From a virus, in IMG/VR virus record IMGVR_UViG_3300028809_000021, positions 1-48,669 of that record: 48,669 bases of DNA. One strand, given 5' to 3'. A model generated the notes under the pieces. It searched no databases. It was given only the letters and a program-made list of their open reading frames with translations, and had not been told where the DNA came from. The position numbers and the translations under genes are program-made. Below, piece after piece: positions 1-48,669 of the stretch (positions within the stretch are counted from its first letter, which is position 1; the number at the start of each line of letters is the position of its first letter).

Positions 1-44
1 TTCCCAAATATGCGAAACTTTTTTATAGATTTCACTCATCATAT

Positions 45-68
45 GCCCGCCGAGCAGCGGGCTTTTTT
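45..68 (+). terminator. Rho-independent terminator
   Basis: A 6-bp GC stem (GCCCGC / GCGGGC) with a 6-base loop is followed directly by six T residues on the plus strand. It would end a plus-strand transcript entering from the left. If the genome is circular, that transcript would come from the repressor-like gene at the right end. Confidence 0.8.
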
Positions 69-94
69 GATTCGGTAAAAATTCAAAAATATTT

Positions 95-112
95 CCGAAC
101 ATACTTGTTCGG
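95..112. promoter_or_regulatory. Dyad operator before the left plus-strand genes
   Basis: A perfect inverted repeat, CCGAACA-TACT-TGTTCGG (7-bp arms, 4-base spacer), lies 43 bases before the first gene. It overlaps a possible promoter: TTG at 105-107, then 21 bases, then TATATTTA at 129-136, one base off the Bacteroidota -7 consensus TAnnTTTG. No T-run follows, so an operator fits better than a terminator. The bound protein is unknown. Confidence 0.5.
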
Positions 113-154
113 AATAAACTAATTTTACTATATTTACTCAACATAAAAATAACT

Positions 155-652
155 ATGAGACTTATTACAATTCAAAACTTAAAAGCAGTACAGAATAGGC
201 TTAGCAATCTTAATATATCTGCTGAGATTGCAGTTGTTCGTGCCGAAACTCCGGGTGAATACCACTGCATTGTTTTAGAAGGGGATAACTTCGAACTCGC
301 GATGGCTAACCTTGTATCCGTACGTAAAATGCTGACTAATCTTCCCTCGAATGCTGGACTGGTGTTAGAAATCGGGTTCGCCGGCTTACAAGATAAAGAA
401 TACCCAATTATAGAAATTAGGCCTCGTTTTAGTTATTTGTTGGAAAGTGAAAGGGAAGCACTCGGCCTGAATACCTCATATTATGACGGCTACAATTTGC
501 AGAGCGATATTGCCGGTGAGGAAGATGGAGAGGTATTATTTTTCAACGATAAGAACGAACTGGAAGTTATAAACCAAGTCCTTGCCAAAGGAGGTAGGGC
601 TGAAAAGCACTATCTAGTCTCAGGTGGTGGCTTTTTCAAGCTGAAAAACTAA
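155..652 (+). CDS. Hypothetical protein, 165 aa
   Basis: I do not recognise this family. The protein is acidic and soluble, with no signal peptide or membrane segment. It is one of only three plus-strand genes, sits just after a dyad operator and terminator, and is followed five bases later by a small putative DNA-binding gene. The pair looks like a separately regulated unit facing the late operon. It could be an immunity or early-control gene, but that is inferred from position only. Confidence 0.7.
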   Translation: MRLITIQNLKAVQNRLSNLNISAEIAVVRAETPGEYHCIVLEGDNFELAMANLVSVRKMLTNLPSNAGLVLEIGFAGLQDKEYPIIEIRPRFSYLLESEREALGLNTSYYDGYNLQSDIAGEEDGEVLFFNDKNELEVINQVLAKGGRAEKHYLVSGGGFFKLKN

Positions 653-657
653 AAATT

Positions 658-882
658 ATGCCCCGAACCCTTGATATTGATTTGATGTTAAATTACCTCC
701 GCGAAAATCGCCATTTACTGGACATTTCAGGCATTGCTGAAGACGCCGGGATAAGTAGGTCAGTACTTGCAAACGCCTTGGATAACCGCAAAGATGGGCG
801 CGGGTATAAAATCACGGTTCCAAAAAAACATTGGGATAATCTTTACCGTACGCTCATACAGTTGAAAATAGAAACGCCGTAA
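658..882 (+). CDS. Small putative helix-turn-helix protein, 74 aa
   Basis: The middle of the protein (roughly residues 20-42, ISGIAEDAGISRSVLANAL) has the spacing of a helix-turn-helix: a helix with Ala, a Gly at the turn, then Ser-Arg-Ser starting a recognition helix. A basic stretch follows (GRGYKITVPKKHW). It begins five bases after the 165-aa gene, so the two are probably cotranscribed. A DNA-binding regulator is likely; the target could be the nearby dyad. Confidence 0.65.
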   Translation: MPRTLDIDLMLNYLRENRHLLDISGIAEDAGISRSVLANALDNRKDGRGYKITVPKKHWDNLYRTLIQLKIETP

Positions 883-908
883 AAAAAAGACCCGGTAGAA
901 ACCAGGTC
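881..908 (-). terminator. Terminator of the late operon
   Basis: On the minus strand a 7-bp stem (GACCTGG / CCGGGTC, one G-T pair) with loop TTTCTA is followed by eight T residues. It sits just past the last late gene. The T-run overlaps the stop region of the convergent plus-strand gene, so the two units are insulated tail to tail. Confidence 0.8.
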
Positions 909-944
909 CGGTAGCTGCGCTGTGGCGCAACTGTAAGTATTTTT

Positions 945-1481
945 TTACCCTTCAAACTTTACCAGGTAGTAAGGTATTTCTCTCTGGCCGAATTGTTCCA
1001 TTTGCTTATAAACAGTTACCTGAAACTCCTTCCACTGATCAGGATAGATCGTTTGGCACCCTTCCGAAGAGGTGGAATTGTAACCACCTTTATGGATATT
1101 GATTGCAATTCCCTTGTGTACACCTTCCTTGCCGTCACGAGTTACCGGTAATGATTCATCAAACGTGGCGGGCCGGAAAGCCGCATATCCACCACCCGGT
1201 TTACTGAGGCCATGCTTCCCTTTCCTGTACATATGTTTTCCCGGCATCAGTGTAGCGATACCAGGACGAAATAAAGATGGGTCTGTGTTCGCGTTGAAGG
1301 CAAGGAATAGATTAGGCGCAATAAGGCAAATACAATCATCATAGATGCCCCTGTCATTTATGCCAGGCTTCCCCATAGTGTCTTGGTAATAACCTCTTAT
1401 CCCTATCAGAAACACTTCCTCGATTGGAAACTCGCTGAGGTATTTCATCGCTGCTTCTTTTGTAATTCGCGGCTTTGTCAT
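945..1481 (-). CDS. Putative endolysin with L,D-transpeptidase-like active site
   Basis: The C-terminal half contains INIHKGGYNSTSSEGCQTIY: a His, then a Ser-x-Gly-Cys unit, as in the HG...SxGC active site of YkuD-type peptidoglycan L,D-transpeptidases and related carboxypeptidases. The N-terminal half has GIRGYY and NDRGIYDDC motifs that I have seen in phage and bacterial cell-wall proteins. There is no signal peptide, so a holin would be needed to reach the wall. It is the last late gene, beside three membrane proteins that fit a lysis cassette. The lytic role is inferred; the Cys motif is seen. Confidence 0.65.
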   Translation of the reverse strand: MTKPRITKEAAMKYLSEFPIEEVFLIGIRGYYQDTMGKPGINDRGIYDDCICLIAPNLFLAFNANTDPSLFRPGIATLMPGKHMYRKGKHGLSKPGGGYAAFRPATFDESLPVTRDGKEGVHKGIAINIHKGGYNSTSSEGCQTIYPDQWKEFQVTVYKQMEQFGQREIPYYLVKFEG

Positions 1482-1487
1482 GCTTTA

Positions 1488-2138
1488 TCATTTTGCAACC
1501 AGTACCCCGACAATAATTCCGGCAAGAGCCAAGCCTTTGCTCAGTACTCGTTCCTTCTTCAGTTTTCGGGTTGCTGTATTGATATCTGTGATTAGTGTGT
1601 TGTTCTGCTCTTCCAGCTGGGTAACAGCGCTACGGAACTTCGACAAGAGTTCTGCCTGCTTCGCAATGATGGAATCTTTCTCCGCCAGGCGTTGTTCGTA
1701 GGTGTAAAATGATGCATCTGCCAGCTGTTCGTAATGCTGGATGACGCCGGCCTGTGATTCGACTTCATTACGCATTTCTTCGGCTGCAGCTATGAATCGT
1801 GATGTATCAGCGTTGGCTTTGGCTGTGTCGAGATACCGAATGATGCGAGCCAGTTTCTGCCGGCTCCGGCTGATTTCCCGTTTCGCGGCATCCAGTTCGG
1901 CAGCTTGCGCCTGTGCAATCCGCTTCAGTGAGTCCTCCCGATACCGGGACTGGTGCAGCTCGCGAGCAATGGTAATTTCTGCCTCGCGCACCGGTGCAGT
2001 AATCCTCTCGACTTCTTTTTCCGAGTGCGGTGCCGGGTCGTTGGGCGATCGCAAGATCACCCACAGCAAGAAGATCGCTACGACTGCAACCACCCCGATA
2101 CTCAGCCACGGAAGGAGGTTGTGGTTTATTGGTTTCAT
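1488..2138 (-). CDS. Membrane-anchored coiled-coil protein, spanin-like
   Basis: One N-terminal membrane segment (about residues 9-29) is followed by a long charged heptad-like coiled coil (about 45-195) and a short hydrophobic C-terminal end (GLALAGIIVGVLVAK). A cytoplasmic-membrane anchor with a periplasmic coiled coil is the plan of Rz-type inner-membrane spanins. The hydrophobic tail could touch the outer membrane, as in unimolecular spanins. Its start overlaps the preceding gene by four bases (ATGA). It probably works with the neighbouring holin candidates and endolysin; no sequence family is recognised. Confidence 0.6.
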   Translation of the reverse strand: MKPINHNLLPWLSIGVVAVVAIFLLWVILRSPNDPAPHSEKEVERITAPVREAEITIARELHQSRYREDSLKRIAQAQAAELDAAKREISRSRQKLARIIRYLDTAKANADTSRFIAAAEEMRNEVESQAGVIQHYEQLADASFYTYEQRLAEKDSIIAKQAELLSKFRSAVTQLEEQNNTLITDINTATRKLKKERVLSKGLALAGIIVGVLVAK

Positions 2139-2527
2139 GTTTGCGGTTTTGTTGGGAAGTTGTCACGGTTCATCTGAAGGAAGTTGTATTTGTTCTTCAG
2201 CAGTTGTATAGCCTTGTCAAGACCGATCGATAAAATTGAACCAAGACCAACTGCCAACTCCATACTCATAGCAGGTGTGAATCGGTAGAACAGAAACATA
2301 ACGATCAGGCCAACTGCAATGCGTTTCAGGTTATCCCAGATCAGAAACAACCAACTGAATTTAGTTGGAGTGTTGGGGCTGGCTGGGTCTCTTTTGCGTG
2401 AATGAAGCCATAACGAAACCAAAAGGGCAAGGAATGTGAAAAAGAAGGCGCCCATGTAGAAGCCGAGAGACTTTTCACCGAGAACCAGTCCTTTGAAAAT
2501 TTGATATTCTGTAAGTACTTGTAACAT
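2135..2527 (-). CDS. Three-segment membrane protein, holin candidate
   Basis: Hydrophobic segments lie at about residues 20-42, 66-85 and 88-105 of 130 aa, and the C-terminus is polar (NKYNFLQMNRDN). Size and topology fit a class I holin, but many small membrane proteins look alike. It lies between an 85-aa membrane protein and the spanin-like gene, 0.65 kb before the endolysin, which supports a lysis role. Confidence 0.55.
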   Translation of the reverse strand: MLQVLTEYQIFKGLVLGEKSLGFYMGAFFFTFLALLVSLWLHSRKRDPASPNTPTKFSWLFLIWDNLKRIAVGLIVMFLFYRFTPAMSMELAVGLGSILSIGLDKAIQLLKNKYNFLQMNRDNFPTKPQT

Positions 2528-2531
2528 ATGC

Positions 2532-2789
2532 TTACTGTTTTGTCAGGGTGTCTAATGTAATTTGTTCCTCATGCTTGCCTTGCATAAGTTCATGAACTCG
2601 ATATCGGTCCACTATCCTGTTGTCTTCCAACCGATCGACGCGCATTTCAATTTTAGGCAAGGCAAGCATCAGCATTTTAACGTCTGCCCGCATGTCAACT
2701 ATTAACCAGGCAAGTACTCCGTAAAACGCAGTGAATAACCAGTTGAATGCGCTGGCCTTTACTTCTTTCACAGGATCTTCTTTTCCCAT
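2532..2789 (-). CDS. Single-span membrane protein with coiled tail
   Basis: An 85-aa protein with one membrane segment (about residues 14-32, FNWLFTAFYGVLAWLIV) and a charged helical tail. The layout recalls small holin partners or XhlA-type proteins, but no signature is decisive. It precedes the three-segment holin candidate by four bases and is part of the lysis block. Confidence 0.55.
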   Translation of the reverse strand: MGKEDPVKEVKASAFNWLFTAFYGVLAWLIVDMRADVKMLMLALPKIEMRVDRLEDNRIVDRYRVHELMQGKHEEQITLDTLTKQ

Positions 2790-2803
2790 TGGATGAGATT
2801 GAT

Positions 2804-3976
2804 TTATTGTAGCTTCTTTGTTTCGGTTGTCCCGTCGCTGTATAGAATGATCTCCAATTTGGCAACAATTGTTTTTGCTGGCGGCGGAGGATCTGTCGGC
2901 GTGGTTCCGGTTTTACTGTACGTTACCGTGATATCTTTCGTCGCTGTCTGTCCGGTAGCATCAGCCACCGTCAGGCGGAATACATATTTTCCTTCAGCGG
3001 GCAATGGAGTTACCTGGCCAATGCCACAGTCGATGTAAGAACATGCGTTGATATTCCACCGGTTTACACCCGAAGGCGCACTGATACACTCCCACTTCGA
3101 TTTGCTGGCTACACAGTTCCGGGACTTATTTCCAATCAGGGCAATGCTACCGGTGGCCGTGGTTATATCATCTGCAATGGCAACCGGCACAACTGCACCA
3201 GGTAACACTGGTACGACTGCCGGCGCTTCATTGGTAAGGCTAAGCACGTACTCATAGAGGTTGTTGGGAATCTCATTCCCAGTCCACGGGAACTTATCGG
3301 TATCGAAAACCCTGTTCGTGATATCGTGCCCGCCATCAGCGTAGAATATACCTTTCGCAGGGATTTCCGGGTTCAGCGCATTGATAGCCGCCATTCCGTT
3401 CTTCGAGTTGTTGACTGAAGCAGCCGGATCGTTGTTCGCGTGGAAGTAGAGTACTGGTAATCTCGACTGCGTGATGTACTTAATCCCGGCCGACTGTAGT
3501 CCGTTGAGCCCGGCTACTATAATAAGTGCAGAGAAAGCATCAGCATTCGCCTGGCTGGCCGTTGCATACCGAGTAACTTCTCCCCCGCCCATCGAAAAGC
3601 AGGCATTGAATAGTTTACTGGAATTTGCTCCGGGTATTGCGAGCCCTTTCGCTTTCGCGTGATCAATAACTGCATTATTCCCGGCATCCGGATATTGCGG
3701 CGCTACAATAATGAACTTAAACTTTTCGGCTGCTGCTTTCACGTTCGAGGGAATCTGGGTGCTCACCAGGGCATCGAGGGCAGAACTGCTGCCGTCACCA
3801 CGTCCGCCTGCACCATGCACATACAAGCAGACCGGGTAAGATCCGGTAGTCGTATAGGAGGTTGGCTTCAGGATTACATACCCGTATGCGTTGGTAGAGG
3901 ATTTCGGAAATTTCTCGACCAGCTGCGCCTGCAGCAGGACCGGGAAAAATAGTAGAAGGAAAAGTAATTTCTTCAT
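2804..3976 (-). CDS. Secreted alpha/beta-hydrolase (esterase-like) with Ig/PKD-like domain
   Basis: A Sec signal peptide (residues 1-18, ending LLQAQ) is followed by an alpha/beta-hydrolase domain: oxyanion-type HGAGGRGDG at 54-62, nucleophile Ser128 in CFSMGGG, a candidate acid at Asp183 (HANNDP) and His217 (GGHD). The nucleophile elbow has Cys at the usual first Gly position. Residues about 240-355 look like a PKD/Ig-type beta domain (VFRLTVADATGQTATKDITVTY). Such proteins deacetylate or cleave polysaccharide or polyester. It follows the tail fibre gene and could be a virion depolymerase or a secreted surface-modifying enzyme. The signal peptide is odd for a virion protein. Confidence 0.75.
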   Translation of the reverse strand: MKKLLFLLLFFPVLLQAQLVEKFPKSSTNAYGYVILKPTSYTTTGSYPVCLYVHGAGGRGDGSSSALDALVSTQIPSNVKAAAEKFKFIIVAPQYPDAGNNAVIDHAKAKGLAIPGANSSKLFNACFSMGGGEVTRYATASQANADAFSALIIVAGLNGLQSAGIKYITQSRLPVLYFHANNDPAASVNNSKNGMAAINALNPEIPAKGIFYADGGHDITNRVFDTDKFPWTGNEIPNNLYEYVLSLTNEAPAVVPVLPGAVVPVAIADDITTATGSIALIGNKSRNCVASKSKWECISAPSGVNRWNINACSYIDCGIGQVTPLPAEGKYVFRLTVADATGQTATKDITVTYSKTGTTPTDPPPPAKTIVAKLEIILYSDGTTETKKLQ

Positions 3977-3985
3977 GTCGATAAA

Positions 3986-6900
3986 TTAAGGAGGTGGTAA
4001 TTGTGAACGCTGCCATTTGATAGTAGCCATTCGGTTTACGATATCATTGGTTGCGGCTCCTGTAGATGCTGCGGTTCCAGTTATTTTCAAAATATTGGAG
4101 GTTGCGAAATTGATCGATCCTACGGTAGCGTACTTCACAATACCGATATTCCCGTCGATGAAGGTTTTCACCACACATTTCACGCTACTGGAAGAAATAC
4201 GCATCACCCATACTTCAATTTGAAAGGGCACATCCGCAGGGACTGCCAGAGCAGTTGAGTTGAATATTTCTGTGCCAGCGAAGTATACCTTCAGTTGTTT
4301 TGTTGAAGTTGATCCGAGTATCGTACCTCCGTAGCTGGCAAGTATTTTTTCGCCGTCCAGGTTCAGGCGATTCGCAAGTATTGAAGTCGTGAGCAAGTCT
4401 GTCTCTGAAGTACCGGTATTACCACGATCTCCTGCATCATCGAGGATGATCACTTCTTCGGGATCGCGCCACGCAGGAACTGAGCCCGCTCCATTTGACC
4501 GCAACACCTGGTCATAGATACCTGTTCCAGACACCTGCTGCTGTGCTCCTGTAGAGGTAGTGCCTGCTGCCATTAAAGCATAAGCGGTATTGGTGGTGCG
4601 CCCGGTGCCGCCATTGGCCACAGAAAGCGCATTGTCTAATGTGAGCTGTGAAGCTGTTAATGGGGCATTGGCGCTATTATCGGCCAGGCGAACAATCAAC
4701 CCAGTCCCACTGCGCTGCAATGCGGGGAATGCTGAGGTTATACCACCACCAAATGTGAGCAACCCTCCAGGAGTGAATCTGGCAACCTCTACTCCACTGG
4801 AATAGAAGGTGGGGAAAAAAGTAGATGCTGAAGCCCCTATACGCACTTCACCAGTTGCGATGTTAGTCTTGAAGATGCCCCTTTCAGCCCCTGAGTTGTT
4901 TTGAAGAGAAATACCGAACAACGCATTTGTTGCTGTCGCTCTTCTATGGATAATATCAGTATCGGTAATGTTTGTTATGGTTCCTGTGAATGTTTTAGCG
5001 CCTGCTACGGTTTGTGTTCCCGTGGTTATTACACCTCTTGCAGTGGCTGAAGCATCGGGGACATTAAACGTATGCGTACCCGTTGTAGATGAGATATTGA
5101 AATCTGTACCGCCGGTTCCTGTGGCAAAAGTTTGAACCGCATCTGTCAAACTGTTGAGCGAGGTGATTCCGCCACCACCTCCGCCTCCTATAGATGTGGC
5201 CAAATATCTTTTCACCCTATTCCCATTCGCAGTGTCGATCAACGGTACATACATGCCGTCCAATGACGTAGTAATAGGTGTGCTATCCTTGGCAATATAA
5301 ATGCTGCGATTAATGTCCAGACCGAAGTTCAGCAAGTCGGTTCTGCCAATTGTAAGCCCTCCGGAAAACAAACCTGTGCCTTCAATATCAAGTAAAGTGT
5401 TTGGCCTGGTGTATGTTCGTTGTGACCCTATATGCAGACCGAAACCCAGATGGTTGTACGTGGTAATGCCTGGATTGAAGTCTTGCAAAAGCCCCCAACT
5501 GCTGTCCGCATATTGCGAGCCAGATCCGAGCATCCTGTAACCAACATATTTTTTTATCCGCGACGCAGCGTTCATGAAGTCGCCACCAGTCGAGAATATG
5601 TTTACATTTCCCAGCGTATCTCGTGCATCGGTCAATAATTCGCCCGCGAAACAACCATAGTAGCCTTTAGCATTGACACGGCTCGTGCCTCCGTTGTTCT
5701 TTGTTCGCAATATGCTCACCAGTCCATACTGGCCATCGTATTTGAAATCGTTACCCAAATATGTAGTTGTTCCTGTATAGGTCGGATTTTGGGCCATGTA
5801 AAATTGAGCGGTCATGCCTTGCATTAAGTCTCCGCCAGGATTAACGAATGTAACCGTGTCGCTCGCATAATGATTGAAGCTGCCGAATATGGCTGTATTG
5901 ATTGACTGACCCGGATTGCAGCCGAAGCATTGGTTTCTCGCGGTATAATATATAGACTTGGTTGCCGAAACCCCCAATGAAACCCCTTCCGCGAAGTCAG
6001 TTTGATTACGAATTGTATCGGGCAGATATATCTGAACCGACGCCCGTCTCGACCTATTGGTAGTTGCGGGGTTGTACTGATCTGGCCCAATGGTCAAAAT
6101 TGAGTGTCGAGTATTAGTATCATTAATTACGATGGAACCTATACTCCGTTGATGACGGGTGAAAATTCCGGTATTAGGGTTCCCCAGATGCAGCGAGCCT
6201 TCCCCTGACAAAAATATGTTCTTCCCGTTCAAAGGGATTTCCCGCGTAGACTGTAGTGCTGCCGGATTACCTGCCTGCGCGCTATCCTGGCCTAATCGTA
6301 TATCGTTTCCCGATCTGGTACTACCATTGGAAGCAGTTGCAATGTTCGCTACAATTGCGTCGCGTATGCTCTGCGATGTGTCTTGTAATTCTTCCCGTCG
6401 GGTATACCCAGCAAGCATATCTGCTGTATCGGCGGTATTGAGTTTCTGATCGATTGACGCTTGCAACGCTGCAGCTATTCGCTTCCCTCTACCTGTTGTT
6501 TCCACCCTGTCACTGCTGTCTGCATCGCTCATCACCGGCGCCGTTACCGTGTCCAGTAAATTCGTTTTTGCCAGTACGTTAAAGTAACCATCCGCTGTAT
6601 ATCGGGATCGTTCAGTATTATTCGTTTCGACAACCAGCGGATGCGAGGTAATTGTACGCAGCCCCAAATAACTGCCGCCATGATATAGCTCACCTCGAAG
6701 AGGAGCTGCAGGAGTGTGAACGATGAATGCATCCCTCGCTTGAATATTTCCACTTACATCCAGTAATTCATCTGGTATGATATCGCCTATGGCTACTTTG
6801 CCATTATCATGAATCTTTAATCTTGGTGTACCATTGGTCTGGAATGTTATATCCGTCCCAGGTCCTGCCCGGATAATATTCTCACTGCCTGCGATGAACG

Positions 6901-7504
6901 TCAATGTATCGGGGCCGTCTATGATCCATACCCGGCCTGAAGCACTGTCTACGATTACACGCTCTACGTTATTCGTTCGCAACCTTAGCGGCCTCTCATC
7001 TGTGGTGCCTAAGAACTGTGAAGGGTCGGTGCCTGAGTTGCCGGTGAGCCTCCAGTTGGCAGCGCCAGGTAAAATAATTGTCCGCTCTGCGCCGTTTATT
7101 AAAAAGCGGATAGTACTGTCGTTTACTTTGAATATTGAATCAACTTTTCGCCTATTGTCATAAACTCCCTTTATTACGACATTCCGAAAAACACCGCTCT
7201 TTCGATATCGGATTGTTGAGTCGTTAAGTGCGTAAATCGTATCCACCCCTAACGATCCTCCCCCTCCGCCACCAGTTACCCTAGCGGTATCAACCCAATC
7301 GATGATACCTCGAATAAGAGTATGCAATCGTAGGTTAGTGAAAGCGGTATTAGGATTGTTAGTGATGTACCGCGTATTGTAGTTGCGTAAACTGTCTGTG
7401 CCAGGGAATCCCTGAGCAAATGAAGATCCATACAGGATCAAGGCGGCGATCAAGAGCTGCCAGGACTTACCCCGGAAAGCTCGCCGCTGTGTCGTGTTTA
7501 ACAT
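3986..7504 (-). CDS. Large tail fibre protein with N-terminal signal peptide
   Basis: The 1172-aa product has repetitive beta-rich sequence typical of trimeric fibres: Gly linkers (about 78-83 and 776-781), repeated NDSTIRxxxxG blocks near 92 and 127, and a classic fibre segment near residue 980 (SVANGGTGRTTNTAYALMAA). Residues 1-31 form a Sec-type signal peptide (basic start, hydrophobic core, SSFAQ). It overlaps the upstream tail gene by seven bases and probably forms the host-binding appendage. The signal peptide is unexpected for a protein assembled in the cytoplasm and recurs in the next gene. Confidence 0.8.
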   Translation of the reverse strand: MLNTTQRRAFRGKSWQLLIAALILYGSSFAQGFPGTDSLRNYNTRYITNNPNTAFTNLRLHTLIRGIIDWVDTARVTGGGGGGSLGVDTIYALNDSTIRYRKSGVFRNVVIKGVYDNRRKVDSIFKVNDSTIRFLINGAERTIILPGAANWRLTGNSGTDPSQFLGTTDERPLRLRTNNVERVIVDSASGRVWIIDGPDTLTFIAGSENIIRAGPGTDITFQTNGTPRLKIHDNGKVAIGDIIPDELLDVSGNIQARDAFIVHTPAAPLRGELYHGGSYLGLRTITSHPLVVETNNTERSRYTADGYFNVLAKTNLLDTVTAPVMSDADSSDRVETTGRGKRIAAALQASIDQKLNTADTADMLAGYTRREELQDTSQSIRDAIVANIATASNGSTRSGNDIRLGQDSAQAGNPAALQSTREIPLNGKNIFLSGEGSLHLGNPNTGIFTRHQRSIGSIVINDTNTRHSILTIGPDQYNPATTNRSRRASVQIYLPDTIRNQTDFAEGVSLGVSATKSIYYTARNQCFGCNPGQSINTAIFGSFNHYASDTVTFVNPGGDLMQGMTAQFYMAQNPTYTGTTTYLGNDFKYDGQYGLVSILRTKNNGGTSRVNAKGYYGCFAGELLTDARDTLGNVNIFSTGGDFMNAASRIKKYVGYRMLGSGSQYADSSWGLLQDFNPGITTYNHLGFGLHIGSQRTYTRPNTLLDIEGTGLFSGGLTIGRTDLLNFGLDINRSIYIAKDSTPITTSLDGMYVPLIDTANGNRVKRYLATSIGGGGGGGITSLNSLTDAVQTFATGTGGTDFNISSTTGTHTFNVPDASATARGVITTGTQTVAGAKTFTGTITNITDTDIIHRRATATNALFGISLQNNSGAERGIFKTNIATGEVRIGASASTFFPTFYSSGVEVARFTPGGLLTFGGGITSAFPALQRSGTGLIVRLADNSANAPLTASQLTLDNALSVANGGTGRTTNTAYALMAAGTTSTGAQQQVSGTGIYDQVLRSNGAGSVPAWRDPEEVIILDDAGDRGNTGTSETDLLTTSILANRLNLDGEKILASYGGTILGSTSTKQLKVYFAGTEIFNSTALAVPADVPFQIEVWVMRISSSSVKCVVKTFIDGNIGIVKYATVGSINFATSNILKITGTAASTGAATNDIVNRMATIKWQRSQLPPP

Positions 7505-8841
7505 ACATTTCCAGTTGGTGACCCAACATAGCTTTCACCAGGCATAGTTGAATCGATTTCGTATACATTTTTGATGAAATTATCAGGCACTATATAACCT
7601 GCAACTACAGGTGTTGTCATTGCCTCATCAGCAAATATTCTTACCCCAGGGAGAGCAGCACTCGCCGGTGGAAGAATATAAATATTTCCAATAGGCTCAC
7701 CACAAATCGTTACAGGATTGTTTCCTAATCTTGCAATAACTAGCTTGCCCTTAGTAGGCGGTATAATCTCTATATTCTGTGAGAACGATACAGCCCCTTC
7801 ACTACAATTGGTTATTGTAATCGAAACAGGAATATCAGTTCCTGCAGTCATGGCCATCCCCGTGAAGAATACATTCGATCCAACAATAGAAATGCTCATC
7901 CAAGATGGACGGTTGTTTACTGTTAATACAAATGGAGCTGTACCTGTAATTGGGAATGAATAACTGTAAATTTGTCCTACTTCTCCGTCGGGTAACATAG
8001 GGCTACCTTCGATTGCCACGTTTATACAAGCAGGAGGAACATATGGTTCCCCAAGTTCGAATGTTGCAGACCTATCGGCAGTAAAATCATAGAAATTTGG
8101 ATGATCATTTATAACTCCATCTCCATGATTGAATGTTCTTGTCCCTGGGGCAGGAGGTGGACCAGATAGATTAAATGAATTATCATCACTAGTCACATCC
8201 TTCCACTGTATTGCATAATAGTAACTCCCTTTTATTATACTGCTTTCTAAAATGCTCCCAGGCAAAAGCCACCCGTCATTTAATTGTGCTTCTGGGGATA
8301 GTGATGAATCAAAAATCACATTTTCGTCAGCATCACCAAGAAGCAATCGGAACTTACCAGAAGCTCCAATTCCAAGGACCATTGTAGTCAATAAAATATA
8401 TTCTGGGATGTTGTCTGCTAATTCAATATCTCCATTCCCTTGAAATTGTACTGTGCCATTCAGTAGGTTAATTGGATTAGAATCTATCGAAGTATTTGTT
8501 ACATAAGCTTGTCCAATAATAACCAATAACGCGCCGCTATTATCCTCGCACACCATCCTATAATTGCATGGGAGGAAATTCATCTGATTTTGAAAAAGAT
8601 CCTTTACAGTAGGCTCCCCGTTTTCGCCCGCTATCATTACCACGGCATTTAAGGACAATGTATAGGACAATTTTTGTGGTCGGTATTCTTGCCAAAAACC
8701 ACTCCCAGGCGTCGTAGTCTCCTTCATTTTCGTGGTTACGCTCAAGCCCCATGTTTTTGCACACAACACATTGAAATATTCATCCCCCACCCTCAATTGA
8801 AAGATGCAGTTTCTTCCTTGCATGTCCTTTAAACTACTCAC
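7498..8841 (-). CDS. Distal tail / minor tail protein with Ig-like domains
   Basis: The first about 150 residues read like a tail-tube fold domain (WGLSVTTKMKETTTPGSGFW, then a beta-rich stretch ending VQFQGNGDIEL). Further on there are immunoglobulin/cadherin-like segments, such as GQIYSYSFPITGTAPFVLTV around residue 285, similar to putative-Ig modules on virion proteins. It lies between the hub-like protein and the fibre and overlaps both, so an adaptor between tail tip and fibre is likely. The precise family is not recognised. Confidence 0.6.
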   Translation of the reverse strand: MSSLKDMQGRNCIFQLRVGDEYFNVLCAKTWGLSVTTKMKETTTPGSGFWQEYRPQKLSYTLSLNAVVMIAGENGEPTVKDLFQNQMNFLPCNYRMVCEDNSGALLVIIGQAYVTNTSIDSNPINLLNGTVQFQGNGDIELADNIPEYILLTTMVLGIGASGKFRLLLGDADENVIFDSSLSPEAQLNDGWLLPGSILESSIIKGSYYYAIQWKDVTSDDNSFNLSGPPPAPGTRTFNHGDGVINDHPNFYDFTADRSATFELGEPYVPPACINVAIEGSPMLPDGEVGQIYSYSFPITGTAPFVLTVNNRPSWMSISIVGSNVFFTGMAMTAGTDIPVSITITNCSEGAVSFSQNIEIIPPTKGKLVIARLGNNPVTICGEPIGNIYILPPASAALPGVRIFADEAMTTPVVAGYIVPDNFIKNVYEIDSTMPGESYVGSPTGNVC

Positions 8842-10865
8842 TCAAATAAGAATTTATGTGGAATATGATTGTTTCCTAATTGGTTGCCGTCATTCTCTCC
8901 ATCTTTCATTACCTCTACGAAATTCATATCTGCACGCCCTTCCGAATAGTCTATATTTAATGGAGGAACAAGAACAAAATATCTACCTGCCATTTTCTGA
9001 CTATCTGGAAATGTATAGTGCCGGTGGAAACTCAATGGCTCAATAACAAGGGCGTTATTAGCAGGAATATATTTTAGCCCATCAAATGGGCCTTGGATTT
9101 GAAACATGCGGCGTCTCATGAAATTATATCGAACTAACTCGCCTAGCTCTTTAAAGTGCCTTGCTTCGTTTTTCCCATATCTTTTCCATGTGGGCGTTGT
9201 GAGCGAAATCAGATCAGGGCGATATAATGCACCTTGCAGCACCTTCCTGGGACTATCAGAGATCATTACTTCTTTATCTATGACGTCTTTGAAGCTGAGA
9301 TTTTGAGAGGTTTCAGCGTAATCCCCTTTCATTTGTTTATAACCACCCGCAATGAACGGCTGATACTCGATTCGGAAATTTCTGAAGACTGGTGTATTGG
9401 CATTTATGTTTGATGCCATTGCGATGTACATAGCTCCTGTAACTGGTATTGGTGGGGACTCACAATTACTACTGCTCCATTCGCTGAAGTCATTCACCTG
9501 CAACTGAATTGCATTACCTGTTCCCGGTTGCCAGACCGGTTTTAACTCAGTGCTTCCAGAATACGATCTGCTTAGGTAATATTTTACTCCGGTTCCATCC
9601 TGAACTATGTATACGAATACTAAATTGCGTGTACCAGTTCCGCCACTAAGATATTTAATGTCAAAATCGACATTTATTTTATCCCCTTGACTAACTTCGA
9701 ATGGTTCAGATTGCAATATTTTTTCTCCACTTGTAAAATGTTCCAGGATGAGCTGCCTCTCCTTTTCAACGCCATAGATATCGTATATTGATCTACGGTA
9801 GGCAATATCCGTCGTTGGGGACAGATTAGGCAGAGCGCTGGTAAACTTTGCGCCATAAGTCCAGCCTGGTGTTGAATAATCAGTATAGGTTGTACCATCG
9901 CCATTTGTGCCGGAGCGAAAAGCCGTCCCTCGTTCAAAAGTATTATTAGTTGGAATTTCTGGCCATGGCTTGTAATTGTAAGTGTACCTGGCTGATTTAA
10001 TCGCAAAATCAGAACTAATAAACTGAGCTGCCTCTACCGGATGAATCAAGCGGTCTCGTCCAACTGCTCCAGGATCCTCCAATTGTTGTGCAGAAGAAAC
10101 AACTGCACCCACATTGTTATATTCTGTATACCACACTTTTGCTCCAATACTATCCTGAAGCTCTCCAAATCTCAGAATAACCCACCTCCCGTTCCACTGA
10201 TAAAGAGTATAATACTCGCCAAGAATGTGCTGCAAGCAAGTGTAGCAATCAAAGAATTCATTAGAATCTTTCAGAAAACTTCGAGCATGGATAGCAGTTT
10301 GATTAAAGGTGTCCTTCAATTGATCCTGTGTTCTGTCTTTCATACTCGATTCGACAATGTTGCTATACAACCTCCAACCTAAACTGAGGCCAGTTTTCGA
10401 AAGAATTGCCGAAATATAATCTTTGATCAGATTTACGCCTACGAAATTGGACCCATCGGGCTTTGTTAATGGAACACCTTTCAGCAGTCCTATTCCATCA
10501 ATTGCCTTCAATGAAATATCATAAGGTTTATCCTGAAACTCTGCGCGGCCTAATCCGGGAGTAAGAAATCCAGTAAATATGATTTGATCATCGTCTCTGG
10601 CTATGACCTTCCACTCATCATCGAATGTCACTATAAAATCATCGAATGTTTGACTATCATCTGTTGTCAGAAAAATATCTAACTGCATTTCACTTGCCCA
10701 TATACATCCTTCGAATTTACCTCCTGATGGGTAGGACATTTTAAAACTAGTAGCCAACAATGGTGTTACCCCCGCTGGTTCCACATCCTTTTTATAAAGT
10801 TCAATTAGGATGTTTTCATTCAACGGATTCTTAAATCCCACTATATGGTGAAGAAAATATGCCAT
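8838..10865 (-). CDS. Tail tip / baseplate hub protein
   Basis: A 675-aa protein directly after the tape measure gene, where siphophages keep distal-tail and tail-associated (Dit/Tal) proteins. The N-terminal part (residues 1-150) is a beta-rich hub-type region (FIVTFDDEWKVIARDDDQIIFTGFL). A cysteine-bearing segment FFDCYTCLQHILGEYYTLYQ follows near residue 205, and a carbohydrate-binding-like beta region is near 390-500. It overlaps its neighbours by one and four bases. Function is assigned mainly from gene order. Confidence 0.65.
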   Translation of the reverse strand: MAYFLHHIVGFKNPLNENILIELYKKDVEPAGVTPLLATSFKMSYPSGGKFEGCIWASEMQLDIFLTTDDSQTFDDFIVTFDDEWKVIARDDDQIIFTGFLTPGLGRAEFQDKPYDISLKAIDGIGLLKGVPLTKPDGSNFVGVNLIKDYISAILSKTGLSLGWRLYSNIVESSMKDRTQDQLKDTFNQTAIHARSFLKDSNEFFDCYTCLQHILGEYYTLYQWNGRWVILRFGELQDSIGAKVWYTEYNNVGAVVSSAQQLEDPGAVGRDRLIHPVEAAQFISSDFAIKSARYTYNYKPWPEIPTNNTFERGTAFRSGTNGDGTTYTDYSTPGWTYGAKFTSALPNLSPTTDIAYRRSIYDIYGVEKERQLILEHFTSGEKILQSEPFEVSQGDKINVDFDIKYLSGGTGTRNLVFVYIVQDGTGVKYYLSRSYSGSTELKPVWQPGTGNAIQLQVNDFSEWSSSNCESPPIPVTGAMYIAMASNINANTPVFRNFRIEYQPFIAGGYKQMKGDYAETSQNLSFKDVIDKEVMISDSPRKVLQGALYRPDLISLTTPTWKRYGKNEARHFKELGELVRYNFMRRRMFQIQGPFDGLKYIPANNALVIEPLSFHRHYTFPDSQKMAGRYFVLVPPLNIDYSEGRADMNFVEVMKDGENDGNQLGNNHIPHKFLFE

Positions 10866-12928
10866 TAGAATTTTCTATTGACGCTCCTTTCGCCTCTTCT
10901 CACAGCCAGGTACAGCCCATCATTATTTACGATCGGTATCATTTGCCACCCACTTCCTCCATTACCGCCACCCACTTGTGCCAACATTTGAGGCAATCGA
11001 TCTAGCGGCATGATGACTTCAGGCCGGTGCATCTCTCCAACCTGTCCGATAACGGGGCCTGTAACAATTCCGCCATTTGCGAATTTTGGGCCGTCGAATT
11101 TGATATTGCGAAGGGCGGCGCCTGCTGCAACCAATCCAATACCTGCAACAATGGCTAATGCTGGATTCTTAACAGCCCAAACACGCAATGCTTCTTTGAG
11201 TAGTTTTATTTTAATTGCCGCTGCAATTACTTCTCGTCCAATTTGCTGCATAACACTTCCCAAAACACCTAACATGTTTTGTCCCGCCTTCCTCAATCCG
11301 CCTGCCATATCTCCAGAAGCTAAAGCCTCCCCAAGTCCTTCTCCAAGTCCTACAACCATTTCTACTGCGCCAGACTGAATAATTTGTCGAATACTTCCAC
11401 TCAAATCTGCCATGACTTGTAATCCTGAAAACTCTAGTTTCTGCCTTGCCGTTTTCAAAACATCGTTAATTACAGAATCAAAAGCGCCCTGCTCAATTGC
11501 TTCGCTGCCGGTTCTGGATCGCACATCGATCTTTACTTTAGGAGCGATAAGCAAAGGGATTTCAATGGGCTTACCCGACCTGGTAGCCGCTTGTTGATAT
11601 GCTTGTTTGATCTCCAACTCATTCAAAACAGGATCAATCTCTAACTTTGGTTTGGCCTTAATGGCTACCTCACGTGCATCAATGGCGTTCATGGTCTCCA
11701 ATATCTTCAACTGAAGCGCCAATGCATCATTCTCCTGGAAAGTAGCCAGTAGACCCGCTTCGCGCGACTTATTTGTTGATTCCAGCTGTTTTTGATAACC
11801 GGATAACTCTTTTTTGAGGGATTTAAGTATAGGATCTTCTTTCTCGCCACCACCTGAGCCCGTAAGGCTCTTGAATTTAAGTGACGCTATTGTGGCGCTT
11901 TCCAGCCCTTTGGCAAGGTCGTTATATTTGTCTGCGATAGGAGACAGAATTGCTTCTTCTTTTCTGAGTGTCGCATTAAGTGAATCGAGGGTCCTATCAA
12001 GAATGAAAGTTCTATTCCCGAGAGAATCTACTGCGGGGATATTCAGAGATTTTTTATAGGCCTCTACCGCATCTCTTGCGTCTTTTACTTTTTGAGCTTG
12101 TTTGAATAATTCGGCCCCCAGCTTTCCAATCTCAGACTTTAATTCAGAAACTACTGCCTGCTGGACGATGGCATTCGTATATTCTTGTGTGATTGTAGTT
12201 AGGCTTCTAAGAGAACCCTCTTGCAATTTTAGATCTCCGAAATACTCCTTATTAATTGACTTTAATTGATCAAGTGCATTCTTTCTTTCTGAGATACTCC
12301 TGGTTTCATTTTGAATTGCTGCAGCTAGAGATTGTACTTGTAATATTTGAGCTTGAGATGAGCCAATTCCTTCAAAAGACACTTCGGAGGCCGTTTTGGC
12401 TTCCTTTAATGCCTTTGTTAATTTATCCAATTCCTCCTTTGCTTCTTTGTTTTTTCGATTAAATCCAGCGATACCATTATTGTAAATCAGGATACCAGAG
12501 GTGATTGCGGAAATTGCAAGACCAATTCCGCCGAACCCGGTAACAGACGAAAGCAATAAGGAGCCAATAGATTTCCCAGATTCCTTCGCAGCTGCCGAAA
12601 GTCTCTGTAAAGTATCTGGTATTTGCGTAATGTTATTTGTTATACCTTGAAGTCCATAAGGCAAATCTTGAATCACTCGACTAAAATCCAAAACAGTTGA
12701 GCTTGCGGCATTAACACCTGAAGAAAAAGTCCTGAAAGAACCAGCGCTTAGGATACCCTTCATTGAAGTTTCTATCTTTGCAATCTCCTGATTTAACCTT
12801 ACGATTGTTTGAGAATCAGTAGCGACTTTCAGTTGATTCCGAAAAGCAATGAGATCCTGCTGTAAGTCATGCAAAGATTTTGTTACTTGCGCAGTATTCG
12901 CCCCGATATTTATGCTAAAGCCCGCCAT
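10865..12928 (-). CDS. Tail tape measure protein
   Basis: The 687-aa protein combines long helical coiled-coil stretches (about 20-75, 155-350, 370-430) with hydrophobic segments (about 125-150 and 590-612), the usual plan of tape measure proteins. It follows the tail tube and the frameshifted chaperone genes, exactly where a tape measure is expected. At the usual 0.15 nm per residue it predicts a tail of about 100 nm, consistent with a siphovirus. Confidence 0.9.
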   Translation of the reverse strand: MAGFSINIGANTAQVTKSLHDLQQDLIAFRNQLKVATDSQTIVRLNQEIAKIETSMKGILSAGSFRTFSSGVNAASSTVLDFSRVIQDLPYGLQGITNNITQIPDTLQRLSAAAKESGKSIGSLLLSSVTGFGGIGLAISAITSGILIYNNGIAGFNRKNKEAKEELDKLTKALKEAKTASEVSFEGIGSSQAQILQVQSLAAAIQNETRSISERKNALDQLKSINKEYFGDLKLQEGSLRSLTTITQEYTNAIVQQAVVSELKSEIGKLGAELFKQAQKVKDARDAVEAYKKSLNIPAVDSLGNRTFILDRTLDSLNATLRKEEAILSPIADKYNDLAKGLESATIASLKFKSLTGSGGGEKEDPILKSLKKELSGYQKQLESTNKSREAGLLATFQENDALALQLKILETMNAIDAREVAIKAKPKLEIDPVLNELEIKQAYQQAATRSGKPIEIPLLIAPKVKIDVRSRTGSEAIEQGAFDSVINDVLKTARQKLEFSGLQVMADLSGSIRQIIQSGAVEMVVGLGEGLGEALASGDMAGGLRKAGQNMLGVLGSVMQQIGREVIAAAIKIKLLKEALRVWAVKNPALAIVAGIGLVAAGAALRNIKFDGPKFANGGIVTGPVIGQVGEMHRPEVIMPLDRLPQMLAQVGGGNGGSGWQMIPIVNNDGLYLAVRRGERSVNRKF

Positions 12929-13639
12929 TTCTACTATTGAATCGTGAAAGAATGTCTTCTCTTATTCTACGCGCTTCCGCCATCTGTTGCTCCTGCTGCT
13001 CTTTTTCTTGCTGCTCTATTTCCTCTGGAGTAGGATCACCAGGCAAAGGCATGAATTCGTATATGGTCAGATCTTGATTTTTCAGATAGGGTCGAATTGC
13101 TGAAAAAACCTGCATACGGAACCGGGAATTAACCCTGTGCTGCTGACGGTTGTACCCTTCAACCCGCAGCAAATATTCCCTGTAGGTCAGTCTGCAGTAC
13201 TGTTCCCTGGTGAGTCCGAGTTCTCCGTAACAGAAGGATTCGATATCCTCCCACTCATCTCTTCCATCTTTTTTTTTATCTCCTCGACTTGCTTATCGGC
13301 CCTGTCCTGGAACTTCTTGGTACTCTTGCTGTCCCGGTATGTCTCCGCCACAATTGCAAGTTCCTTTTTCCCCTCTTCAGCCTCCACCATTTCCTCCACC
13401 CAATCAAAAAAGTTGGATATAGGAATTTTCGGCGTTAACCCATTTGCAATACAAGAGTTATGGTATCCTGCATAGATCAGGAAAACTATACTGGAGTTAC
13501 CCACAGTATTACCTTCTTCATCCAGTATCATACTGCCGTCTTCTGCTTTCCGGAAAACATATTCAACCGCTGGCATACCGAACAATAGATCGATCTTCGC
13601 TCCGTTCATTCTGATGGAGCATCTGCCTGTATTATTCAT
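12915..13639 (-). CDS. Tail assembly chaperone long form (GT type, -1 frameshift)
   Basis: The downstream frame has no good start of its own. It is open upstream to the slippery run, and before its TTG at 13172 encodes CYGELGLTREQYCRLTYREY, the conserved core of tail chaperone T domains. Slipping -1 on A AAA AAG (13268-13279) joins 124 codons of the short form to 117 downstream codons, giving about 241 aa. As in lambda G/GT and many siphophages, the fusion should bind the tape measure, whose start the frame overlaps by 14 bases. Confidence 0.8.
13187..13639 (-). CDS. Tail assembly chaperone short form (G type)
   Basis: A 150-aa protein between the tail tube and tape measure genes. It has a compact N-terminal domain and a charged helical C-terminus (QVEEIKKKMEEMSGR). 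The slippery run encodes the three lysines, and without slippage translation continues 26 codons to the stop. By analogy with lambda gpG it coats the tape measure during tail assembly and leaves before completion. The start is four bases from the upstream gene. Confidence 0.8.
   Translation of the reverse strand: MNNTGRCSIRMNGAKIDLLFGMPAVEYVFRKAEDGSMILDEEGNTVGNSSIVFLIYAGYHNSCIANGLTPKIPISNFFDWVEEMVEAEEGKKELAIVAETYRDSKSTKKFQDRADKQVEEIKKKMEEMSGRISNPSVTENSDSPGNSTAD
13268..13279 (-). promoter_or_regulatory. Programmed -1 ribosomal frameshift site
   Basis: On the minus strand nine A residues followed by G are read ATA AAA AAA AAG. The heptamer A AAA AAG fits the X XXY YYZ rule and is the efficient dnaX-type slip sequence. 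The -1 frame is open from here to 12915, and no stop codon interrupts it. Confidence 0.8.
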
Positions 13640-13642
13640 GCA

Positions 13643-14077
13643 TTAAGGCTTTGTGGTGGTCAGGGTTCCTTCTCCAGTCAGCGTAAAGGCGAAGCTCACC
13701 AGGCCATTGGCTGTACCAGTGATGGTCACGTTGGTGCATTTGCAGCTGCCTGCGTAATAAAAGCCAACACCTACCGATCCTGAGATAGGGCTTTGAATAC
13801 GCCAGAGGAACGATGTACCCGCATCCATTTTCTGAACCAGTTCGTCAGAAGACACTTCTCCTACTGCAGGGTTCACTTCACAAACAGCGTTTCCTGAAGG
13901 GTTGAACTCCACATCCCCTACACCTACTTTCTTACCGCAATAGGTATCTTCTGCAGTTACAGGGGCGTTGAGAGGGATACTGATATCCTTTAAGCACACC
14001 AGTACCTTCCAGGTTACTCCGTTGTCAAACGACAATTCAATGGGCATGTCTTTTGCGTTGATATTCTTTCCAGGCAT
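13643..14077 (-). CDS. Major tail tube protein
   Basis: A 144-aa beta-rich protein opening with MPGKNINAKDMPIELSFDNG and ending in a short Thr-rich segment. The pattern of early strands followed by VEFNPSGNAVCEVN and FYYAGSCKCTNVTITGT matches small tail tube proteins of Bacteroidota phages. Its place between the tail completion gene and the chaperone pair supports this. Several Cys residues (C72, C112, C114 region) are unusual for a tube protein. Confidence 0.75.
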   Translation of the reverse strand: MPGKNINAKDMPIELSFDNGVTWKVLVCLKDISIPLNAPVTAEDTYCGKKVGVGDVEFNPSGNAVCEVNPAVGEVSSDELVQKMDAGTSFLWRIQSPISGSVGVGFYYAGSCKCTNVTITGTANGLVSFAFTLTGEGTLTTTKP

Positions 14078-14095
14078 TTTATTGCGTTTTAATTG

Positions 14096-14548
14096 TTAAC
14101 TTATTTTTGTTGCAATGCAGGATATCTGCAATACTTTGGCTATCTCGTAAAAGTTTGTACTCAGGTCAAATTCGATGTAGTTGACCGATTCCAAAATCAC
14201 ATCTTGAAAACTCCATCCTGACTGATTGATCATTCCGCCCTCACCTGGTTGATTCTTCACATAGGTCAGTATTTGTTCGATTTGCTCACTGATATCATCG
14301 ACTATATCCTTACTCACTGATCCCATTTGCTTACTCACTATCTCAAGCGACTGAACGCAGTTCCACCGAAACCGACTGAAATCTGAAGCATTAACCGAAG
14401 ATTGAGTCGTCAATAACACGTATATGTTTTCATCAGGCACTTCACCAGTTGTGGTACTATCGTATACATGAACAGGATTCCCATCATAACTAAGCGAATT
14501 CTTAATTGCCTCATAATGTCCCATTCGTATAGCCTTTTCCCTATTCAT
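14096..14548 (-). CDS. Tail terminator / completion-like protein
   Basis: A 150-aa protein in the position of the HK97 gp10 / lambda U tail terminator: after the gp10-like neck gene and before the tail tube. It reads as an alternating helix-strand protein and contains DENIYVLLTTQSSVNAS. No signature motif was recognised, so the call rests on gene order and size. It overlaps the preceding gene by four bases. Confidence 0.6.
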   Translation of the reverse strand: MNREKAIRMGHYEAIKNSLSYDGNPVHVYDSTTTGEVPDENIYVLLTTQSSVNASDFSRFRWNCVQSLEIVSKQMGSVSKDIVDDISEQIEQILTYVKNQPGEGGMINQSGWSFQDVILESVNYIEFDLSTNFYEIAKVLQISCIATKIS

Positions 14549-15141
14549 ATCTTACTGTTGTTTACAATAGTTTGCAATCTGTTTGTCAGCAAGGGTATTT
14601 CTGCCAGTAATGGAGGAAAGAAATAAGCCTGGGGCTTTGATCCAACCAGCATTATGATCCGGAAAATCAGGTAAGCTGTTTGCTCTAAAGTCAAAGCCTT
14701 GTTTTGTCCAACCCGTTTACCTGACTTAAAAGTCGCGGCGCTTCCAAACCTGATTCCCTTTCGTTTCGTCCATGCTGTGATAAACGCAAGGGCTTGTGCA
14801 GCCGTTCCGCCCGTCTTACCAGTAGCCTCTAACTGAAACCCTAGCTTCAACACTTCAGGGGGAACATTTCTTTTGCTTCTTGTACCAAACTCTTTATAGC
14901 TGCTAGTTTCCTGCTGACTAAAATACCTGAATAGCGACCTCCTTATTTCCTGGTAGTTGATCCCTGCCGCCAACGCTCCCTGATCTTTGGGCGCCAACCG
15001 CTTCGCATTTCGAACAACGGTTTGAACAGCCGACTTGATTTCATTATGTATAAGAGCTTGTGTTTTCGCGTCATATTGATCAATGCCTTTTAACAGCTTT
15101 TCAACGTCATCAATCCTGATATTTCCGAAAGCATCAGCCAT
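14545..15141 (-). CDS. HK97 gp10-like neck protein
   Basis: Residues about 40-95 read VVRNAKRLAPKDQGALAAGI and SSYKEFGTRSKRNVPPEV, which match the gp10-type family signature (AKRLAP.D.G.L...I, then ..EFGT). These proteins join head and tail. A basic central segment (FITAWTKRKGIRFG, KSGKRVGQ) follows. It overlaps its neighbours by 4 and 8 bases, typical of this tightly packed connector block. Confidence 0.8.
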   Translation of the reverse strand: MADAFGNIRIDDVEKLLKGIDQYDAKTQALIHNEIKSAVQTVVRNAKRLAPKDQGALAAGINYQEIRRSLFRYFSQQETSSYKEFGTRSKRNVPPEVLKLGFQLEATGKTGGTAAQALAFITAWTKRKGIRFGSAATFKSGKRVGQNKALTLEQTAYLIFRIIMLVGSKPQAYFFPPLLAEIPLLTNRLQTIVNNSKI

Positions 15142-15481
15142 TTCTCCTAGCTTTACTGATTACGAATTCATACAGGTGACGCCTCTGATCTATCAATTCA
15201 AAATCGTGCATTGTATACATTTCGCCATCAATCTCGCATATGGTTGAATTGGAAAGCTCATTCAACAATGTCGCCTGAAATCTACATACCAGCCTGTACC
15301 AGGCCGTTATTTCGATCTGTCCACGGTCATTATTCTTTATCGCTCTTTTCTTCTCCAAGTTGCATCTGGTAGTCAAGAATGGAACATACTCTGCTTTACT
15401 ACCAGCACCTAACGACCCGCGCGCATTCTTTTTGAATGTGACTGACTTATTCAAAGAACCTATGGTAAACCTTAAACCCAT
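15134..15481 (-). CDS. Head-tail adaptor / head closure protein
   Basis: A 115-aa basic beta-barrel-type protein. It has the usual features of phage head closure proteins (SPP1 gp16 / HK97 gp9 type): an early SVTFKKN strand, a central ITAWYRLVCRF strand and an end with MYTMHDFELIDQRRHLYEF. Its place directly after the gp6-like connector and before the gp10-like protein is canonical. Confidence 0.75.
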   Translation of the reverse strand: MGLRFTIGSLNKSVTFKKNARGSLGAGSKAEYVPFLTTRCNLEKKRAIKNNDRGQIEITAWYRLVCRFQATLLNELSNSTICEIDGEMYTMHDFELIDQRRHLYEFVISKARRNG

Positions 15482-16062
15482 GCCATTCCGATATAAGGTT
15501 TGATGTATTTTAGAGCACCCGAGCTGACCCCATCAATTGCATTGACGGTTTCGTTACCTGCGCTACTTTTTGTATTGGTTTCATCGCCTCTATGTTCATA
15601 TCGATAAGCGATTTCCTGTTTGATCCCATTCTTTAGGTCATCTGGAACCGGAGTATCGAAATCTCCCTCTTGCCCGTAACCAGCTGTAAAGGTTATTTGA
15701 TACGTTCCACACTTTTTTGGGCAAAAAATCTTGTTGTCAAGGCCGATTGTTGAATATTCAGCTGTGGTCAGCGTCTCTGAAATCGTTCCATAATTGAAAA
15801 CAACTGAATCAATTGAGCGCACTGGCCCATATGGCAACTTGAACTGTCCATTGAGATACGCTACAACAGTTACCTCACGTTTTACCAGGGACTTCTTTGT
15901 TTTATTTTCAATCGCATTGCGTACTTCAGTAATAAGTGTATCAATAAGGGCGTCATCATTAATGTGATCAATGATTGCCCAAGCTTTCGCATCGGCTCTA
16001 CTTACAGGCTCAGAAATTACCTGCGCCTGCTTTCTCCTTATGTCCACGATACTGTTTTGCAC
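15472..16062 (-). CDS. gp6-like head-tail connector protein
   Basis: The 196-aa protein starts with a helical part (SRADAKAWAIIDHINDDALI) and has the connector hallmark LPYGPVRSIDSVVF followed by ITFTAGYGQEGDFDTPVPDD near residue 125. These are features of the HK97 gp6 family that forms the ring under the portal. Its start overlaps the end of the GT4 gene by 53 bases, a longer overlap than elsewhere, as if the glycan cassette had been inserted next to it. Confidence 0.8.
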   Translation of the reverse strand: MQNSIVDIRRKQAQVISEPVSRADAKAWAIIDHINDDALIDTLITEVRNAIENKTKKSLVKREVTVVAYLNGQFKLPYGPVRSIDSVVFNYGTISETLTTAEYSTIGLDNKIFCPKKCGTYQITFTAGYGQEGDFDTPVPDDLKNGIKQEIAYRYEHRGDETNTKSSAGNETVNAIDGVSSGALKYIKPYIGMAWV

Positions 16063-17095
16063 TGTATATAAAGTTTTCGAGTTCTTGCATCTGGTTTGAA
16101 GGGTTAAGTTCTTCAGCCCTTGCTCTGCATTGTTTACTTATTTTTTGATAATACTCTTCGTTATCCAGTAAACGCAAATGGTTGACCATCGGCTGCATGT
16201 CATAATTGTCACCATCATGCTCTACTATCTTTCCATACTGATCCGCCTTACACAATCCTCGGTCAGGAATGTAAAGCCCTGCTGCACCACAGTTTTCACT
16301 CAATCCTTTAGTTTGTGTGCAGATTACCGGAATTCCGTTGCACATCGCCTCGGTTGCAGTCCGGCCCCAACTTTCATAGCGGGAAGGCATCAACAGTATT
16401 CGAGTACGTTTGTACACTTCAAGGATGTTGGGTGTATTTGGAATAATCTCTACATTCGGGCATTCCCTTCGTAATTTTTCTACGATCTGATCCTGAAGAC
16501 CGCCGTCATCGTATGAACCAGTTACACCGATAAACTTTGCGTAAGGCATAGCCTTGGCGATTCGATAAAGTATGTAGCCGCCTTTGTTCTCATTAAGGCT
16601 GATCATAGTAATAGCCTTGTTTTTCCATGGTTCCTTGCTAACATTATAGTATCCGGGATCACAGGGGGGGTACATGACCATACTCGGCCAGTCATAGTTC
16701 AGGGTATTCTTTACCCATTGGCTATTGTATACAATATGGCAGTCAGATTTAGCTGCAGGAATTGGATTCGGTTCATAAGTATAATGGGAGTGAATAAAGT
16801 TGACAATCGGCTTTCTGACCAGCCTGGCTATATTGATCGCGTACCTCGTAAAATCCAGGTGCGTGAGCAACACGTCAGCCCACCGGTATACATCCAAATT
16901 GTCCAAAGGATCTCCTATCACCCTGATACCTTCATAATCGTATGGCACTTTCACTTTGTGCCACTTGGCTTGCATGAGCACAACCCGGACCTCATGTCCT
17001 CGGCTCATCAAATACCGATTGATATGATGCGCCATTAATTCGCTTCCGCAATTATGCTTCGGCGGATATAGGTGTATGACCCATAATAGCCTCAC
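16010..17095 (-). CDS. GT4-type glycosyltransferase
   Basis: A 361-aa GT-B fold enzyme. The N-terminal Rossmann half opens MRLLWVIHLYPPKHNCGSE. The C-terminal half has MPSRYESWGRTATEAMCNG (236-254) with the E-x7-E pair E241/E249 that binds the nucleotide-sugar in GT4 enzymes. A hexose-type donor transferred to a glycan or protein is likely; the substrate cannot be read from sequence. It is the last gene of a glycan cassette lying inside the head-gene block and overlaps the connector gene. Confidence 0.85.
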   Translation of the reverse strand: MRLLWVIHLYPPKHNCGSELMAHHINRYLMSRGHEVRVVLMQAKWHKVKVPYDYEGIRVIGDPLDNLDVYRWADVLLTHLDFTRYAINIARLVRKPIVNFIHSHYTYEPNPIPAAKSDCHIVYNSQWVKNTLNYDWPSMVMYPPCDPGYYNVSKEPWKNKAITMISLNENKGGYILYRIAKAMPYAKFIGVTGSYDDGGLQDQIVEKLRRECPNVEIIPNTPNILEVYKRTRILLMPSRYESWGRTATEAMCNGIPVICTQTKGLSENCGAAGLYIPDRGLCKADQYGKIVEHDGDNYDMQPMVNHLRLLDNEEYYQKISKQCRARAEELNPSNQMQELENFIYSAKQYRGHKEKAGAGNF

Positions 17096-17283
17096 TGCTG
17101 ACCCTCCTTTGCTTTCCAGTTCTCCACGTCTGCATGATGAACATCTTGAGCACGCTCTTGAGCGTTCATAAGATTAGGATTGTTGATAAGGTTCTTCTCT
17201 CTTTCAGGAGAAAAGAGGTAATTCTCGAATGAGGCCTGCTGTGATTGCGAATAGCCTGGCATTTGAATGATTTTATCAAACAT
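17092..17283 (-). CDS. Hypothetical protein in glycan cassette, 63 aa
   Basis: A small hydrophilic protein rich in Asn, Gln and Glu (SQSQQASFENY, INNPNLMNAQE). It has no membrane segment and no family I recognise. It overlaps the GT4 gene by four bases and the GT11 gene by eight. Because it is translationally coupled to both, it may be a minor virion component or partner of the enzymes. Confidence 0.6.
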   Translation of the reverse strand: MFDKIIQMPGYSQSQQASFENYLFSPEREKNLINNPNLMNAQERAQDVHHADVENWKAKEGQQ

Positions 17284-18097
17284 GGCTTATGATTTTATTT
17301 TGTTTGTAATCAATAACCGTCCATCCTTCGCCGTATATATCAGCACCGGTAATATTGGTATAGGCTGGCCCAAACCACGGGGATGGAGCAATGATCTTTT
17401 TGTCTTCAGCTTCCCCAAGTATGGCGGCCATGGCTGAGTAGCTACTGTTTCCAATAATGAAGTGCCGGCAGGCTTTCATGAGCTTAAACGAATCAATGTA
17501 ATCGCCCCTCACATACTGAAACCGCTCCCCTTTTTTGTCGCTACCATAATGCGCAACAAGCATGTCACTGGCTAAATCTGGATCATCACTAAATATCAAG
17601 AACTGCGTACCTTTTGGAAACATTTCGATGGCAGAAGCATAGTAACTCATGTCCATACGTGGATGATAAGCGTTATCGTAGTCCCCCAATCGAACGTGAA
17701 TAGCAACCTTATCTCTGGGTACGTACTCATCCTTCATTCGAAAATACCAGCGGATCTCATCCATGCAGTGAGCGAAGTACTTTTCGGATTGCATGTGGCC
17801 GGAAAGGCTGCAGCTCTCCTTTAGTTGAATATCATGGTAACCCCAATCAACAAACCGGTCAGTTAGAACAGAGCCATTGTACACTGGTAAAGGATTTTCG
17901 AAATACTTCTGTAAATCGATATCTTCCTCACTTCCAAAACGCTCAGCATGGTCGTGGTTCTTCCATTCCGGGAAAGCGAAATCAAAGCCGTTCTTCCTGG
18001 CGATGCCGATTGTGCCAGCAATCTGAAACATCTGGTTCGCAAATCGGCCATATCTGCCCAGGCTATTAAAGGTTACTATCTTTCTCATTTGAGCCAT
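17276..18097 (-). CDS. GT11-family fucosyltransferase-like protein
   Basis: The 273-aa protein has the GT11 (alpha-1,2-fucosyltransferase) signatures: GRFANQMFQ at 17-25, HVRLGDY at 134-140 (motif I, GDP-fucose binding), and FIIGNSSYSAMAA at 213-225. GT11 enzymes use GDP-fucose to cap glycans. The cassette has no genes for GDP-fucose synthesis, so the donor would come from the host. It overlaps the FkbM gene by 13 bases. Confidence 0.85.
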   Translation of the reverse strand: MAQMRKIVTFNSLGRYGRFANQMFQIAGTIGIARKNGFDFAFPEWKNHDHAERFGSEEDIDLQKYFENPLPVYNGSVLTDRFVDWGYHDIQLKESCSLSGHMQSEKYFAHCMDEIRWYFRMKDEYVPRDKVAIHVRLGDYDNAYHPRMDMSYYASAIEMFPKGTQFLIFSDDPDLASDMLVAHYGSDKKGERFQYVRGDYIDSFKLMKACRHFIIGNSSYSAMAAILGEAEDKKIIAPSPWFGPAYTNITGADIYGEGWTVIDYKQNKIISHV

Positions 18098-18702
18098 GCT
18101 GTTTTGAAGTATTCTTTTGTGTCGTTAAGTGGGTCGCCTTCGATCTCGGGGAAAAACTCTTGAAGTTCCGCATCAACAAACACCAGATTTCCAGTGTGGC
18201 CAAGTAGGAAGTAACCTTTAGATAACCCGAGCTCGACCATTGAACGGTAGCCAGCTGCGCCTTCATCATTGAATCCTGACCGATCAGGTGGAATACTACT
18301 ATCAATCTCGACGATCACTATCTTTGGCTTTGCCTTCAGTGCTTCGAAAATCTTGTAGTCGAGACCATCCACATCAATATTCAGTAAATCACAGTCATCC
18401 TTCACGAATGCATTGATATTGTACTGATCGACGCGGGTGCATTGTGATTTAACCTGGTCGTTACCCTTCCAGTTTTCACAACACTTAGTCCATAGATTGA
18501 AATCAGCCTCCACCATTTTTGCAGACCATCCCCTTTCGATGAGCAGTGCCACATTGCTACAGTACTTGCCGTCATTTGCGCCAATTTCGACACAATGCCC
18601 CTTCTCAATTCCGAGGCGATCCAGAATTTCAATGAGCACACCTTCTTCACCATTTTGTGAATAGGTAAAATCCTTTGCGTATTTGTTGATGAAGACTTGC
18701 AT
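18085..18702 (-). CDS. FkbM-type SAM-dependent methyltransferase
   Basis: The 205-aa protein opens with a SQNGEEG segment. It then has motif I VEIGANDG (38-45), the E65 ribose contact in AKMVEADFN, and motif IV-like CDLLNIDVDG (104-113). This is the FkbM family layout, whose members often O-methylate sugars in bacterial glycan clusters. In this cassette it could methylate a sugar added by the neighbouring transferases. Confidence 0.8.
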   Translation of the reverse strand: MQVFINKYAKDFTYSQNGEEGVLIEILDRLGIEKGHCVEIGANDGKYCSNVALLIERGWSAKMVEADFNLWTKCCENWKGNDQVKSQCTRVDQYNINAFVKDDCDLLNIDVDGLDYKIFEALKAKPKIVIVEIDSSIPPDRSGFNDEGAAGYRSMVELGLSKGYFLLGHTGNLVFVDAELQEFFPEIEGDPLNDTKEYFKTAWLK

Positions 18703-18704
18703 GC

Positions 18705-19028
18705 TTAAAGGTTGAGAGTTCTGATCACTTTTTCGTACAAGTCAGTACCCGGGTCAAGCCCTAAGCTGGCACGTTCTTTATCGAATGTAACTGCTTCATC
18801 AAGTGCCTTGTGTACCGCAATCCTCTGGTCCTGAGGAAGAGCAGCGAAGGCTTTAACCACCTCCACACATGCGCATGGCGCTTGCATGTTAATTTGGCTC
18901 AGTGGAATTACCTGTTCGGAGGCGCCGGGATCCTCTTGCTGGATACCCTCTGGCGTGACACCAGGATTTTCTACCACTCCGCCGTTATGCAGAGAGGGGC
19001 TAATATTTTGATCAGTGTTTTGATCCAT
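18705..19028 (-). CDS. Hypothetical protein in glycan cassette, 107 aa
   Basis: Two-part protein: residues 1-50 are low in hydrophobics and rich in Asn, Gln, Ser, Thr, Pro and Gly, while 55-107 form a helical domain (VVKAFAALPQDQRIAVHKAL). No family is recognised. It overlaps the upstream transferase gene by 17 bases. The disordered Ser/Thr/Asn-rich half is the kind of segment that could carry glycans, but that is a guess. Confidence 0.6.
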   Translation of the reverse strand: MDQNTDQNISPSLHNGGVVENPGVTPEGIQQEDPGASEQVIPLSQINMQAPCACVEVVKAFAALPQDQRIAVHKALDEAVTFDKERASLGLDPGTDLYEKVIRTLNL

Positions 19029-19812
19029 GTGCTTTTATTTTATCCGCTATATCATAGCGGCGTGTGAAATAATCTGTGATGTGCTGGTTCAATGAATCTG
19101 TCTTTGTCCAGTCTTCATTCCTGCGCCGGTGATGATGAAAAAGGACCGGGTAGTTATCCCGGAAGCCTTGTTTTTCATAGATAAATGCCCCTGCGTTATA
19201 CATTGCTGGCCACCAATGAAACGAAACCTTATCCCGGTAAGCTAAGGTTGTAAGTATTGCTTGATCATGTCTGTGCTCTTGAAATTCGGGATGGTTAGGG
19301 TATCTGCTTGTGCTATCATCAATCAAGTACATTGCTTTACACCATTCCATCCACTCTGCAATAAAACCGCGAGAATAGATAGTATTTCTTACTACAATAA
19401 CACTTGCCTGCGCCTGATTGCCAGTCGTAAAGCAGTTAATATCCTTCATTACATCTCCTTTGCACCAATGAGCGTGTTGCCACATATTTGCAAAGAGCCA
19501 GATATTATCCAATCGTGAAGTGATGTGGCTAATGTTTTCCACGAACTCTACGCCTGCATCTGCGTAGATGATGATATCACCCTCTGCGGTCGCCTGCATC
19601 GTTTGCAAAATGATGAATGGCTTCCATGCCCAGTATCCGCTACCTCTTGGCTGGTCCAGTAACACTTTGTTATTCTCGTAAAAATCTGTTTGCATGAGCG
19701 CTGCCCTGGTCCACCTCCAGATGTGATCCACCCCTTGACGGTGCGCACTTTCTGCGCAGATATCCGCCGAGATTGTCATATTCTCGTCAGTAAATGTTAC
19801 CAGGTGCTTCAT
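19012..19812 (-). CDS. Nucleotide-sugar glycosyltransferase, GT-A-like
   Basis: The 266-aa protein contains GYWAWKPFIIL (59-69) and GDIIIYADAGVEF (78-90), the latter carrying the acidic DxG-type metal and nucleotide-sugar site. A later HRHDQAILTTLAY resembles the C-terminal His-Asp motif of such enzymes. I associate this pattern with capsule-type sugar transferases, but the CAZy family is unsure. It overlaps the GT25-like gene by 26 bases. Confidence 0.7.
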   Translation of the reverse strand: MKHLVTFTDENMTISADICAESAHRQGVDHIWRWTRAALMQTDFYENNKVLLDQPRGSGYWAWKPFIILQTMQATAEGDIIIYADAGVEFVENISHITSRLDNIWLFANMWQHAHWCKGDVMKDINCFTTGNQAQASVIVVRNTIYSRGFIAEWMEWCKAMYLIDDSTSRYPNHPEFQEHRHDQAILTTLAYRDKVSFHWWPAMYNAGAFIYEKQGFRDNYPVLFHHHRRRNEDWTKTDSLNQHITDYFTRRYDIADKIKAHGSKH

Positions 19813-20398
19813 TCAATATTTTTTGTGAGCGTTCAAAGTGTTCCGAATAGTCGGCCATTGTTCCCCATATCTTACTCATGCGGGGCCGCTGCCATGCTAC
19901 CATGGGCGTGATCACATAAGCGTTCAGGATAGATAGCTGACCAGACACCCAGTTATCATACATCTGCTCACTGAATCCCGGTTGATTCTCCAGGATAAAT
20001 GGCACAGCCTTGCGGCGGTACCCGATGCAGTGAGTAGTCCATGCTGCCCGGATGCGGAATATGTGTTCAGAAACCCTCTCCGGATTTTCATCCTGGATAT
20101 TGGCACCGAGGTAAACAATATCCCAGTCGGCTGGTAATTCAGCGAGTGCCTTCTGTAGGTGTGTGACATCCTTAAATTGGCAGTCATCCTCTAAGAACAG
20201 AAGACTATCACCATCAGATTCAAAGAACTTTATGAGTATTTGCCGGGTGGACCGGTTGAATGATTGATGCGGGCCAATGTCCGGTATAGCATCAAACTTC
20301 TGAGTGGATAATCCGACTCTGGCAAATTCTTGAACTGCTTTCTGCCATTCACAGGCATCAGCGGTTAAGCAAACTTTTTGATCAAAGAAATCCCACAT
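19787..20398 (-). CDS. GT25-like glycosyltransferase
   Basis: The 203-aa protein has LLFLEDDCQF (66-75), DWDIVYLGANI and TTHCIGYRRKAV in the order expected for GT25 enzymes (LPS beta-galactosyltransferases and collagen-type transferases). It is shorter than many of them. It is the first gene of the cassette and starts only a few bases after the terminator-like hairpin behind the capsid gene, with no clear ribosome site, so its expression probably depends on read-through from the capsid transcript. Confidence 0.75.
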   Translation of the reverse strand: MWDFFDQKVCLTADACEWQKAVQEFARVGLSTQKFDAIPDIGPHQSFNRSTRQILIKFFESDGDSLLFLEDDCQFKDVTHLQKALAELPADWDIVYLGANIQDENPERVSEHIFRIRAAWTTHCIGYRRKAVPFILENQPGFSEQMYDNWVSGQLSILNAYVITPMVAWQRPRMSKIWGTMADYSEHFERSQKILNEAPGNIY

Positions 20399-20402
20399 AC
20401 GA

Positions 20403-20432
20403 GAAAGAAAACCGGCGACCGGAGCCGCCGGT
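20403..20432 (-). terminator. Terminator behind the capsid gene
   Basis: On the minus strand a 7-bp stem (ACCGGCG / CGCCGGT) with an 8-base loop is followed by TTTCTTTC. It lies between the capsid stop and the GT25-like start. Its T-tract is imperfect, so partial termination is likely: strong capsid expression and weaker cassette expression. Confidence 0.7.
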
Positions 20433-20440
20433 ATATTTAA

Positions 20441-21718
20441 TTACATGGCTCCTACCAGGAAGGCGTCAGGGCGCAAAATTGCAAGTTCTGCGCGGGCCTC
20501 ACCACGGAAGGTGATGATGTTCTGATATACGTGTTTGTCGTGACTTTTGAACATTTCCACTCGGAAGCCTTCGCCAGACTTCTGCACAATGAGTGCCTTG
20601 CGAGAGTCGCCCACTACGATTTGACTATCGCTGATTGCGTTGGTTGACATTTTCACGAGACGAAGTCCTGCAAACAGAATCTCTCCGTTTGGCAGTACGA
20701 CGAAGCCACCAGGTGTGCTATAGTCTGAAGGCTTTGTGTTCAACAGTGTCGCCCACTGACGAGGGCGAACAATCAGTGTGTCGGGGTTATATTCGTTCTG
20801 CTCCAGGTTCGCCACATAGTGCGGGATCTTTTCAGCCGGCACAGTTACTCCGCCAGGAAGAGTGCTATTACCTGTAGCTGAGTTAACCAAGGCTGTCATG
20901 AAATCGAAGGTTTCTGTGCGCAAATAATCCTCCGTCAGTTCTTCTGTGATGTACTCGCCAAGGCCGGGGATATCCTGCTCCATCTCTGCAGCTACATCAA
21001 CAGTGCCGGCGCGATATTTCGCAGTAACGGTAATCATGGTATTGTCGTAATCGCGGCTTGGTTTCACTTGGCCGGGTCCCGCAGTGGCAGCTACAGAGCC
21101 CTCACCTGCTGGAATATTCTGACGCAGGAACAGGTAAATGCCTGTGCCTGTATTGATGGTGCGGAAAATATCACGTGCGTGAACCTTCATCCGACCACGT
21201 ACCGCAAACTCCTGATTCCAAGTCGGTACACCGTTGATAGACACACCAGTGATGTTGTTGGCGTTGGTCATCGTACCCACTGCTTTTGTTTCCAGTACAG
21301 GGAAAGGATTGTTTTTGTTGTGAATATCAGAACGGAAGTTCTTCAGCTTCTCTGCTGCAGTATCCCATTCTTTCAGAATCAGCCCCTGCATGGATGCGTG
21401 TTTCTCGGATGTCTGAACAGACATCTGACCACTCTTGGCCTTCAACTGAATTACTTCATCCTGAATCTCCTTTATAGTGGCACCTTTGGCAGCCAGTTCT
21501 GTATTGAGATCAGTTACTTTTTGCTCGTACTCTTTGTACTTCGTTTCTGCCTGGGTGTTGGCCTCCTTCAGGTCCTTCACCTCTTTTTCGTAATCCTTTT
21601 TGATTTGATCCACCTTTTGATCCACTTGTTTCAGGATCACCAGCTCCTCAGAGCCGCCCTTGCCTCCTTCGCCTGCTGCTGCATCGAAGAAGAACATGCC
21701 GATAAAGATTCTTTTCAT
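20441..21718 (-). CDS. HK97-fold major capsid protein
   Basis: The 425-aa protein has a long N-terminal coiled coil (about 24-95), like the HK97 delta domain that scaffolds assembly and is cut off by the protease. The core follows: an E-loop/A-domain type sequence with GVPTWNQEFAVRGRMKVHARDIFR and, near the end, VGDSRKALIVQKSGEGFRVEM and ITFRGEARAELAILRPDAF, typical of HK97-family capsids. It follows the protease gene. The cut probably falls after the coil near residue 120-135. Confidence 0.9.
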   Translation of the reverse strand: MKRIFIGMFFFDAAAGEGGKGGSEELVILKQVDQKVDQIKKDYEKEVKDLKEANTQAETKYKEYEQKVTDLNTELAAKGATIKEIQDEVIQLKAKSGQMSVQTSEKHASMQGLILKEWDTAAEKLKNFRSDIHNKNNPFPVLETKAVGTMTNANNITGVSINGVPTWNQEFAVRGRMKVHARDIFRTINTGTGIYLFLRQNIPAGEGSVAATAGPGQVKPSRDYDNTMITVTAKYRAGTVDVAAEMEQDIPGLGEYITEELTEDYLRTETFDFMTALVNSATGNSTLPGGVTVPAEKIPHYVANLEQNEYNPDTLIVRPRQWATLLNTKPSDYSTPGGFVVLPNGEILFAGLRLVKMSTNAISDSQIVVGDSRKALIVQKSGEGFRVEMFKSHDKHVYQNIITFRGEARAELAILRPDAFLVGAM

Positions 21719-21720
21719 GG

Positions 21721-22647
21721 CTATGCCAGTTTAAGTTTTAAATAATGGAGTTGTTTGATGAACTCATTATTATCACTCTTGCTGACAGTCGGCGTCTGGG
21801 TGGATTGCTCCGGCGCAGAGGTGGCTGCGGTATCAAGTTCTGATAACAGTTGTTTCGTTTGTTCCAGTTCGTTAGAAATCCGTTGTATAGCGTCATCCGA
21901 TGCTTTCGTATTCCGGATGAAATTCTCCATGGCTTTTACTCCGGCGCGGAGATCTGTAGTCTCTTTCACGCCGTATTCCAGCCTGCGTTTCAACCACGCA
22001 ATGTTGTAGGACTGGTCACTGATTAACTCGTTAATGTAAGACCAGAGGTCCTGCCCCTCGGCAACCTGGTCATTCATAGTAATACACAGGCGCAATGCCT
22101 CCTGACGGTTATTGATCAGCTGACGGAGGAAATCTTTCTCATTCTCGTTCAGTTGCTTCAATACTTCAGGGGCAAAATCTTTAGTGACTGCAATAACGCC
22201 GGACTCTTGGTGAGCTCCCCAGTGAGTAAGCACGGACGTTTCTCTATGCGCCACTTCCTTATAGTCATATCCGCCCTTGGCCATTTTCGTGGCTCTAACC
22301 GGATTGAAGCCGTAAGAACTAGCGACGATAATTCCCTCATCCATTTGCTTTAGGGTATCATCTCCAAGGGTATGAGTGCCCAGATACACCTCAGTATAAG
22401 CATGATTATTATCATCCCATACTTTTAAAGGTTTCCCTGGTGCCAGTTCTTTTTTATGATTCAAAAAGAATCGCAAGTCGTCGAACTGCTCATTCCATGA
22501 CTTTGTGAACATTCCCTTATTTGCTCTATCACCGTCTCGGTCCAGGCTGTTGTAAGTAGCATGCGCGATTACCGCAGTCCTCTTGCTCATGTCGAGGTCC
22601 TTGATGGTAATTCCGTCCTTGCTGATCTTCATTGCCTTGGTTTTCAT
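21721..22647 (-). CDS. HK97-type prohead protease, with scaffold-like tail
   Basis: Residues 1-160 are a serine protease of the HK97 prohead (U35) type. The likely triad is His64 (FLNHKKE), Ser111 (VASSYGF, the S-x-G-F motif) and Glu137 (HRETSVLTHWGA). The C-terminal half (about 165-290) is helical and Gln/Glu-rich and may act as scaffold. It lies between the minor head and capsid genes, as usual. It would remove the capsid's coiled N-terminus during maturation. Confidence 0.85.
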   Translation of the reverse strand: MKTKAMKISKDGITIKDLDMSKRTAVIAHATYNSLDRDGDRANKGMFTKSWNEQFDDLRFFLNHKKELAPGKPLKVWDDNNHAYTEVYLGTHTLGDDTLKQMDEGIIVASSYGFNPVRATKMAKGGYDYKEVAHRETSVLTHWGAHQESGVIAVTKDFAPEVLKQLNENEKDFLRQLINNRQEALRLCITMNDQVAEGQDLWSYINELISDQSYNIAWLKRRLEYGVKETTDLRAGVKAMENFIRNTKASDDAIQRISNELEQTKQLLSELDTAATSAPEQSTQTPTVSKSDNNEFIKQLHYLKLKLA

Positions 22648-22657
22648 GTCACTTAGT

Positions 22658-23500
22658 TTATGCTGTTACGAGTTCTTGTTTCGGTATTAGTTTTCCGCTT
22701 TCATCCCTCAGCGGAACGAGGGCAGCCGTGCACCGGCAATTGATCACATTCTCTGCGCTGGCCGTTATATCTCCGGGGCCGGTCATCATCTCTACACGTA
22801 TGATCACGTTCTTTTTGTATACTGGTACCGCGAAGGATGCCATCTGGTCAACTACTGCTCCGTCTACATCCCTGTGACCATGGCGTGTACGGTGATCGTT
22901 CGCTGATATCCACTCTTTGCCGGTCTCATACTCGCTTTTATCATCCGCCAGCTTACGGCCGTATTCCGAAGCGAAAAGGTTTTCCGTCCTGGTGATCATT
23001 CTTGCTCTCCAGAGCAGAAGCTGCGGATCCTGAAGGGCATGCGCAATCTTATCGTATCCCCATCCGCCGCGCACCGCTTCTTCGAGTACTGAAAGAATTT
23101 GATCACGAGTTGTCTGTGACACTGGATAAACCGCCTTCTCCAGAAGGTGCTCACGGAAGTACGCTATGATATCTTCCGCCCACTCTTCGCTGAAGCCAAA
23201 CCGCGCAGCTTTCTGCCTGATGGAGCGAACCTGCTGGTTGATTTCCCGTAGTCCCTTATTTGCAAAGAACAATCCTGACGCTACGTGCAGGTCGGTGAGC
23301 ACTGGCTCTATCTTGCTATTGAACACCTGCATATCTATCTGTCCCTTGGCCATCTCTGGCCCCTTGGCTTTGATGATCGGCAAGGCTTGGTCTACCTGCC
23401 ATTCCAACGCTTTGAAGACCCTGCCGAGGTACTTCCGCTCGATCCGTTTGGACTGAGCGGCGAAAAGTCGGCTGTATTCTCTGCGTTGTTCCTGGTTCAT
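22658..23500 (-). CDS. SPP1 gp7 / Mu F-like minor head protein
   Basis: The C-terminal region has the family signature: EWISANDHRTRHGHRDVDG, then VEMMTGPGDITASAENVINC and CRC (about residues 190-265). These proteins enter the procapsid with the portal and assist head morphogenesis or DNA ejection. Downstream of the portal and two small genes, it is in the standard place. Confidence 0.9.
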   Translation of the reverse strand: MNQEQRREYSRLFAAQSKRIERKYLGRVFKALEWQVDQALPIIKAKGPEMAKGQIDMQVFNSKIEPVLTDLHVASGLFFANKGLREINQQVRSIRQKAARFGFSEEWAEDIIAYFREHLLEKAVYPVSQTTRDQILSVLEEAVRGGWGYDKIAHALQDPQLLLWRARMITRTENLFASEYGRKLADDKSEYETGKEWISANDHRTRHGHRDVDGAVVDQMASFAVPVYKKNVIIRVEMMTGPGDITASAENVINCRCTAALVPLRDESGKLIPKQELVTA

Positions 23501-23501
23501 G

Positions 23502-23687
23502 TTATCTTTCCCACTCCTTTATTTTCATTTCCTTTTGATCATCTGTAAGCCCGGCCATTTCCATCATTAACCGGTTGAACTCATAGTTCCGCTGGTTCTG
23601 TAGCTTCTCTTTGGCAGAACAGCACATGACCACCGGCGGCGGTACCCTGTTGTCTGCAATCTGTCTCACTCTTTCCTCTATAGTCAT
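23502..23687 (-). CDS. Hypothetical protein in head module, 61 aa
   Basis: A small charged helical protein with a Cys-Cys pair (VVMCCSAKEK). It overlaps the upstream 78-aa gene by four bases and precedes the minor head gene by one base, so it is probably cotranslated with head genes. No family is recognised. Confidence 0.65.
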   Translation of the reverse strand: MTIEERVRQIADNRVPPPVVMCCSAKEKLQNQRNYEFNRLMMEMAGLTDDQKEMKIKEWER

Positions 23688-23920
23688 AATGCGTCCAATT
23701 GTGATTGTAGTTTGTCTTTCTCCTGCTGCGCTTCTGCCATAATTAATTCTGCATATCGCAGGGCTCTTTCAGGGTTGGCACTCATGTACCGGACGAACCG
23801 GCTAGGAAGGGCATCGCGGAACTTCGTGGACCTGAACACCTCCATCTCAACCTCCATCTCTTTCACGTTATCGATCTGCCTGGTGAGATCGGCTGCTTGT
23901 TTGAATTGTTCCGTTGTCAT
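23684..23920 (-). CDS. Hypothetical helical protein in head module, 78 aa
   Basis: Mostly helical and highly charged (MEVEMEVFRSTKF, IMAEAQQEKDKLQSQLDAL), suggesting a coiled coil. It overlaps the portal gene by four bases and the 61-aa gene by four. A structural or assembly role near the portal is likely from position only. Confidence 0.65.
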   Translation of the reverse strand: MTTEQFKQAADLTRQIDNVKEMEVEMEVFRSTKFRDALPSRFVRYMSANPERALRYAELIMAEAQQEKDKLQSQLDAL

Positions 23921-25395
23921 CGCTTTATCCCCCTTTTATCGAGTTCCTGTATTTGCTCTTCATAGCCATCATCGGCCATCATCATACTCAGCGGCTGAAC
24001 ACCTGAAGGAACCCATACTTCGTTCATGGATGGCTCAGGGCTGGCTTCATACCCCATAGCAATGAGCTTTTGATTGGGCGTTACCCACCATGCTTTTGCG
24101 AGTGTTTCAACCAGCTTATTCACATCCTGCTGCATCTCGGGCAATTCAGAGAAGTCGCTTGCAATTCTCGCTTTGCCTTGTAGTTTATATGGTGCTGATA
24201 AACGAAGTGTGAGCAGCTCATCCAGTTCCTTTACCGGTGTCGCTATCGTATCATTTACCCAGTTCTTTTTCGCGTTCTCCAGGTTGGCCAGTGTAGCAGC
24301 AGAAGGAACAAAAAGCAATAGTGGCGTATCGAACAGCGCACACAGTTCCTCAGCGTTTTTAGCCTTTGCTTCAACCAGGTTCATATCCACGGAACTGAAA
24401 GCAAGATCGATGTACTCCCATTTGGACCCCATCAACAGCGCCACTGCCCCTTTTATATCGTTGTCATTGATCTTTGCGTTGACTACCCTGCGTATATCGC
24501 TCTCCTGTTCAGGAGTTGAATCATCCACGCTAAGGTTTTCAGAGAATAGTATTCCCTTGGCGCCATCGTTCTGAAACATCCGGACACTGCTCTTTGCGAT
24601 GTCCTTGCTTTCCTGAATGGTCTTATCCCCAGCTCTCATCCTGGTGAACCCCCGTAGATGAACACCGGTAGACGCGTCGAACTTCAGATTGATATCGCGC
24701 CAGTGGATGATGTCGCCCTTGCGGATTGGTATTTTCCTGCCGTTTACCTCCAGTTCGTACCCTGAAATACCGAACACATTTGTGGGATCTTTCAGAACAT
24801 TTACATTCTGAGTTGGTAACACATACATTTCCAGTACCGGCAACGCGTCGAGCTCCTTATTGGATCGGTTCACATATTCACCCGTAGCTGGGTCAAATCT
24901 TTGTGCAGCATCTCCACGGTTAAGCCAGATAAAACCTTCGCCGCATGCGAGGTAAAAGGCATACAACAATGTGAAGAACTGCGATGCGCCCTGGTATTCA
25001 TTGGGGCGGTCCAGTAATTTGTTTAGGTCACTTTCAAAGAGCATCTCAGGCTTTGCAGCCTTTGTATAGAATCGAACCTTTCCATCTTTTTCCTGTAAGA
25101 GCTTTTTCTCATCATACAGGTATCGGGGAATAGATCCGAACTTCTTTGCATTCTTGCTGATGATCGCATAGAGCCATGTGCTGGCACAGAATCCGTCATC
25201 AATAGCTTTGGCCTGGTCAAAATCAGGTATTACTTCTGTTCGTCCAATGATTCCTGTTACTCCTCCCATCTTACCACGGCTGAAAAGGTTATTCCATTTC
25301 CTTCGCACAGAATTGGCCACGCTGCTCATGAGCCCGCTGCCAGTGCTGTAGATGACCGTTCCGTCCTTCTTCTTGGTTAGTGTAACTTTGCTCAT
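23917..25395 (-). CDS. Portal protein
   Basis: The 492-aa protein fits the HK97-type portal family in size and content: a central LLYAFYLACGEGFIWLNRG segment (wing/stem), then IRKGDIIHWRDINLKFD and a helical clip region with LCALFDTPLLLFVPSAATLANLEN. It starts one base after terL and forms the dodecameric DNA channel at one capsid vertex. Confidence 0.9.
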   Translation of the reverse strand: MSKVTLTKKKDGTVIYSTGSGLMSSVANSVRRKWNNLFSRGKMGGVTGIIGRTEVIPDFDQAKAIDDGFCASTWLYAIISKNAKKFGSIPRYLYDEKKLLQEKDGKVRFYTKAAKPEMLFESDLNKLLDRPNEYQGASQFFTLLYAFYLACGEGFIWLNRGDAAQRFDPATGEYVNRSNKELDALPVLEMYVLPTQNVNVLKDPTNVFGISGYELEVNGRKIPIRKGDIIHWRDINLKFDASTGVHLRGFTRMRAGDKTIQESKDIAKSSVRMFQNDGAKGILFSENLSVDDSTPEQESDIRRVVNAKINDNDIKGAVALLMGSKWEYIDLAFSSVDMNLVEAKAKNAEELCALFDTPLLLFVPSAATLANLENAKKNWVNDTIATPVKELDELLTLRLSAPYKLQGKARIASDFSELPEMQQDVNKLVETLAKAWWVTPNQKLIAMGYEASPEPSMNEVWVPSGVQPLSMMMADDGYEEQIQELDKRGIKR

Positions 25396-26859
25396 TTATA
25401 GTGAAATAGCGCCTGCTTTTCTTATTGGTTTGAGATCAAATTTTTCCCTCATCATAATAGTGTCCCAGAAATCGGGAGAGCGGCCAAGTGCTTCCTTTAT
25501 ATCATCTTTCTTCATTAGGCACTTCTTCCCATCACCATCAACCTCTTTCTGCTTAACCTGCTCCATTTCTTCCGTGATCTGTTCTTTTTGCTCCGGCGTG
25601 GCACCCTCAACGTATAGTCCTGACCTATTAATTCTGTCTGCCATTCTGAAAGAGCATTGAGACTTCAAGTTGTCGTAGTTCTCTGGCTTCGGATTTCCTT
25701 TATCATCAAGGTCAGGCTTTATAGGGTTGATCATCGGGCGACTGTTATTCACGAACCCCTCGCACTTCACGATATCAACCACCCCACCTCCTACACCGTC
25801 TTCATCTACCAGTGTATGGCTGTTCGGTATCCCATACTGATGCTGGAGTCCTTGTATTTTTTCTGCTGTCTCAGTTATCGATAAGCCTTTGTATTGATAT
25901 AGCTTCACCCTGAAGCCTTCCCATACGCCAATAACCGTTGTATCCTTTCCGAACCGGGCAACGTCGCATGTGATATATCGCTTTCCCTTCAGGTGCTCAA
26001 AGTCGTTATTGAACACATCCAGGATCTTATCGTAGACGATCAATACAAGTGGATCGTCATCGTATTCCCAGTTGCCATGAAGCAACCTCTGCTTCTGGGG
26101 ACCTTCTGGCATCCTTTTCAATAACTGCACATAAGCAGCAGGGGCATGCGGATTATCTGAAACGAATGCCTGAATGAATGCCTTATACGACTCCAACCTA
26201 CCATCCTTTTTTGCCTTGTAAAATTCAGAATACGGCCATCCCTTAACTGGGTTGGACGCATACAAGGCCTTAGGTTTTAGTCCAGGTGTTTCTTGCTTAC
26301 ATTTTACGCACTCCCATTGAATCGGTTTTTCATCGGCATCATACAGTAGCGGCTTAGCTTCGGTTAGCCTCGCTCCGCAAGTGTGGCAAAAGGATAAATA
26401 ACGAAGGCGGCTTTTTAAAGTCTCCTTTGCTTTTACGCTTACCTGGCCACACTCATCAATGAACACATCGGTAATTTCAAGCGATCCCAGTTCATCAAAA
26501 TCTGGATCCGAAGGACTGTCTGCTAAATCCCGTAACAGGATCACGCTACTATTTTTGAACAGAATACAGTTAGGATTCTCTTTGTCGTGTGAACCTGTTA
26601 GCTCAAAATGTTTCCCACGCTTCAATCCCTGCTTGCCTGCTATCTCAAAGAACGTTTTTAGTGTAGTATCCTTCAGGGTCTTGAAAATCGCCCTGCCTAT
26701 AAATCCCCGAGAACCGGGATATTTAAACCTTCTTTTCAATTGGAAGTAACTTCCAAGTGCCGACTTCGCGCCGCCGGCTGCCCCTCCATACATGACCTCT
26801 TCTGTAATATCATCTTCGAGTAAATCGAGAGCAGTGGTTTGCTTGTAGGTCAGCTTCAT
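25396..26859 (-). CDS. terL: Terminase large subunit
   Basis: A 487-aa packaging motor. The ATPase half has Walker A GGAAGGAKS (25-33) and Walker B VFIDE (132-136). The nuclease half has Asp299 (YITCDVARFGKD) and Asp352/Asp354 (HTLVDEDGVGGG). An unusual insert with two Cys pairs (C158/C161 and C184/C187) looks like a zinc ribbon between the domains. It overlaps the small subunit gene by four bases. Confidence 0.93.
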   Translation of the reverse strand: MKLTYKQTTALDLLEDDITEEVMYGGAAGGAKSALGSYFQLKRRFKYPGSRGFIGRAIFKTLKDTTLKTFFEIAGKQGLKRGKHFELTGSHDKENPNCILFKNSSVILLRDLADSPSDPDFDELGSLEITDVFIDECGQVSVKAKETLKSRLRYLSFCHTCGARLTEAKPLLYDADEKPIQWECVKCKQETPGLKPKALYASNPVKGWPYSEFYKAKKDGRLESYKAFIQAFVSDNPHAPAAYVQLLKRMPEGPQKQRLLHGNWEYDDDPLVLIVYDKILDVFNNDFEHLKGKRYITCDVARFGKDTTVIGVWEGFRVKLYQYKGLSITETAEKIQGLQHQYGIPNSHTLVDEDGVGGGVVDIVKCEGFVNNSRPMINPIKPDLDDKGNPKPENYDNLKSQCSFRMADRINRSGLYVEGATPEQKEQITEEMEQVKQKEVDGDGKKCLMKKDDIKEALGRSPDFWDTIMMREKFDLKPIRKAGAISL

Positions 26860-27278
26860 TCACCTTCCTTCGTTTTGTAAGTCTTCTCCTCATGCCATAT
26901 TACAGGCACAGGAGTAGTATGCTCCAACTCAGACTTGTCTTTCCAACCCATGTTCTTTAAAGCGAAAATTGCCCCAGTAGCAGACTGGGCAGTAGTGAGC
27001 CTTTTCTCATATTCACATTCAACACGCAGTCTTGCGTTTTTTATGATGTAAGAAAACTCACCGTCTAATTCGTAATCATAGATGCTTTGGCGAGATTCAA
27101 AACCCAGGAAAAGAGCAAGGCCAGTAATGGTTGCAGGCTCAGGATAACGTTTCCATTCATTGGTTTGTTTCCCTTCTTGGTCCTTCCTTACCTCCCCTTT
27201 GATATGAACGAAATAAGCGTCCACACGCTCCAACATGGCGTCTTCTGTCTCATACTTTTTTGGTCTACCTCCGGCCAT
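26856..27278 (-). CDS. terS: Terminase small subunit
   Basis: The protein opens MAGGRPKKYETEDAMLERVD, the usual basic GRPxKY start of small terminases, followed by an HTH-like region (ATITGLALFLGFESRQSIYD, about 50-69) that would recognise packaging DNA, and a helical assembly region. It is the first gene of the late operon. A terminator lies only four bases before its ATG, and no Shine-Dalgarno is visible. Confidence 0.88.
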   Translation of the reverse strand: MAGGRPKKYETEDAMLERVDAYFVHIKGEVRKDQEGKQTNEWKRYPEPATITGLALFLGFESRQSIYDYELDGEFSYIIKNARLRVECEYEKRLTTAQSATGAIFALKNMGWKDKSELEHTTPVPVIWHEEKTYKTKEGE

Positions 27279-27282
27279 AAAT

Positions 27283-27320
27283 AAAAAACCGAAAACACAT
27301 TTTTTGCTCAGTGCTTTCGG
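27283..27320 (-). terminator. Terminator immediately before terS
   Basis: On the minus strand CCGAAAG-CAC / GTG-TTTTCGG forms a 10-bp stem with one G-T pair and a 12-base loop, followed by six T residues. The T-run ends four bases before the terS start. It may be a control point between accessory and late genes. Confidence 0.75.
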
Positions 27321-27447
27321 GAAATAAAATTCAGAAGAATAATTGTTAAAGGCTTACACCGTTTGTGCGAAATCGGTTGTATTAGGGCGATTTGTTTTGA
27401 GGCTGTGGAGTGATTGATAATTGAGCGAGGGTATAGTGAAGGCTAAT

Positions 27448-27660
27448 TTAAAGATATTCGCCCTTCCACCCTTTCCATATGAAGAGTTCGTAATTGCCTT
27501 TGAATTCGCCCGTTGTAAGATAAGTGCCGATCTGCATGCCAATAAGTATCATGGTACCTGGCATTAAGGCACTCACTGTATAGTACCTTAGTTTCTCGTC
27601 GGCAACTTCCACGATTTGACCATCTTCCGGGCCACCGGATAGAATTATCTGCTTTGGCAT
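27448..27660 (-). CDS. Hypothetical protein, 70 aa
   Basis: A short protein opening with LSGGPEDGQIVEV, a small beta-hairpin-like motif I have seen in phage hypotheticals, with a mildly hydrophobic centre (ALMPGTMILIGMQIGTYL) that may not span a membrane. It lies between the small HTH gene and terS. Function unknown. Confidence 0.6.
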   Translation of the reverse strand: MPKQIILSGGPEDGQIVEVADEKLRYYTVSALMPGTMILIGMQIGTYLTTGEFKGNYELFIWKGWKGEYL

Positions 27661-27669
27661 TAGCCGAAT

Positions 27670-27879
27670 CTACGGCAATCCTGCAAAAGTTAGAATATTT
27701 TCCTTGATTACTTTTACCACAAGCGCCGTTTGTGTTGGGCTTTTCGTTTTCTTTTTCATCTCTAGTATCCGGCACCGGACCGCATCCAACGTCATGCCGA
27801 GATCAGTAGCAATTTCTTTTTGAACCTTCCCTTCTGCGAGTAATTGAATGATTTTTAGATTGGATTCTTGCTTTGTCAT
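27670..27879 (-). CDS. Small LuxR-type HTH protein
   Basis: Residues 9-42 read IIQLLAEGKVQKEIATDLG then MTLDAVRCRILEM, the classic GerE/LuxR-type helix-turn-helix (L.aeG...KEIA..L......V......). The 69-aa protein has no receiver or ligand domain. It lies downstream of the clearest promoter in the accessory region and just upstream of the late operon, so a role in late-gene activation is plausible. Confidence 0.7.
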   Translation of the reverse strand: MTKQESNLKIIQLLAEGKVQKEIATDLGMTLDAVRCRILEMKKKTKSPTQTALVVKVIKENILTFAGLP

Positions 27880-27951
27880 CTTCCTTGGTTTGGATTCATG
27901 TATAGAGATGAGAAGCCGGGGCGTCGAATACGACGGACAGTGGAGAGATTA

Positions 27952-27980
27952 CAAAGATAGTGGATCAAACTATTAACAAA
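27952..27980 (-). promoter_or_regulatory. Bacteroidota-type promoter
   Basis: On the minus strand TTTG (27980-27977) and TATCTTTG (27959-27952) are separated by 17 bases. The second matches the -7 consensus TAnnTTTG exactly. It would drive the HTH gene at 27879 and genes beyond it. Confidence 0.65.
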
Positions 27981-28053
27981 AAAATACTTGGCCCTAAATC
28001 CTCAAGAGAAGAACAGCATAATGAGCATAATGAATTTTATCATGGCTTTCAAT

Positions 28054-28470
28054 TTATTGGTGAGCAATCCCGAATGGTGATCCTATCTGCGTGTACCGAT
28101 CCTGGAACCGGGTCCGTTGTTTTTGGATGGCGCTAATGTATCTCTGCAATCTGACGGGGATAGGTTTCTCTTCCCGGAACTGCTGCTTACGCTTGAAGGC
28201 TTCCGGGAGGGCATGCCGGCCGTATTTGATGAGTGCTCGGCGAACTGTCCTCTGGCTCAATCTCAGGGAAATCTGGAGCTGCTTCTCCGTCATGTCCTCG
28301 TAGTGGGCAAGCACCTGGGCTTCGTGGAGTTCTATCGACGTCAGCGGAGTGATGCCGATCTTCCGGGCGTAGAGTCTGACGTTCTCTTCTGGTAAATTCA
28401 GTTGTACAGCCATCATGGAGATTGTCTGCATATCCTGGTACTTGGTGATGTGTTCGATAATGTGGTTCAT
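28054..28470 (-). CDS. DNA-binding-like protein with two HTH segments, 138 aa
   Basis: Two helix-turn-helix-like regions are visible: about residues 14-40 (QTISMMAVQLNLPEENVRLY) and 55-80 (MTEKQLQISLRLSQRTVRRAL). The second has a good resolvase/MarR-like recognition helix. The C-terminus is strongly basic (RLQRYISAIQKQRTR). A regulator or terminase-like DNA-binding protein is possible; the family is not recognised. Confidence 0.65.
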   Translation of the reverse strand: MNHIIEHITKYQDMQTISMMAVQLNLPEENVRLYARKIGITPLTSIELHEAQVLAHYEDMTEKQLQISLRLSQRTVRRALIKYGRHALPEAFKRKQQFREEKPIPVRLQRYISAIQKQRTRFQDRYTQIGSPFGIAHQ

Positions 28471-28514
28471 GAGTTTATGGGTTTGTGTGTCCCGTGGAAC
28501 GTGTGAAACGAGAG

Positions 28515-28952
28515 TTACCTCTGTTTGAATTTTTCGTACTCTTCCTTCGTTGCCGGGCGGGAAAAGATAGATGGCGAGTAAAATGCCTTCGGTTCCCCGT
28601 CCGTAGCAATGAGGTTTACGAATCCGTTTTCGTCCACTTCAGTGAGCAGTATCTTTTCTACCGAATCTGGTTTGAAGCTGGATTTGAAGTAGACATACTC
28701 AGGGAACTCTTCACTGGTTCGGTTTTCTGACCAGTGGGCCAGATTGAACAGATGAGGGTAGTCAAGAAAAGCGCTTTCAGGAAAATAATGTTCAGCGCCC
28801 CTTTCTTCGAATCGGACGAAATCAACCACTCTTGCAATCTTGAAGTGGCCGTCTTTGGGTGTAATGATATCCCCGATCTTATACGGGCTGAAAGGGTACG
28901 CGGCTATTACCCTGTACCTGGGCTGAATGAGCTGTTCTACTGTAAGTCGCAT
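28515..28952 (-). CDS. Hypothetical protein, 145 aa
   Basis: The start PRYRVIAAYPFSPYKIGDII resembles short beta-barrel domains often seen in Bacteroidota phage hypotheticals, followed by a second alpha/beta part ending in PATKEEYEKFKQ. No catalytic motif is seen. It overlaps the upstream gene by 16 bases. Function unknown. Confidence 0.65.
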   Translation of the reverse strand: MRLTVEQLIQPRYRVIAAYPFSPYKIGDIITPKDGHFKIARVVDFVRFEERGAEHYFPESAFLDYPHLFNLAHWSENRTSEEFPEYVYFKSSFKPDSVEKILLTEVDENGFVNLIATDGEPKAFYSPSIFSRPATKEEYEKFKQR

Positions 28953-29359
28953 ATTCTGAGATTGATTTCTGTTACTGTAATAAGATTGTCATCAATGATC
29001 TCGATCAACAACGCGCAGAGCGCTTCTGCAGCAGTATCCTCTTGAACTTCGTACCTGTCTCGGACTGATCCGTCATAGCTGGCGTACCGGGCAAAATACC
29101 CTACCCCTTTCCACATACTGAACCGCAGTGTACCTATACCCGTGGGGAGAATAGATGTGAGCTCCCCGGATGTAAAGGCCGATGCGATCGGCTGGGAAAA
29201 AGTGAACTCCGCCTGTCCCTCATCATTCAGTTTCACTGATGGCCTCAACAACTGCTTTTGCCCTATCTGGAACCAGGAGATATACGATTGCTGGCAGATG
29301 CCCAGTTCTTTGAGCTTCCGTGCCTGGTCAAGAGTAATACACTGGTTCTGCAGGTTCAT
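28937..29359 (-). CDS. Hypothetical protein, 140 aa
   Basis: I start it at the ATG at 29359 (MNLQNQCITLDQARKLKELG) rather than the longer frame, because this overlaps the upstream stop as ATGA. The segment ITLDQARKLKELGICQQSYI is a motif shared by many Bacteroidota phage accessory proteins. The remainder is beta-rich. Function unknown. Confidence 0.65.
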   Translation of the reverse strand: MNLQNQCITLDQARKLKELGICQQSYISWFQIGQKQLLRPSVKLNDEGQAEFTFSQPIASAFTSGELTSILPTGIGTLRFSMWKGVGYFARYASYDGSVRDRYEVQEDTAAEALCALLIEIIDDNLITVTEINLRICDLQ

Positions 29360-29703
29360 GACTGCTGTTTGAATGAGGTTGCGAACTGAATTCCACCGAG
29401 CACACCAAAGAAGTAGTTCATCACTAGTGCCCTGGTTCCCGAAGTATTTATGCCACATCTTCCATACTCCATGGCAAAGTTTAATACCTGATATTCGGTT
29501 CCTGAGGTGTGGATATACAAAGTATAAACAGTCCGTTCATTCCGCTTACCGAACCATCCGCGATCCTGGTAGACTGTTTCGGATAGAAGGTATCTATTAT
29601 TAGTAGCTTGCCTTACCTCTTGGAAGAGCTCGTTTAAGGCTTCATCTTTGACAGAGCTTAGACCTTTAATCTCATGCTCTTGGATCCATGTTGTTATTGG
29701 CAT
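29356..29703 (-). CDS. Hypothetical protein, 115 aa
   Basis: A soluble alpha/beta protein with an aromatic-rich middle (YQDRGWFGKRNERTVYTLYI). It has no recognised family. It is coupled by an ATGA overlap to the downstream gene, and the YopX-like gene lies six bases upstream. Confidence 0.65.
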   Translation of the reverse strand: MPITTWIQEHEIKGLSSVKDEALNELFQEVRQATNNRYLLSETVYQDRGWFGKRNERTVYTLYIHTSGTEYQVLNFAMEYGRCGINTSGTRALVMNYFFGVLGGIQFATSFKQQS

Positions 29704-29708
29704 AAATT

Positions 29709-30191
29709 CTATTGTTGTTTGGGTGATTTAATCAACTCTGGGTTGTCGTGGATGTTGCCGATCACTTTAAGATCATCGAAATAGTCTCCCTTTTCCCGGC
29801 CTACATCAGAACCATGGATATTCCAAAACTTTCCCGATTGCCATGCGGGCATGAGATAAAACCCCGGGGCTGATTGGCGCCGATACGTGATAACGAACGT
29901 CCCTTTCGCTCCTTCGCTCATTGCCTCTACGATATCACCGGAAAACAACTTTACCTCATTTTGCTTTCGCTGATCATACTCGCCTTTGTAGCCCTTTATC
30001 CCAATGTGCATACCGACTGTTCCAGGAACTATCTCCCAGGCACGGCAGGTTACTTTATGATCACTGGTTCCCGGCGTCCAGCTTTCTGCCAGGTCGATGT
30101 ATTGTAAGATGTAATCTTTGTCGATGAGTGAGCCTTCCACCCACTCTCCGTTGTCTCTCCGCTTCCCGCGGAATAAGTCTTGAGGGTTCAT
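29709..30191 (-). CDS. YopX-like protein
   Basis: The protein fits the YopX pattern: an N-terminal LFRGKRRDNGEWVEGSLI, central VGMHIGIKGYKG and KLFSGDIVEA, and C-terminal YFDDLKVIGNIHDNPEL. YopX proteins are frequent in Gram-positive and Bacteroidota phages as small barrel proteins of unknown role. It overlaps the upstream gene by four bases. Confidence 0.8.
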   Translation of the reverse strand: MNPQDLFRGKRRDNGEWVEGSLIDKDYILQYIDLAESWTPGTSDHKVTCRAWEIVPGTVGMHIGIKGYKGEYDQRKQNEVKLFSGDIVEAMSEGAKGTFVITYRRQSAPGFYLMPAWQSGKFWNIHGSDVGREKGDYFDDLKVIGNIHDNPELIKSPKQQ

Positions 30192-30733
30192 GTTTGCTGT
30201 TTATGAATGATGAATACGTATGTCTGATCGGGAGGAAAGGTGCGGGCCTCGCCAAGCGAAAACTGCGATTCCTCGTAGGCGAAACATCCACCACCGGGAA
30301 GGGATCGAACACACTCTTCGTATGATCCTGCGGGATTATCGGTGTAATACCCCTCTGCCTGCATCTTGCTCAGGAAGGATTGACGGGCGCTGAATTGCCC
30401 TAAGTCAGGATCTTCAGTTCGATAGTCACGGTAGAAAAAACTCTCTGTGTCGTCTTCATTGAGTATCGTATCCATAATTTCCACGATCCCGGCGAACTGC
30501 TCTTCGGTTAATTCAGAGAGCTTGCCCAGTAGATGCAGTCTTTTGCCGCTACCTATTCCGAAAGGGTAAAACGCCGCACTATCACCTTTTTCTCGTGTAT
30601 ATTCCTTGTTCCAATAAAGTACTGCTCCGCAGCCGCTGTCTTGAACAGTTGCCCCTTCCGGCAGTTCCACCAGCAGTACCTTACACTTACTGAAGGAGAG
30701 AATGGCTTGCTTCAAACCTGTTTCGTTACTCAT
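30188..30733 (-). CDS. Hypothetical protein, 181 aa
   Basis: I use the internal ATG at 30733 (MSNETGLKQAILSF), preceded by AGGTAAAGAC. The longer frame would overlap the previous gene by 80 bases. The protein has a compact alpha/beta first half (KCKVLLVELPEGATV) and a tail-ward FPPDQTYVFIIH strand. No known family. Confidence 0.65.
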   Translation of the reverse strand: MSNETGLKQAILSFSKCKVLLVELPEGATVQDSGCGAVLYWNKEYTREKGDSAAFYPFGIGSGKRLHLLGKLSELTEEQFAGIVEIMDTILNEDDTESFFYRDYRTEDPDLGQFSARQSFLSKMQAEGYYTDNPAGSYEECVRSLPGGGCFAYEESQFSLGEARTFPPDQTYVFIIHKQQT

Positions 30734-30749
30734 GTCTTTACCTGTGGTT

Positions 30750-31181
30750 TTAGTTTGAAGGGCCAAGAAGGTTTTGCCCACGGTTTTCAATGTAGTTGAA
30801 CATAGTATCTCCGTCTTTGGTAACGGCATATGGAAGAAATACTTCTGGTAACTGACATAACTCCGCCTCTACGATTGCCAGTTGTGCCGCAATCCATTCC
30901 TTCAGGATGCGCCAGCTTACACGTAATGCCTGCTCTTGACTGCGCAAATTCTTCGGCACCCTTGAATTGTTTTTCATCGCACGGAGAACACCTTCCGAGT
31001 TACAGGGAAGCGCGAAGGCAGTCATATTGGTTCGCCAGATGATGCAGAAAGTAAGACCAGATGGTAGACCATCTTTGTTATCGATAATAATCTTTGTAGC
31101 ACCTGCCTTGGAAAGCATTTGCTGGATTTCAGTGATAGTTTTATAGCTATCAATTTTGGTGGTGTAGTTGAGTATCGGCAT
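30750..31181 (-). CDS. Hypothetical phage protein, 143 aa
   Basis: Opens with MPILNYTTKIDSYKTITEIQ and continues with LSKAGATKIIIDNKDGLPSG, a sequence I recall as a widespread Bacteroidota phage protein of unknown function. The start at MPIL avoids overlap with the upstream stop; a second ATG nine bases earlier is possible. Mixed alpha/beta, soluble. Confidence 0.7.
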   Translation of the reverse strand: MPILNYTTKIDSYKTITEIQQMLSKAGATKIIIDNKDGLPSGLTFCIIWRTNMTAFALPCNSEGVLRAMKNNSRVPKNLRSQEQALRVSWRILKEWIAAQLAIVEAELCQLPEVFLPYAVTKDGDTMFNYIENRGQNLLGPSN

Positions 31182-31182
31182 A

Positions 31183-31476
31183 TTAAACAAATGAAACCGT
31201 TGATTTTAATTGAGCCTCTATCTTCTCTCTCCCGCAGTGGTGAATAAGTTTTTTCAACAAATCCGCTTTTGAGGTAGGAAAAAGGAAGTCGGCCTCAGTT
31301 AATGAACCATCTAAAAAGAAGTTTGAAATAGTTATAGTCCTTTTACGAACCCGAACATTTACGCAATCAATTGCAAATCCATTAAGCAACAAATCGCAAT
31401 CTTTGAAACAATCCTTAGCTATTCGCTTTATTTGTTTCAGGTTCAATACCGCTTCCGTATAATTCATATTGCTCAT
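31183..31476 (-). CDS. Hypothetical protein, 97 aa
   Basis: A basic protein with two Cys residues in KDCFKDCDLL and a strand-rich middle (VNVRVRKRTITISNFF). The frame overlaps the upstream lipoprotein-like gene by four bases. No family recognised. Confidence 0.65.
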   Translation of the reverse strand: MSNMNYTEAVLNLKQIKRIAKDCFKDCDLLLNGFAIDCVNVRVRKRTITISNFFLDGSLTEADFLFPTSKADLLKKLIHHCGREKIEAQLKSTVSFV

Positions 31477-31835
31477 TTCAGATAGCTTTTATAGTCGAAA
31501 TTGATTTGATACTGGGTACACGATACCACGCTGAACTTTTCTTTTCGCTTGTCCAGTATTCGCCAGCTTCGACCTTGAGATAACAAGAAGGATGTATCGA
31601 CTTTTGCAGGCATCTGACAGTTCCATTCGTTGTCTATCCGGGGTAACCACATTGTATCTTTCTTTCCATTCGATTCATCAATTACTCTTATGGTGTTTAG
31701 CTTCCAGAATACTGTGACTGAAATAGAATAATTCTCTGAAGTAACCCGTACATCATTGAAACGTACAGTGGTGTCCTGCTGTGCGAACGTGCAGGCTGAC
31801 AAGAATATGAATAGAATTGTTGAACTTAATTTCAT
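31473..31835 (-). CDS. Secreted protein or lipoprotein, 120 aa
   Basis: An N-terminal signal peptide (residues 1-19) contains the lipobox LSAC, so Cys15 could be lipidated; alternatively signal peptidase I would cut after TFAQ. The mature part is a beta-rich domain of about 100 residues with two more Cys. Phage lipoproteins in the early region often block superinfection or adsorption. That role is inferred; the export signal is seen. Confidence 0.65.
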   Translation of the reverse strand: MKLSSTILFIFLSACTFAQQDTTVRFNDVRVTSENYSISVTVFWKLNTIRVIDESNGKKDTMWLPRIDNEWNCQMPAKVDTSFLLSQGRSWRILDKRKEKFSVVSCTQYQINFDYKSYLK

Positions 31836-31853
31836 CTATTATTCGTTTATTGT

Positions 31854-32102
31854 TTAAAAAAGTGTTGTCTGATTCTCTGCTCCGGTAGCCTTGCTCTTGC
31901 CCATTTTCCCTATTTTGAAGTGCCCCGGTTTCTCCCGGATCAATAACCCGGCGTTCACCATTCTGCTGAGCACTTCGCCCACATACTTTTCTCCATTCCG
32001 GTAACTGGTGTCGATGATGGACATGGCCTGCTGCTTGGTGATCTTGCCGCCGTTAGCCTGGCAGAAGGCGAGTACCTTTTTTTGTTTGTCGGAAAGGGCC
32101 AT
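31854..32102 (-). CDS. Small winged-helix protein
   Basis: An 82-aa protein built like a winged helix: KVLAFCQANGGKITKQQAMS, then a recognition-type helix YVGEVLSRMVNAGLL and a wing (REKPGHFKIGK). A DNA-binding regulator is likely. It belongs to a run of small accessory genes; the target is unknown. Confidence 0.65.
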   Translation of the reverse strand: MALSDKQKKVLAFCQANGGKITKQQAMSIIDTSYRNGEKYVGEVLSRMVNAGLLIREKPGHFKIGKMGKSKATGAENQTTLF

Positions 32103-32119
32103 GACGTAGTGTTTTACTT

Positions 32120-32302
32120 TTAAAGGAATCCGAATGCTCGTGCAGCCACTTCTCCAATATCATTTAGATCACCTTCTTTAACGGGCTCAATTTCATTATC
32201 ATCTTCATCGAAATCTGGGTAATACTTCCCAATTTCTGTTTCTAAGGCATCCCATTTTTCTGCCTTAGCTTTCCATTCTTCAATTTGTTCTTGTGTATAC
32301 AT
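32120..32302 (-). CDS. Hypothetical acidic protein, 60 aa
   Basis: A short, very acidic protein (YYPDFDEDDNEIEPVKEGD) with an N-terminal helix (QIEEWKAKAEKWDALE). Such charge recalls DNA-mimic or anti-host proteins, but nothing specific supports that. Spacing to neighbours is 12-18 bases. Confidence 0.6.
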   Translation of the reverse strand: MYTQEQIEEWKAKAEKWDALETEIGKYYPDFDEDDNEIEPVKEGDLNDIGEVAARAFGFL

Positions 32303-32314
32303 TTTACTTTGTGT

Positions 32315-32569
32315 TTAAGGATTGTATTTTTTTGCGATCTCTGTCCTATACAGATCACTTTCTCTTTTTGCATCATAACACGCTTGAATGATCGACTCAA
32401 TTTCACTACCATTATGACACATTACAAGAATCTCTTCAAATACCAATTCACATCCAATCAATATATTTTCTTGAATTGAATCCAGTATTAATTGAGCGTC
32501 TTCCGGCTTACAGTCACCGACTTGTTTTGCTGCGAGTCTTCTGCTTTCCTCTTCTAATGTGTTGAACAT
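32315..32569 (-). CDS. Hypothetical helical protein, 84 aa
   Basis: All-helical small protein with three Cys residues spread along its length and an acidic centre. No known family. It lies in the same run of accessory genes and has a similar intergenic leader (TTGTGTTTAAG type) to the 60-aa gene next to it. Confidence 0.6.
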   Translation of the reverse strand: MFNTLEEESRRLAAKQVGDCKPEDAQLILDSIQENILIGCELVFEEILVMCHNGSEIESIIQACYDAKRESDLYRTEIAKKYNP

Positions 32570-32601
32570 ATTTTGCTTTGTGTTTAAGTTAGTGAGGGAG
32601 G

Positions 32602-32787
32602 TTACGGAAGCGGCTGAATGTCACTTGGGTGGTATGGTCCTATTTCTCTTTTGGCTCCTTCCTTCTTTACCCAGAAATAGTAAACCATTCCAAGAGCTTC
32701 GTTTTCCTGAATTTTAGTAACGACCGCCCTTTCTCCATTAGCGAGAACAAAGGCTCCTTTAAACATCCATTCTTCTTTCTTGCGCAT
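32602..32787 (-). CDS. Hypothetical protein, 61 aa
   Basis: Short beta-barrel-like protein (FKGAFVLANGERAVVTKI, VYYFWVKKEG) ending in HPSDIQPLP. The pattern is of a small SH3-like barrel. Function unknown. Confidence 0.6.
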   Translation of the reverse strand: MRKKEEWMFKGAFVLANGERAVVTKIQENEALGMVYYFWVKKEGAKREIGPYHPSDIQPLP

Positions 32788-32811
32788 AGTAGTGTTGTTT
32801 GTTATTGTTGT

Positions 32812-33684
32812 TTACTTGGTTTGTGATTGGAGAAAGAGGGGTACGAGATCAGCTATTTCGCACATGTCTGATTGTTTTGGTGGCCATTGTTTCCCTCGAT
32901 AGTAATACTCACGAGAGCTATGAAGCGTCCACCCTTCATCTATCATCCAGCTGTGAAACAATAATGGGTCAATTGCTGTTTCCTGTTCCTTCCTGATCAT
33001 AAATTCAACTCCTGCCATGAATGCGTTTAATGTCTGTGTACACATTACGAGGTTATCATCATTACAGCTACCTACGTATTTTTCTACGTAATCAAGTGCT
33101 TCAGTTAAACCAATGTCATTAGTATTTTTTGGGCTTAAACTTGCTTGTTCCTTTGCTGCTGTAGAGAGGGAAGAGGATTCGTCTAAATATTCAATGATTA
33201 ATGAATCCGAAATTGCCATATCACATTCTTCTGCAATGCCGTTCCAAATGCCCGGCCGTGGAAGCGGTTTTATTATCCCTTGGTAAACTATACCAAGGGG
33301 ATTTTGCTTGAATTTTGCATAGTGTAATTTCCTTTCCCTCGGCGCTCCCTTCACCCACTGCACTCCTGCTATCTGTCGGGCACCCTGAGAAGACAGAGCA
33401 GCGTTATATCCCGCAACATATCCATCAGCAAACACAAAAGAGGCAGATGAATAAACACCCAGAATAAGGTTGTGAGTTTTTGTATACTCAATAGCAGCAT
33501 CCGTTGCTTTATCTACTAAATTTTCAGGTACAGATGGAGCAGATACAGGCTCTTGCAGCAAAGCATTAATTTGAGCTATTACAGTCTCTCCGGTGCCCGT
33601 TTTCTGGAATTTGTTATGCAAGTATTCAATCTGTAGTCGGGCCTCGTCCAGCATATCACGGAGTCTTTCTATGTATTGTTCCAT
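32812..33684 (-). CDS. Hypothetical multi-part protein, 290 aa
   Basis: Three parts are visible: an N-terminal coiled coil (1-45), a middle section (about 60-160) with FADGYVAGYNAAL, and a C-terminal domain with HSWMIDEGWTLHSSREYYYR. The middle and C-terminal segments resemble modules that recur in Bacteroidota phage accessory genes, so this may be a fusion of accessory modules. No function can be given. Confidence 0.65.
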   Translation of the reverse strand: MEQYIERLRDMLDEARLQIEYLHNKFQKTGTGETVIAQINALLQEPVSAPSVPENLVDKATDAAIEYTKTHNLILGVYSSASFVFADGYVAGYNAALSSQGARQIAGVQWVKGAPRERKLHYAKFKQNPLGIVYQGIIKPLPRPGIWNGIAEECDMAISDSLIIEYLDESSSLSTAAKEQASLSPKNTNDIGLTEALDYVEKYVGSCNDDNLVMCTQTLNAFMAGVEFMIRKEQETAIDPLLFHSWMIDEGWTLHSSREYYYRGKQWPPKQSDMCEIADLVPLFLQSQTK

Positions 33685-33686
33685 TG

Positions 33687-33926
33687 TTACGCCTTTTCTA
33701 TTTCAGGTTCCAAATAATATTCACCGCTTTCAAAAGCCCACTTCATATGGGTTAGGTTCCAGTTTTCTGCCCATCCATAAGACTGATCTGGATTACTACT
33801 GATCCATACTCTTGCCTCGTTATTCGCGCCATCTACTTCCAGCACTTTGAAATAATGCTTAGGCATGAGTTTGTTTCTAAATTGAAGCCCGACTGTTATT
33901 TCTGTTTTTGGTTTTGTCTGTACCAT
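33687..33926 (-). CDS. Hypothetical protein, 79 aa
   Basis: A small beta-rich protein (TVGLQFRNKLMPKHYFKVLE) with an aromatic C-terminal helix (WAENWNLTHMKWAFESGEYY). No family recognised. Adjacent to the 79-aa gene that follows a duplicated ribosome-binding cassette. Confidence 0.6.
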   Translation of the reverse strand: MVQTKPKTEITVGLQFRNKLMPKHYFKVLEVDGANNEARVWISSNPDQSYGWAENWNLTHMKWAFESGEYYLEPEIEKA

Positions 33927-33932
33927 ACTTGG

Positions 33933-34172
33933 TTATTGTTTTTGCTCTCCAGGTTGATCGATTTCGTGTCCCGGACAGCCATGTTCAAAATGATCGAAGC
34001 CTTCGCAGTCACCGGTGGGGATGTACTTCCAACCTTTCTTTTGGCACTCCTTCAGGTATGCTCTTGCCTCTTTAGCAGATAGATTCCTGCCGTTATGCTC
34101 CATAGGACTATCACGTTTCCCCTTGAGATGGTTCAATAAGCCCTGAATGTTTACACTCATGTGGCGTGTCAT
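33933..34172 (-). CDS. Hypothetical protein, 79 aa, with duplicated leader
   Basis: The ATG follows AAAGGAGG at optimal spacing inside a 28-base cassette repeated before the next upstream gene. The protein has an N-terminal basic helical part (LLNHLKGKRDSPMEHNGRN) and a C-terminal Cys/His-rich section (GDCEGFDHFEHGCPGHE) that may bind metal. It overlaps the upstream gene by four bases. Confidence 0.6.
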   Translation of the reverse strand: MTRHMSVNIQGLLNHLKGKRDSPMEHNGRNLSAKEARAYLKECQKKGWKYIPTGDCEGFDHFEHGCPGHEIDQPGEQKQ

Positions 34173-34405
34173 CCTTCCCCTCCTTTTGTTTGATCGGGTG
34201 CCCCCATTTCCCAGAATCTGGTGAATGTCCCGGAAGGCCGTTTTGATAAAATTTTTACTCCTTTCACTCTTGATAATTCAGATCGATTTCCATCCGCTGT
34301 TAAATAGTAGTGGTTCATTGAAGGCCAGTTCACTAAACCGAGAATTCTGATACCCTTACGTTGCACGCATTCACGCGATCTATGAGAATTTATTTTGATC
34401 CACAT
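34169..34405 (-). CDS. Hypothetical protein, 78 aa
   Basis: I start it at 34405 (MWIKINSHRSRECVQRKG), because that ATG follows the second copy of the duplicated AAAGGAGG leader; the longer frame lacks such a site. The protein is short, basic and beta-rich. It ends in DQTKGGEG, the same residues that occur near the end of the upstream methylase, because the leader cassette is duplicated in the DNA. Confidence 0.55.
   Translation of the reverse strand: MWIKINSHRSRECVQRKGIRILGLVNWPSMNHYYLTADGNRSELSRVKGVKILSKRPSGTFTRFWEMGAPDQTKGGEG
34170..34197 (-). repeat. Duplicated translation-start cassette, copy 1
   Basis: This 28-base stretch matches 34403-34430 at 27 of 28 positions and covers GATCAAACAAAAGGAGG plus the ATG of the next gene. 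It supplies a strong ribosome-binding site, unlike most genes here. Confidence 0.75.
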
Positions 34406-34869
34406 CCTTCGCCTCCTTTTGTTTGATCGGTGGATGGTTTCCATATTGCAATCATTGAACTGAACGGAGCAGTGAACGGAGCGCCGACAAATCGGATGCG
34501 CCTACGGATGAAACGGATCTCTGCCTTCTTCCATACATAATCATGAAACCATGCGGCAGACGTGGAAACCGGTAGTAAGGCAACAACCGTAGTATGCTGG
34601 CCTTCTTCGTAACACTTCTTTACCCATTTATCGATATTGCCCCGGCTATAGGGAGGATTGACGTAAACGTTGTGACCTGACCAATCCTGCTCCAATCCGT
34701 CCTCAATAGGTGTGAAATACGTTTCCGCTTTGGCGGTATCTTCTTCACAACACGGGTCGAGGGTGAAAAAGAACTCCCGGTCAAGCATAGCGAATACATG
34801 CTGCGGTGTCTCCCACTTGTCCTTTTCGATATGGCCTGTACTTTCTGCCAGTTGTTTGTTTACTATCAT
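34390..34869 (-). CDS. Phage N6-adenine DNA methyltransferase (Dam type)
   Basis: The 159-aa protein matches the small phage Dam family: KWETPQHVF (18-26), FFTLDPCC (34-41), and the catalytic NPPY (71-74), a D/NPPY motif for adenine-N6 methylation. It lacks a separate target-recognition domain, as usual in this short family. It probably protects phage DNA from restriction. It overlaps the upstream gene by four bases. Confidence 0.88.
   Translation of the reverse strand: MIVNKQLAESTGHIEKDKWETPQHVFAMLDREFFFTLDPCCEEDTAKAETYFTPIEDGLEQDWSGHNVYVNPPYSRGNIDKWVKKCYEEGQHTTVVALLPVSTSAAWFHDYVWKKAEIRFIRRRIRFVGAPFTAPFSSMIAIWKPSTDQTKGGEGCGSK
34403..34430 (-). repeat. Duplicated translation-start cassette, copy 2
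   Basis: Second copy of the 28-base leader, inside the 3' end of the adenine-methylase gene and in front of the 78-aa gene. It differs from copy 1 by a single base. Confidence 0.75.
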
Positions 34870-35531
34870 CCTTCAGATTTTAGTGGTTGCTCTCCTGTCA
34901 ATGCTTGTGCTGCGATTTCTGCAATTTGATTGTAGATTTCATACAGCGCCCGGTAATCATGCCTCCTAAATTCTTCGACGGCTCCACCTCGTAATTGAAG
35001 AATAGACATAAGAGCCTCCTTTTTTTTGTCTGCTGGCTGCTGTGCTGGTTGCTCTCCCGTTTGCTTTTCATCGTATTTTAGAGCGCGTTCTACAACGAAT
35101 GCAACCATTGACACGCCCAGTCTTGCTTCAGGATGATTTTGAGCATATTCATGAATAGGGGCATACACTTCAATAGCTTCCCGTTTCCATTGGCGCAATT
35201 GTTCAAGTTCAGATTTTTCCGAAGATTCGGGTTGCTCTCCTGTATAGGAGGATAGGGGCACAATTACTTCAGTTCTCCATTTTTCTGCCCATATTTTAGC
35301 ATCCTTTTCGCCTTCTTTCGGCGAACCTGTACCTGTCCAATCTACGGGCAGATCATCCGTTAACTCGACTGCTCTTTTTAGCGCTTCCACCAGAGGTATA
35401 GCCCTTACTGCTTCAGCAGTGGCACCGGCAATATATCCATGTCGCTTTTGAAAGGGAGATTGGCCTATTGGATAGGTCTTGATCGAATCAGCTTTAATTC
35501 TTTCCTGTTCTTTTGTAGGTAGTTGATCCAT
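34866..35531 (-). CDS. Hypothetical protein, 221 aa
   Basis: A charged helical protein with a TGEQP motif repeated four times (about residues 96, 158, 213 and nearby) acting as linkers between segments, so it is modular. The middle (about 110-155) and last parts are helical. No family recognised. Confidence 0.6.
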   Translation of the reverse strand: MDQLPTKEQERIKADSIKTYPIGQSPFQKRHGYIAGATAEAVRAIPLVEALKRAVELTDDLPVDWTGTGSPKEGEKDAKIWAEKWRTEVIVPLSSYTGEQPESSEKSELEQLRQWKREAIEVYAPIHEYAQNHPEARLGVSMVAFVVERALKYDEKQTGEQPAQQPADKKKEALMSILQLRGGAVEEFRRHDYRALYEIYNQIAEIAAQALTGEQPLKSEG

Positions 35532-35533
35532 TG

Positions 35534-35800
35534 TTAGAGAGATTTACCGGCAGCAGCCAGTTGTTTTTTCAATTTGGTAATCCGCCCTTTCAAGGAACGA
35601 TTACTTTTTAGCAGCTTCTGTTCCTTCCACTCTATTTCCTGAAGAAGGCTATTGTAGTTCTTTGCCATGGCCTCAGTAGCATCTGCAATTCGCATAAGGC
35701 AGCCGAGCTGAACACGCTCGTGACCAGGGTAGCCGTTTTCGTTTGCATCAACTGCTTGCCAGTTTATTTTTGAAGCTTCTTTGAAGGAAATTTTTGCCAT
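35534..35800 (-). CDS. Hypothetical coiled-coil protein, 88 aa
   Basis: The second half (about 45-85) is a charged helix (EIEWKEQKLLKSNRSLKGRI) consistent with a coiled coil. The first half is hydrophilic. It precedes the 221-aa gene by two bases. Function unknown. Confidence 0.6.
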   Translation of the reverse strand: MAKISFKEASKINWQAVDANENGYPGHERVQLGCLMRIADATEAMAKNYNSLLQEIEWKEQKLLKSNRSLKGRITKLKKQLAAAGKSL

Positions 35801-35811
35801 TATATATCGTT

Positions 35812-36027
35812 TTACTGTTTGATTGCTTCCATTTCGATAACAACTGTCTTCCTGATCTGCCCTTTCCGATCCCGGTACTCCCAGACAGTTCCTTCTTCTG
35901 TTTCCGCCATATGACCCGATACCTGGGTGAGGTCACTCGATCCGCATGCACATACCTGCTTCTTATACTTCCGGCTGTAGGGCCAGCGTACAAACTCTTG
36001 GCAGGTATTGCAGAGGGCGGTGGGCAT
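35812..36027 (-). CDS. Small zinc-ribbon-like protein, 71 aa
   Basis: Two Cys pairs, CNTC (residues 6-9) and CAC (26-28), frame a 16-residue spacer, as in a treble-clef or zinc-ribbon fold. The rest is charged and beta-rich. It could bind nucleic acid or a protein partner. The family is not recognised. Confidence 0.6.
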   Translation of the reverse strand: MPTALCNTCQEFVRWPYSRKYKKQVCACGSSDLTQVSGHMAETEEGTVWEYRDRKGQIRKTVVIEMEAIKQ

Positions 36028-36029
36028 GG

Positions 36030-36131
36030 TTAAAACAAATCTTTAATCATATTGAAGAACACCACACCTGCTGCAGATAACGCTGCCAGAATTACCAGGT
36101 TAAAGGTTGCCTTCATCTGTTTGGTTGACAT
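36030..36131 (-). CDS. Single-span membrane micro-protein, 33 aa
   Basis: A short frame encodes a basic N-terminus (MSTKQMKATFN) and one hydrophobic segment (residues 12-26, LVILAALSAAGVVFF). It starts 30 bases after the HTH gene and ends 2 bases before the zinc-ribbon gene. Small size and gene packing support reality, but there is no family evidence. Confidence 0.5.
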   Translation of the reverse strand: MSTKQMKATFNLVILAALSAAGVVFFNMIKDLF

Positions 36132-36161
36132 TTCAGTACTCTATGTTTTCGTTCCAGCTAA

Positions 36162-36386
36162 TTATTGTTTTTCGAATCTCTCCATCACTGGCAGTACAAT
36201 GAATGTCTTCTTAGGTGCCTGGTACCTCTTGTTTATTCTTTTAATCCCGTAGATTCTTTTGTACGAATAAAGTGATCTGGAATGAACCCCCAGCTCTGCT
36301 GCCGCCTCTTCCATGGTTTTGCATCGATTAAGGGCCTTCACGATCAGCCGGATGGTGTGGTACTCGATGTTGAGGATTTCTGTCAT
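36162..36386 (-). CDS. Small HTH protein (Fis-like)
   Basis: The second half has MEEAAAELGVHSRSLYSYKR (about 24-43), the A-x-x-LG-V-x-x-R-x-LY pattern of the Fis-type DNA-binding region. Short phage regulators of this kind activate or repress. It overlaps the upstream replication gene by four bases. Confidence 0.7.
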   Translation of the reverse strand: MTEILNIEYHTIRLIVKALNRCKTMEEAAAELGVHSRSLYSYKRIYGIKRINKRYQAPKKTFIVLPVMERFEKQ

Positions 36387-37192
36387 ATCATAATTTTTAG
36401 ATAATCCTGCAAAGCCATTTTTTTCGCGAGCGACTTGAGCGCTTCTGCTTCCTTACCGATAAACACACCCTCCTGCTTCATTCCCAAAAATTCATTCAAA
36501 GCTTTTCGGTTCGATATAGTCATAGCCTCAGCGTATGCCTGATTCAGTTTCGAGTGCCGGTAACCGGTTGCCTTTTGGACGTATAGATATTTTTGATCTA
36601 CAGTAAGCTGAAGCATCTCCTTTTTTACCAACCAATCGTATAGCATCTCAGGAAGCAATAGGAGGTCTAAATTTTGGCTCTTCAGTTCATTCAGCCACTT
36701 ATTCATCGCCTCGTCCGATGTGTCTTCCTTGGGCTTTATTTTAAGCCTGGCGACCTTATGCTGCTCTTCGATCATACTCAACTGTGAGCGACGGCTCAGG
36801 TAAACCGCCAAAACCGAGTCAATCAGTGAAAGATTCATTTGCTTCCCCCAATCTTTGACTGACGTTCCGTATTTGCGAAATGCGAATTCGATTTCATCAA
36901 CATTCAGAGTGCCGTAAGACTCTTTCAAATGCTTCTCGAATTGATCCACCAGCACAGTTAGCAGATCCTTTGCTGGCACTTCCCACCCGGTGATCACGTA
37001 TACCTTTAGCAGAAGAGCCATTGACCAGGATTGAATCTCGATAGGTCCCATGGTGCAGATTCTGGGTGCAGAATATTTCCACTGCAGCTCTTCATTTTCC
37101 TGCTGTGTTAAGCTGGGTACGTAGCCTTTGGGCGAGTTCTGCAGCTCCATCTGACTTGCTATTTTTCCGATCGCCTGAGGTAGATTTTCCAT
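36383..37192 (-). CDS. Hypothetical protein next to replication initiator, 269 aa
   Basis: An all-helical protein with no Walker motifs, so not a helicase. It sits downstream of the initiator-like gene and overlaps it by 101 bases, so its start is uncertain (37192 or the ATG at 37150). A helicase-loader or replication accessory is plausible from position only. Confidence 0.6.
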   Translation of the reverse strand: MENLPQAIGKIASQMELQNSPKGYVPSLTQQENEELQWKYSAPRICTMGPIEIQSWSMALLLKVYVITGWEVPAKDLLTVLVDQFEKHLKESYGTLNVDEIEFAFRKYGTSVKDWGKQMNLSLIDSVLAVYLSRRSQLSMIEEQHKVARLKIKPKEDTSDEAMNKWLNELKSQNLDLLLLPEMLYDWLVKKEMLQLTVDQKYLYVQKATGYRHSKLNQAYAEAMTISNRKALNEFLGMKQEGVFIGKEAEALKSLAKKMALQDYLKIMI

Positions 37193-38033
37193 TGCTCATA
37201 CTTTGCGTGACGCTTTGAAAATGTTTGTTCAGTTGCGTGATTGAGTAGGTTGAGAAGTGCGAGTGGGCCTTCACAAAATCCAGTATCTCTCCCCATCGTC
37301 GCAGAATCTGATGATAAATTGCTGGTTCAGTAAGGTTGGGCGGAATCTTCTCCCACTTTGCGATATTTTGCGCCAGTCCCAAAGCCGCAGGCAAATCTTT
37401 TTCCAGGTCAGTAGCGTACTCCGGATTTCGTTTGGTGAATTCAGAAATTATCGCATGACCGATCGGAATACTTGTTTCCCCCACACCCCCTTCTGGAATA
37501 CAATGAATATTTGTATTTCCATTTCCATTTATATATAGTTCACTTTTTTGTTTAAGCACTTGTTCATACACTTGTTTGAACAAGTGTTCAACTTGTGTTT
37601 TGTCCTTAACATCTATATCTGTAAGATCCACAAGCTTTTTCATGGCCTGAATGATGTTTTCATCCGTGCATAAATGTTGCCTTACATACTTCAAGAAATA
37701 GCTCAGTTTACCCGCGTCTGCACGCTTAGTTTTGAACTGTTCCCGAGCCTTCAAAATCTTCTTAGCTGTCTGATTCTCCAAAAGACCAACCTCGTTTTGT
37801 TCAAACTTTTGTTTGAGCACTTGCTCCCACACTTGTTTGAATTTCTTGAACTCATCAACTCTCACATCGGCATAATTCGCCAACTCGACAATATCATTCG
37901 GAAGGCCACCTTTATCTGCCTGATGAAGGATTAGGTTCAGATACCATCCACGACAATCCGGTTTCATGCCTTTGGTCGCAACTAACCAGGTATCGATATA
38001 AAACAGCATTGCAGGGTCTTTTTCTTCGGCCAT
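37092..38033 (-). CDS. DUF1376-like replication initiator
   Basis: The N-terminal domain (AMLFYIDTWLVATKGMKPDC and RGWYLNLILHQADKGGLPND) is the signature of DUF1376, found at the front of phage replication-initiator proteins. The middle is charged and helical. The gene contains direct repeats that look like iterons (37555-37600 and 37815-37860), as lambda's origin lies within gene O. It lies in a cluster with a DnaA-domain protein, supporting a replication role. Confidence 0.7.
   Translation of the reverse strand: MAEEKDPAMLFYIDTWLVATKGMKPDCRGWYLNLILHQADKGGLPNDIVELANYADVRVDEFKKFKQVWEQVLKQKFEQNEVGLLENQTAKKILKAREQFKTKRADAGKLSYFLKYVRQHLCTDENIIQAMKKLVDLTDIDVKDKTQVEHLFKQVYEQVLKQKSELYINGNGNTNIHCIPEGGVGETSIPIGHAIISEFTKRNPEYATDLEKDLPAALGLAQNIAKWEKIPPNLTEPAIYHQILRRWGEILDFVKAHSHFSTYSITQLNKHFQSVTQSMSNGKSTSGDRKNSKSDGAAELAQRLRTQLNTAGK
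37555..37597. repeat. Candidate origin iterons, set 1
   Basis: GCACTTGTTC and ACACTTGTTTGAA repeat here, and the second is half of a perfect 20-bp dyad ACACTTGTT-TG-AACAAGTGT (37568-37587). A similar arrangement recurs at 37818. Because repeats within an initiator gene are a known phage origin layout, this is a candidate origin of replication. Confidence 0.5.
37818..37857. repeat. Candidate origin iterons, set 2
   Basis: GCACTTGCTC and ACACTTGTTTGAA are repeated in the same order and spacing as at 37556, within the same gene and about 260 bases away. The translated segment also repeats (QVWEQVLKQK and QVYEQVLKQK), so the repeat could be protein-driven instead. Confidence 0.45.
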
Positions 38034-38050
38034 TGGATTAGTGGTTAGGA

Positions 38051-38458
38051 TTATTTTTTCATTTCTATTTTCTCATTTATCGCTAAAATAGCATCGCATA
38101 TAACTTCATCACGACCGGATATAAACCGATGCACTTTTTTTACAGCCACCATAGCGGACGTATGGTTTTGTAGGCGTAATTTGTCCGCGATGGCTTGGTA
38201 ACACAGATTATGTTCCTCACGGAGGTAGTAAGCAATCAATTGGCGCGTTAGCACATATCGTGACAATCTGCAGCGCTTTAATACTTCGATGTAGGTTATA
38301 CCTGTGTATTCACAAACCGCCTCAATAATTACTTCAACTGGAGTTCGCTGGGGTGGAATTTGTGCAAAAACTCGCAAATCACTTATCCCAGTTTCATCCC
38401 GAAGTTGCTTTTGCAGGATAGCAACTCGTTCATTCACTATTGCATTAAACTGCCTCAT
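38051..38458 (-). CDS. DnaA domain IV-like protein
   Basis: The C-terminal two thirds match the DnaA DNA-binding domain: RYVLTRQLIAYYLREEHNLC (about 68-87), then YQAIADKLRLQNHTSAMVAV (88-107), which lines up with the DnaA signature GRDHTTVLHAV. There is no AAA+ domain. It probably binds origin DNA, perhaps the nearby iterons, or competes with host DnaA. A 92-aa part is conserved; the first 40 residues are variable. Confidence 0.8.
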   Translation of the reverse strand: MRQFNAIVNERVAILQKQLRDETGISDLRVFAQIPPQRTPVEVIIEAVCEYTGITYIEVLKRCRLSRYVLTRQLIAYYLREEHNLCYQAIADKLRLQNHTSAMVAVKKVHRFISGRDEVICDAILAINEKIEMKK

Positions 38459-38468
38459 TACTTGATAA

Positions 38469-38768
38469 TTAAGTAAAAATCAATTGCCTGTTTTCACCTT
38501 TAACGATGGTTGTCTCGAATGGAAAATTCTCCTTCTTAACTTGCTGGATCATATGCTGTAGGGATTTTGATCCGGGGAATGTTACATACTTCTGCCCTTC
38601 ATATTCAATCTGCATCTGCACGTAGGTGGTTCCTGGCTTTTTGGTTGAATTCTCAATCTTGAAGTCATGCACTATTATCTTTCGATTCAACAACCAGTCT
38701 ACGCTTCTTTTGTCGCCGATGAATCCTTTTTGCTCCGGGACTATGCCCATTTCCTTGAATGTTTTCAT
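38469..38768 (-). CDS. Candidate DGR accessory protein, 99 aa
   Basis: A small beta-rich protein (TYVQMQIEYEGQKYVTFPGS, FETTIVKGENRQLIF), reminiscent of an OB-like single-strand-binding barrel. I recall similar proteins beside reverse transcriptases in Bacteroidota phages. Its start overlaps the 3' end of the RT gene by 104 bases. No avd-like gene is present, so this is the best candidate for an accessory factor in cDNA handling. No catalytic residues are seen. Confidence 0.7.
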   Translation of the reverse strand: MKTFKEMGIVPEQKGFIGDKRSVDWLLNRKIIVHDFKIENSTKKPGTTYVQMQIEYEGQKYVTFPGSKSLQHMIQQVKKENFPFETTIVKGENRQLIFT

Positions 38769-39714
38769 ACAGTAATTTTTTCAGTAAATGCTTTCCGTTA
38801 CAGTGTTTCACCCACCCTTGGTAAGAGGCAACAGATTGCTTGTTCGGGTTCTTTCGGAACTTCCGAGCCATGTTCTGTTTGATACTTTTCCGCAGGCGAA
38901 TGTGAGTGTGATAAAATACGTAGCCGAGAAAATCAATCCCTCTGGAGGCCACAGGGAAAACCTGATGATTCTCTTTTACGTGCAGTTTTAATTCATTGCT
39001 CAGGTAACGTTTAATGTCGGTCAGCAACTGATGTAAATACTGTTTGTCGCTATTCAGTATTACAATGTCGTCAGCATATCGGAAGTAGTATTTTACTTTC
39101 TTCACTTCCTTTAACCAGTGATCGAAATAGGTCAAATAAAAGTTCGCGAAATACTGACTGAGATAGTTTCCAATGGGCAGGCCTGGTGCACTGTCAATGA
39201 TCTCTTCAAATAACCACAAGAGATCCTGATCTTTGAATTTTCTGTGCAGCAAGGTTTTCAATATGTCGTGATCTACACTTGGATAGAACTTCTTAATGTC
39301 GAGCTTGAGACAGTACACGGTCTCTTCCTTGTCCCGCAGAGCTCCTTTCAGATTAATTAACGCCTTGTGAATTCCGCGTCCCTTGATGCAGCTGTAAGTG
39401 TCTGCCGTAAAGCTCGCAACAAAGTGCCGCTCGACTACATTCATCACGGCGTGGTGAACGATCCTGTCAGGGTAATAAGGCAAACGAAACACTTCCCGCT
39501 CTTTAGGCTCAAACACTTTGAAAGTTGAATAGGCTGAGGTCCGGAAAGTCTTATTGAGAAGTGATTGCTGAAGCACGAGAAGATTCGCATCCTTGTTTTG
39601 ATCGTGAACCAGAATTCCGTACTGACCTTTCTTTCCCTTGCGAGCAATTGCATCAGCGGCCTGCAGGTTTTCCAGGTCAACAATTTTTCCGAATAAGTCT
39701 CCTACTCTTTTCAT
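38665..39714 (-). CDS. DGR reverse transcriptase
   Basis: The 349-aa protein has the polymerase motifs YCLKLDIKKFYPSVD (catalytic Asp139) and FRYADDIVIL with YADD at 213-216. Motif 4 reads GLPIGNYLSQYFANFYL (178-194), the IG-x-x-x-SQ form typical of diversity-generating retroelements rather than the QG-x-x-SP of group II introns. There is no maturase or endonuclease domain. The template repeat lies about 110 bases upstream of its start. It would reverse-transcribe the template RNA with errors at adenines. Confidence 0.93.
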   Translation of the reverse strand: MKRVGDLFGKIVDLENLQAADAIARKGKKGQYGILVHDQNKDANLLVLQQSLLNKTFRTSAYSTFKVFEPKEREVFRLPYYPDRIVHHAVMNVVERHFVASFTADTYSCIKGRGIHKALINLKGALRDKEETVYCLKLDIKKFYPSVDHDILKTLLHRKFKDQDLLWLFEEIIDSAPGLPIGNYLSQYFANFYLTYFDHWLKEVKKVKYYFRYADDIVILNSDKQYLHQLLTDIKRYLSNELKLHVKENHQVFPVASRGIDFLGYVFYHTHIRLRKSIKQNMARKFRKNPNKQSVASYQGWVKHCNGKHLLKKLLYENIQGNGHSPGAKRIHRRQKKRRLVVESKDNSA

Positions 39715-39821
39715 AGCCTTTGCTGTTACGGGGAATCTTCGTTTTACCTACCAATACCCCAAACGTGAGGAAGTAATTTTTTGCCAAGAGGCAAGGCCTG
39801 TACCACTAAAATCTTCAGCAT

Positions 39822-39882
39822 AGGTGGGCACTGACATTCGAATTCGTGTTATCGTAGTTCGCATCGTTCAGCCGGAAGCTGG
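39822..39882 (-). repeat. DGR template repeat (TR)
   Basis: This non-coding stretch of 61 bases lies between the target gene and the RT gene. On the minus strand it carries five AAY codons and other adenines. It matches three variable repeats at every non-adenine position (44 of 44), while adenines differ in all three copies. It would be transcribed and copied into mutated cDNA. Confidence 0.95.
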
Positions 39883-39918
39883 AACCCTGTCAGCCCTTGC
39901 GGTACACAACCCTTACTT

Positions 39919-40797
39919 TTATTGTTTCATTACATTGCGATAGTCATCGATATACTCCTCAGCCACCTCTCTAACTTCTTTTTCATCGCGGAGGGAAAGG
40001 CGGGCACCGACAAGCGAATCCGTGTCATCGCAGAGCGCATCGTCCAGCCGGAAGCCGGAGGGGTTATTTTCGTCCTTCTCCATATCCCACCATGGGTACC
40101 ACTTTTCTTCATCCCTATTCTGATAGTCGAATTTGTGGTTACCTCTTTTCGCTGCTGTTCCTACCAGTAACCTGATGAATGAACGGACAGGCTTCTGAAG
40201 ATCAGAGGGCATGCGTGACAAATCAGGAATGATTGTAAGAGGATCATAACCCAGAATTTTGCAATCGCGTGTGAAAGGATCATTTTCCACATTGGCTGAA
40301 GTTTCTCCTGTTGTTTCCACTGCAGTATTGAGGGTAAAATAAGCCTCATAGATGGACTTGAACTTGTTGGCAGCATCCAGCGCATGCTCCTTCGATTTGA
40401 AAACAAGGCGGGCACCGACAGCCGAAGCCGAGTAATCGTAGTACGCATCGTACAGCCGGAAGCCGGGTTCATTCAGGTAGAACCACACATACCACTTCGC
40501 TTCGCTGTTATTGAAGTCAGGAACCCATCCCTGGTTATACGCCTTACAGATCAACTTCATCTGACGGTAAGCGATTTCATCCGGTTCTAGTCCTGCATCC
40601 TCGCAAGCTTCTAAGAAGTCTCCTTTTGTTGTTTCATTGAGTTCACAGACATCTGCGAACGTCTCAATGCGATCCATGATATTTTCCGGCAGAAAGCTCT
40701 TTTTGCCGAGCAAATTCTCCAGTACTGCCTTTACATCAGAGCAGCCGGCATTATATGCCTTCAGTGCATTTTCTTTGGTGATGTTGATTGTACTCAT
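39919..40797 (-). CDS. DGR target protein with two variable domains
   Basis: The 292-aa protein has two related modules. Each has an aromatic W-Y-x-W block and then the variable loop: GFRLYDAYYDYSASAVGARL (112-131) and GFRLDDALCDDTDSLVGARL (248-267). The loops coincide exactly with variable repeats 2 and 1. The module recalls short DGR-variable domains I know from Bacteroidota phages, (S)GFx...VG(S/A)RL. No signal peptide or membrane segment is seen. It ends 37 bases before the template repeat. Two independent diversified loops on one chain is unusual. Confidence 0.9.
   Translation of the reverse strand: MSTINITKENALKAYNAGCSDVKAVLENLLGKKSFLPENIMDRIETFADVCELNETTKGDFLEACEDAGLEPDEIAYRQMKLICKAYNQGWVPDFNNSEAKWYVWFYLNEPGFRLYDAYYDYSASAVGARLVFKSKEHALDAANKFKSIYEAYFTLNTAVETTGETSANVENDPFTRDCKILGYDPLTIIPDLSRMPSDLQKPVRSFIRLLVGTAAKRGNHKFDYQNRDEEKWYPWWDMEKDENNPSGFRLDDALCDDTDSLVGARLSLRDEKEVREVAEEYIDDYRNVMKQ
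39998..40059 (-). repeat. DGR variable repeat 1 (VR1)
   Basis: Matches the template repeat with 11 differences in 61 positions, all at template adenines (coding strand). It encodes the loop of the C-terminal domain of the target protein. The ends (TCCGGCTTCCGG and GTCGGTGCCCGC) are shared by all three copies and differ from the template by adenines only. Confidence 0.93.
40406..40467 (-). repeat. DGR variable repeat 2 (VR2)
   Basis: Matches the template repeat with 11 differences in 61 positions, all at template adenines. It encodes the loop of the N-terminal domain. The pattern of replaced bases differs from VR1 and VR3, so the two sites in one gene have been diversified independently. Confidence 0.93.
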
Positions 40798-40807
40798 TTA
40801 TGAAGTT

Positions 40808-41230
40808 TTAATACTTGACACGTTTGTAATTCGGCTCATGCTTCGACAACTTGAGCCCTTTCTGCCTGGCTTCTGCATCCTTGTTCTCGATCTGTGTATT
40901 GCAGTGAGGGCAGCTGGGTAACCAGAAGTGCTGATCTGTGAGATTCTTCCCGGTTCTTCCTTTGAGATGGTGAACGACCGTTGCTTGTTTTGTACAGCCG
41001 TTATCGATCTGAAGTTTGCACCGCTGGTTTTCAGGCTTAGCCAGAAATTCCGTGTAATCCTTCTTCAGCGGCTTCATCGTTTCCTTCATCTTCTCGGACC
41101 GCTTTGCGATCGGCTTCGCCTTCTCCTTGGCCTCCATTTCCTTTACACTCACCTTAGCGTATATCCGGTGGCCGATGCAGTAACCGTTCTTCTGGGGGTG
41201 GCTTTTGCAGCCAGGGAATTCGCAGGTCAT
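40808..41230 (-). CDS. HNH-like nuclease / recombination protein
   Basis: The 140-aa protein has an N-terminal Cys-rich part (CEFPGCKSHPQKNGYCIGH), a highly charged linker and a C-terminal HNH-type region: VVHHLKGRTGKNL, then CPHCNTQIENKDAEA (about 86-122). The HH pair, the Asp/Asn site and the CxxC fit an HNH or NinG-like nuclease. It lies between the DGR and the recombination genes. Confidence 0.7.
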   Translation of the reverse strand: MTCEFPGCKSHPQKNGYCIGHRIYAKVSVKEMEAKEKAKPIAKRSEKMKETMKPLKKDYTEFLAKPENQRCKLQIDNGCTKQATVVHHLKGRTGKNLTDQHFWLPSCPHCNTQIENKDAEARQKGLKLSKHEPNYKRVKY

Positions 41231-41239
41231 AACATGTAT

Positions 41240-43321
41240 TTAATCTTTATAATAAGCCTGAAATCTTACGACATCGGCATATTCTGGTGACTTGATCAGG
41301 CCATCCCCCGCTCCTCCCAGTCCTTCGGCGCCGACCTCATCCAGAACAACCTGAGAATCGGTTGCCTTGGGCACACGAAAGCATATTTGCACGGGGAAGT
41401 TGACCTTGGCGTCACCTGTAATTACCTTAGTTGAGGCCCGTTGCGTTGCGGCTACAATTCGAAACCCGCATGCCCTTCCCTTTTGCGCTAGTACGCGGAG
41501 ATTCTCTTCAAGCGTTTTGAGCGTATCAACGTGTTCCTTTTTGAGCTTAGGCATACCATTGGCAAAAGCTCCGACTACCACATTCTCATAAACTTTCAGT
41601 TCTTTGGCCGATTTCGAGTTAGCAACCGCGTCAGCGAACTCGTCGAATACAATTAGTGTTTTCCTTATTTTGCCTTCTTTTACAAGAATCTCCATGTACT
41701 CTACCATCTCCCTCATTTTATCCTCGATAGCAGAAATCTCATTGACCACCTGAACTGCAGAGTTTGAATACCGCAAGAACTCATACTTCGGATCCAGGAT
41801 AACGATATCCTGAATTCCACCCTGTAATGCGTACTCTATAATCGAACGAACACAAACGGACTTACCGCTTCCTGTGGCGCCGCAAATAATTGCATGAGGC
41901 GTGGAATGATTATCTAAGTCCCAAACAATCACATTTCCGAAATTGTCTCTTCCGATAGGTATCTTATGGCCCTGCAGGTCAGCTGGATTGAAAAGAAGAT
42001 TCTTATCTCTTTTTTTGGCGCATTCGATTGCGAGGTATGACTTACCCTGGTGCACAACCATCGACTGGGAAAAGCGGACATTCGCAACGTCAAGGCCATT
42101 AGCTATATCAAGCCCAAACTTTTGTATGGATGCTACTTTGACTCCCGCCGACACCTCCAACAGGTAACTGTTGCTCGAATAACCTTCAAATGTGTGAGCA
42201 CACTTCACAGGTACATTGAAACTGCGAAGCACATGCTCAATCTTTTCTTCTGCCGTCATATTCTTTGTGCTTAAATCGTACTGAATGAACTTGTCTGCGT
42301 TTTCTCGGAAACGCTTAATAACAGTTGGTGAAACCACTTCCATTGAAGAGTCGCGGACCTTTTTAAGACGCTTTGCTACCATCTCTTTTTTGGCTTGATC
42401 TACATTGAAGTCTTCTACCTCGCAGATCATGGTTCGTACCCAAAAATCATAGAGCTCGGCCTTGTCAACATAATTATCAGCGTCATTGATCATGTATACA
42501 TAATCAGGATTACTGGTCGCTTCGATCAACCTTTTGAGTGGTTCATATAGCAGGGCCTCGTAAAGCTTTCGGGTGTTGGGGGTAATCTCGACCGGGAATT
42601 TGACCAGTTGTGCAGATTTATCTCTGTTTTGACTGTATTTATTTTCAATGAACCATACCTCATCAGGCTGAATACCTGTGGCTGCTTCGTATCCTAATAC
42701 ATAAGTGATTGCCTGCACACCGATTGAATAGGCCACTTCGTCTTCTCCGGTGAACGATTTCTTTAGTTTATGATCCACAATAGCAATTCGCTGCCTTTTA
42801 GTTCGAACCACCATATCAATCTGGATGTTGCACGGAAGCGGAATATCAACACCGTTCACTGTGAGAAATTCGTGAAGGCGTAGTTCAACAGCTAATATTT
42901 CATCGATCTCATCTTCATAAATTGATCGCTCTGAATAAAAATTACGAAGGGCGGCCGTTGTGATTTTGGTGGCTTCTAATTGACATGCTTCAATTGTTGG
43001 AGTAGTTTTCTGCAACTTCCATCGATTGGCTGGCACATCTTCAATATGAGCAAACGCGGATTTTTCCAATTCCACCAAATCCAGGGTTACCCCCTCTTTC
43101 TTTTGAGCGAAATAATATTCAAGTGCCTTATGGTACGCCTGCCCCGCTACGGTAGTCGCCCCATTCCGGGAATACAAGCCATACACGTATTGCATTTCAA
43201 ACGCTTTCTCATTTCGCGCGAAAGTTGTCACTTTGGAATAGCTCCAACTATTGATAAGGAAATTGCTGAAGAGTTCCTCCTGTTGTTCGGGGGACAAGCT
43301 CGCATAGAATTGCATACTCAT
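41240..43321 (-). CDS. PD-(D/E)XK nuclease fused to FtsK-type DNA translocase
   Basis: The N-terminal domain (residues about 30-260) is RecB/Cas4-like: SKVTTFARNEKAF (29-41), GQAYHKALE with His64, QIDM with Asp169 and VDHK with Asp183/Lys185. After a linker comes an FtsK-like region: beta domain (about 370-475), Walker A GATGSGKS (481-488), Walker B LIVFDEFADA and RACGFRIVAATQR. The gamma domain is absent. A translocating nuclease of this design is unusual; it could process DNA ends in recombination. Confidence 0.85.
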   Translation of the reverse strand: MSMQFYASLSPEQQEELFSNFLINSWSYSKVTTFARNEKAFEMQYVYGLYSRNGATTVAGQAYHKALEYYFAQKKEGVTLDLVELEKSAFAHIEDVPANRWKLQKTTPTIEACQLEATKITTAALRNFYSERSIYEDEIDEILAVELRLHEFLTVNGVDIPLPCNIQIDMVVRTKRQRIAIVDHKLKKSFTGEDEVAYSIGVQAITYVLGYEAATGIQPDEVWFIENKYSQNRDKSAQLVKFPVEITPNTRKLYEALLYEPLKRLIEATSNPDYVYMINDADNYVDKAELYDFWVRTMICEVEDFNVDQAKKEMVAKRLKKVRDSSMEVVSPTVIKRFRENADKFIQYDLSTKNMTAEEKIEHVLRSFNVPVKCAHTFEGYSSNSYLLEVSAGVKVASIQKFGLDIANGLDVANVRFSQSMVVHQGKSYLAIECAKKRDKNLLFNPADLQGHKIPIGRDNFGNVIVWDLDNHSTPHAIICGATGSGKSVCVRSIIEYALQGGIQDIVILDPKYEFLRYSNSAVQVVNEISAIEDKMREMVEYMEILVKEGKIRKTLIVFDEFADAVANSKSAKELKVYENVVVGAFANGMPKLKKEHVDTLKTLEENLRVLAQKGRACGFRIVAATQRASTKVITGDAKVNFPVQICFRVPKATDSQVVLDEVGAEGLGGAGDGLIKSPEYADVVRFQAYYKD

Positions 43322-44259
43322 GGCAGATTAAGTGTTAGTCCGCTACCATTGTTTCGTATGCCGTCTTGTGGAGATTCTTCAGCCTGCTTCTTCTGTAGCT
43401 CGTATTCTTCAGCCGCTTCTTTGCAAATGTTCTTGTGGGCTTCCAACTTCTTCTTCAATGCCGGCGTCAACTTGTTCCAGATGGCAATCACACCAGCAAG
43501 TCCGAATTCGGTAGCCATCAGCATTTCTGATTTGATCGCAGTAATCGCAGGATCCTCGCCATCCCCTTCATTGAACCATTGCATGATCATTCGGCCAGTT
43601 TCCTCATTCAGGTAATTGTTGCCTGTGCCAAAGAAGGGCTTCAAAAATGCCGGCATTTTCAGCCACTGCTGTTTTTTGCCTTCATCCAACATTAACATGG
43701 AAGCCGTCATTTCGAACATGAAGTTCTTTTCGCAGATCGGCTGAATACCCAGCGATACTGGTTTGTCCGGGTTTTTAAAATCAGTCTTCTCCCTGGCACG
43801 CAGACACACAATAACAGGTATTGGGCAATACAGAAGTGTATTCATGAATTGCTTATGCTCCCTCTTGGCCCCCACCCAGTTCGCCATCTTTTTACCGGCC
43901 AGCAAAGCAGCCTGAGCAATATCATCACAACCACCTTCACCTTCCCATTCATGTGAACCACTATCAATCACAAGCGCCTGCACACCAGCCGCAATAAATT
44001 CCTTGATCGCTTCACTGTAGCGTTTCGGGCTGAAGGGCGCGTACAGGTCGCCGATTTGAAATTGATCATCAAGAATATCATGGTAAAGAGATCCGCGCTT
44101 GTTTTCAGTGTCAAGTAGGCCGACTTGAGAGGCTTTCTTTACCATTCCCCTCGCCATTTTCAAGGCTGTATACGTCTTGCCTGATCCAGACGTTCCCGCC
44201 AGTGCGATGATCGGTTTGCCGCCACCTCTTGAAACAGGTCTTATGTTGAGTATGCTCAT
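43318..44259 (-). CDS. Sak4-like RecA-fold ATPase
   Basis: The N-terminal half is a RecA/AAA ATPase: Walker A AGTSGSGKT (about 21-29) and Walker B ALVIDSGSHEWEG (about 92-104). This is the AAA_24 / Sak4 pattern of phage recombination ATPases. The C-terminal part is helical. It overlaps the nuclease-FtsK gene by four bases, so they form a recombination unit. Confidence 0.8.
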   Translation of the reverse strand: MSILNIRPVSRGGGKPIIALAGTSGSGKTYTALKMARGMVKKASQVGLLDTENKRGSLYHDILDDQFQIGDLYAPFSPKRYSEAIKEFIAAGVQALVIDSGSHEWEGEGGCDDIAQAALLAGKKMANWVGAKREHKQFMNTLLYCPIPVIVCLRAREKTDFKNPDKPVSLGIQPICEKNFMFEMTASMLMLDEGKKQQWLKMPAFLKPFFGTGNNYLNEETGRMIMQWFNEGDGEDPAITAIKSEMLMATEFGLAGVIAIWNKLTPALKKKLEAHKNICKEAAEEYELQKKQAEESPQDGIRNNGSGLTLNLP

Positions 44260-44265
44260 ATTAAT

Positions 44266-44508
44266 TTATTCTTCGATTAGCGATGCTTCAAGCTGTTCAC
44301 GATATACTTCCGACCAGTTGGTATCATTGATCATTCTTTCGATCTCTACTGAGAAGTACTTCACTATCACGTCAGTGATATCTACCATTGATCCGGAACC
44401 GATTGCATATACTGCATACATCTCGCCCACAGAATTATTTTTTATATCGTAGTTCATTTGAACTTCGATTTCACTCTGGGCCGCATGGAATGTTTTACTG
44501 AGTATCAT
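44266..44508 (-). CDS. Hypothetical protein, 80 aa
   Basis: A small alpha/beta protein with MILSKTFHAAQSEIEVQMNY and an acidic helical end. It lies between the Sak4-like gene (six bases away) and an 89-aa gene (one base away), so it belongs to the recombination transcript. Function unknown. Confidence 0.65.
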   Translation of the reverse strand: MILSKTFHAAQSEIEVQMNYDIKNNSVGEMYAVYAIGSGSMVDITDVIVKYFSVEIERMINDTNWSEVYREQLEASLIEE

Positions 44509-44509
44509 A

Positions 44510-44779
44510 CTATCGGGTTAAGAATGAATTTTGTTTAGCTCTGGTCTGATCATATTGAAATAAGAATTCAGCCTCAGTGATCCTGTTGTAGTCATTCAGT
44601 CTGACCAGTTGCCTATCTCTGTAGTCGTCATCTGCGGCATACCCTGTGATAGCCCTATCGCTCACCACCATCAGCTCTCCGAAATGATTGAGGTAATAGA
44701 AGTAATCGCAGTGTGCATAATATCCTGGTTCAACTGACACCTGCACTTCTTCTTCCCTCCTTACGGTAACTGTAATCAT
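44510..44779 (-). CDS. Hypothetical protein, 89 aa
   Basis: A Tyr/Asp-rich beta protein (EPGYYAHCDYFYYLNHFGEL). It begins the recombination transcript. The terminator of the upstream gene lies 13 bases before its start. Function unknown. Confidence 0.6.
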   Translation of the reverse strand: MITVTVRREEEVQVSVEPGYYAHCDYFYYLNHFGELMVVSDRAITGYAADDDYRDRQLVRLNDYNRITEAEFLFQYDQTRAKQNSFLTR

Positions 44780-44792
44780 AACTTTGCTTTTT

Positions 44793-44832
44793 TGAAAAGA
44801 AGCCCCGGCCTCACACTCTCCACTGCCGGGGC
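44793..44832 (-). terminator. Strong terminator
   Basis: An 8-bp stem (GCCCCGGC / GCCGGGGC) with a 15-base loop is followed by TTCTTTTC on the minus strand. It separates the short acidic gene from the recombination genes, so read-through or another promoter is needed downstream. Confidence 0.75.
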
Positions 44833-44840
44833 GAAATTGT

Positions 44841-44969
44841 TTAGTCTACCAGAGCTCCTGCACCTTCACTGGTTTCTTCCTGCACCAGTTCTGTTGCACC
44901 GGTTTCCTCTGTTACTGTTTCGTTTGTCTGGTCTTGCGCCGCTTGTGCGCCTGGATCGATTGCTCGCAT
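44841..44969 (-). CDS. Small acidic protein, 42 aa
   Basis: The ATG at 44969 gives MRAIDPGAQAAQDQTNETVT and a Glu/Thr/Gln-rich tail. The longer frame begins inside the terminator-like end of the upstream RNA, so the short form is preferred. Its stop lies eight bases before a terminator. Possibly disordered; no function known. Confidence 0.55.
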   Translation of the reverse strand: MRAIDPGAQAAQDQTNETVTEETGATELVQEETSEGAGALVD

Positions 44970-45004
44970 GATCGTTGTGTTTATAGTGATAAATGAATGA
45001 GCAG

Positions 45005-45026
45005 AAAAATGCTCGTCTTTCCGAGC
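45005..45026 (-). terminator. Terminator-like hairpin at the end of the structured RNA
   Basis: GCTCG-GAAAGA-CGAGC is followed by ATTTTT on the minus strand. The stem is short (5 bp), so it is a weak to moderate terminator. It forms the likely 3' end of the structured RNA region. Confidence 0.55.
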
Positions 45027-45247
45027 CGTCAGGCTGAACTTCCGCATCAGACCCTCACTGGATTTACAGTCCGGCGTTGGGGTTTCGACCGCTTTGCTAT
45101 CCGAGCTCCCTTGCTCGGTTCCCGAATGGCGTCCCGTCCTGTCGGTATCGCTATTTATCTTTCCAGGATGTCAAGCGTCTGTCCTTGTGCAATCCAGATT
45201 TTGAGTCTGGGCTACTCCTTCAGCCGTTTCCGTATTTGGGTGCCTTG

Positions 45248-45320
45248 TAGCGATGGCGGGATTCGAACCCGCGACTTCTTGATCATGAGTCAAGCGAGCT
45301 AGCCTCTGCTCTACATCGCA
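45248..45320 (-). tRNA. tRNA-Met (CAT)
   Basis: All arms fold. The acceptor stem has six pairs plus a T-T mismatch at 1-72. The D stem is GAGC / GCTC. The anticodon stem CTTGA / TCAAG has loop CTCATGA (anticodon CAT). The T arm GCGGG-TTCGAAT-CCCGC is perfect. Length 73 without CCA. The mismatch at 1-72 recalls initiator tRNA, but tRNA-Ile2 (CAT modified) is also possible. It is embedded in the structured RNA region. Confidence 0.85.
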
Positions 45321-45829
45321 GTGTGCGTGTATTTCCACGCTGTCACCGCAGCCTTGTTTTTCCTCCCACCATCCGTCAGGTCGCAACCCGCTTATAGGCC
45401 GTGTGGAGTACATCGGTGAGCTTTCGGGCAACACCACGATTTTTATTCTATTGCCAGAGGATGGCAGGCTCCGAAGCCTGCATACGTTTTATTTCACACG
45501 TCTTATATCGCTCCGACTTACCGGTTGCTAGCGTCTCCTTCCGCCACATCCTCAGCAATAGAAATACATTTATGTGCTGCCAATGCTGCTACCCTGCGGA
45601 AACCGGTAAGTCTGTTGGCACCGCTTTCGCTTCCTTTCGGAAAAGCCGGACAGTCCAGCACATAAATATTCTTATGATCAATCAAAGAACTTTCAAAGAA
45701 CCGGAGCGGAGGCACCGCCCCGGGCTACCAAGCAATAACCATCAACCATTTCCTATAATGAAAAACCAACTTTACCAGCCTGCGACTCCAATCACCAGGC
45801 AGAAATATGTTGCAAAAAGAACTGTCTTT

Positions 45830-45856
45830 AAAAACCGGGGGCAAAATCTCCCCCGG
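45830..45856 (-). terminator. Terminator upstream of the structured RNA
   Basis: A 7-bp stem (CCGGGGG / CCCCCGG) with loop AGATTTTG is followed by five T residues on the minus strand. It ends the micro-gene operon, making the structured RNA a separate unit. Confidence 0.85.
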
Positions 45857-46005
45857 TAACCCTTATCCTATTTCAACCCCGACCCAAGTCGGTTCCCCGC
45901 ACAATGCCCAGGGAAAAGCAGCTACGACACAGAGCCTATTTTCCAATAATCATTAAAATATGCAGCCTCGCATGTGATCATGCCTCACTGCTTGCCAGTA
46001 AAATC

Positions 46006-46092
46006 TTACAGTGATCGCATTCCCCTATCACCTCTCCTATTCACACTCCACAGGATGCCCATCACAATTAATATCGTGAGCCAGAGGATCAT
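46006..46092 (-). CDS. Single-span membrane micro-protein, 28 aa
   Basis: Starts at an ATGA overlap with the upstream 41-aa frame and encodes MILWLTILIVMGILWSVNRR: a membrane segment followed by a basic tail. It is the last gene of a chain of overlapping micro-genes ending at the terminator. The tight coupling supports reality; function unknown. Confidence 0.5.
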   Translation of the reverse strand: MILWLTILIVMGILWSVNRRGDRGMRSL

Positions 46093-46214
46093 TCGCTGAT
46101 CGCACTTTCGTGTTCATCAAGTTCGATTTCACTATCACTACTTTCCGCAAACCAAACAGCTGCAAGGAATGCGCCTATGGAAATACCGATGATAAGTGTC
46201 AATACGATAATCAT
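46089..46214 (-). CDS. Single-span membrane micro-protein with acidic tail, 41 aa
   Basis: Residues 1-21 (MIIVLTLIIGISIGAFLAAV and W) form a membrane helix and the rest is acidic (SSDSEIELDEHESAISE). It overlaps both neighbours by four bases. No family known. Confidence 0.55.
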   Translation of the reverse strand: MIIVLTLIIGISIGAFLAAVWFAESSDSEIELDEHESAISE

Positions 46215-46318
46215 TTGCTTAAAATTTCGTTGTTATCTTTATGTACTAACCATAATGTATAGCCGATAAAAAACAAACACACGATAGCTGAAATTCCGAA
46301 AATGAAATTCAAGTTCAT
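46211..46318 (-). CDS. Single-span membrane micro-protein, 35 aa
   Basis: MNLNFIFGISAIVCLFFIGY is a membrane helix; the tail is polar (LVHKDNNEILSK). Overlaps the next gene by four bases. Function unknown. Confidence 0.55.
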   Translation of the reverse strand: MNLNFIFGISAIVCLFFIGYTLWLVHKDNNEILSK

Positions 46319-46330
46319 AAGGGGTACGGA

Positions 46331-46495
46331 TTAATTCAATCTTGTTGCGGTAATCAAATACGCCAGTAATGTGCGGTGCCGCTGGCGTAGGGTAAACACT
46401 GGTCTTTCAGTCGGCGATACTTTTGCGAAGTCGTTCACCAGCTTATAGAGGCCGTGGTATGGCACATTCGGGAATATCGGCTGTATCAGTGTCAT
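46331..46495 (-). CDS. Small basic protein, 54 aa
   Basis: A soluble basic protein (TLRQRHRTLLAYLITATRL) coupled by ATGA overlap to the upstream HTH-like gene. The downstream micro-gene begins 13 bases after its stop. No family recognised. Confidence 0.55.
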   Translation of the reverse strand: MTLIQPIFPNVPYHGLYKLVNDFAKVSPTERPVFTLRQRHRTLLAYLITATRLN

Positions 46496-46758
46496 GCGGT
46501 TTGTTTTTTAAGAAACTGTTCAGGGATGGACTCAAGAACATACTTGATTCTTCGGCTGGGCTCTTGCCTAAACTCGATTAACTTTCCTTCCCTCGCCTGC
46601 CTGAGCTCTTCTTTATTCCACCCGGTCAATCTAATGATCCACTCCGCGTTAACCCAAGTCTTCTTTTTTCTTTCCATTACCAAAGTGCGGACAGTAGAAT
46701 TCAATCGATCGACCTGGTTAGTCAGTTGTTCCAATTTTCTGCTGATATCCGCCTCCAT
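46492..46758 (-). CDS. Excisionase/HTH-like DNA-binding protein, 88 aa
   Basis: An N-terminal coiled segment (1-32) is followed by a winged-helix type region WVNAEWIIRLTGWNKEELRQ with a basic wing (SRRIKYVLESIPEQFLKK). The fold resembles the small excisionase-like DNA-binding proteins of Bacteroidota mobile elements. A regulator of the micro-gene operon or an excision factor is possible, though no integrase is seen. Confidence 0.65.
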   Translation of the reverse strand: MEADISRKLEQLTNQVDRLNSTVRTLVMERKKKTWVNAEWIIRLTGWNKEELRQAREGKLIEFRQEPSRRIKYVLESIPEQFLKKQTA

Positions 46759-46762
46759 GATC

Positions 46763-46858
46763 TTAGGGTTTTTGAGCTACATAATTAATCAGGAATACAA
46801 TGACCACAAATCCAATCGCTATCGCGTGCACTTGGCCGGTGGTGAGTTCTTTTTTCAT
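46763..46858 (-). CDS. Single-span membrane micro-protein, 31 aa
   Basis: Encodes MKKELTTGQVHAIAIGFVVI followed by VFLINYVAQKP, a basic start and one membrane segment. It starts 2 bases after the stop of the DGR target gene and ends 4 bases before the HTH-like gene. Confidence 0.55.
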   Translation of the reverse strand: MKKELTTGQVHAIAIGFVVIVFLINYVAQKP

Positions 46859-46860
46859 GG

Positions 46861-47265
46861 CTACCTTATATTGAGGTAAACGATCTGATACAGGTCAGGG
46901 TACTTGCTCGCAAGCTCCTTACACTTCTCCCTACTTGTCGAAGTAAGGCGGGCACCGACATCCGAAGCCGCGCTATCGTAGTGCGCACCGTCCAGCCGGA
47001 AGCCGGAGGGATCACTTTCACCTGGTACGTACCCATGATCAGCCACAAACCAAGGTTCATACTTGAGTACTTCATGGTTCGTGATATCATTTATTACTCC
47101 ATCGTTTTCAGCCTCAGTGATCACTCCCAGCATGTATACACCGGTATTCCAGAGCGCGAGATCCGGGCGCATGAAAGAGTTGTCGGGAAGTTGATTGGGG
47201 AGGCCCAGCTTTTCGCAAGCCTGCTCAAATCCTTTCTTGGTCTGTTCTGAGATTTCGATTAGCAT
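46861..47265 (-). CDS. Second DGR target protein with one variable domain
   Basis: A 134-aa protein with a helical N-terminal half (QTKKGFEQACEKLGLPNQ) and the variable loop GFRLDGAHYDSAASDVGARL at 88-107, equal to variable repeat 3. The domain is of the same type as in the first target protein, with an aromatic block before the loop (YEPWFVADHG). It is cytoplasmic by sequence and lies 6.1 kb from the first target gene, near the regulatory end of the genome. Confidence 0.88.
   Translation of the reverse strand: MLIEISEQTKKGFEQACEKLGLPNQLPDNSFMRPDLALWNTGVYMLGVITEAENDGVINDITNHEVLKYEPWFVADHGYVPGESDPSGFRLDGAHYDSAASDVGARLTSTSREKCKELASKYPDLYQIVYLNIR
46929..46948 (-). promoter_or_regulatory. Hairpin at the VR3 3' edge
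   Basis: On the coding strand CCTTACTT-CGAC-AAGTAGGG forms an 8-bp stem (one T-G pair) with a 4-base loop directly at the 3' end of VR3. Known DGRs use a small hairpin at this place for target recognition. VR2 has only CCTT / AAGG with a 12-base loop, and VR1 none that is clear. Confidence 0.55.
46946..47007 (-). repeat. DGR variable repeat 3 (VR3)
   Basis: Matches the template repeat with 11 differences in 61 positions, all at template adenines. It lies 7,124 bases from the template. Its loop differs from VR1 and VR2 at most variable sites. Confidence 0.93.
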
Positions 47266-47271
47266 ATAAGG

Positions 47272-47493
47272 TTATTTAGATAATTGGTTGTTATGATTGT
47301 TCACAATTTCTTCGGCATTCAGAAGGCAGATATCGGCTGTGCGTCCTTTGACGGTAGCAATCAGCTTCCCACTTTCGGAAATTATCTCCTGTTCGAATCC
47401 ATCCCTGAAATTGATGGCCGCTCCCCTCATTTCCCACCTTTCAAACACCGGGAAAAACTTGCGATCCTCTTTCTTGATTTTGGACTTGTCCAT
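47272..47493 (-). CDS. Hypothetical protein, 73 aa
   Basis: A charged alpha/beta protein (GFEQEIISESGKLIATVKGR) of the kind often seen next to DNA-modification genes; no family recognised. It lies between the DGR target gene (6 bases) and the Cro-like gene (52 bases). Confidence 0.6.
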   Translation of the reverse strand: MDKSKIKKEDRKFFPVFERWEMRGAAINFRDGFEQEIISESGKLIATVKGRTADICLLNAEEIVNNHNNQLSK

Positions 47494-47545
47494 AATAGTT
47501 AGTGCTTTTTAACAGTCTCTTGGTTGCGAGTTTGATAAATGCCTA

Positions 47546-47794
47546 TTAGATTTGCTCCCCGTCCACAACCACTTCTCCCTTTTCCTCAGTAAGAACCTCC
47601 AAATCTGATAAGCCGAAGTAACCGCGAATGATCTGCAGGTTTGTGGCCGTGGTTAAAATCACGTTGTTTTCGCGCAACCACCTTTTAATTGTGTCCACTT
47701 TTACACCTTCATTCGCTTCTGCCAGGGTAAGTAAAAGCCTGTCGTCTTTGCGAACCTTTTCTTTCATTGCCTGGCTAAGTATTTGAACTGTCAT
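47546..47794 (-). CDS. Cro-like HTH regulator, 82 aa
   Basis: The centre reads LTLAEANEGVKVDTIKRWLRENN, an HTH with the usual A-x-x-x-G-V turn and basic recognition helix, followed by LTTATNLQIIRGYFGLSDLE. It is the first gene of the minus-strand unit and is divergent from the repressor-like gene. It would control the switch between the two directions. Confidence 0.75.
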   Translation of the reverse strand: MTVQILSQAMKEKVRKDDRLLLTLAEANEGVKVDTIKRWLRENNVILTTATNLQIIRGYFGLSDLEVLTEEKGEVVVDGEQI

Positions 47795-47822
47795 TTTAGT
47801 GTGCTATTTTTGATACGCTTAC

Positions 47823-47836
47823 TTTGATATATCAAA
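47823..47836. promoter_or_regulatory. Palindromic operator TTTGATATATCAAA
   Basis: A perfect 14-bp palindrome overlaps the -7 element of the minus-strand promoter, so a bound protein would block transcription of the Cro-like gene. Confidence 0.6.
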
Positions 47837-47863
47837 AGTATATTGCTTTTCGCAAACATCAAA
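47833..47863 (-). promoter_or_regulatory. Early promoter, minus strand
   Basis: TTTG (47863-47860) and TACTTTTG (47840-47833) are separated by 19 bases. Both match the Bacteroidota consensus. It drives the Cro-like gene and the early operon. Confidence 0.65.
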
Positions 47864-47897
47864 ATAAAACGCAAACTATTTATTGCTTTTTCCAAAC
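47841..47897. promoter_or_regulatory. Direct-repeat operators in the control region
   Basis: TATTGCTTTTCGCAAAC (47841-47857) and TATTGCTTTTTCCAAAC (47881-47897) match at 15 of 17 positions, 40 bases apart, between the divergent genes. ACGCAAAC recurs between them. They are candidate binding sites of the repressor-like protein. Confidence 0.55.
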
Positions 47898-47943
47898 TTT
47901 TGTAATTGTGCAAAACAAACACGGCAAAAAAGAGAATTTTTCA

Positions 47944-48468
47944 ATGAAGGAGTTAGATCCTTTGATTTTATCTATTAGGCAGCTGAAAAGTTGGACAGAA
48001 AATCAATTAGCAGCTGAATTAAAATACGGGCCAGGTTACTTTTCACAACTAAGAAGTAGGGAAAAAAGTGAAAACAAGTCACTAGTCACACAAAAGTTAT
48101 ATGACCGGCTAAAAGACTTGGAAGCCAGTTTGCTAAACGCAAACACTATTAAGCCTGAAAATGTAACCCTGAAAGGTCACAGAGAGTACACCCTTCAGGA
48201 TTACATAGACAAAGTGGAGGAGCAAAATCAATTTCTTCAAGAAATTGTCCGTGCAGGTCTCATCGATCTGAAAGCTAGTTCAGGAAAGATTCTTCAGATG
48301 CTGGATAAGACGCGTCAACAATTACAGGTAAACGATGTACTAATGATGGACTCGCTTGATCGGTTAGAGGAACGACCTGAAGGGACACTCGCAGAAGCCG
48401 CCGACAATTCAGAACTCGCTCTTGAACAGATTCGGAAAGGTGTGGGCAAACCAGCTTCGAGCAAGTAA
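47944..48468 (+). CDS. Repressor-like DNA-binding protein
   Basis: I start the gene at the ATG at 47944 (MKELDPLILSIRQLKSWTEN), which follows an A-rich leader. The N-terminal part (about 1-50: WTENQLAAELKYGPGYFSQL) looks like an HTH. The middle (about 80-130) is a coiled coil. The tail is Glu/Ala-rich. Divergent transcription from the Cro-like gene, with a palindrome and repeats between them, supports a repressor role. Confidence 0.7.
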   Translation: MKELDPLILSIRQLKSWTENQLAAELKYGPGYFSQLRSREKSENKSLVTQKLYDRLKDLEASLLNANTIKPENVTLKGHREYTLQDYIDKVEEQNQFLQEIVRAGLIDLKASSGKILQMLDKTRQQLQVNDVLMMDSLDRLEERPEGTLAEAADNSELALEQIRKGVGKPASSK

Positions 48469-48669
48469 GACACGCCAGTGGTAGAGGGCCATTGACACTC
48501 ATAGCAAAAAAGGTTTTCGGTTAACAATCGTTGTTAGGTGACAGATAAGGTAGGTAAGCGAGCACGTTAACCGGGGGCTGGGTCTAAGGCTTTCAAAGGG
48601 ATCGGGTTTTGCTAATAAATTTAGCAGATTCTTTCGGTTTTCCAAATTAGAATTTCAGTTAACCGCTCG
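48469..48669. other. Right-end non-coding region
   Basis: About 200 bases after the repressor-like gene hold no gene I can support. A small hairpin (TGCTAA / TTTAGCA) is near 48610, and GTTAACCG occurs twice (near 48567 and 48655). If the genome is circular, this runs into the left-end terminator. Confidence 0.5.

Follow-up and report, generated by a model that had tools for sequence, protein, structure and literature searches.

A diversity-generating retroelement lineage of Bacteroidota phages apparently dedicated to small, presumably early proteins that are probably intracellular binders

Most targets of viral diversity-generating retroelements (DGRs) are tail proteins, and phage DGRs are nearly always explained as tropism switches acting on C-type-lectin tail fibres (PMC8144416). 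Targets of the type described here (phrog_11581) may already figure among the 24 target clusters of that survey. The 48,669-nucleotide stretch of viral DNA that we analysed (the window; IMG/VR record IMGVR_UViG_3300028809_000021) shares with the DGR of Bordetella phage BPP-1 (Brt, Avd, Mtd; Rfam Phage_DGR) a template repeat (TR) beside a homologous reverse transcriptase (RT), adenine-specific differences between the TR and the variable repeats (VRs), a GC-rich element at the 3' end of the VR and a structured TR–RT spacer RNA. BPP-1 has a single VR, C-terminal in a tail C-type lectin, together with Avd and a hairpin after the VR, whereas the window has three internal VRs in small, apparently early proteins, a candidate OB-like accessory protein, no visible hairpin and a different spacer RNA. 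In Quimbyvirus (PMC8008677) and in LoVEphage, which we infer from its gene content to be Quimbyvirus-like, the TR likewise also diversifies a non-structural protein amid replication and defence-type genes. The second target of LoVEphage is a distant homologue of the window target family; that of Quimbyvirus was called a C-type lectin by Benler 2021 (PMC8008677). In these phages the family is a second target, present in one copy beside the tail fibre, and the RT is split (as described for Quimbyvirus), whereas in the window all three VRs fall within the family, with no tail gene as a target. The cultured Bacteroides phage BT-TP2 carries a second, unannotated VR with 13 adenine differences and no others over 117 bp, which sits in a target-family homologue near the repressor region. 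BT-TP2/hankyphage-type DGRs (Rfam RT-3) differ from the window in that a large protein of tail type is the principal target, the RT is only distantly related, the spacer RNA is another one and there is no OB-like accessory protein. With the family as second target beside a tail protein in both LoVEphage and BT-TP2, a precedent therefore exists. The closest annotated RTs, ~50–58% identical to the window RT, are those of crAss-like DGRs (cr52_1, cr60_1, LMMB), but these have a tail protein target with a C-terminal VR in the late region. Two-target tentaclin DGRs (PMC10743442) resemble the window in that one TR feeds two genes and one VR is not at the 3' end, but both of their targets are C-lectin receptor-binding proteins.

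A repeat search of the window reveals four copies, with none expected and no further copy: the TR (39822–39882), VR1 (39998–40059), VR2 (40406–40467) and VR3 (46946–47007), all on the minus strand, as are all features of the window given below with start and end positions. The match between the TR and VR1 runs on to 39820–39883. VR1 encodes residues 247–268 in domain 2 of target A, VR2 residues 111–131 in domain 1 of the same protein, and VR3 residues 87–107 of target B. Our recount on the coding strand, with the TR aligned to 39998–40058, 40406–40466 and 46946–47006, gives 61 aligned positions with 11 differences per copy. The TR has 17 adenines, of which 15 are altered in at least one VR, and they account for all 33 differences; the 44 non-adenine positions have none. 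The probability that 11 of 11 differences hit adenines by chance is 3e-8 for each VR. These counts are identical to those of the initial annotation, and its placement of one TR and three VRs in two genes is correct to the base. Twelve of the 33 differences are identical A-to-G changes in all three VRs, at aligned positions 3, 39, 51 and 58. At positions 51 and 58 the TR/VR difference is fixed in nearly the whole family, which suggests a homing-site signature rather than random mutation.

The RT (349 aa, 38665–39714) matches RVT_1 (E 1.4e-18) and phrog_1423 (E 1e-119) and carries IGNYLSQ and YADD, corresponding to the DGR motif 4 pattern (I/V/L)GxxxSQ (PMC3521204) and to YxDD. Among solved structures the best match to its sequence is the RT of 8ub7 (E 9e-42), with group II and other RTs much weaker. 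In a tree of DGR and group II intron RTs, it clusters with BPP-1 Brt and further phage DGR RTs and is split from the group II intron RTs with an SH-aLRT of 100; a grouping with group II introns, which the initial annotation had named as evidence against a DGR, did not occur. Judged by its sequence, the window RT belongs with the DGR RTs. The claim of a complete DGR with a YADD reverse transcriptase is borne out, as the RT, the TR and three adenine-only VRs are all found.

A 99-aa ORF (38469–38768) overlaps the 3' end of the RT gene and is conserved directly after the RT at 52 loci. Its product, a candidate accessory protein, is predicted to have an OB-like all-beta fold (AlphaFold pLDDT 92.8), for which Foldseek gave weak OB-type matches, none with E<0.05. 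Homology to Avd was rejected, since its predicted fold is all-beta and it shows no relationship to BPP-1 Avd, as was identity with the ORF that follows tail-type DGR RTs, to which no relationship was found. No Avd-like ORF was seen within the cassette. The TR–RT spacer (39715–39821) is predicted to form a conserved structured RNA, with an RT-17-like part at 39719–39798. The RF03020 (RT-17) covariance model matches it over its full length with 33.2 bits (E 0.0034), compared to a gathering score of 40.4 bits that is reached by three relatives (L014, L032 and L132), and compensatory changes occur at 11 of 12 predicted pairs across 48 loci.

The 3' end of each VR is a GC-rich motif, the candidate homing site (IMH), which reads GTCGGTGCCCGCCT in VR1 (39998–40011), VR2 (40406–40419) and VR3 (46946–46959). 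The corresponding candidate IMH* of the TR (39822–39835) reads GTCAGTGCCCACCT, in which two positions are A that are G in all VRs. The conserved motif is GTCGGYnCCCGCCT in its VR form and GTCAGYnCCCACCT in its TR form; the two diagnostic positions are G in 97 of 97 VRs and A in 89% and 86% of TRs. GC content is 72% in the motif compared to 43%, and its Arg codon is CGC in 91 of 97 cases compared to 87 of 405 elsewhere (P 7e-42). By analogy with BPP-1 (PMC3240598), GTCGGYnCCCGCCT resembles a homing-initiation site that lies within coding sequence. Stems downstream of the VR hardly exceed those in shuffled sequences (mean longest 4.18 vs 3.88). As no BPP-1-type hairpin is found 3' of the VR, homing may need other sequences. 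A downstream hairpin is common in DGRs and is not needed for membership.

Target A (292 aa, 39919–40797) consists of two fused tandem phrog_11581-type domains (residues ~1–165 and ~166–292) and target B (134 aa, 46861–47265) of a single such domain (phrog_11581, E 4e-4). All three VRs lie inside these domains of 120–165 aa; they are internal, with ~25–35 residues following each within its domain, and the genes are located outside the tail module. In most relatives the target domains are separate tandem genes, and a fusion as in target A is also found at locus L076. The lack of recognisable tail proteins among the targets, the tandem fusion of two VR-bearing domains in one ORF and the widespread lineage had gone unseen in the initial annotation. 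The AlphaFold model of the target domain (pLDDT 91) consists of a single hairpin and helices. Foldseek found no significant PDB match for this model, and the PDB matches that it listed, up to E 10, include no C-type lectin. We rejected a C-type-lectin fold, which has no Foldseek match, and a tail-protein reading of the targets, for which there is no consistent tail or fibre match. A VR segment is common to the family and to the tail targets in BT-TP2 and LoVEphage, and as one TR diversifies both there, this segment may be a C-lectin-derived module. A hydrophobic 19-mer is absent in 107 of 109 family targets, and no DNA-binding motif was found in the target proteins. The products would be small soluble proteins that lack a membrane segment and in which a constant helical scaffold carries one hypervariable hairpin-loop.

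Querying viral contigs with the RT recovered 80 viral loci, most of which have a TR ~100 nt before the RT and two to three VRs in genes of 120–165 aa. From 61 non-redundant loci a seeded scanner located 111 TR/VR pairs, in which 68% of TR adenines are changed compared to less than 0.4% of C, G or T; as the pairs were chosen for adenine bias, these values are descriptive. A target-protein query independent of the RT recovered 77 genome loci, almost all from Bacteroidota, of which 42 have a matching RT and 45 a TR/VR pair; no target homologues were found in plasmids. Loci were recovered by the RT query and a tight target alignment, and querying viral contigs with the 292-aa protein gave none, its patterns being too specific. 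The cassette is present in sequenced Flavobacterium, Chryseobacterium and Dyadobacter isolates. Sequence comparison reveals a widespread lineage, with the arrangement recurring in scores of Bacteroidota viruses and prophages. In six relative contigs, which share at least 99% identity across as much as 5.9 kb, three VRs contain 37 variable columns; 35 of these face TR adenines (P 1e-19), and the flanks are almost unchanging. Even substitution over all template bases in relatives, the other observation named in advance as speaking against a DGR, is therefore not what we see. Because differences among these contigs are almost confined to template adenines within the VRs, we conclude that close relatives have been active in nature: the VR, within a coding gene, varies while the TR does not.

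Our preferred explanation, which we consider probable, is that the window holds a complete DGR of a Bacteroidota-phage lineage dedicated to small early proteins, most likely intracellular binders. The RT would bind the RT-17-like TR–spacer RNA, probably helped by the OB-like 99-aa protein in place of the Avd of other DGRs, and would copy the TR with random bases placed opposite adenine. The cDNA would then replace the VR sequence upstream of the GC-rich IMH in the coding sequence. With the cDNA ending short of the IMH, variation would be limited to ~10 codons between SGF and VGARL, and the VG(S/A)RL peptide would be left unchanged. The TR would be protected because its copy of the motif has A at the two positions that are G in every VR. 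The products, expressed either at an early stage of infection or by the prophage, would most likely bind inside the cell a partner, either a host defence protein or another phage protein, that varies between hosts.

The gene order around the targets bears directly on this. The neighbouring genes encode an HNH endonuclease-like protein (40808–41230, profile match), a fusion of a PD-(D/E)XK nuclease and an FtsK-SpoIIIE ATPase in the early/replication module (41240–43321, profile matches) and an AAA_24/phrog_1366 ATPase with a weak Sak4-like match (43318–44259, profile matches). Structural matches place the late genes elsewhere: terminase (25396–26859), portal (23917–25395), major head protein (20441–21718), tape-measure (10865–12928, a weak match) and major tail protein (7498–8841). 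None of these structurally matched late genes (7498–26859) contains a copy of the repeat, and the VR targets, in the early/replication region, are 13–30 kb from the tail genes of the window. Across the family loci the upstream neighbours include RecT, exonuclease VIII, SbcC, helicase and MuB, and the downstream neighbours methyltransferase, helicase, terminase and portal; no tail families are among the top neighbour families, save neck/connector genes downstream. In several Mu-like phages the late genes are on the strand opposite to the targets. On the basis of gene order the targets are apparently expressed early and non-virion, and the small proteins are probably intracellular hypervariable binders. 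Support for a possible counter-defence role comes from the neighbourhood; PADLOC gave scattered methyltransferase and nuclease matches among the upstream neighbours and no consistent defence system. We hold only tentatively the more specific idea that Bacteroidota phages use the DGR to make a changing binder repertoire early, capturing host defence (or rival phage) proteins that differ from host to host.

Target B is the third gene from a divergent presumed regulator pair, a presumed lysogeny switch, near 47.8 kb. The BT-TP2 homologue comes directly after an HTH gene next to the repressor, and many relatives are found in bacterial genomes. These positions would suit early regulators, antirepressor-like or concerned with superinfection immunity, which the DGR changes so that related prophages escape mutual recognition. 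We nevertheless regard this as unlikely, since the targets lack a DNA-binding motif, target A is 6 kb off near the RT, and two to three distinct VRs per phage are easier to reconcile with a repertoire than with one recognition code. Ordinary tropism switching by receptor-binding or decoration proteins that belong to the virion but whose genes are out of place is, in our estimation, quite unlikely, even though tail proteins predominate among viral DGR targets (PMC8144416), BT-TP2 and LoVEphage each diversify both a tail protein and this family from one TR, terminase and portal genes come after the cassette at some loci, and some tail or virion proteins are encoded apart from the tail cluster. 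The targets are only 120–165 aa without consistent tail or fibre matches and lie amid replication and recombination genes on the early strand, and a tail target, where one exists, is a separate additional gene. The target protein could still act outside the cell. Decay of the DGR into relics, as might be read from L097, L099 and L123, which keep the TR and VRs without a nearby RT, is highly improbable for the window, where the RT, TR, VRs, spacer RNA and accessory gene are all intact, the VRs have accumulated zero non-adenine differences and relatives are active.

If intracellular binding is the correct explanation, the DGR would provide adaptive counter-immunity inside the cell instead of tropism switching outside. 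A large lineage that has been active in nature, and for which no targets are known other than small, probably intracellular early proteins, would extend the use of hypermutation to conflict inside the cell. The compact scaffold, for whose fold no significant PDB match was found, would be a natural source of intracellular binders. Function is testable, since BT-TP2 and phages of the LoVEphage type can be obtained and sequenced isolates carry the cassette. The putative in-frame homing site bears on how intragenic DGR sites remain recognisable, and it would count against the idea that VRs must be C-terminal to keep cis elements non-coding.

The cassette occupies the minus strand of the window. 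In gene order, the 134-aa target B (47265-46861) comes first, followed by replication-type genes, an HNH gene, the 292-aa target A (40797-39919), the template repeat (TR; 39882-39822), a 107-nt spacer, the reverse transcriptase (RT; 39714-38665) and a 99-aa ORF (38768-38469) that overlaps the RT end. Target A consists of two fused phrog_11581-type domains carrying the variable repeats VR2 (domain 1) and VR1 (domain 2), and target B carries VR3. Our recount of the repeats reproduces exactly the figures of the initial annotation, 61 positions with 11 differences per copy. All 33 differences fall on the 17 template adenines and none on the 44 other bases, and 15 of these adenines are altered at least once among the three VRs. 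At four adenines the same A-to-G change is found in all three VRs, so that 12 of the 33 changes are common. A search of the whole window gave no additional repeat copy. The system is almost certainly a diversity-generating retroelement (DGR).

The RT contains the motifs YADD and IGNYLSQ, the latter fitting the (I/V/L)GxxxSQ motif given for DGR RTs (PMC3521204). The match to phrog_1423 has an E-value of 1e-119. Among solved structures, sequence comparison places 8ub7 closest to the window RT (E 9e-42), and from its sequence we take 8ub7 to be Brt, the RT of the BPP-1 DGR; group II and other RTs match at 1e-16 or weaker. In an 88-row tree the window RT clusters with phage DGR RTs, among them that of BPP-1, apart from group II RTs. 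One group of 71 rows holds most of the small-target RTs with moderate support (SH-aLRT 84), and also includes one long-branch tail-type RT. The nearest annotated RTs, ~50-58% identical, belong to crAss-like phages, and those inspected adjoin tail proteins.

A search with the window RT returned 80 viral loci with 58-78% identity, most of which showed TR/VR pairs in a script scan. The common plan has the TR ~100 nt ahead of the RT and a pair of tandem genes, encoding ~150 and ~125 aa, that hold two VRs; ten records have three VRs. The tandem genes are fused in the window and likewise in locus L076, and further targets at a distance are also present in L063, L067, L068 and L103. In 111 pairs from 61 loci, selected by adenine bias, 68% of TR adenines differ compared to <0.4% of other bases. 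The unbiased test is provided by six contigs (L022, L025-L028, L031) that share at least 99% identity over stretches of up to 5.9 kb. Here 35 of the 37 variable columns in the three VRs lie opposite TR adenines (24% expected, P 1e-19), and there is hardly any variation in the TR and flanks, with one variable TR column and a handful outside, several of these at contig ends. This shows that adenine-specific homing has occurred in close relatives, the evidence coming from these relatives and not from the window phage itself.

Scanning 84,980 genomes for the target family gave 77 loci, nearly all in Bacteroidota or Ignavibacteria, with this RT in 42 and TR/VR in 45. Some members have no nearby RT; in L114 it lies just past the end of the locus stretch. 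In three loci (L097, L099, L123) two VRs differ from a TR at adenines only and no RT adjoins the TR; for L099 and L123, none was found in the rest of the genome either. These would be orphan templates, with the RT lost or acting in trans. The closely related loci L140 and L143 have 11 differences within 42 bp of a target-family gene (at about 10302-10343). The ~240 bp around this stretch show no differences, and no homologue of the RT lies within 10 kb. The source of this hypervariation would be a DGR that is remote or unrecognised.

In 97 pairs, all VRs end in a GTCGGYnCCCGCCT-like motif, mostly GTCAGYnCCCACCT in the TR. At the two diagnostic positions the VR has G in 97 of 97, and the TR has A in 89% and 86%. 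The motif has a GC content of 72% versus 43%, and the Arg codon CGC is used in 91 of 97 motifs versus 87 of 405 cases elsewhere in the same genes. In BPP-1, the homing-initiation site (IMH) at the VR end combines a GC-only block with a TR-differing part that sets direction (PMC3240598). The motif is thus a candidate IMH, which would be translated as VG(S/A)RL, and the two A in the TR copy would mark the TR as non-recipient. No hairpin was found downstream of the VRs.

Across 48 loci the spacer is conserved, and 11 of its 12 predicted pairs show compensatory changes. The window spacer resembles Rfam RT-17 with a score below threshold, a threshold reached by 3 of 17 relatives tested. The corresponding families differ in BPP-1 (Phage_DGR) and in hankyphage-type DGRs, where RT-3 lies at the TR-RT spacer as RT-17 does in the window lineage. 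This suggests that the RT-3 and RT-17 sRNA families are DGR template-RNA spacers. The 99-aa protein adjoins the RT 3' side in 52 loci. It is modelled as an all-beta protein whose strands follow an OB-like order. Foldseek gave weak OB-type matches only, and the protein may be a nucleic-acid-binding helper. We detected no relationship to Avd, the BPP-1 accessory protein, or to ORFs after tail-type RTs. Directly after this gene lies one for a 135-aa protein with a DnaA C-terminal DNA-binding domain (38051-38458), and a DUF1376-like gene contains a 43-nt direct repeat, 84% identical (37538-37580 and 37799-37841).

Published surveys describe VR regions systematically as C-type lectins and viral targets as mostly tail proteins (PMC8144416). 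The target family here has no meaningful match in Pfam, NCBIfam or PDB sequences, and 79 of 86 members match phrog_11581, a function-unknown family. AlphaFold predicts domain 1 of target A (pLDDT 91.3, pTM 0.83) as mostly helical with one beta-hairpin, the VR spanning the second hairpin strand and the loop after it. Foldseek searches with this model gave no significant PDB match (best E 1.6), and in BFVD they matched only uncharacterised phage proteins. A hydrophobic 19-residue segment is absent from 107 of 109 targets.

Genes with structural matches lie at 7.5-26.9 kb in the window, and a glycosyltransferase-like gene (16010-17095) is located in this region. The cassette neighbours encode a Sak4-like ATPase, an HNH protein and a nuclease-FtsK fusion, a single 693-aa protein (41240-43321) with an N-terminal PD-(D/E)XK nuclease domain fused to an FtsK/SpoIIIE-type ATPase. 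A tRNA-Met (CAT) gene (45247-45320) also lies within the early region. Target B lies third in order from a divergent gene pair at 47.5-48.5 kb, likely regulators, for which Pfam gave no useful match. In relatives, RecT, exonuclease VIII, SbcC-like, helicase and MuB genes lie upstream of the cassette, and methyltransferases, helicases, terminase, portal and neck protein genes downstream; tail fibre and baseplate families are absent from the commonest neighbour families. Several Mu-like phages encode transposase and MuB on the cassette strand, 5-8 kb upstream, with packaging and neck genes downstream of it on the opposite strand. Judged from gene order and sequence, the DGR is likely dedicated to small non-tail early proteins. 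The most attractive of several readings is that the targets would be intracellular binders against host defence.

For Quimbyvirus, a second target of the DGR has been noted close to methyltransferases and an RNA ligase, and called a C-type lectin (PMC8008677). LoVEphage, whose gene content fits that description, has the same two-target plan as the cultured Bacteroides phage BT-TP2, in which one TR serves a tail-type protein and an unannotated homologue of the window target family. The second VR of BT-TP2 has 13 adenine differences and no other over 117 bp. With these second targets, the concept of a phage DGR acting on a non-structural protein has precedent; this analysis adds a lineage targeting only the phrog_11581-type family, together with the scaffold, the homing motif, the RNA and the accessory protein. 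The unannotated BT-TP2 repeat (L008:122-238; PQ571279.1) lies in a small early protein running across the record start, and the two record ends appear to overlap by ~140 nt.
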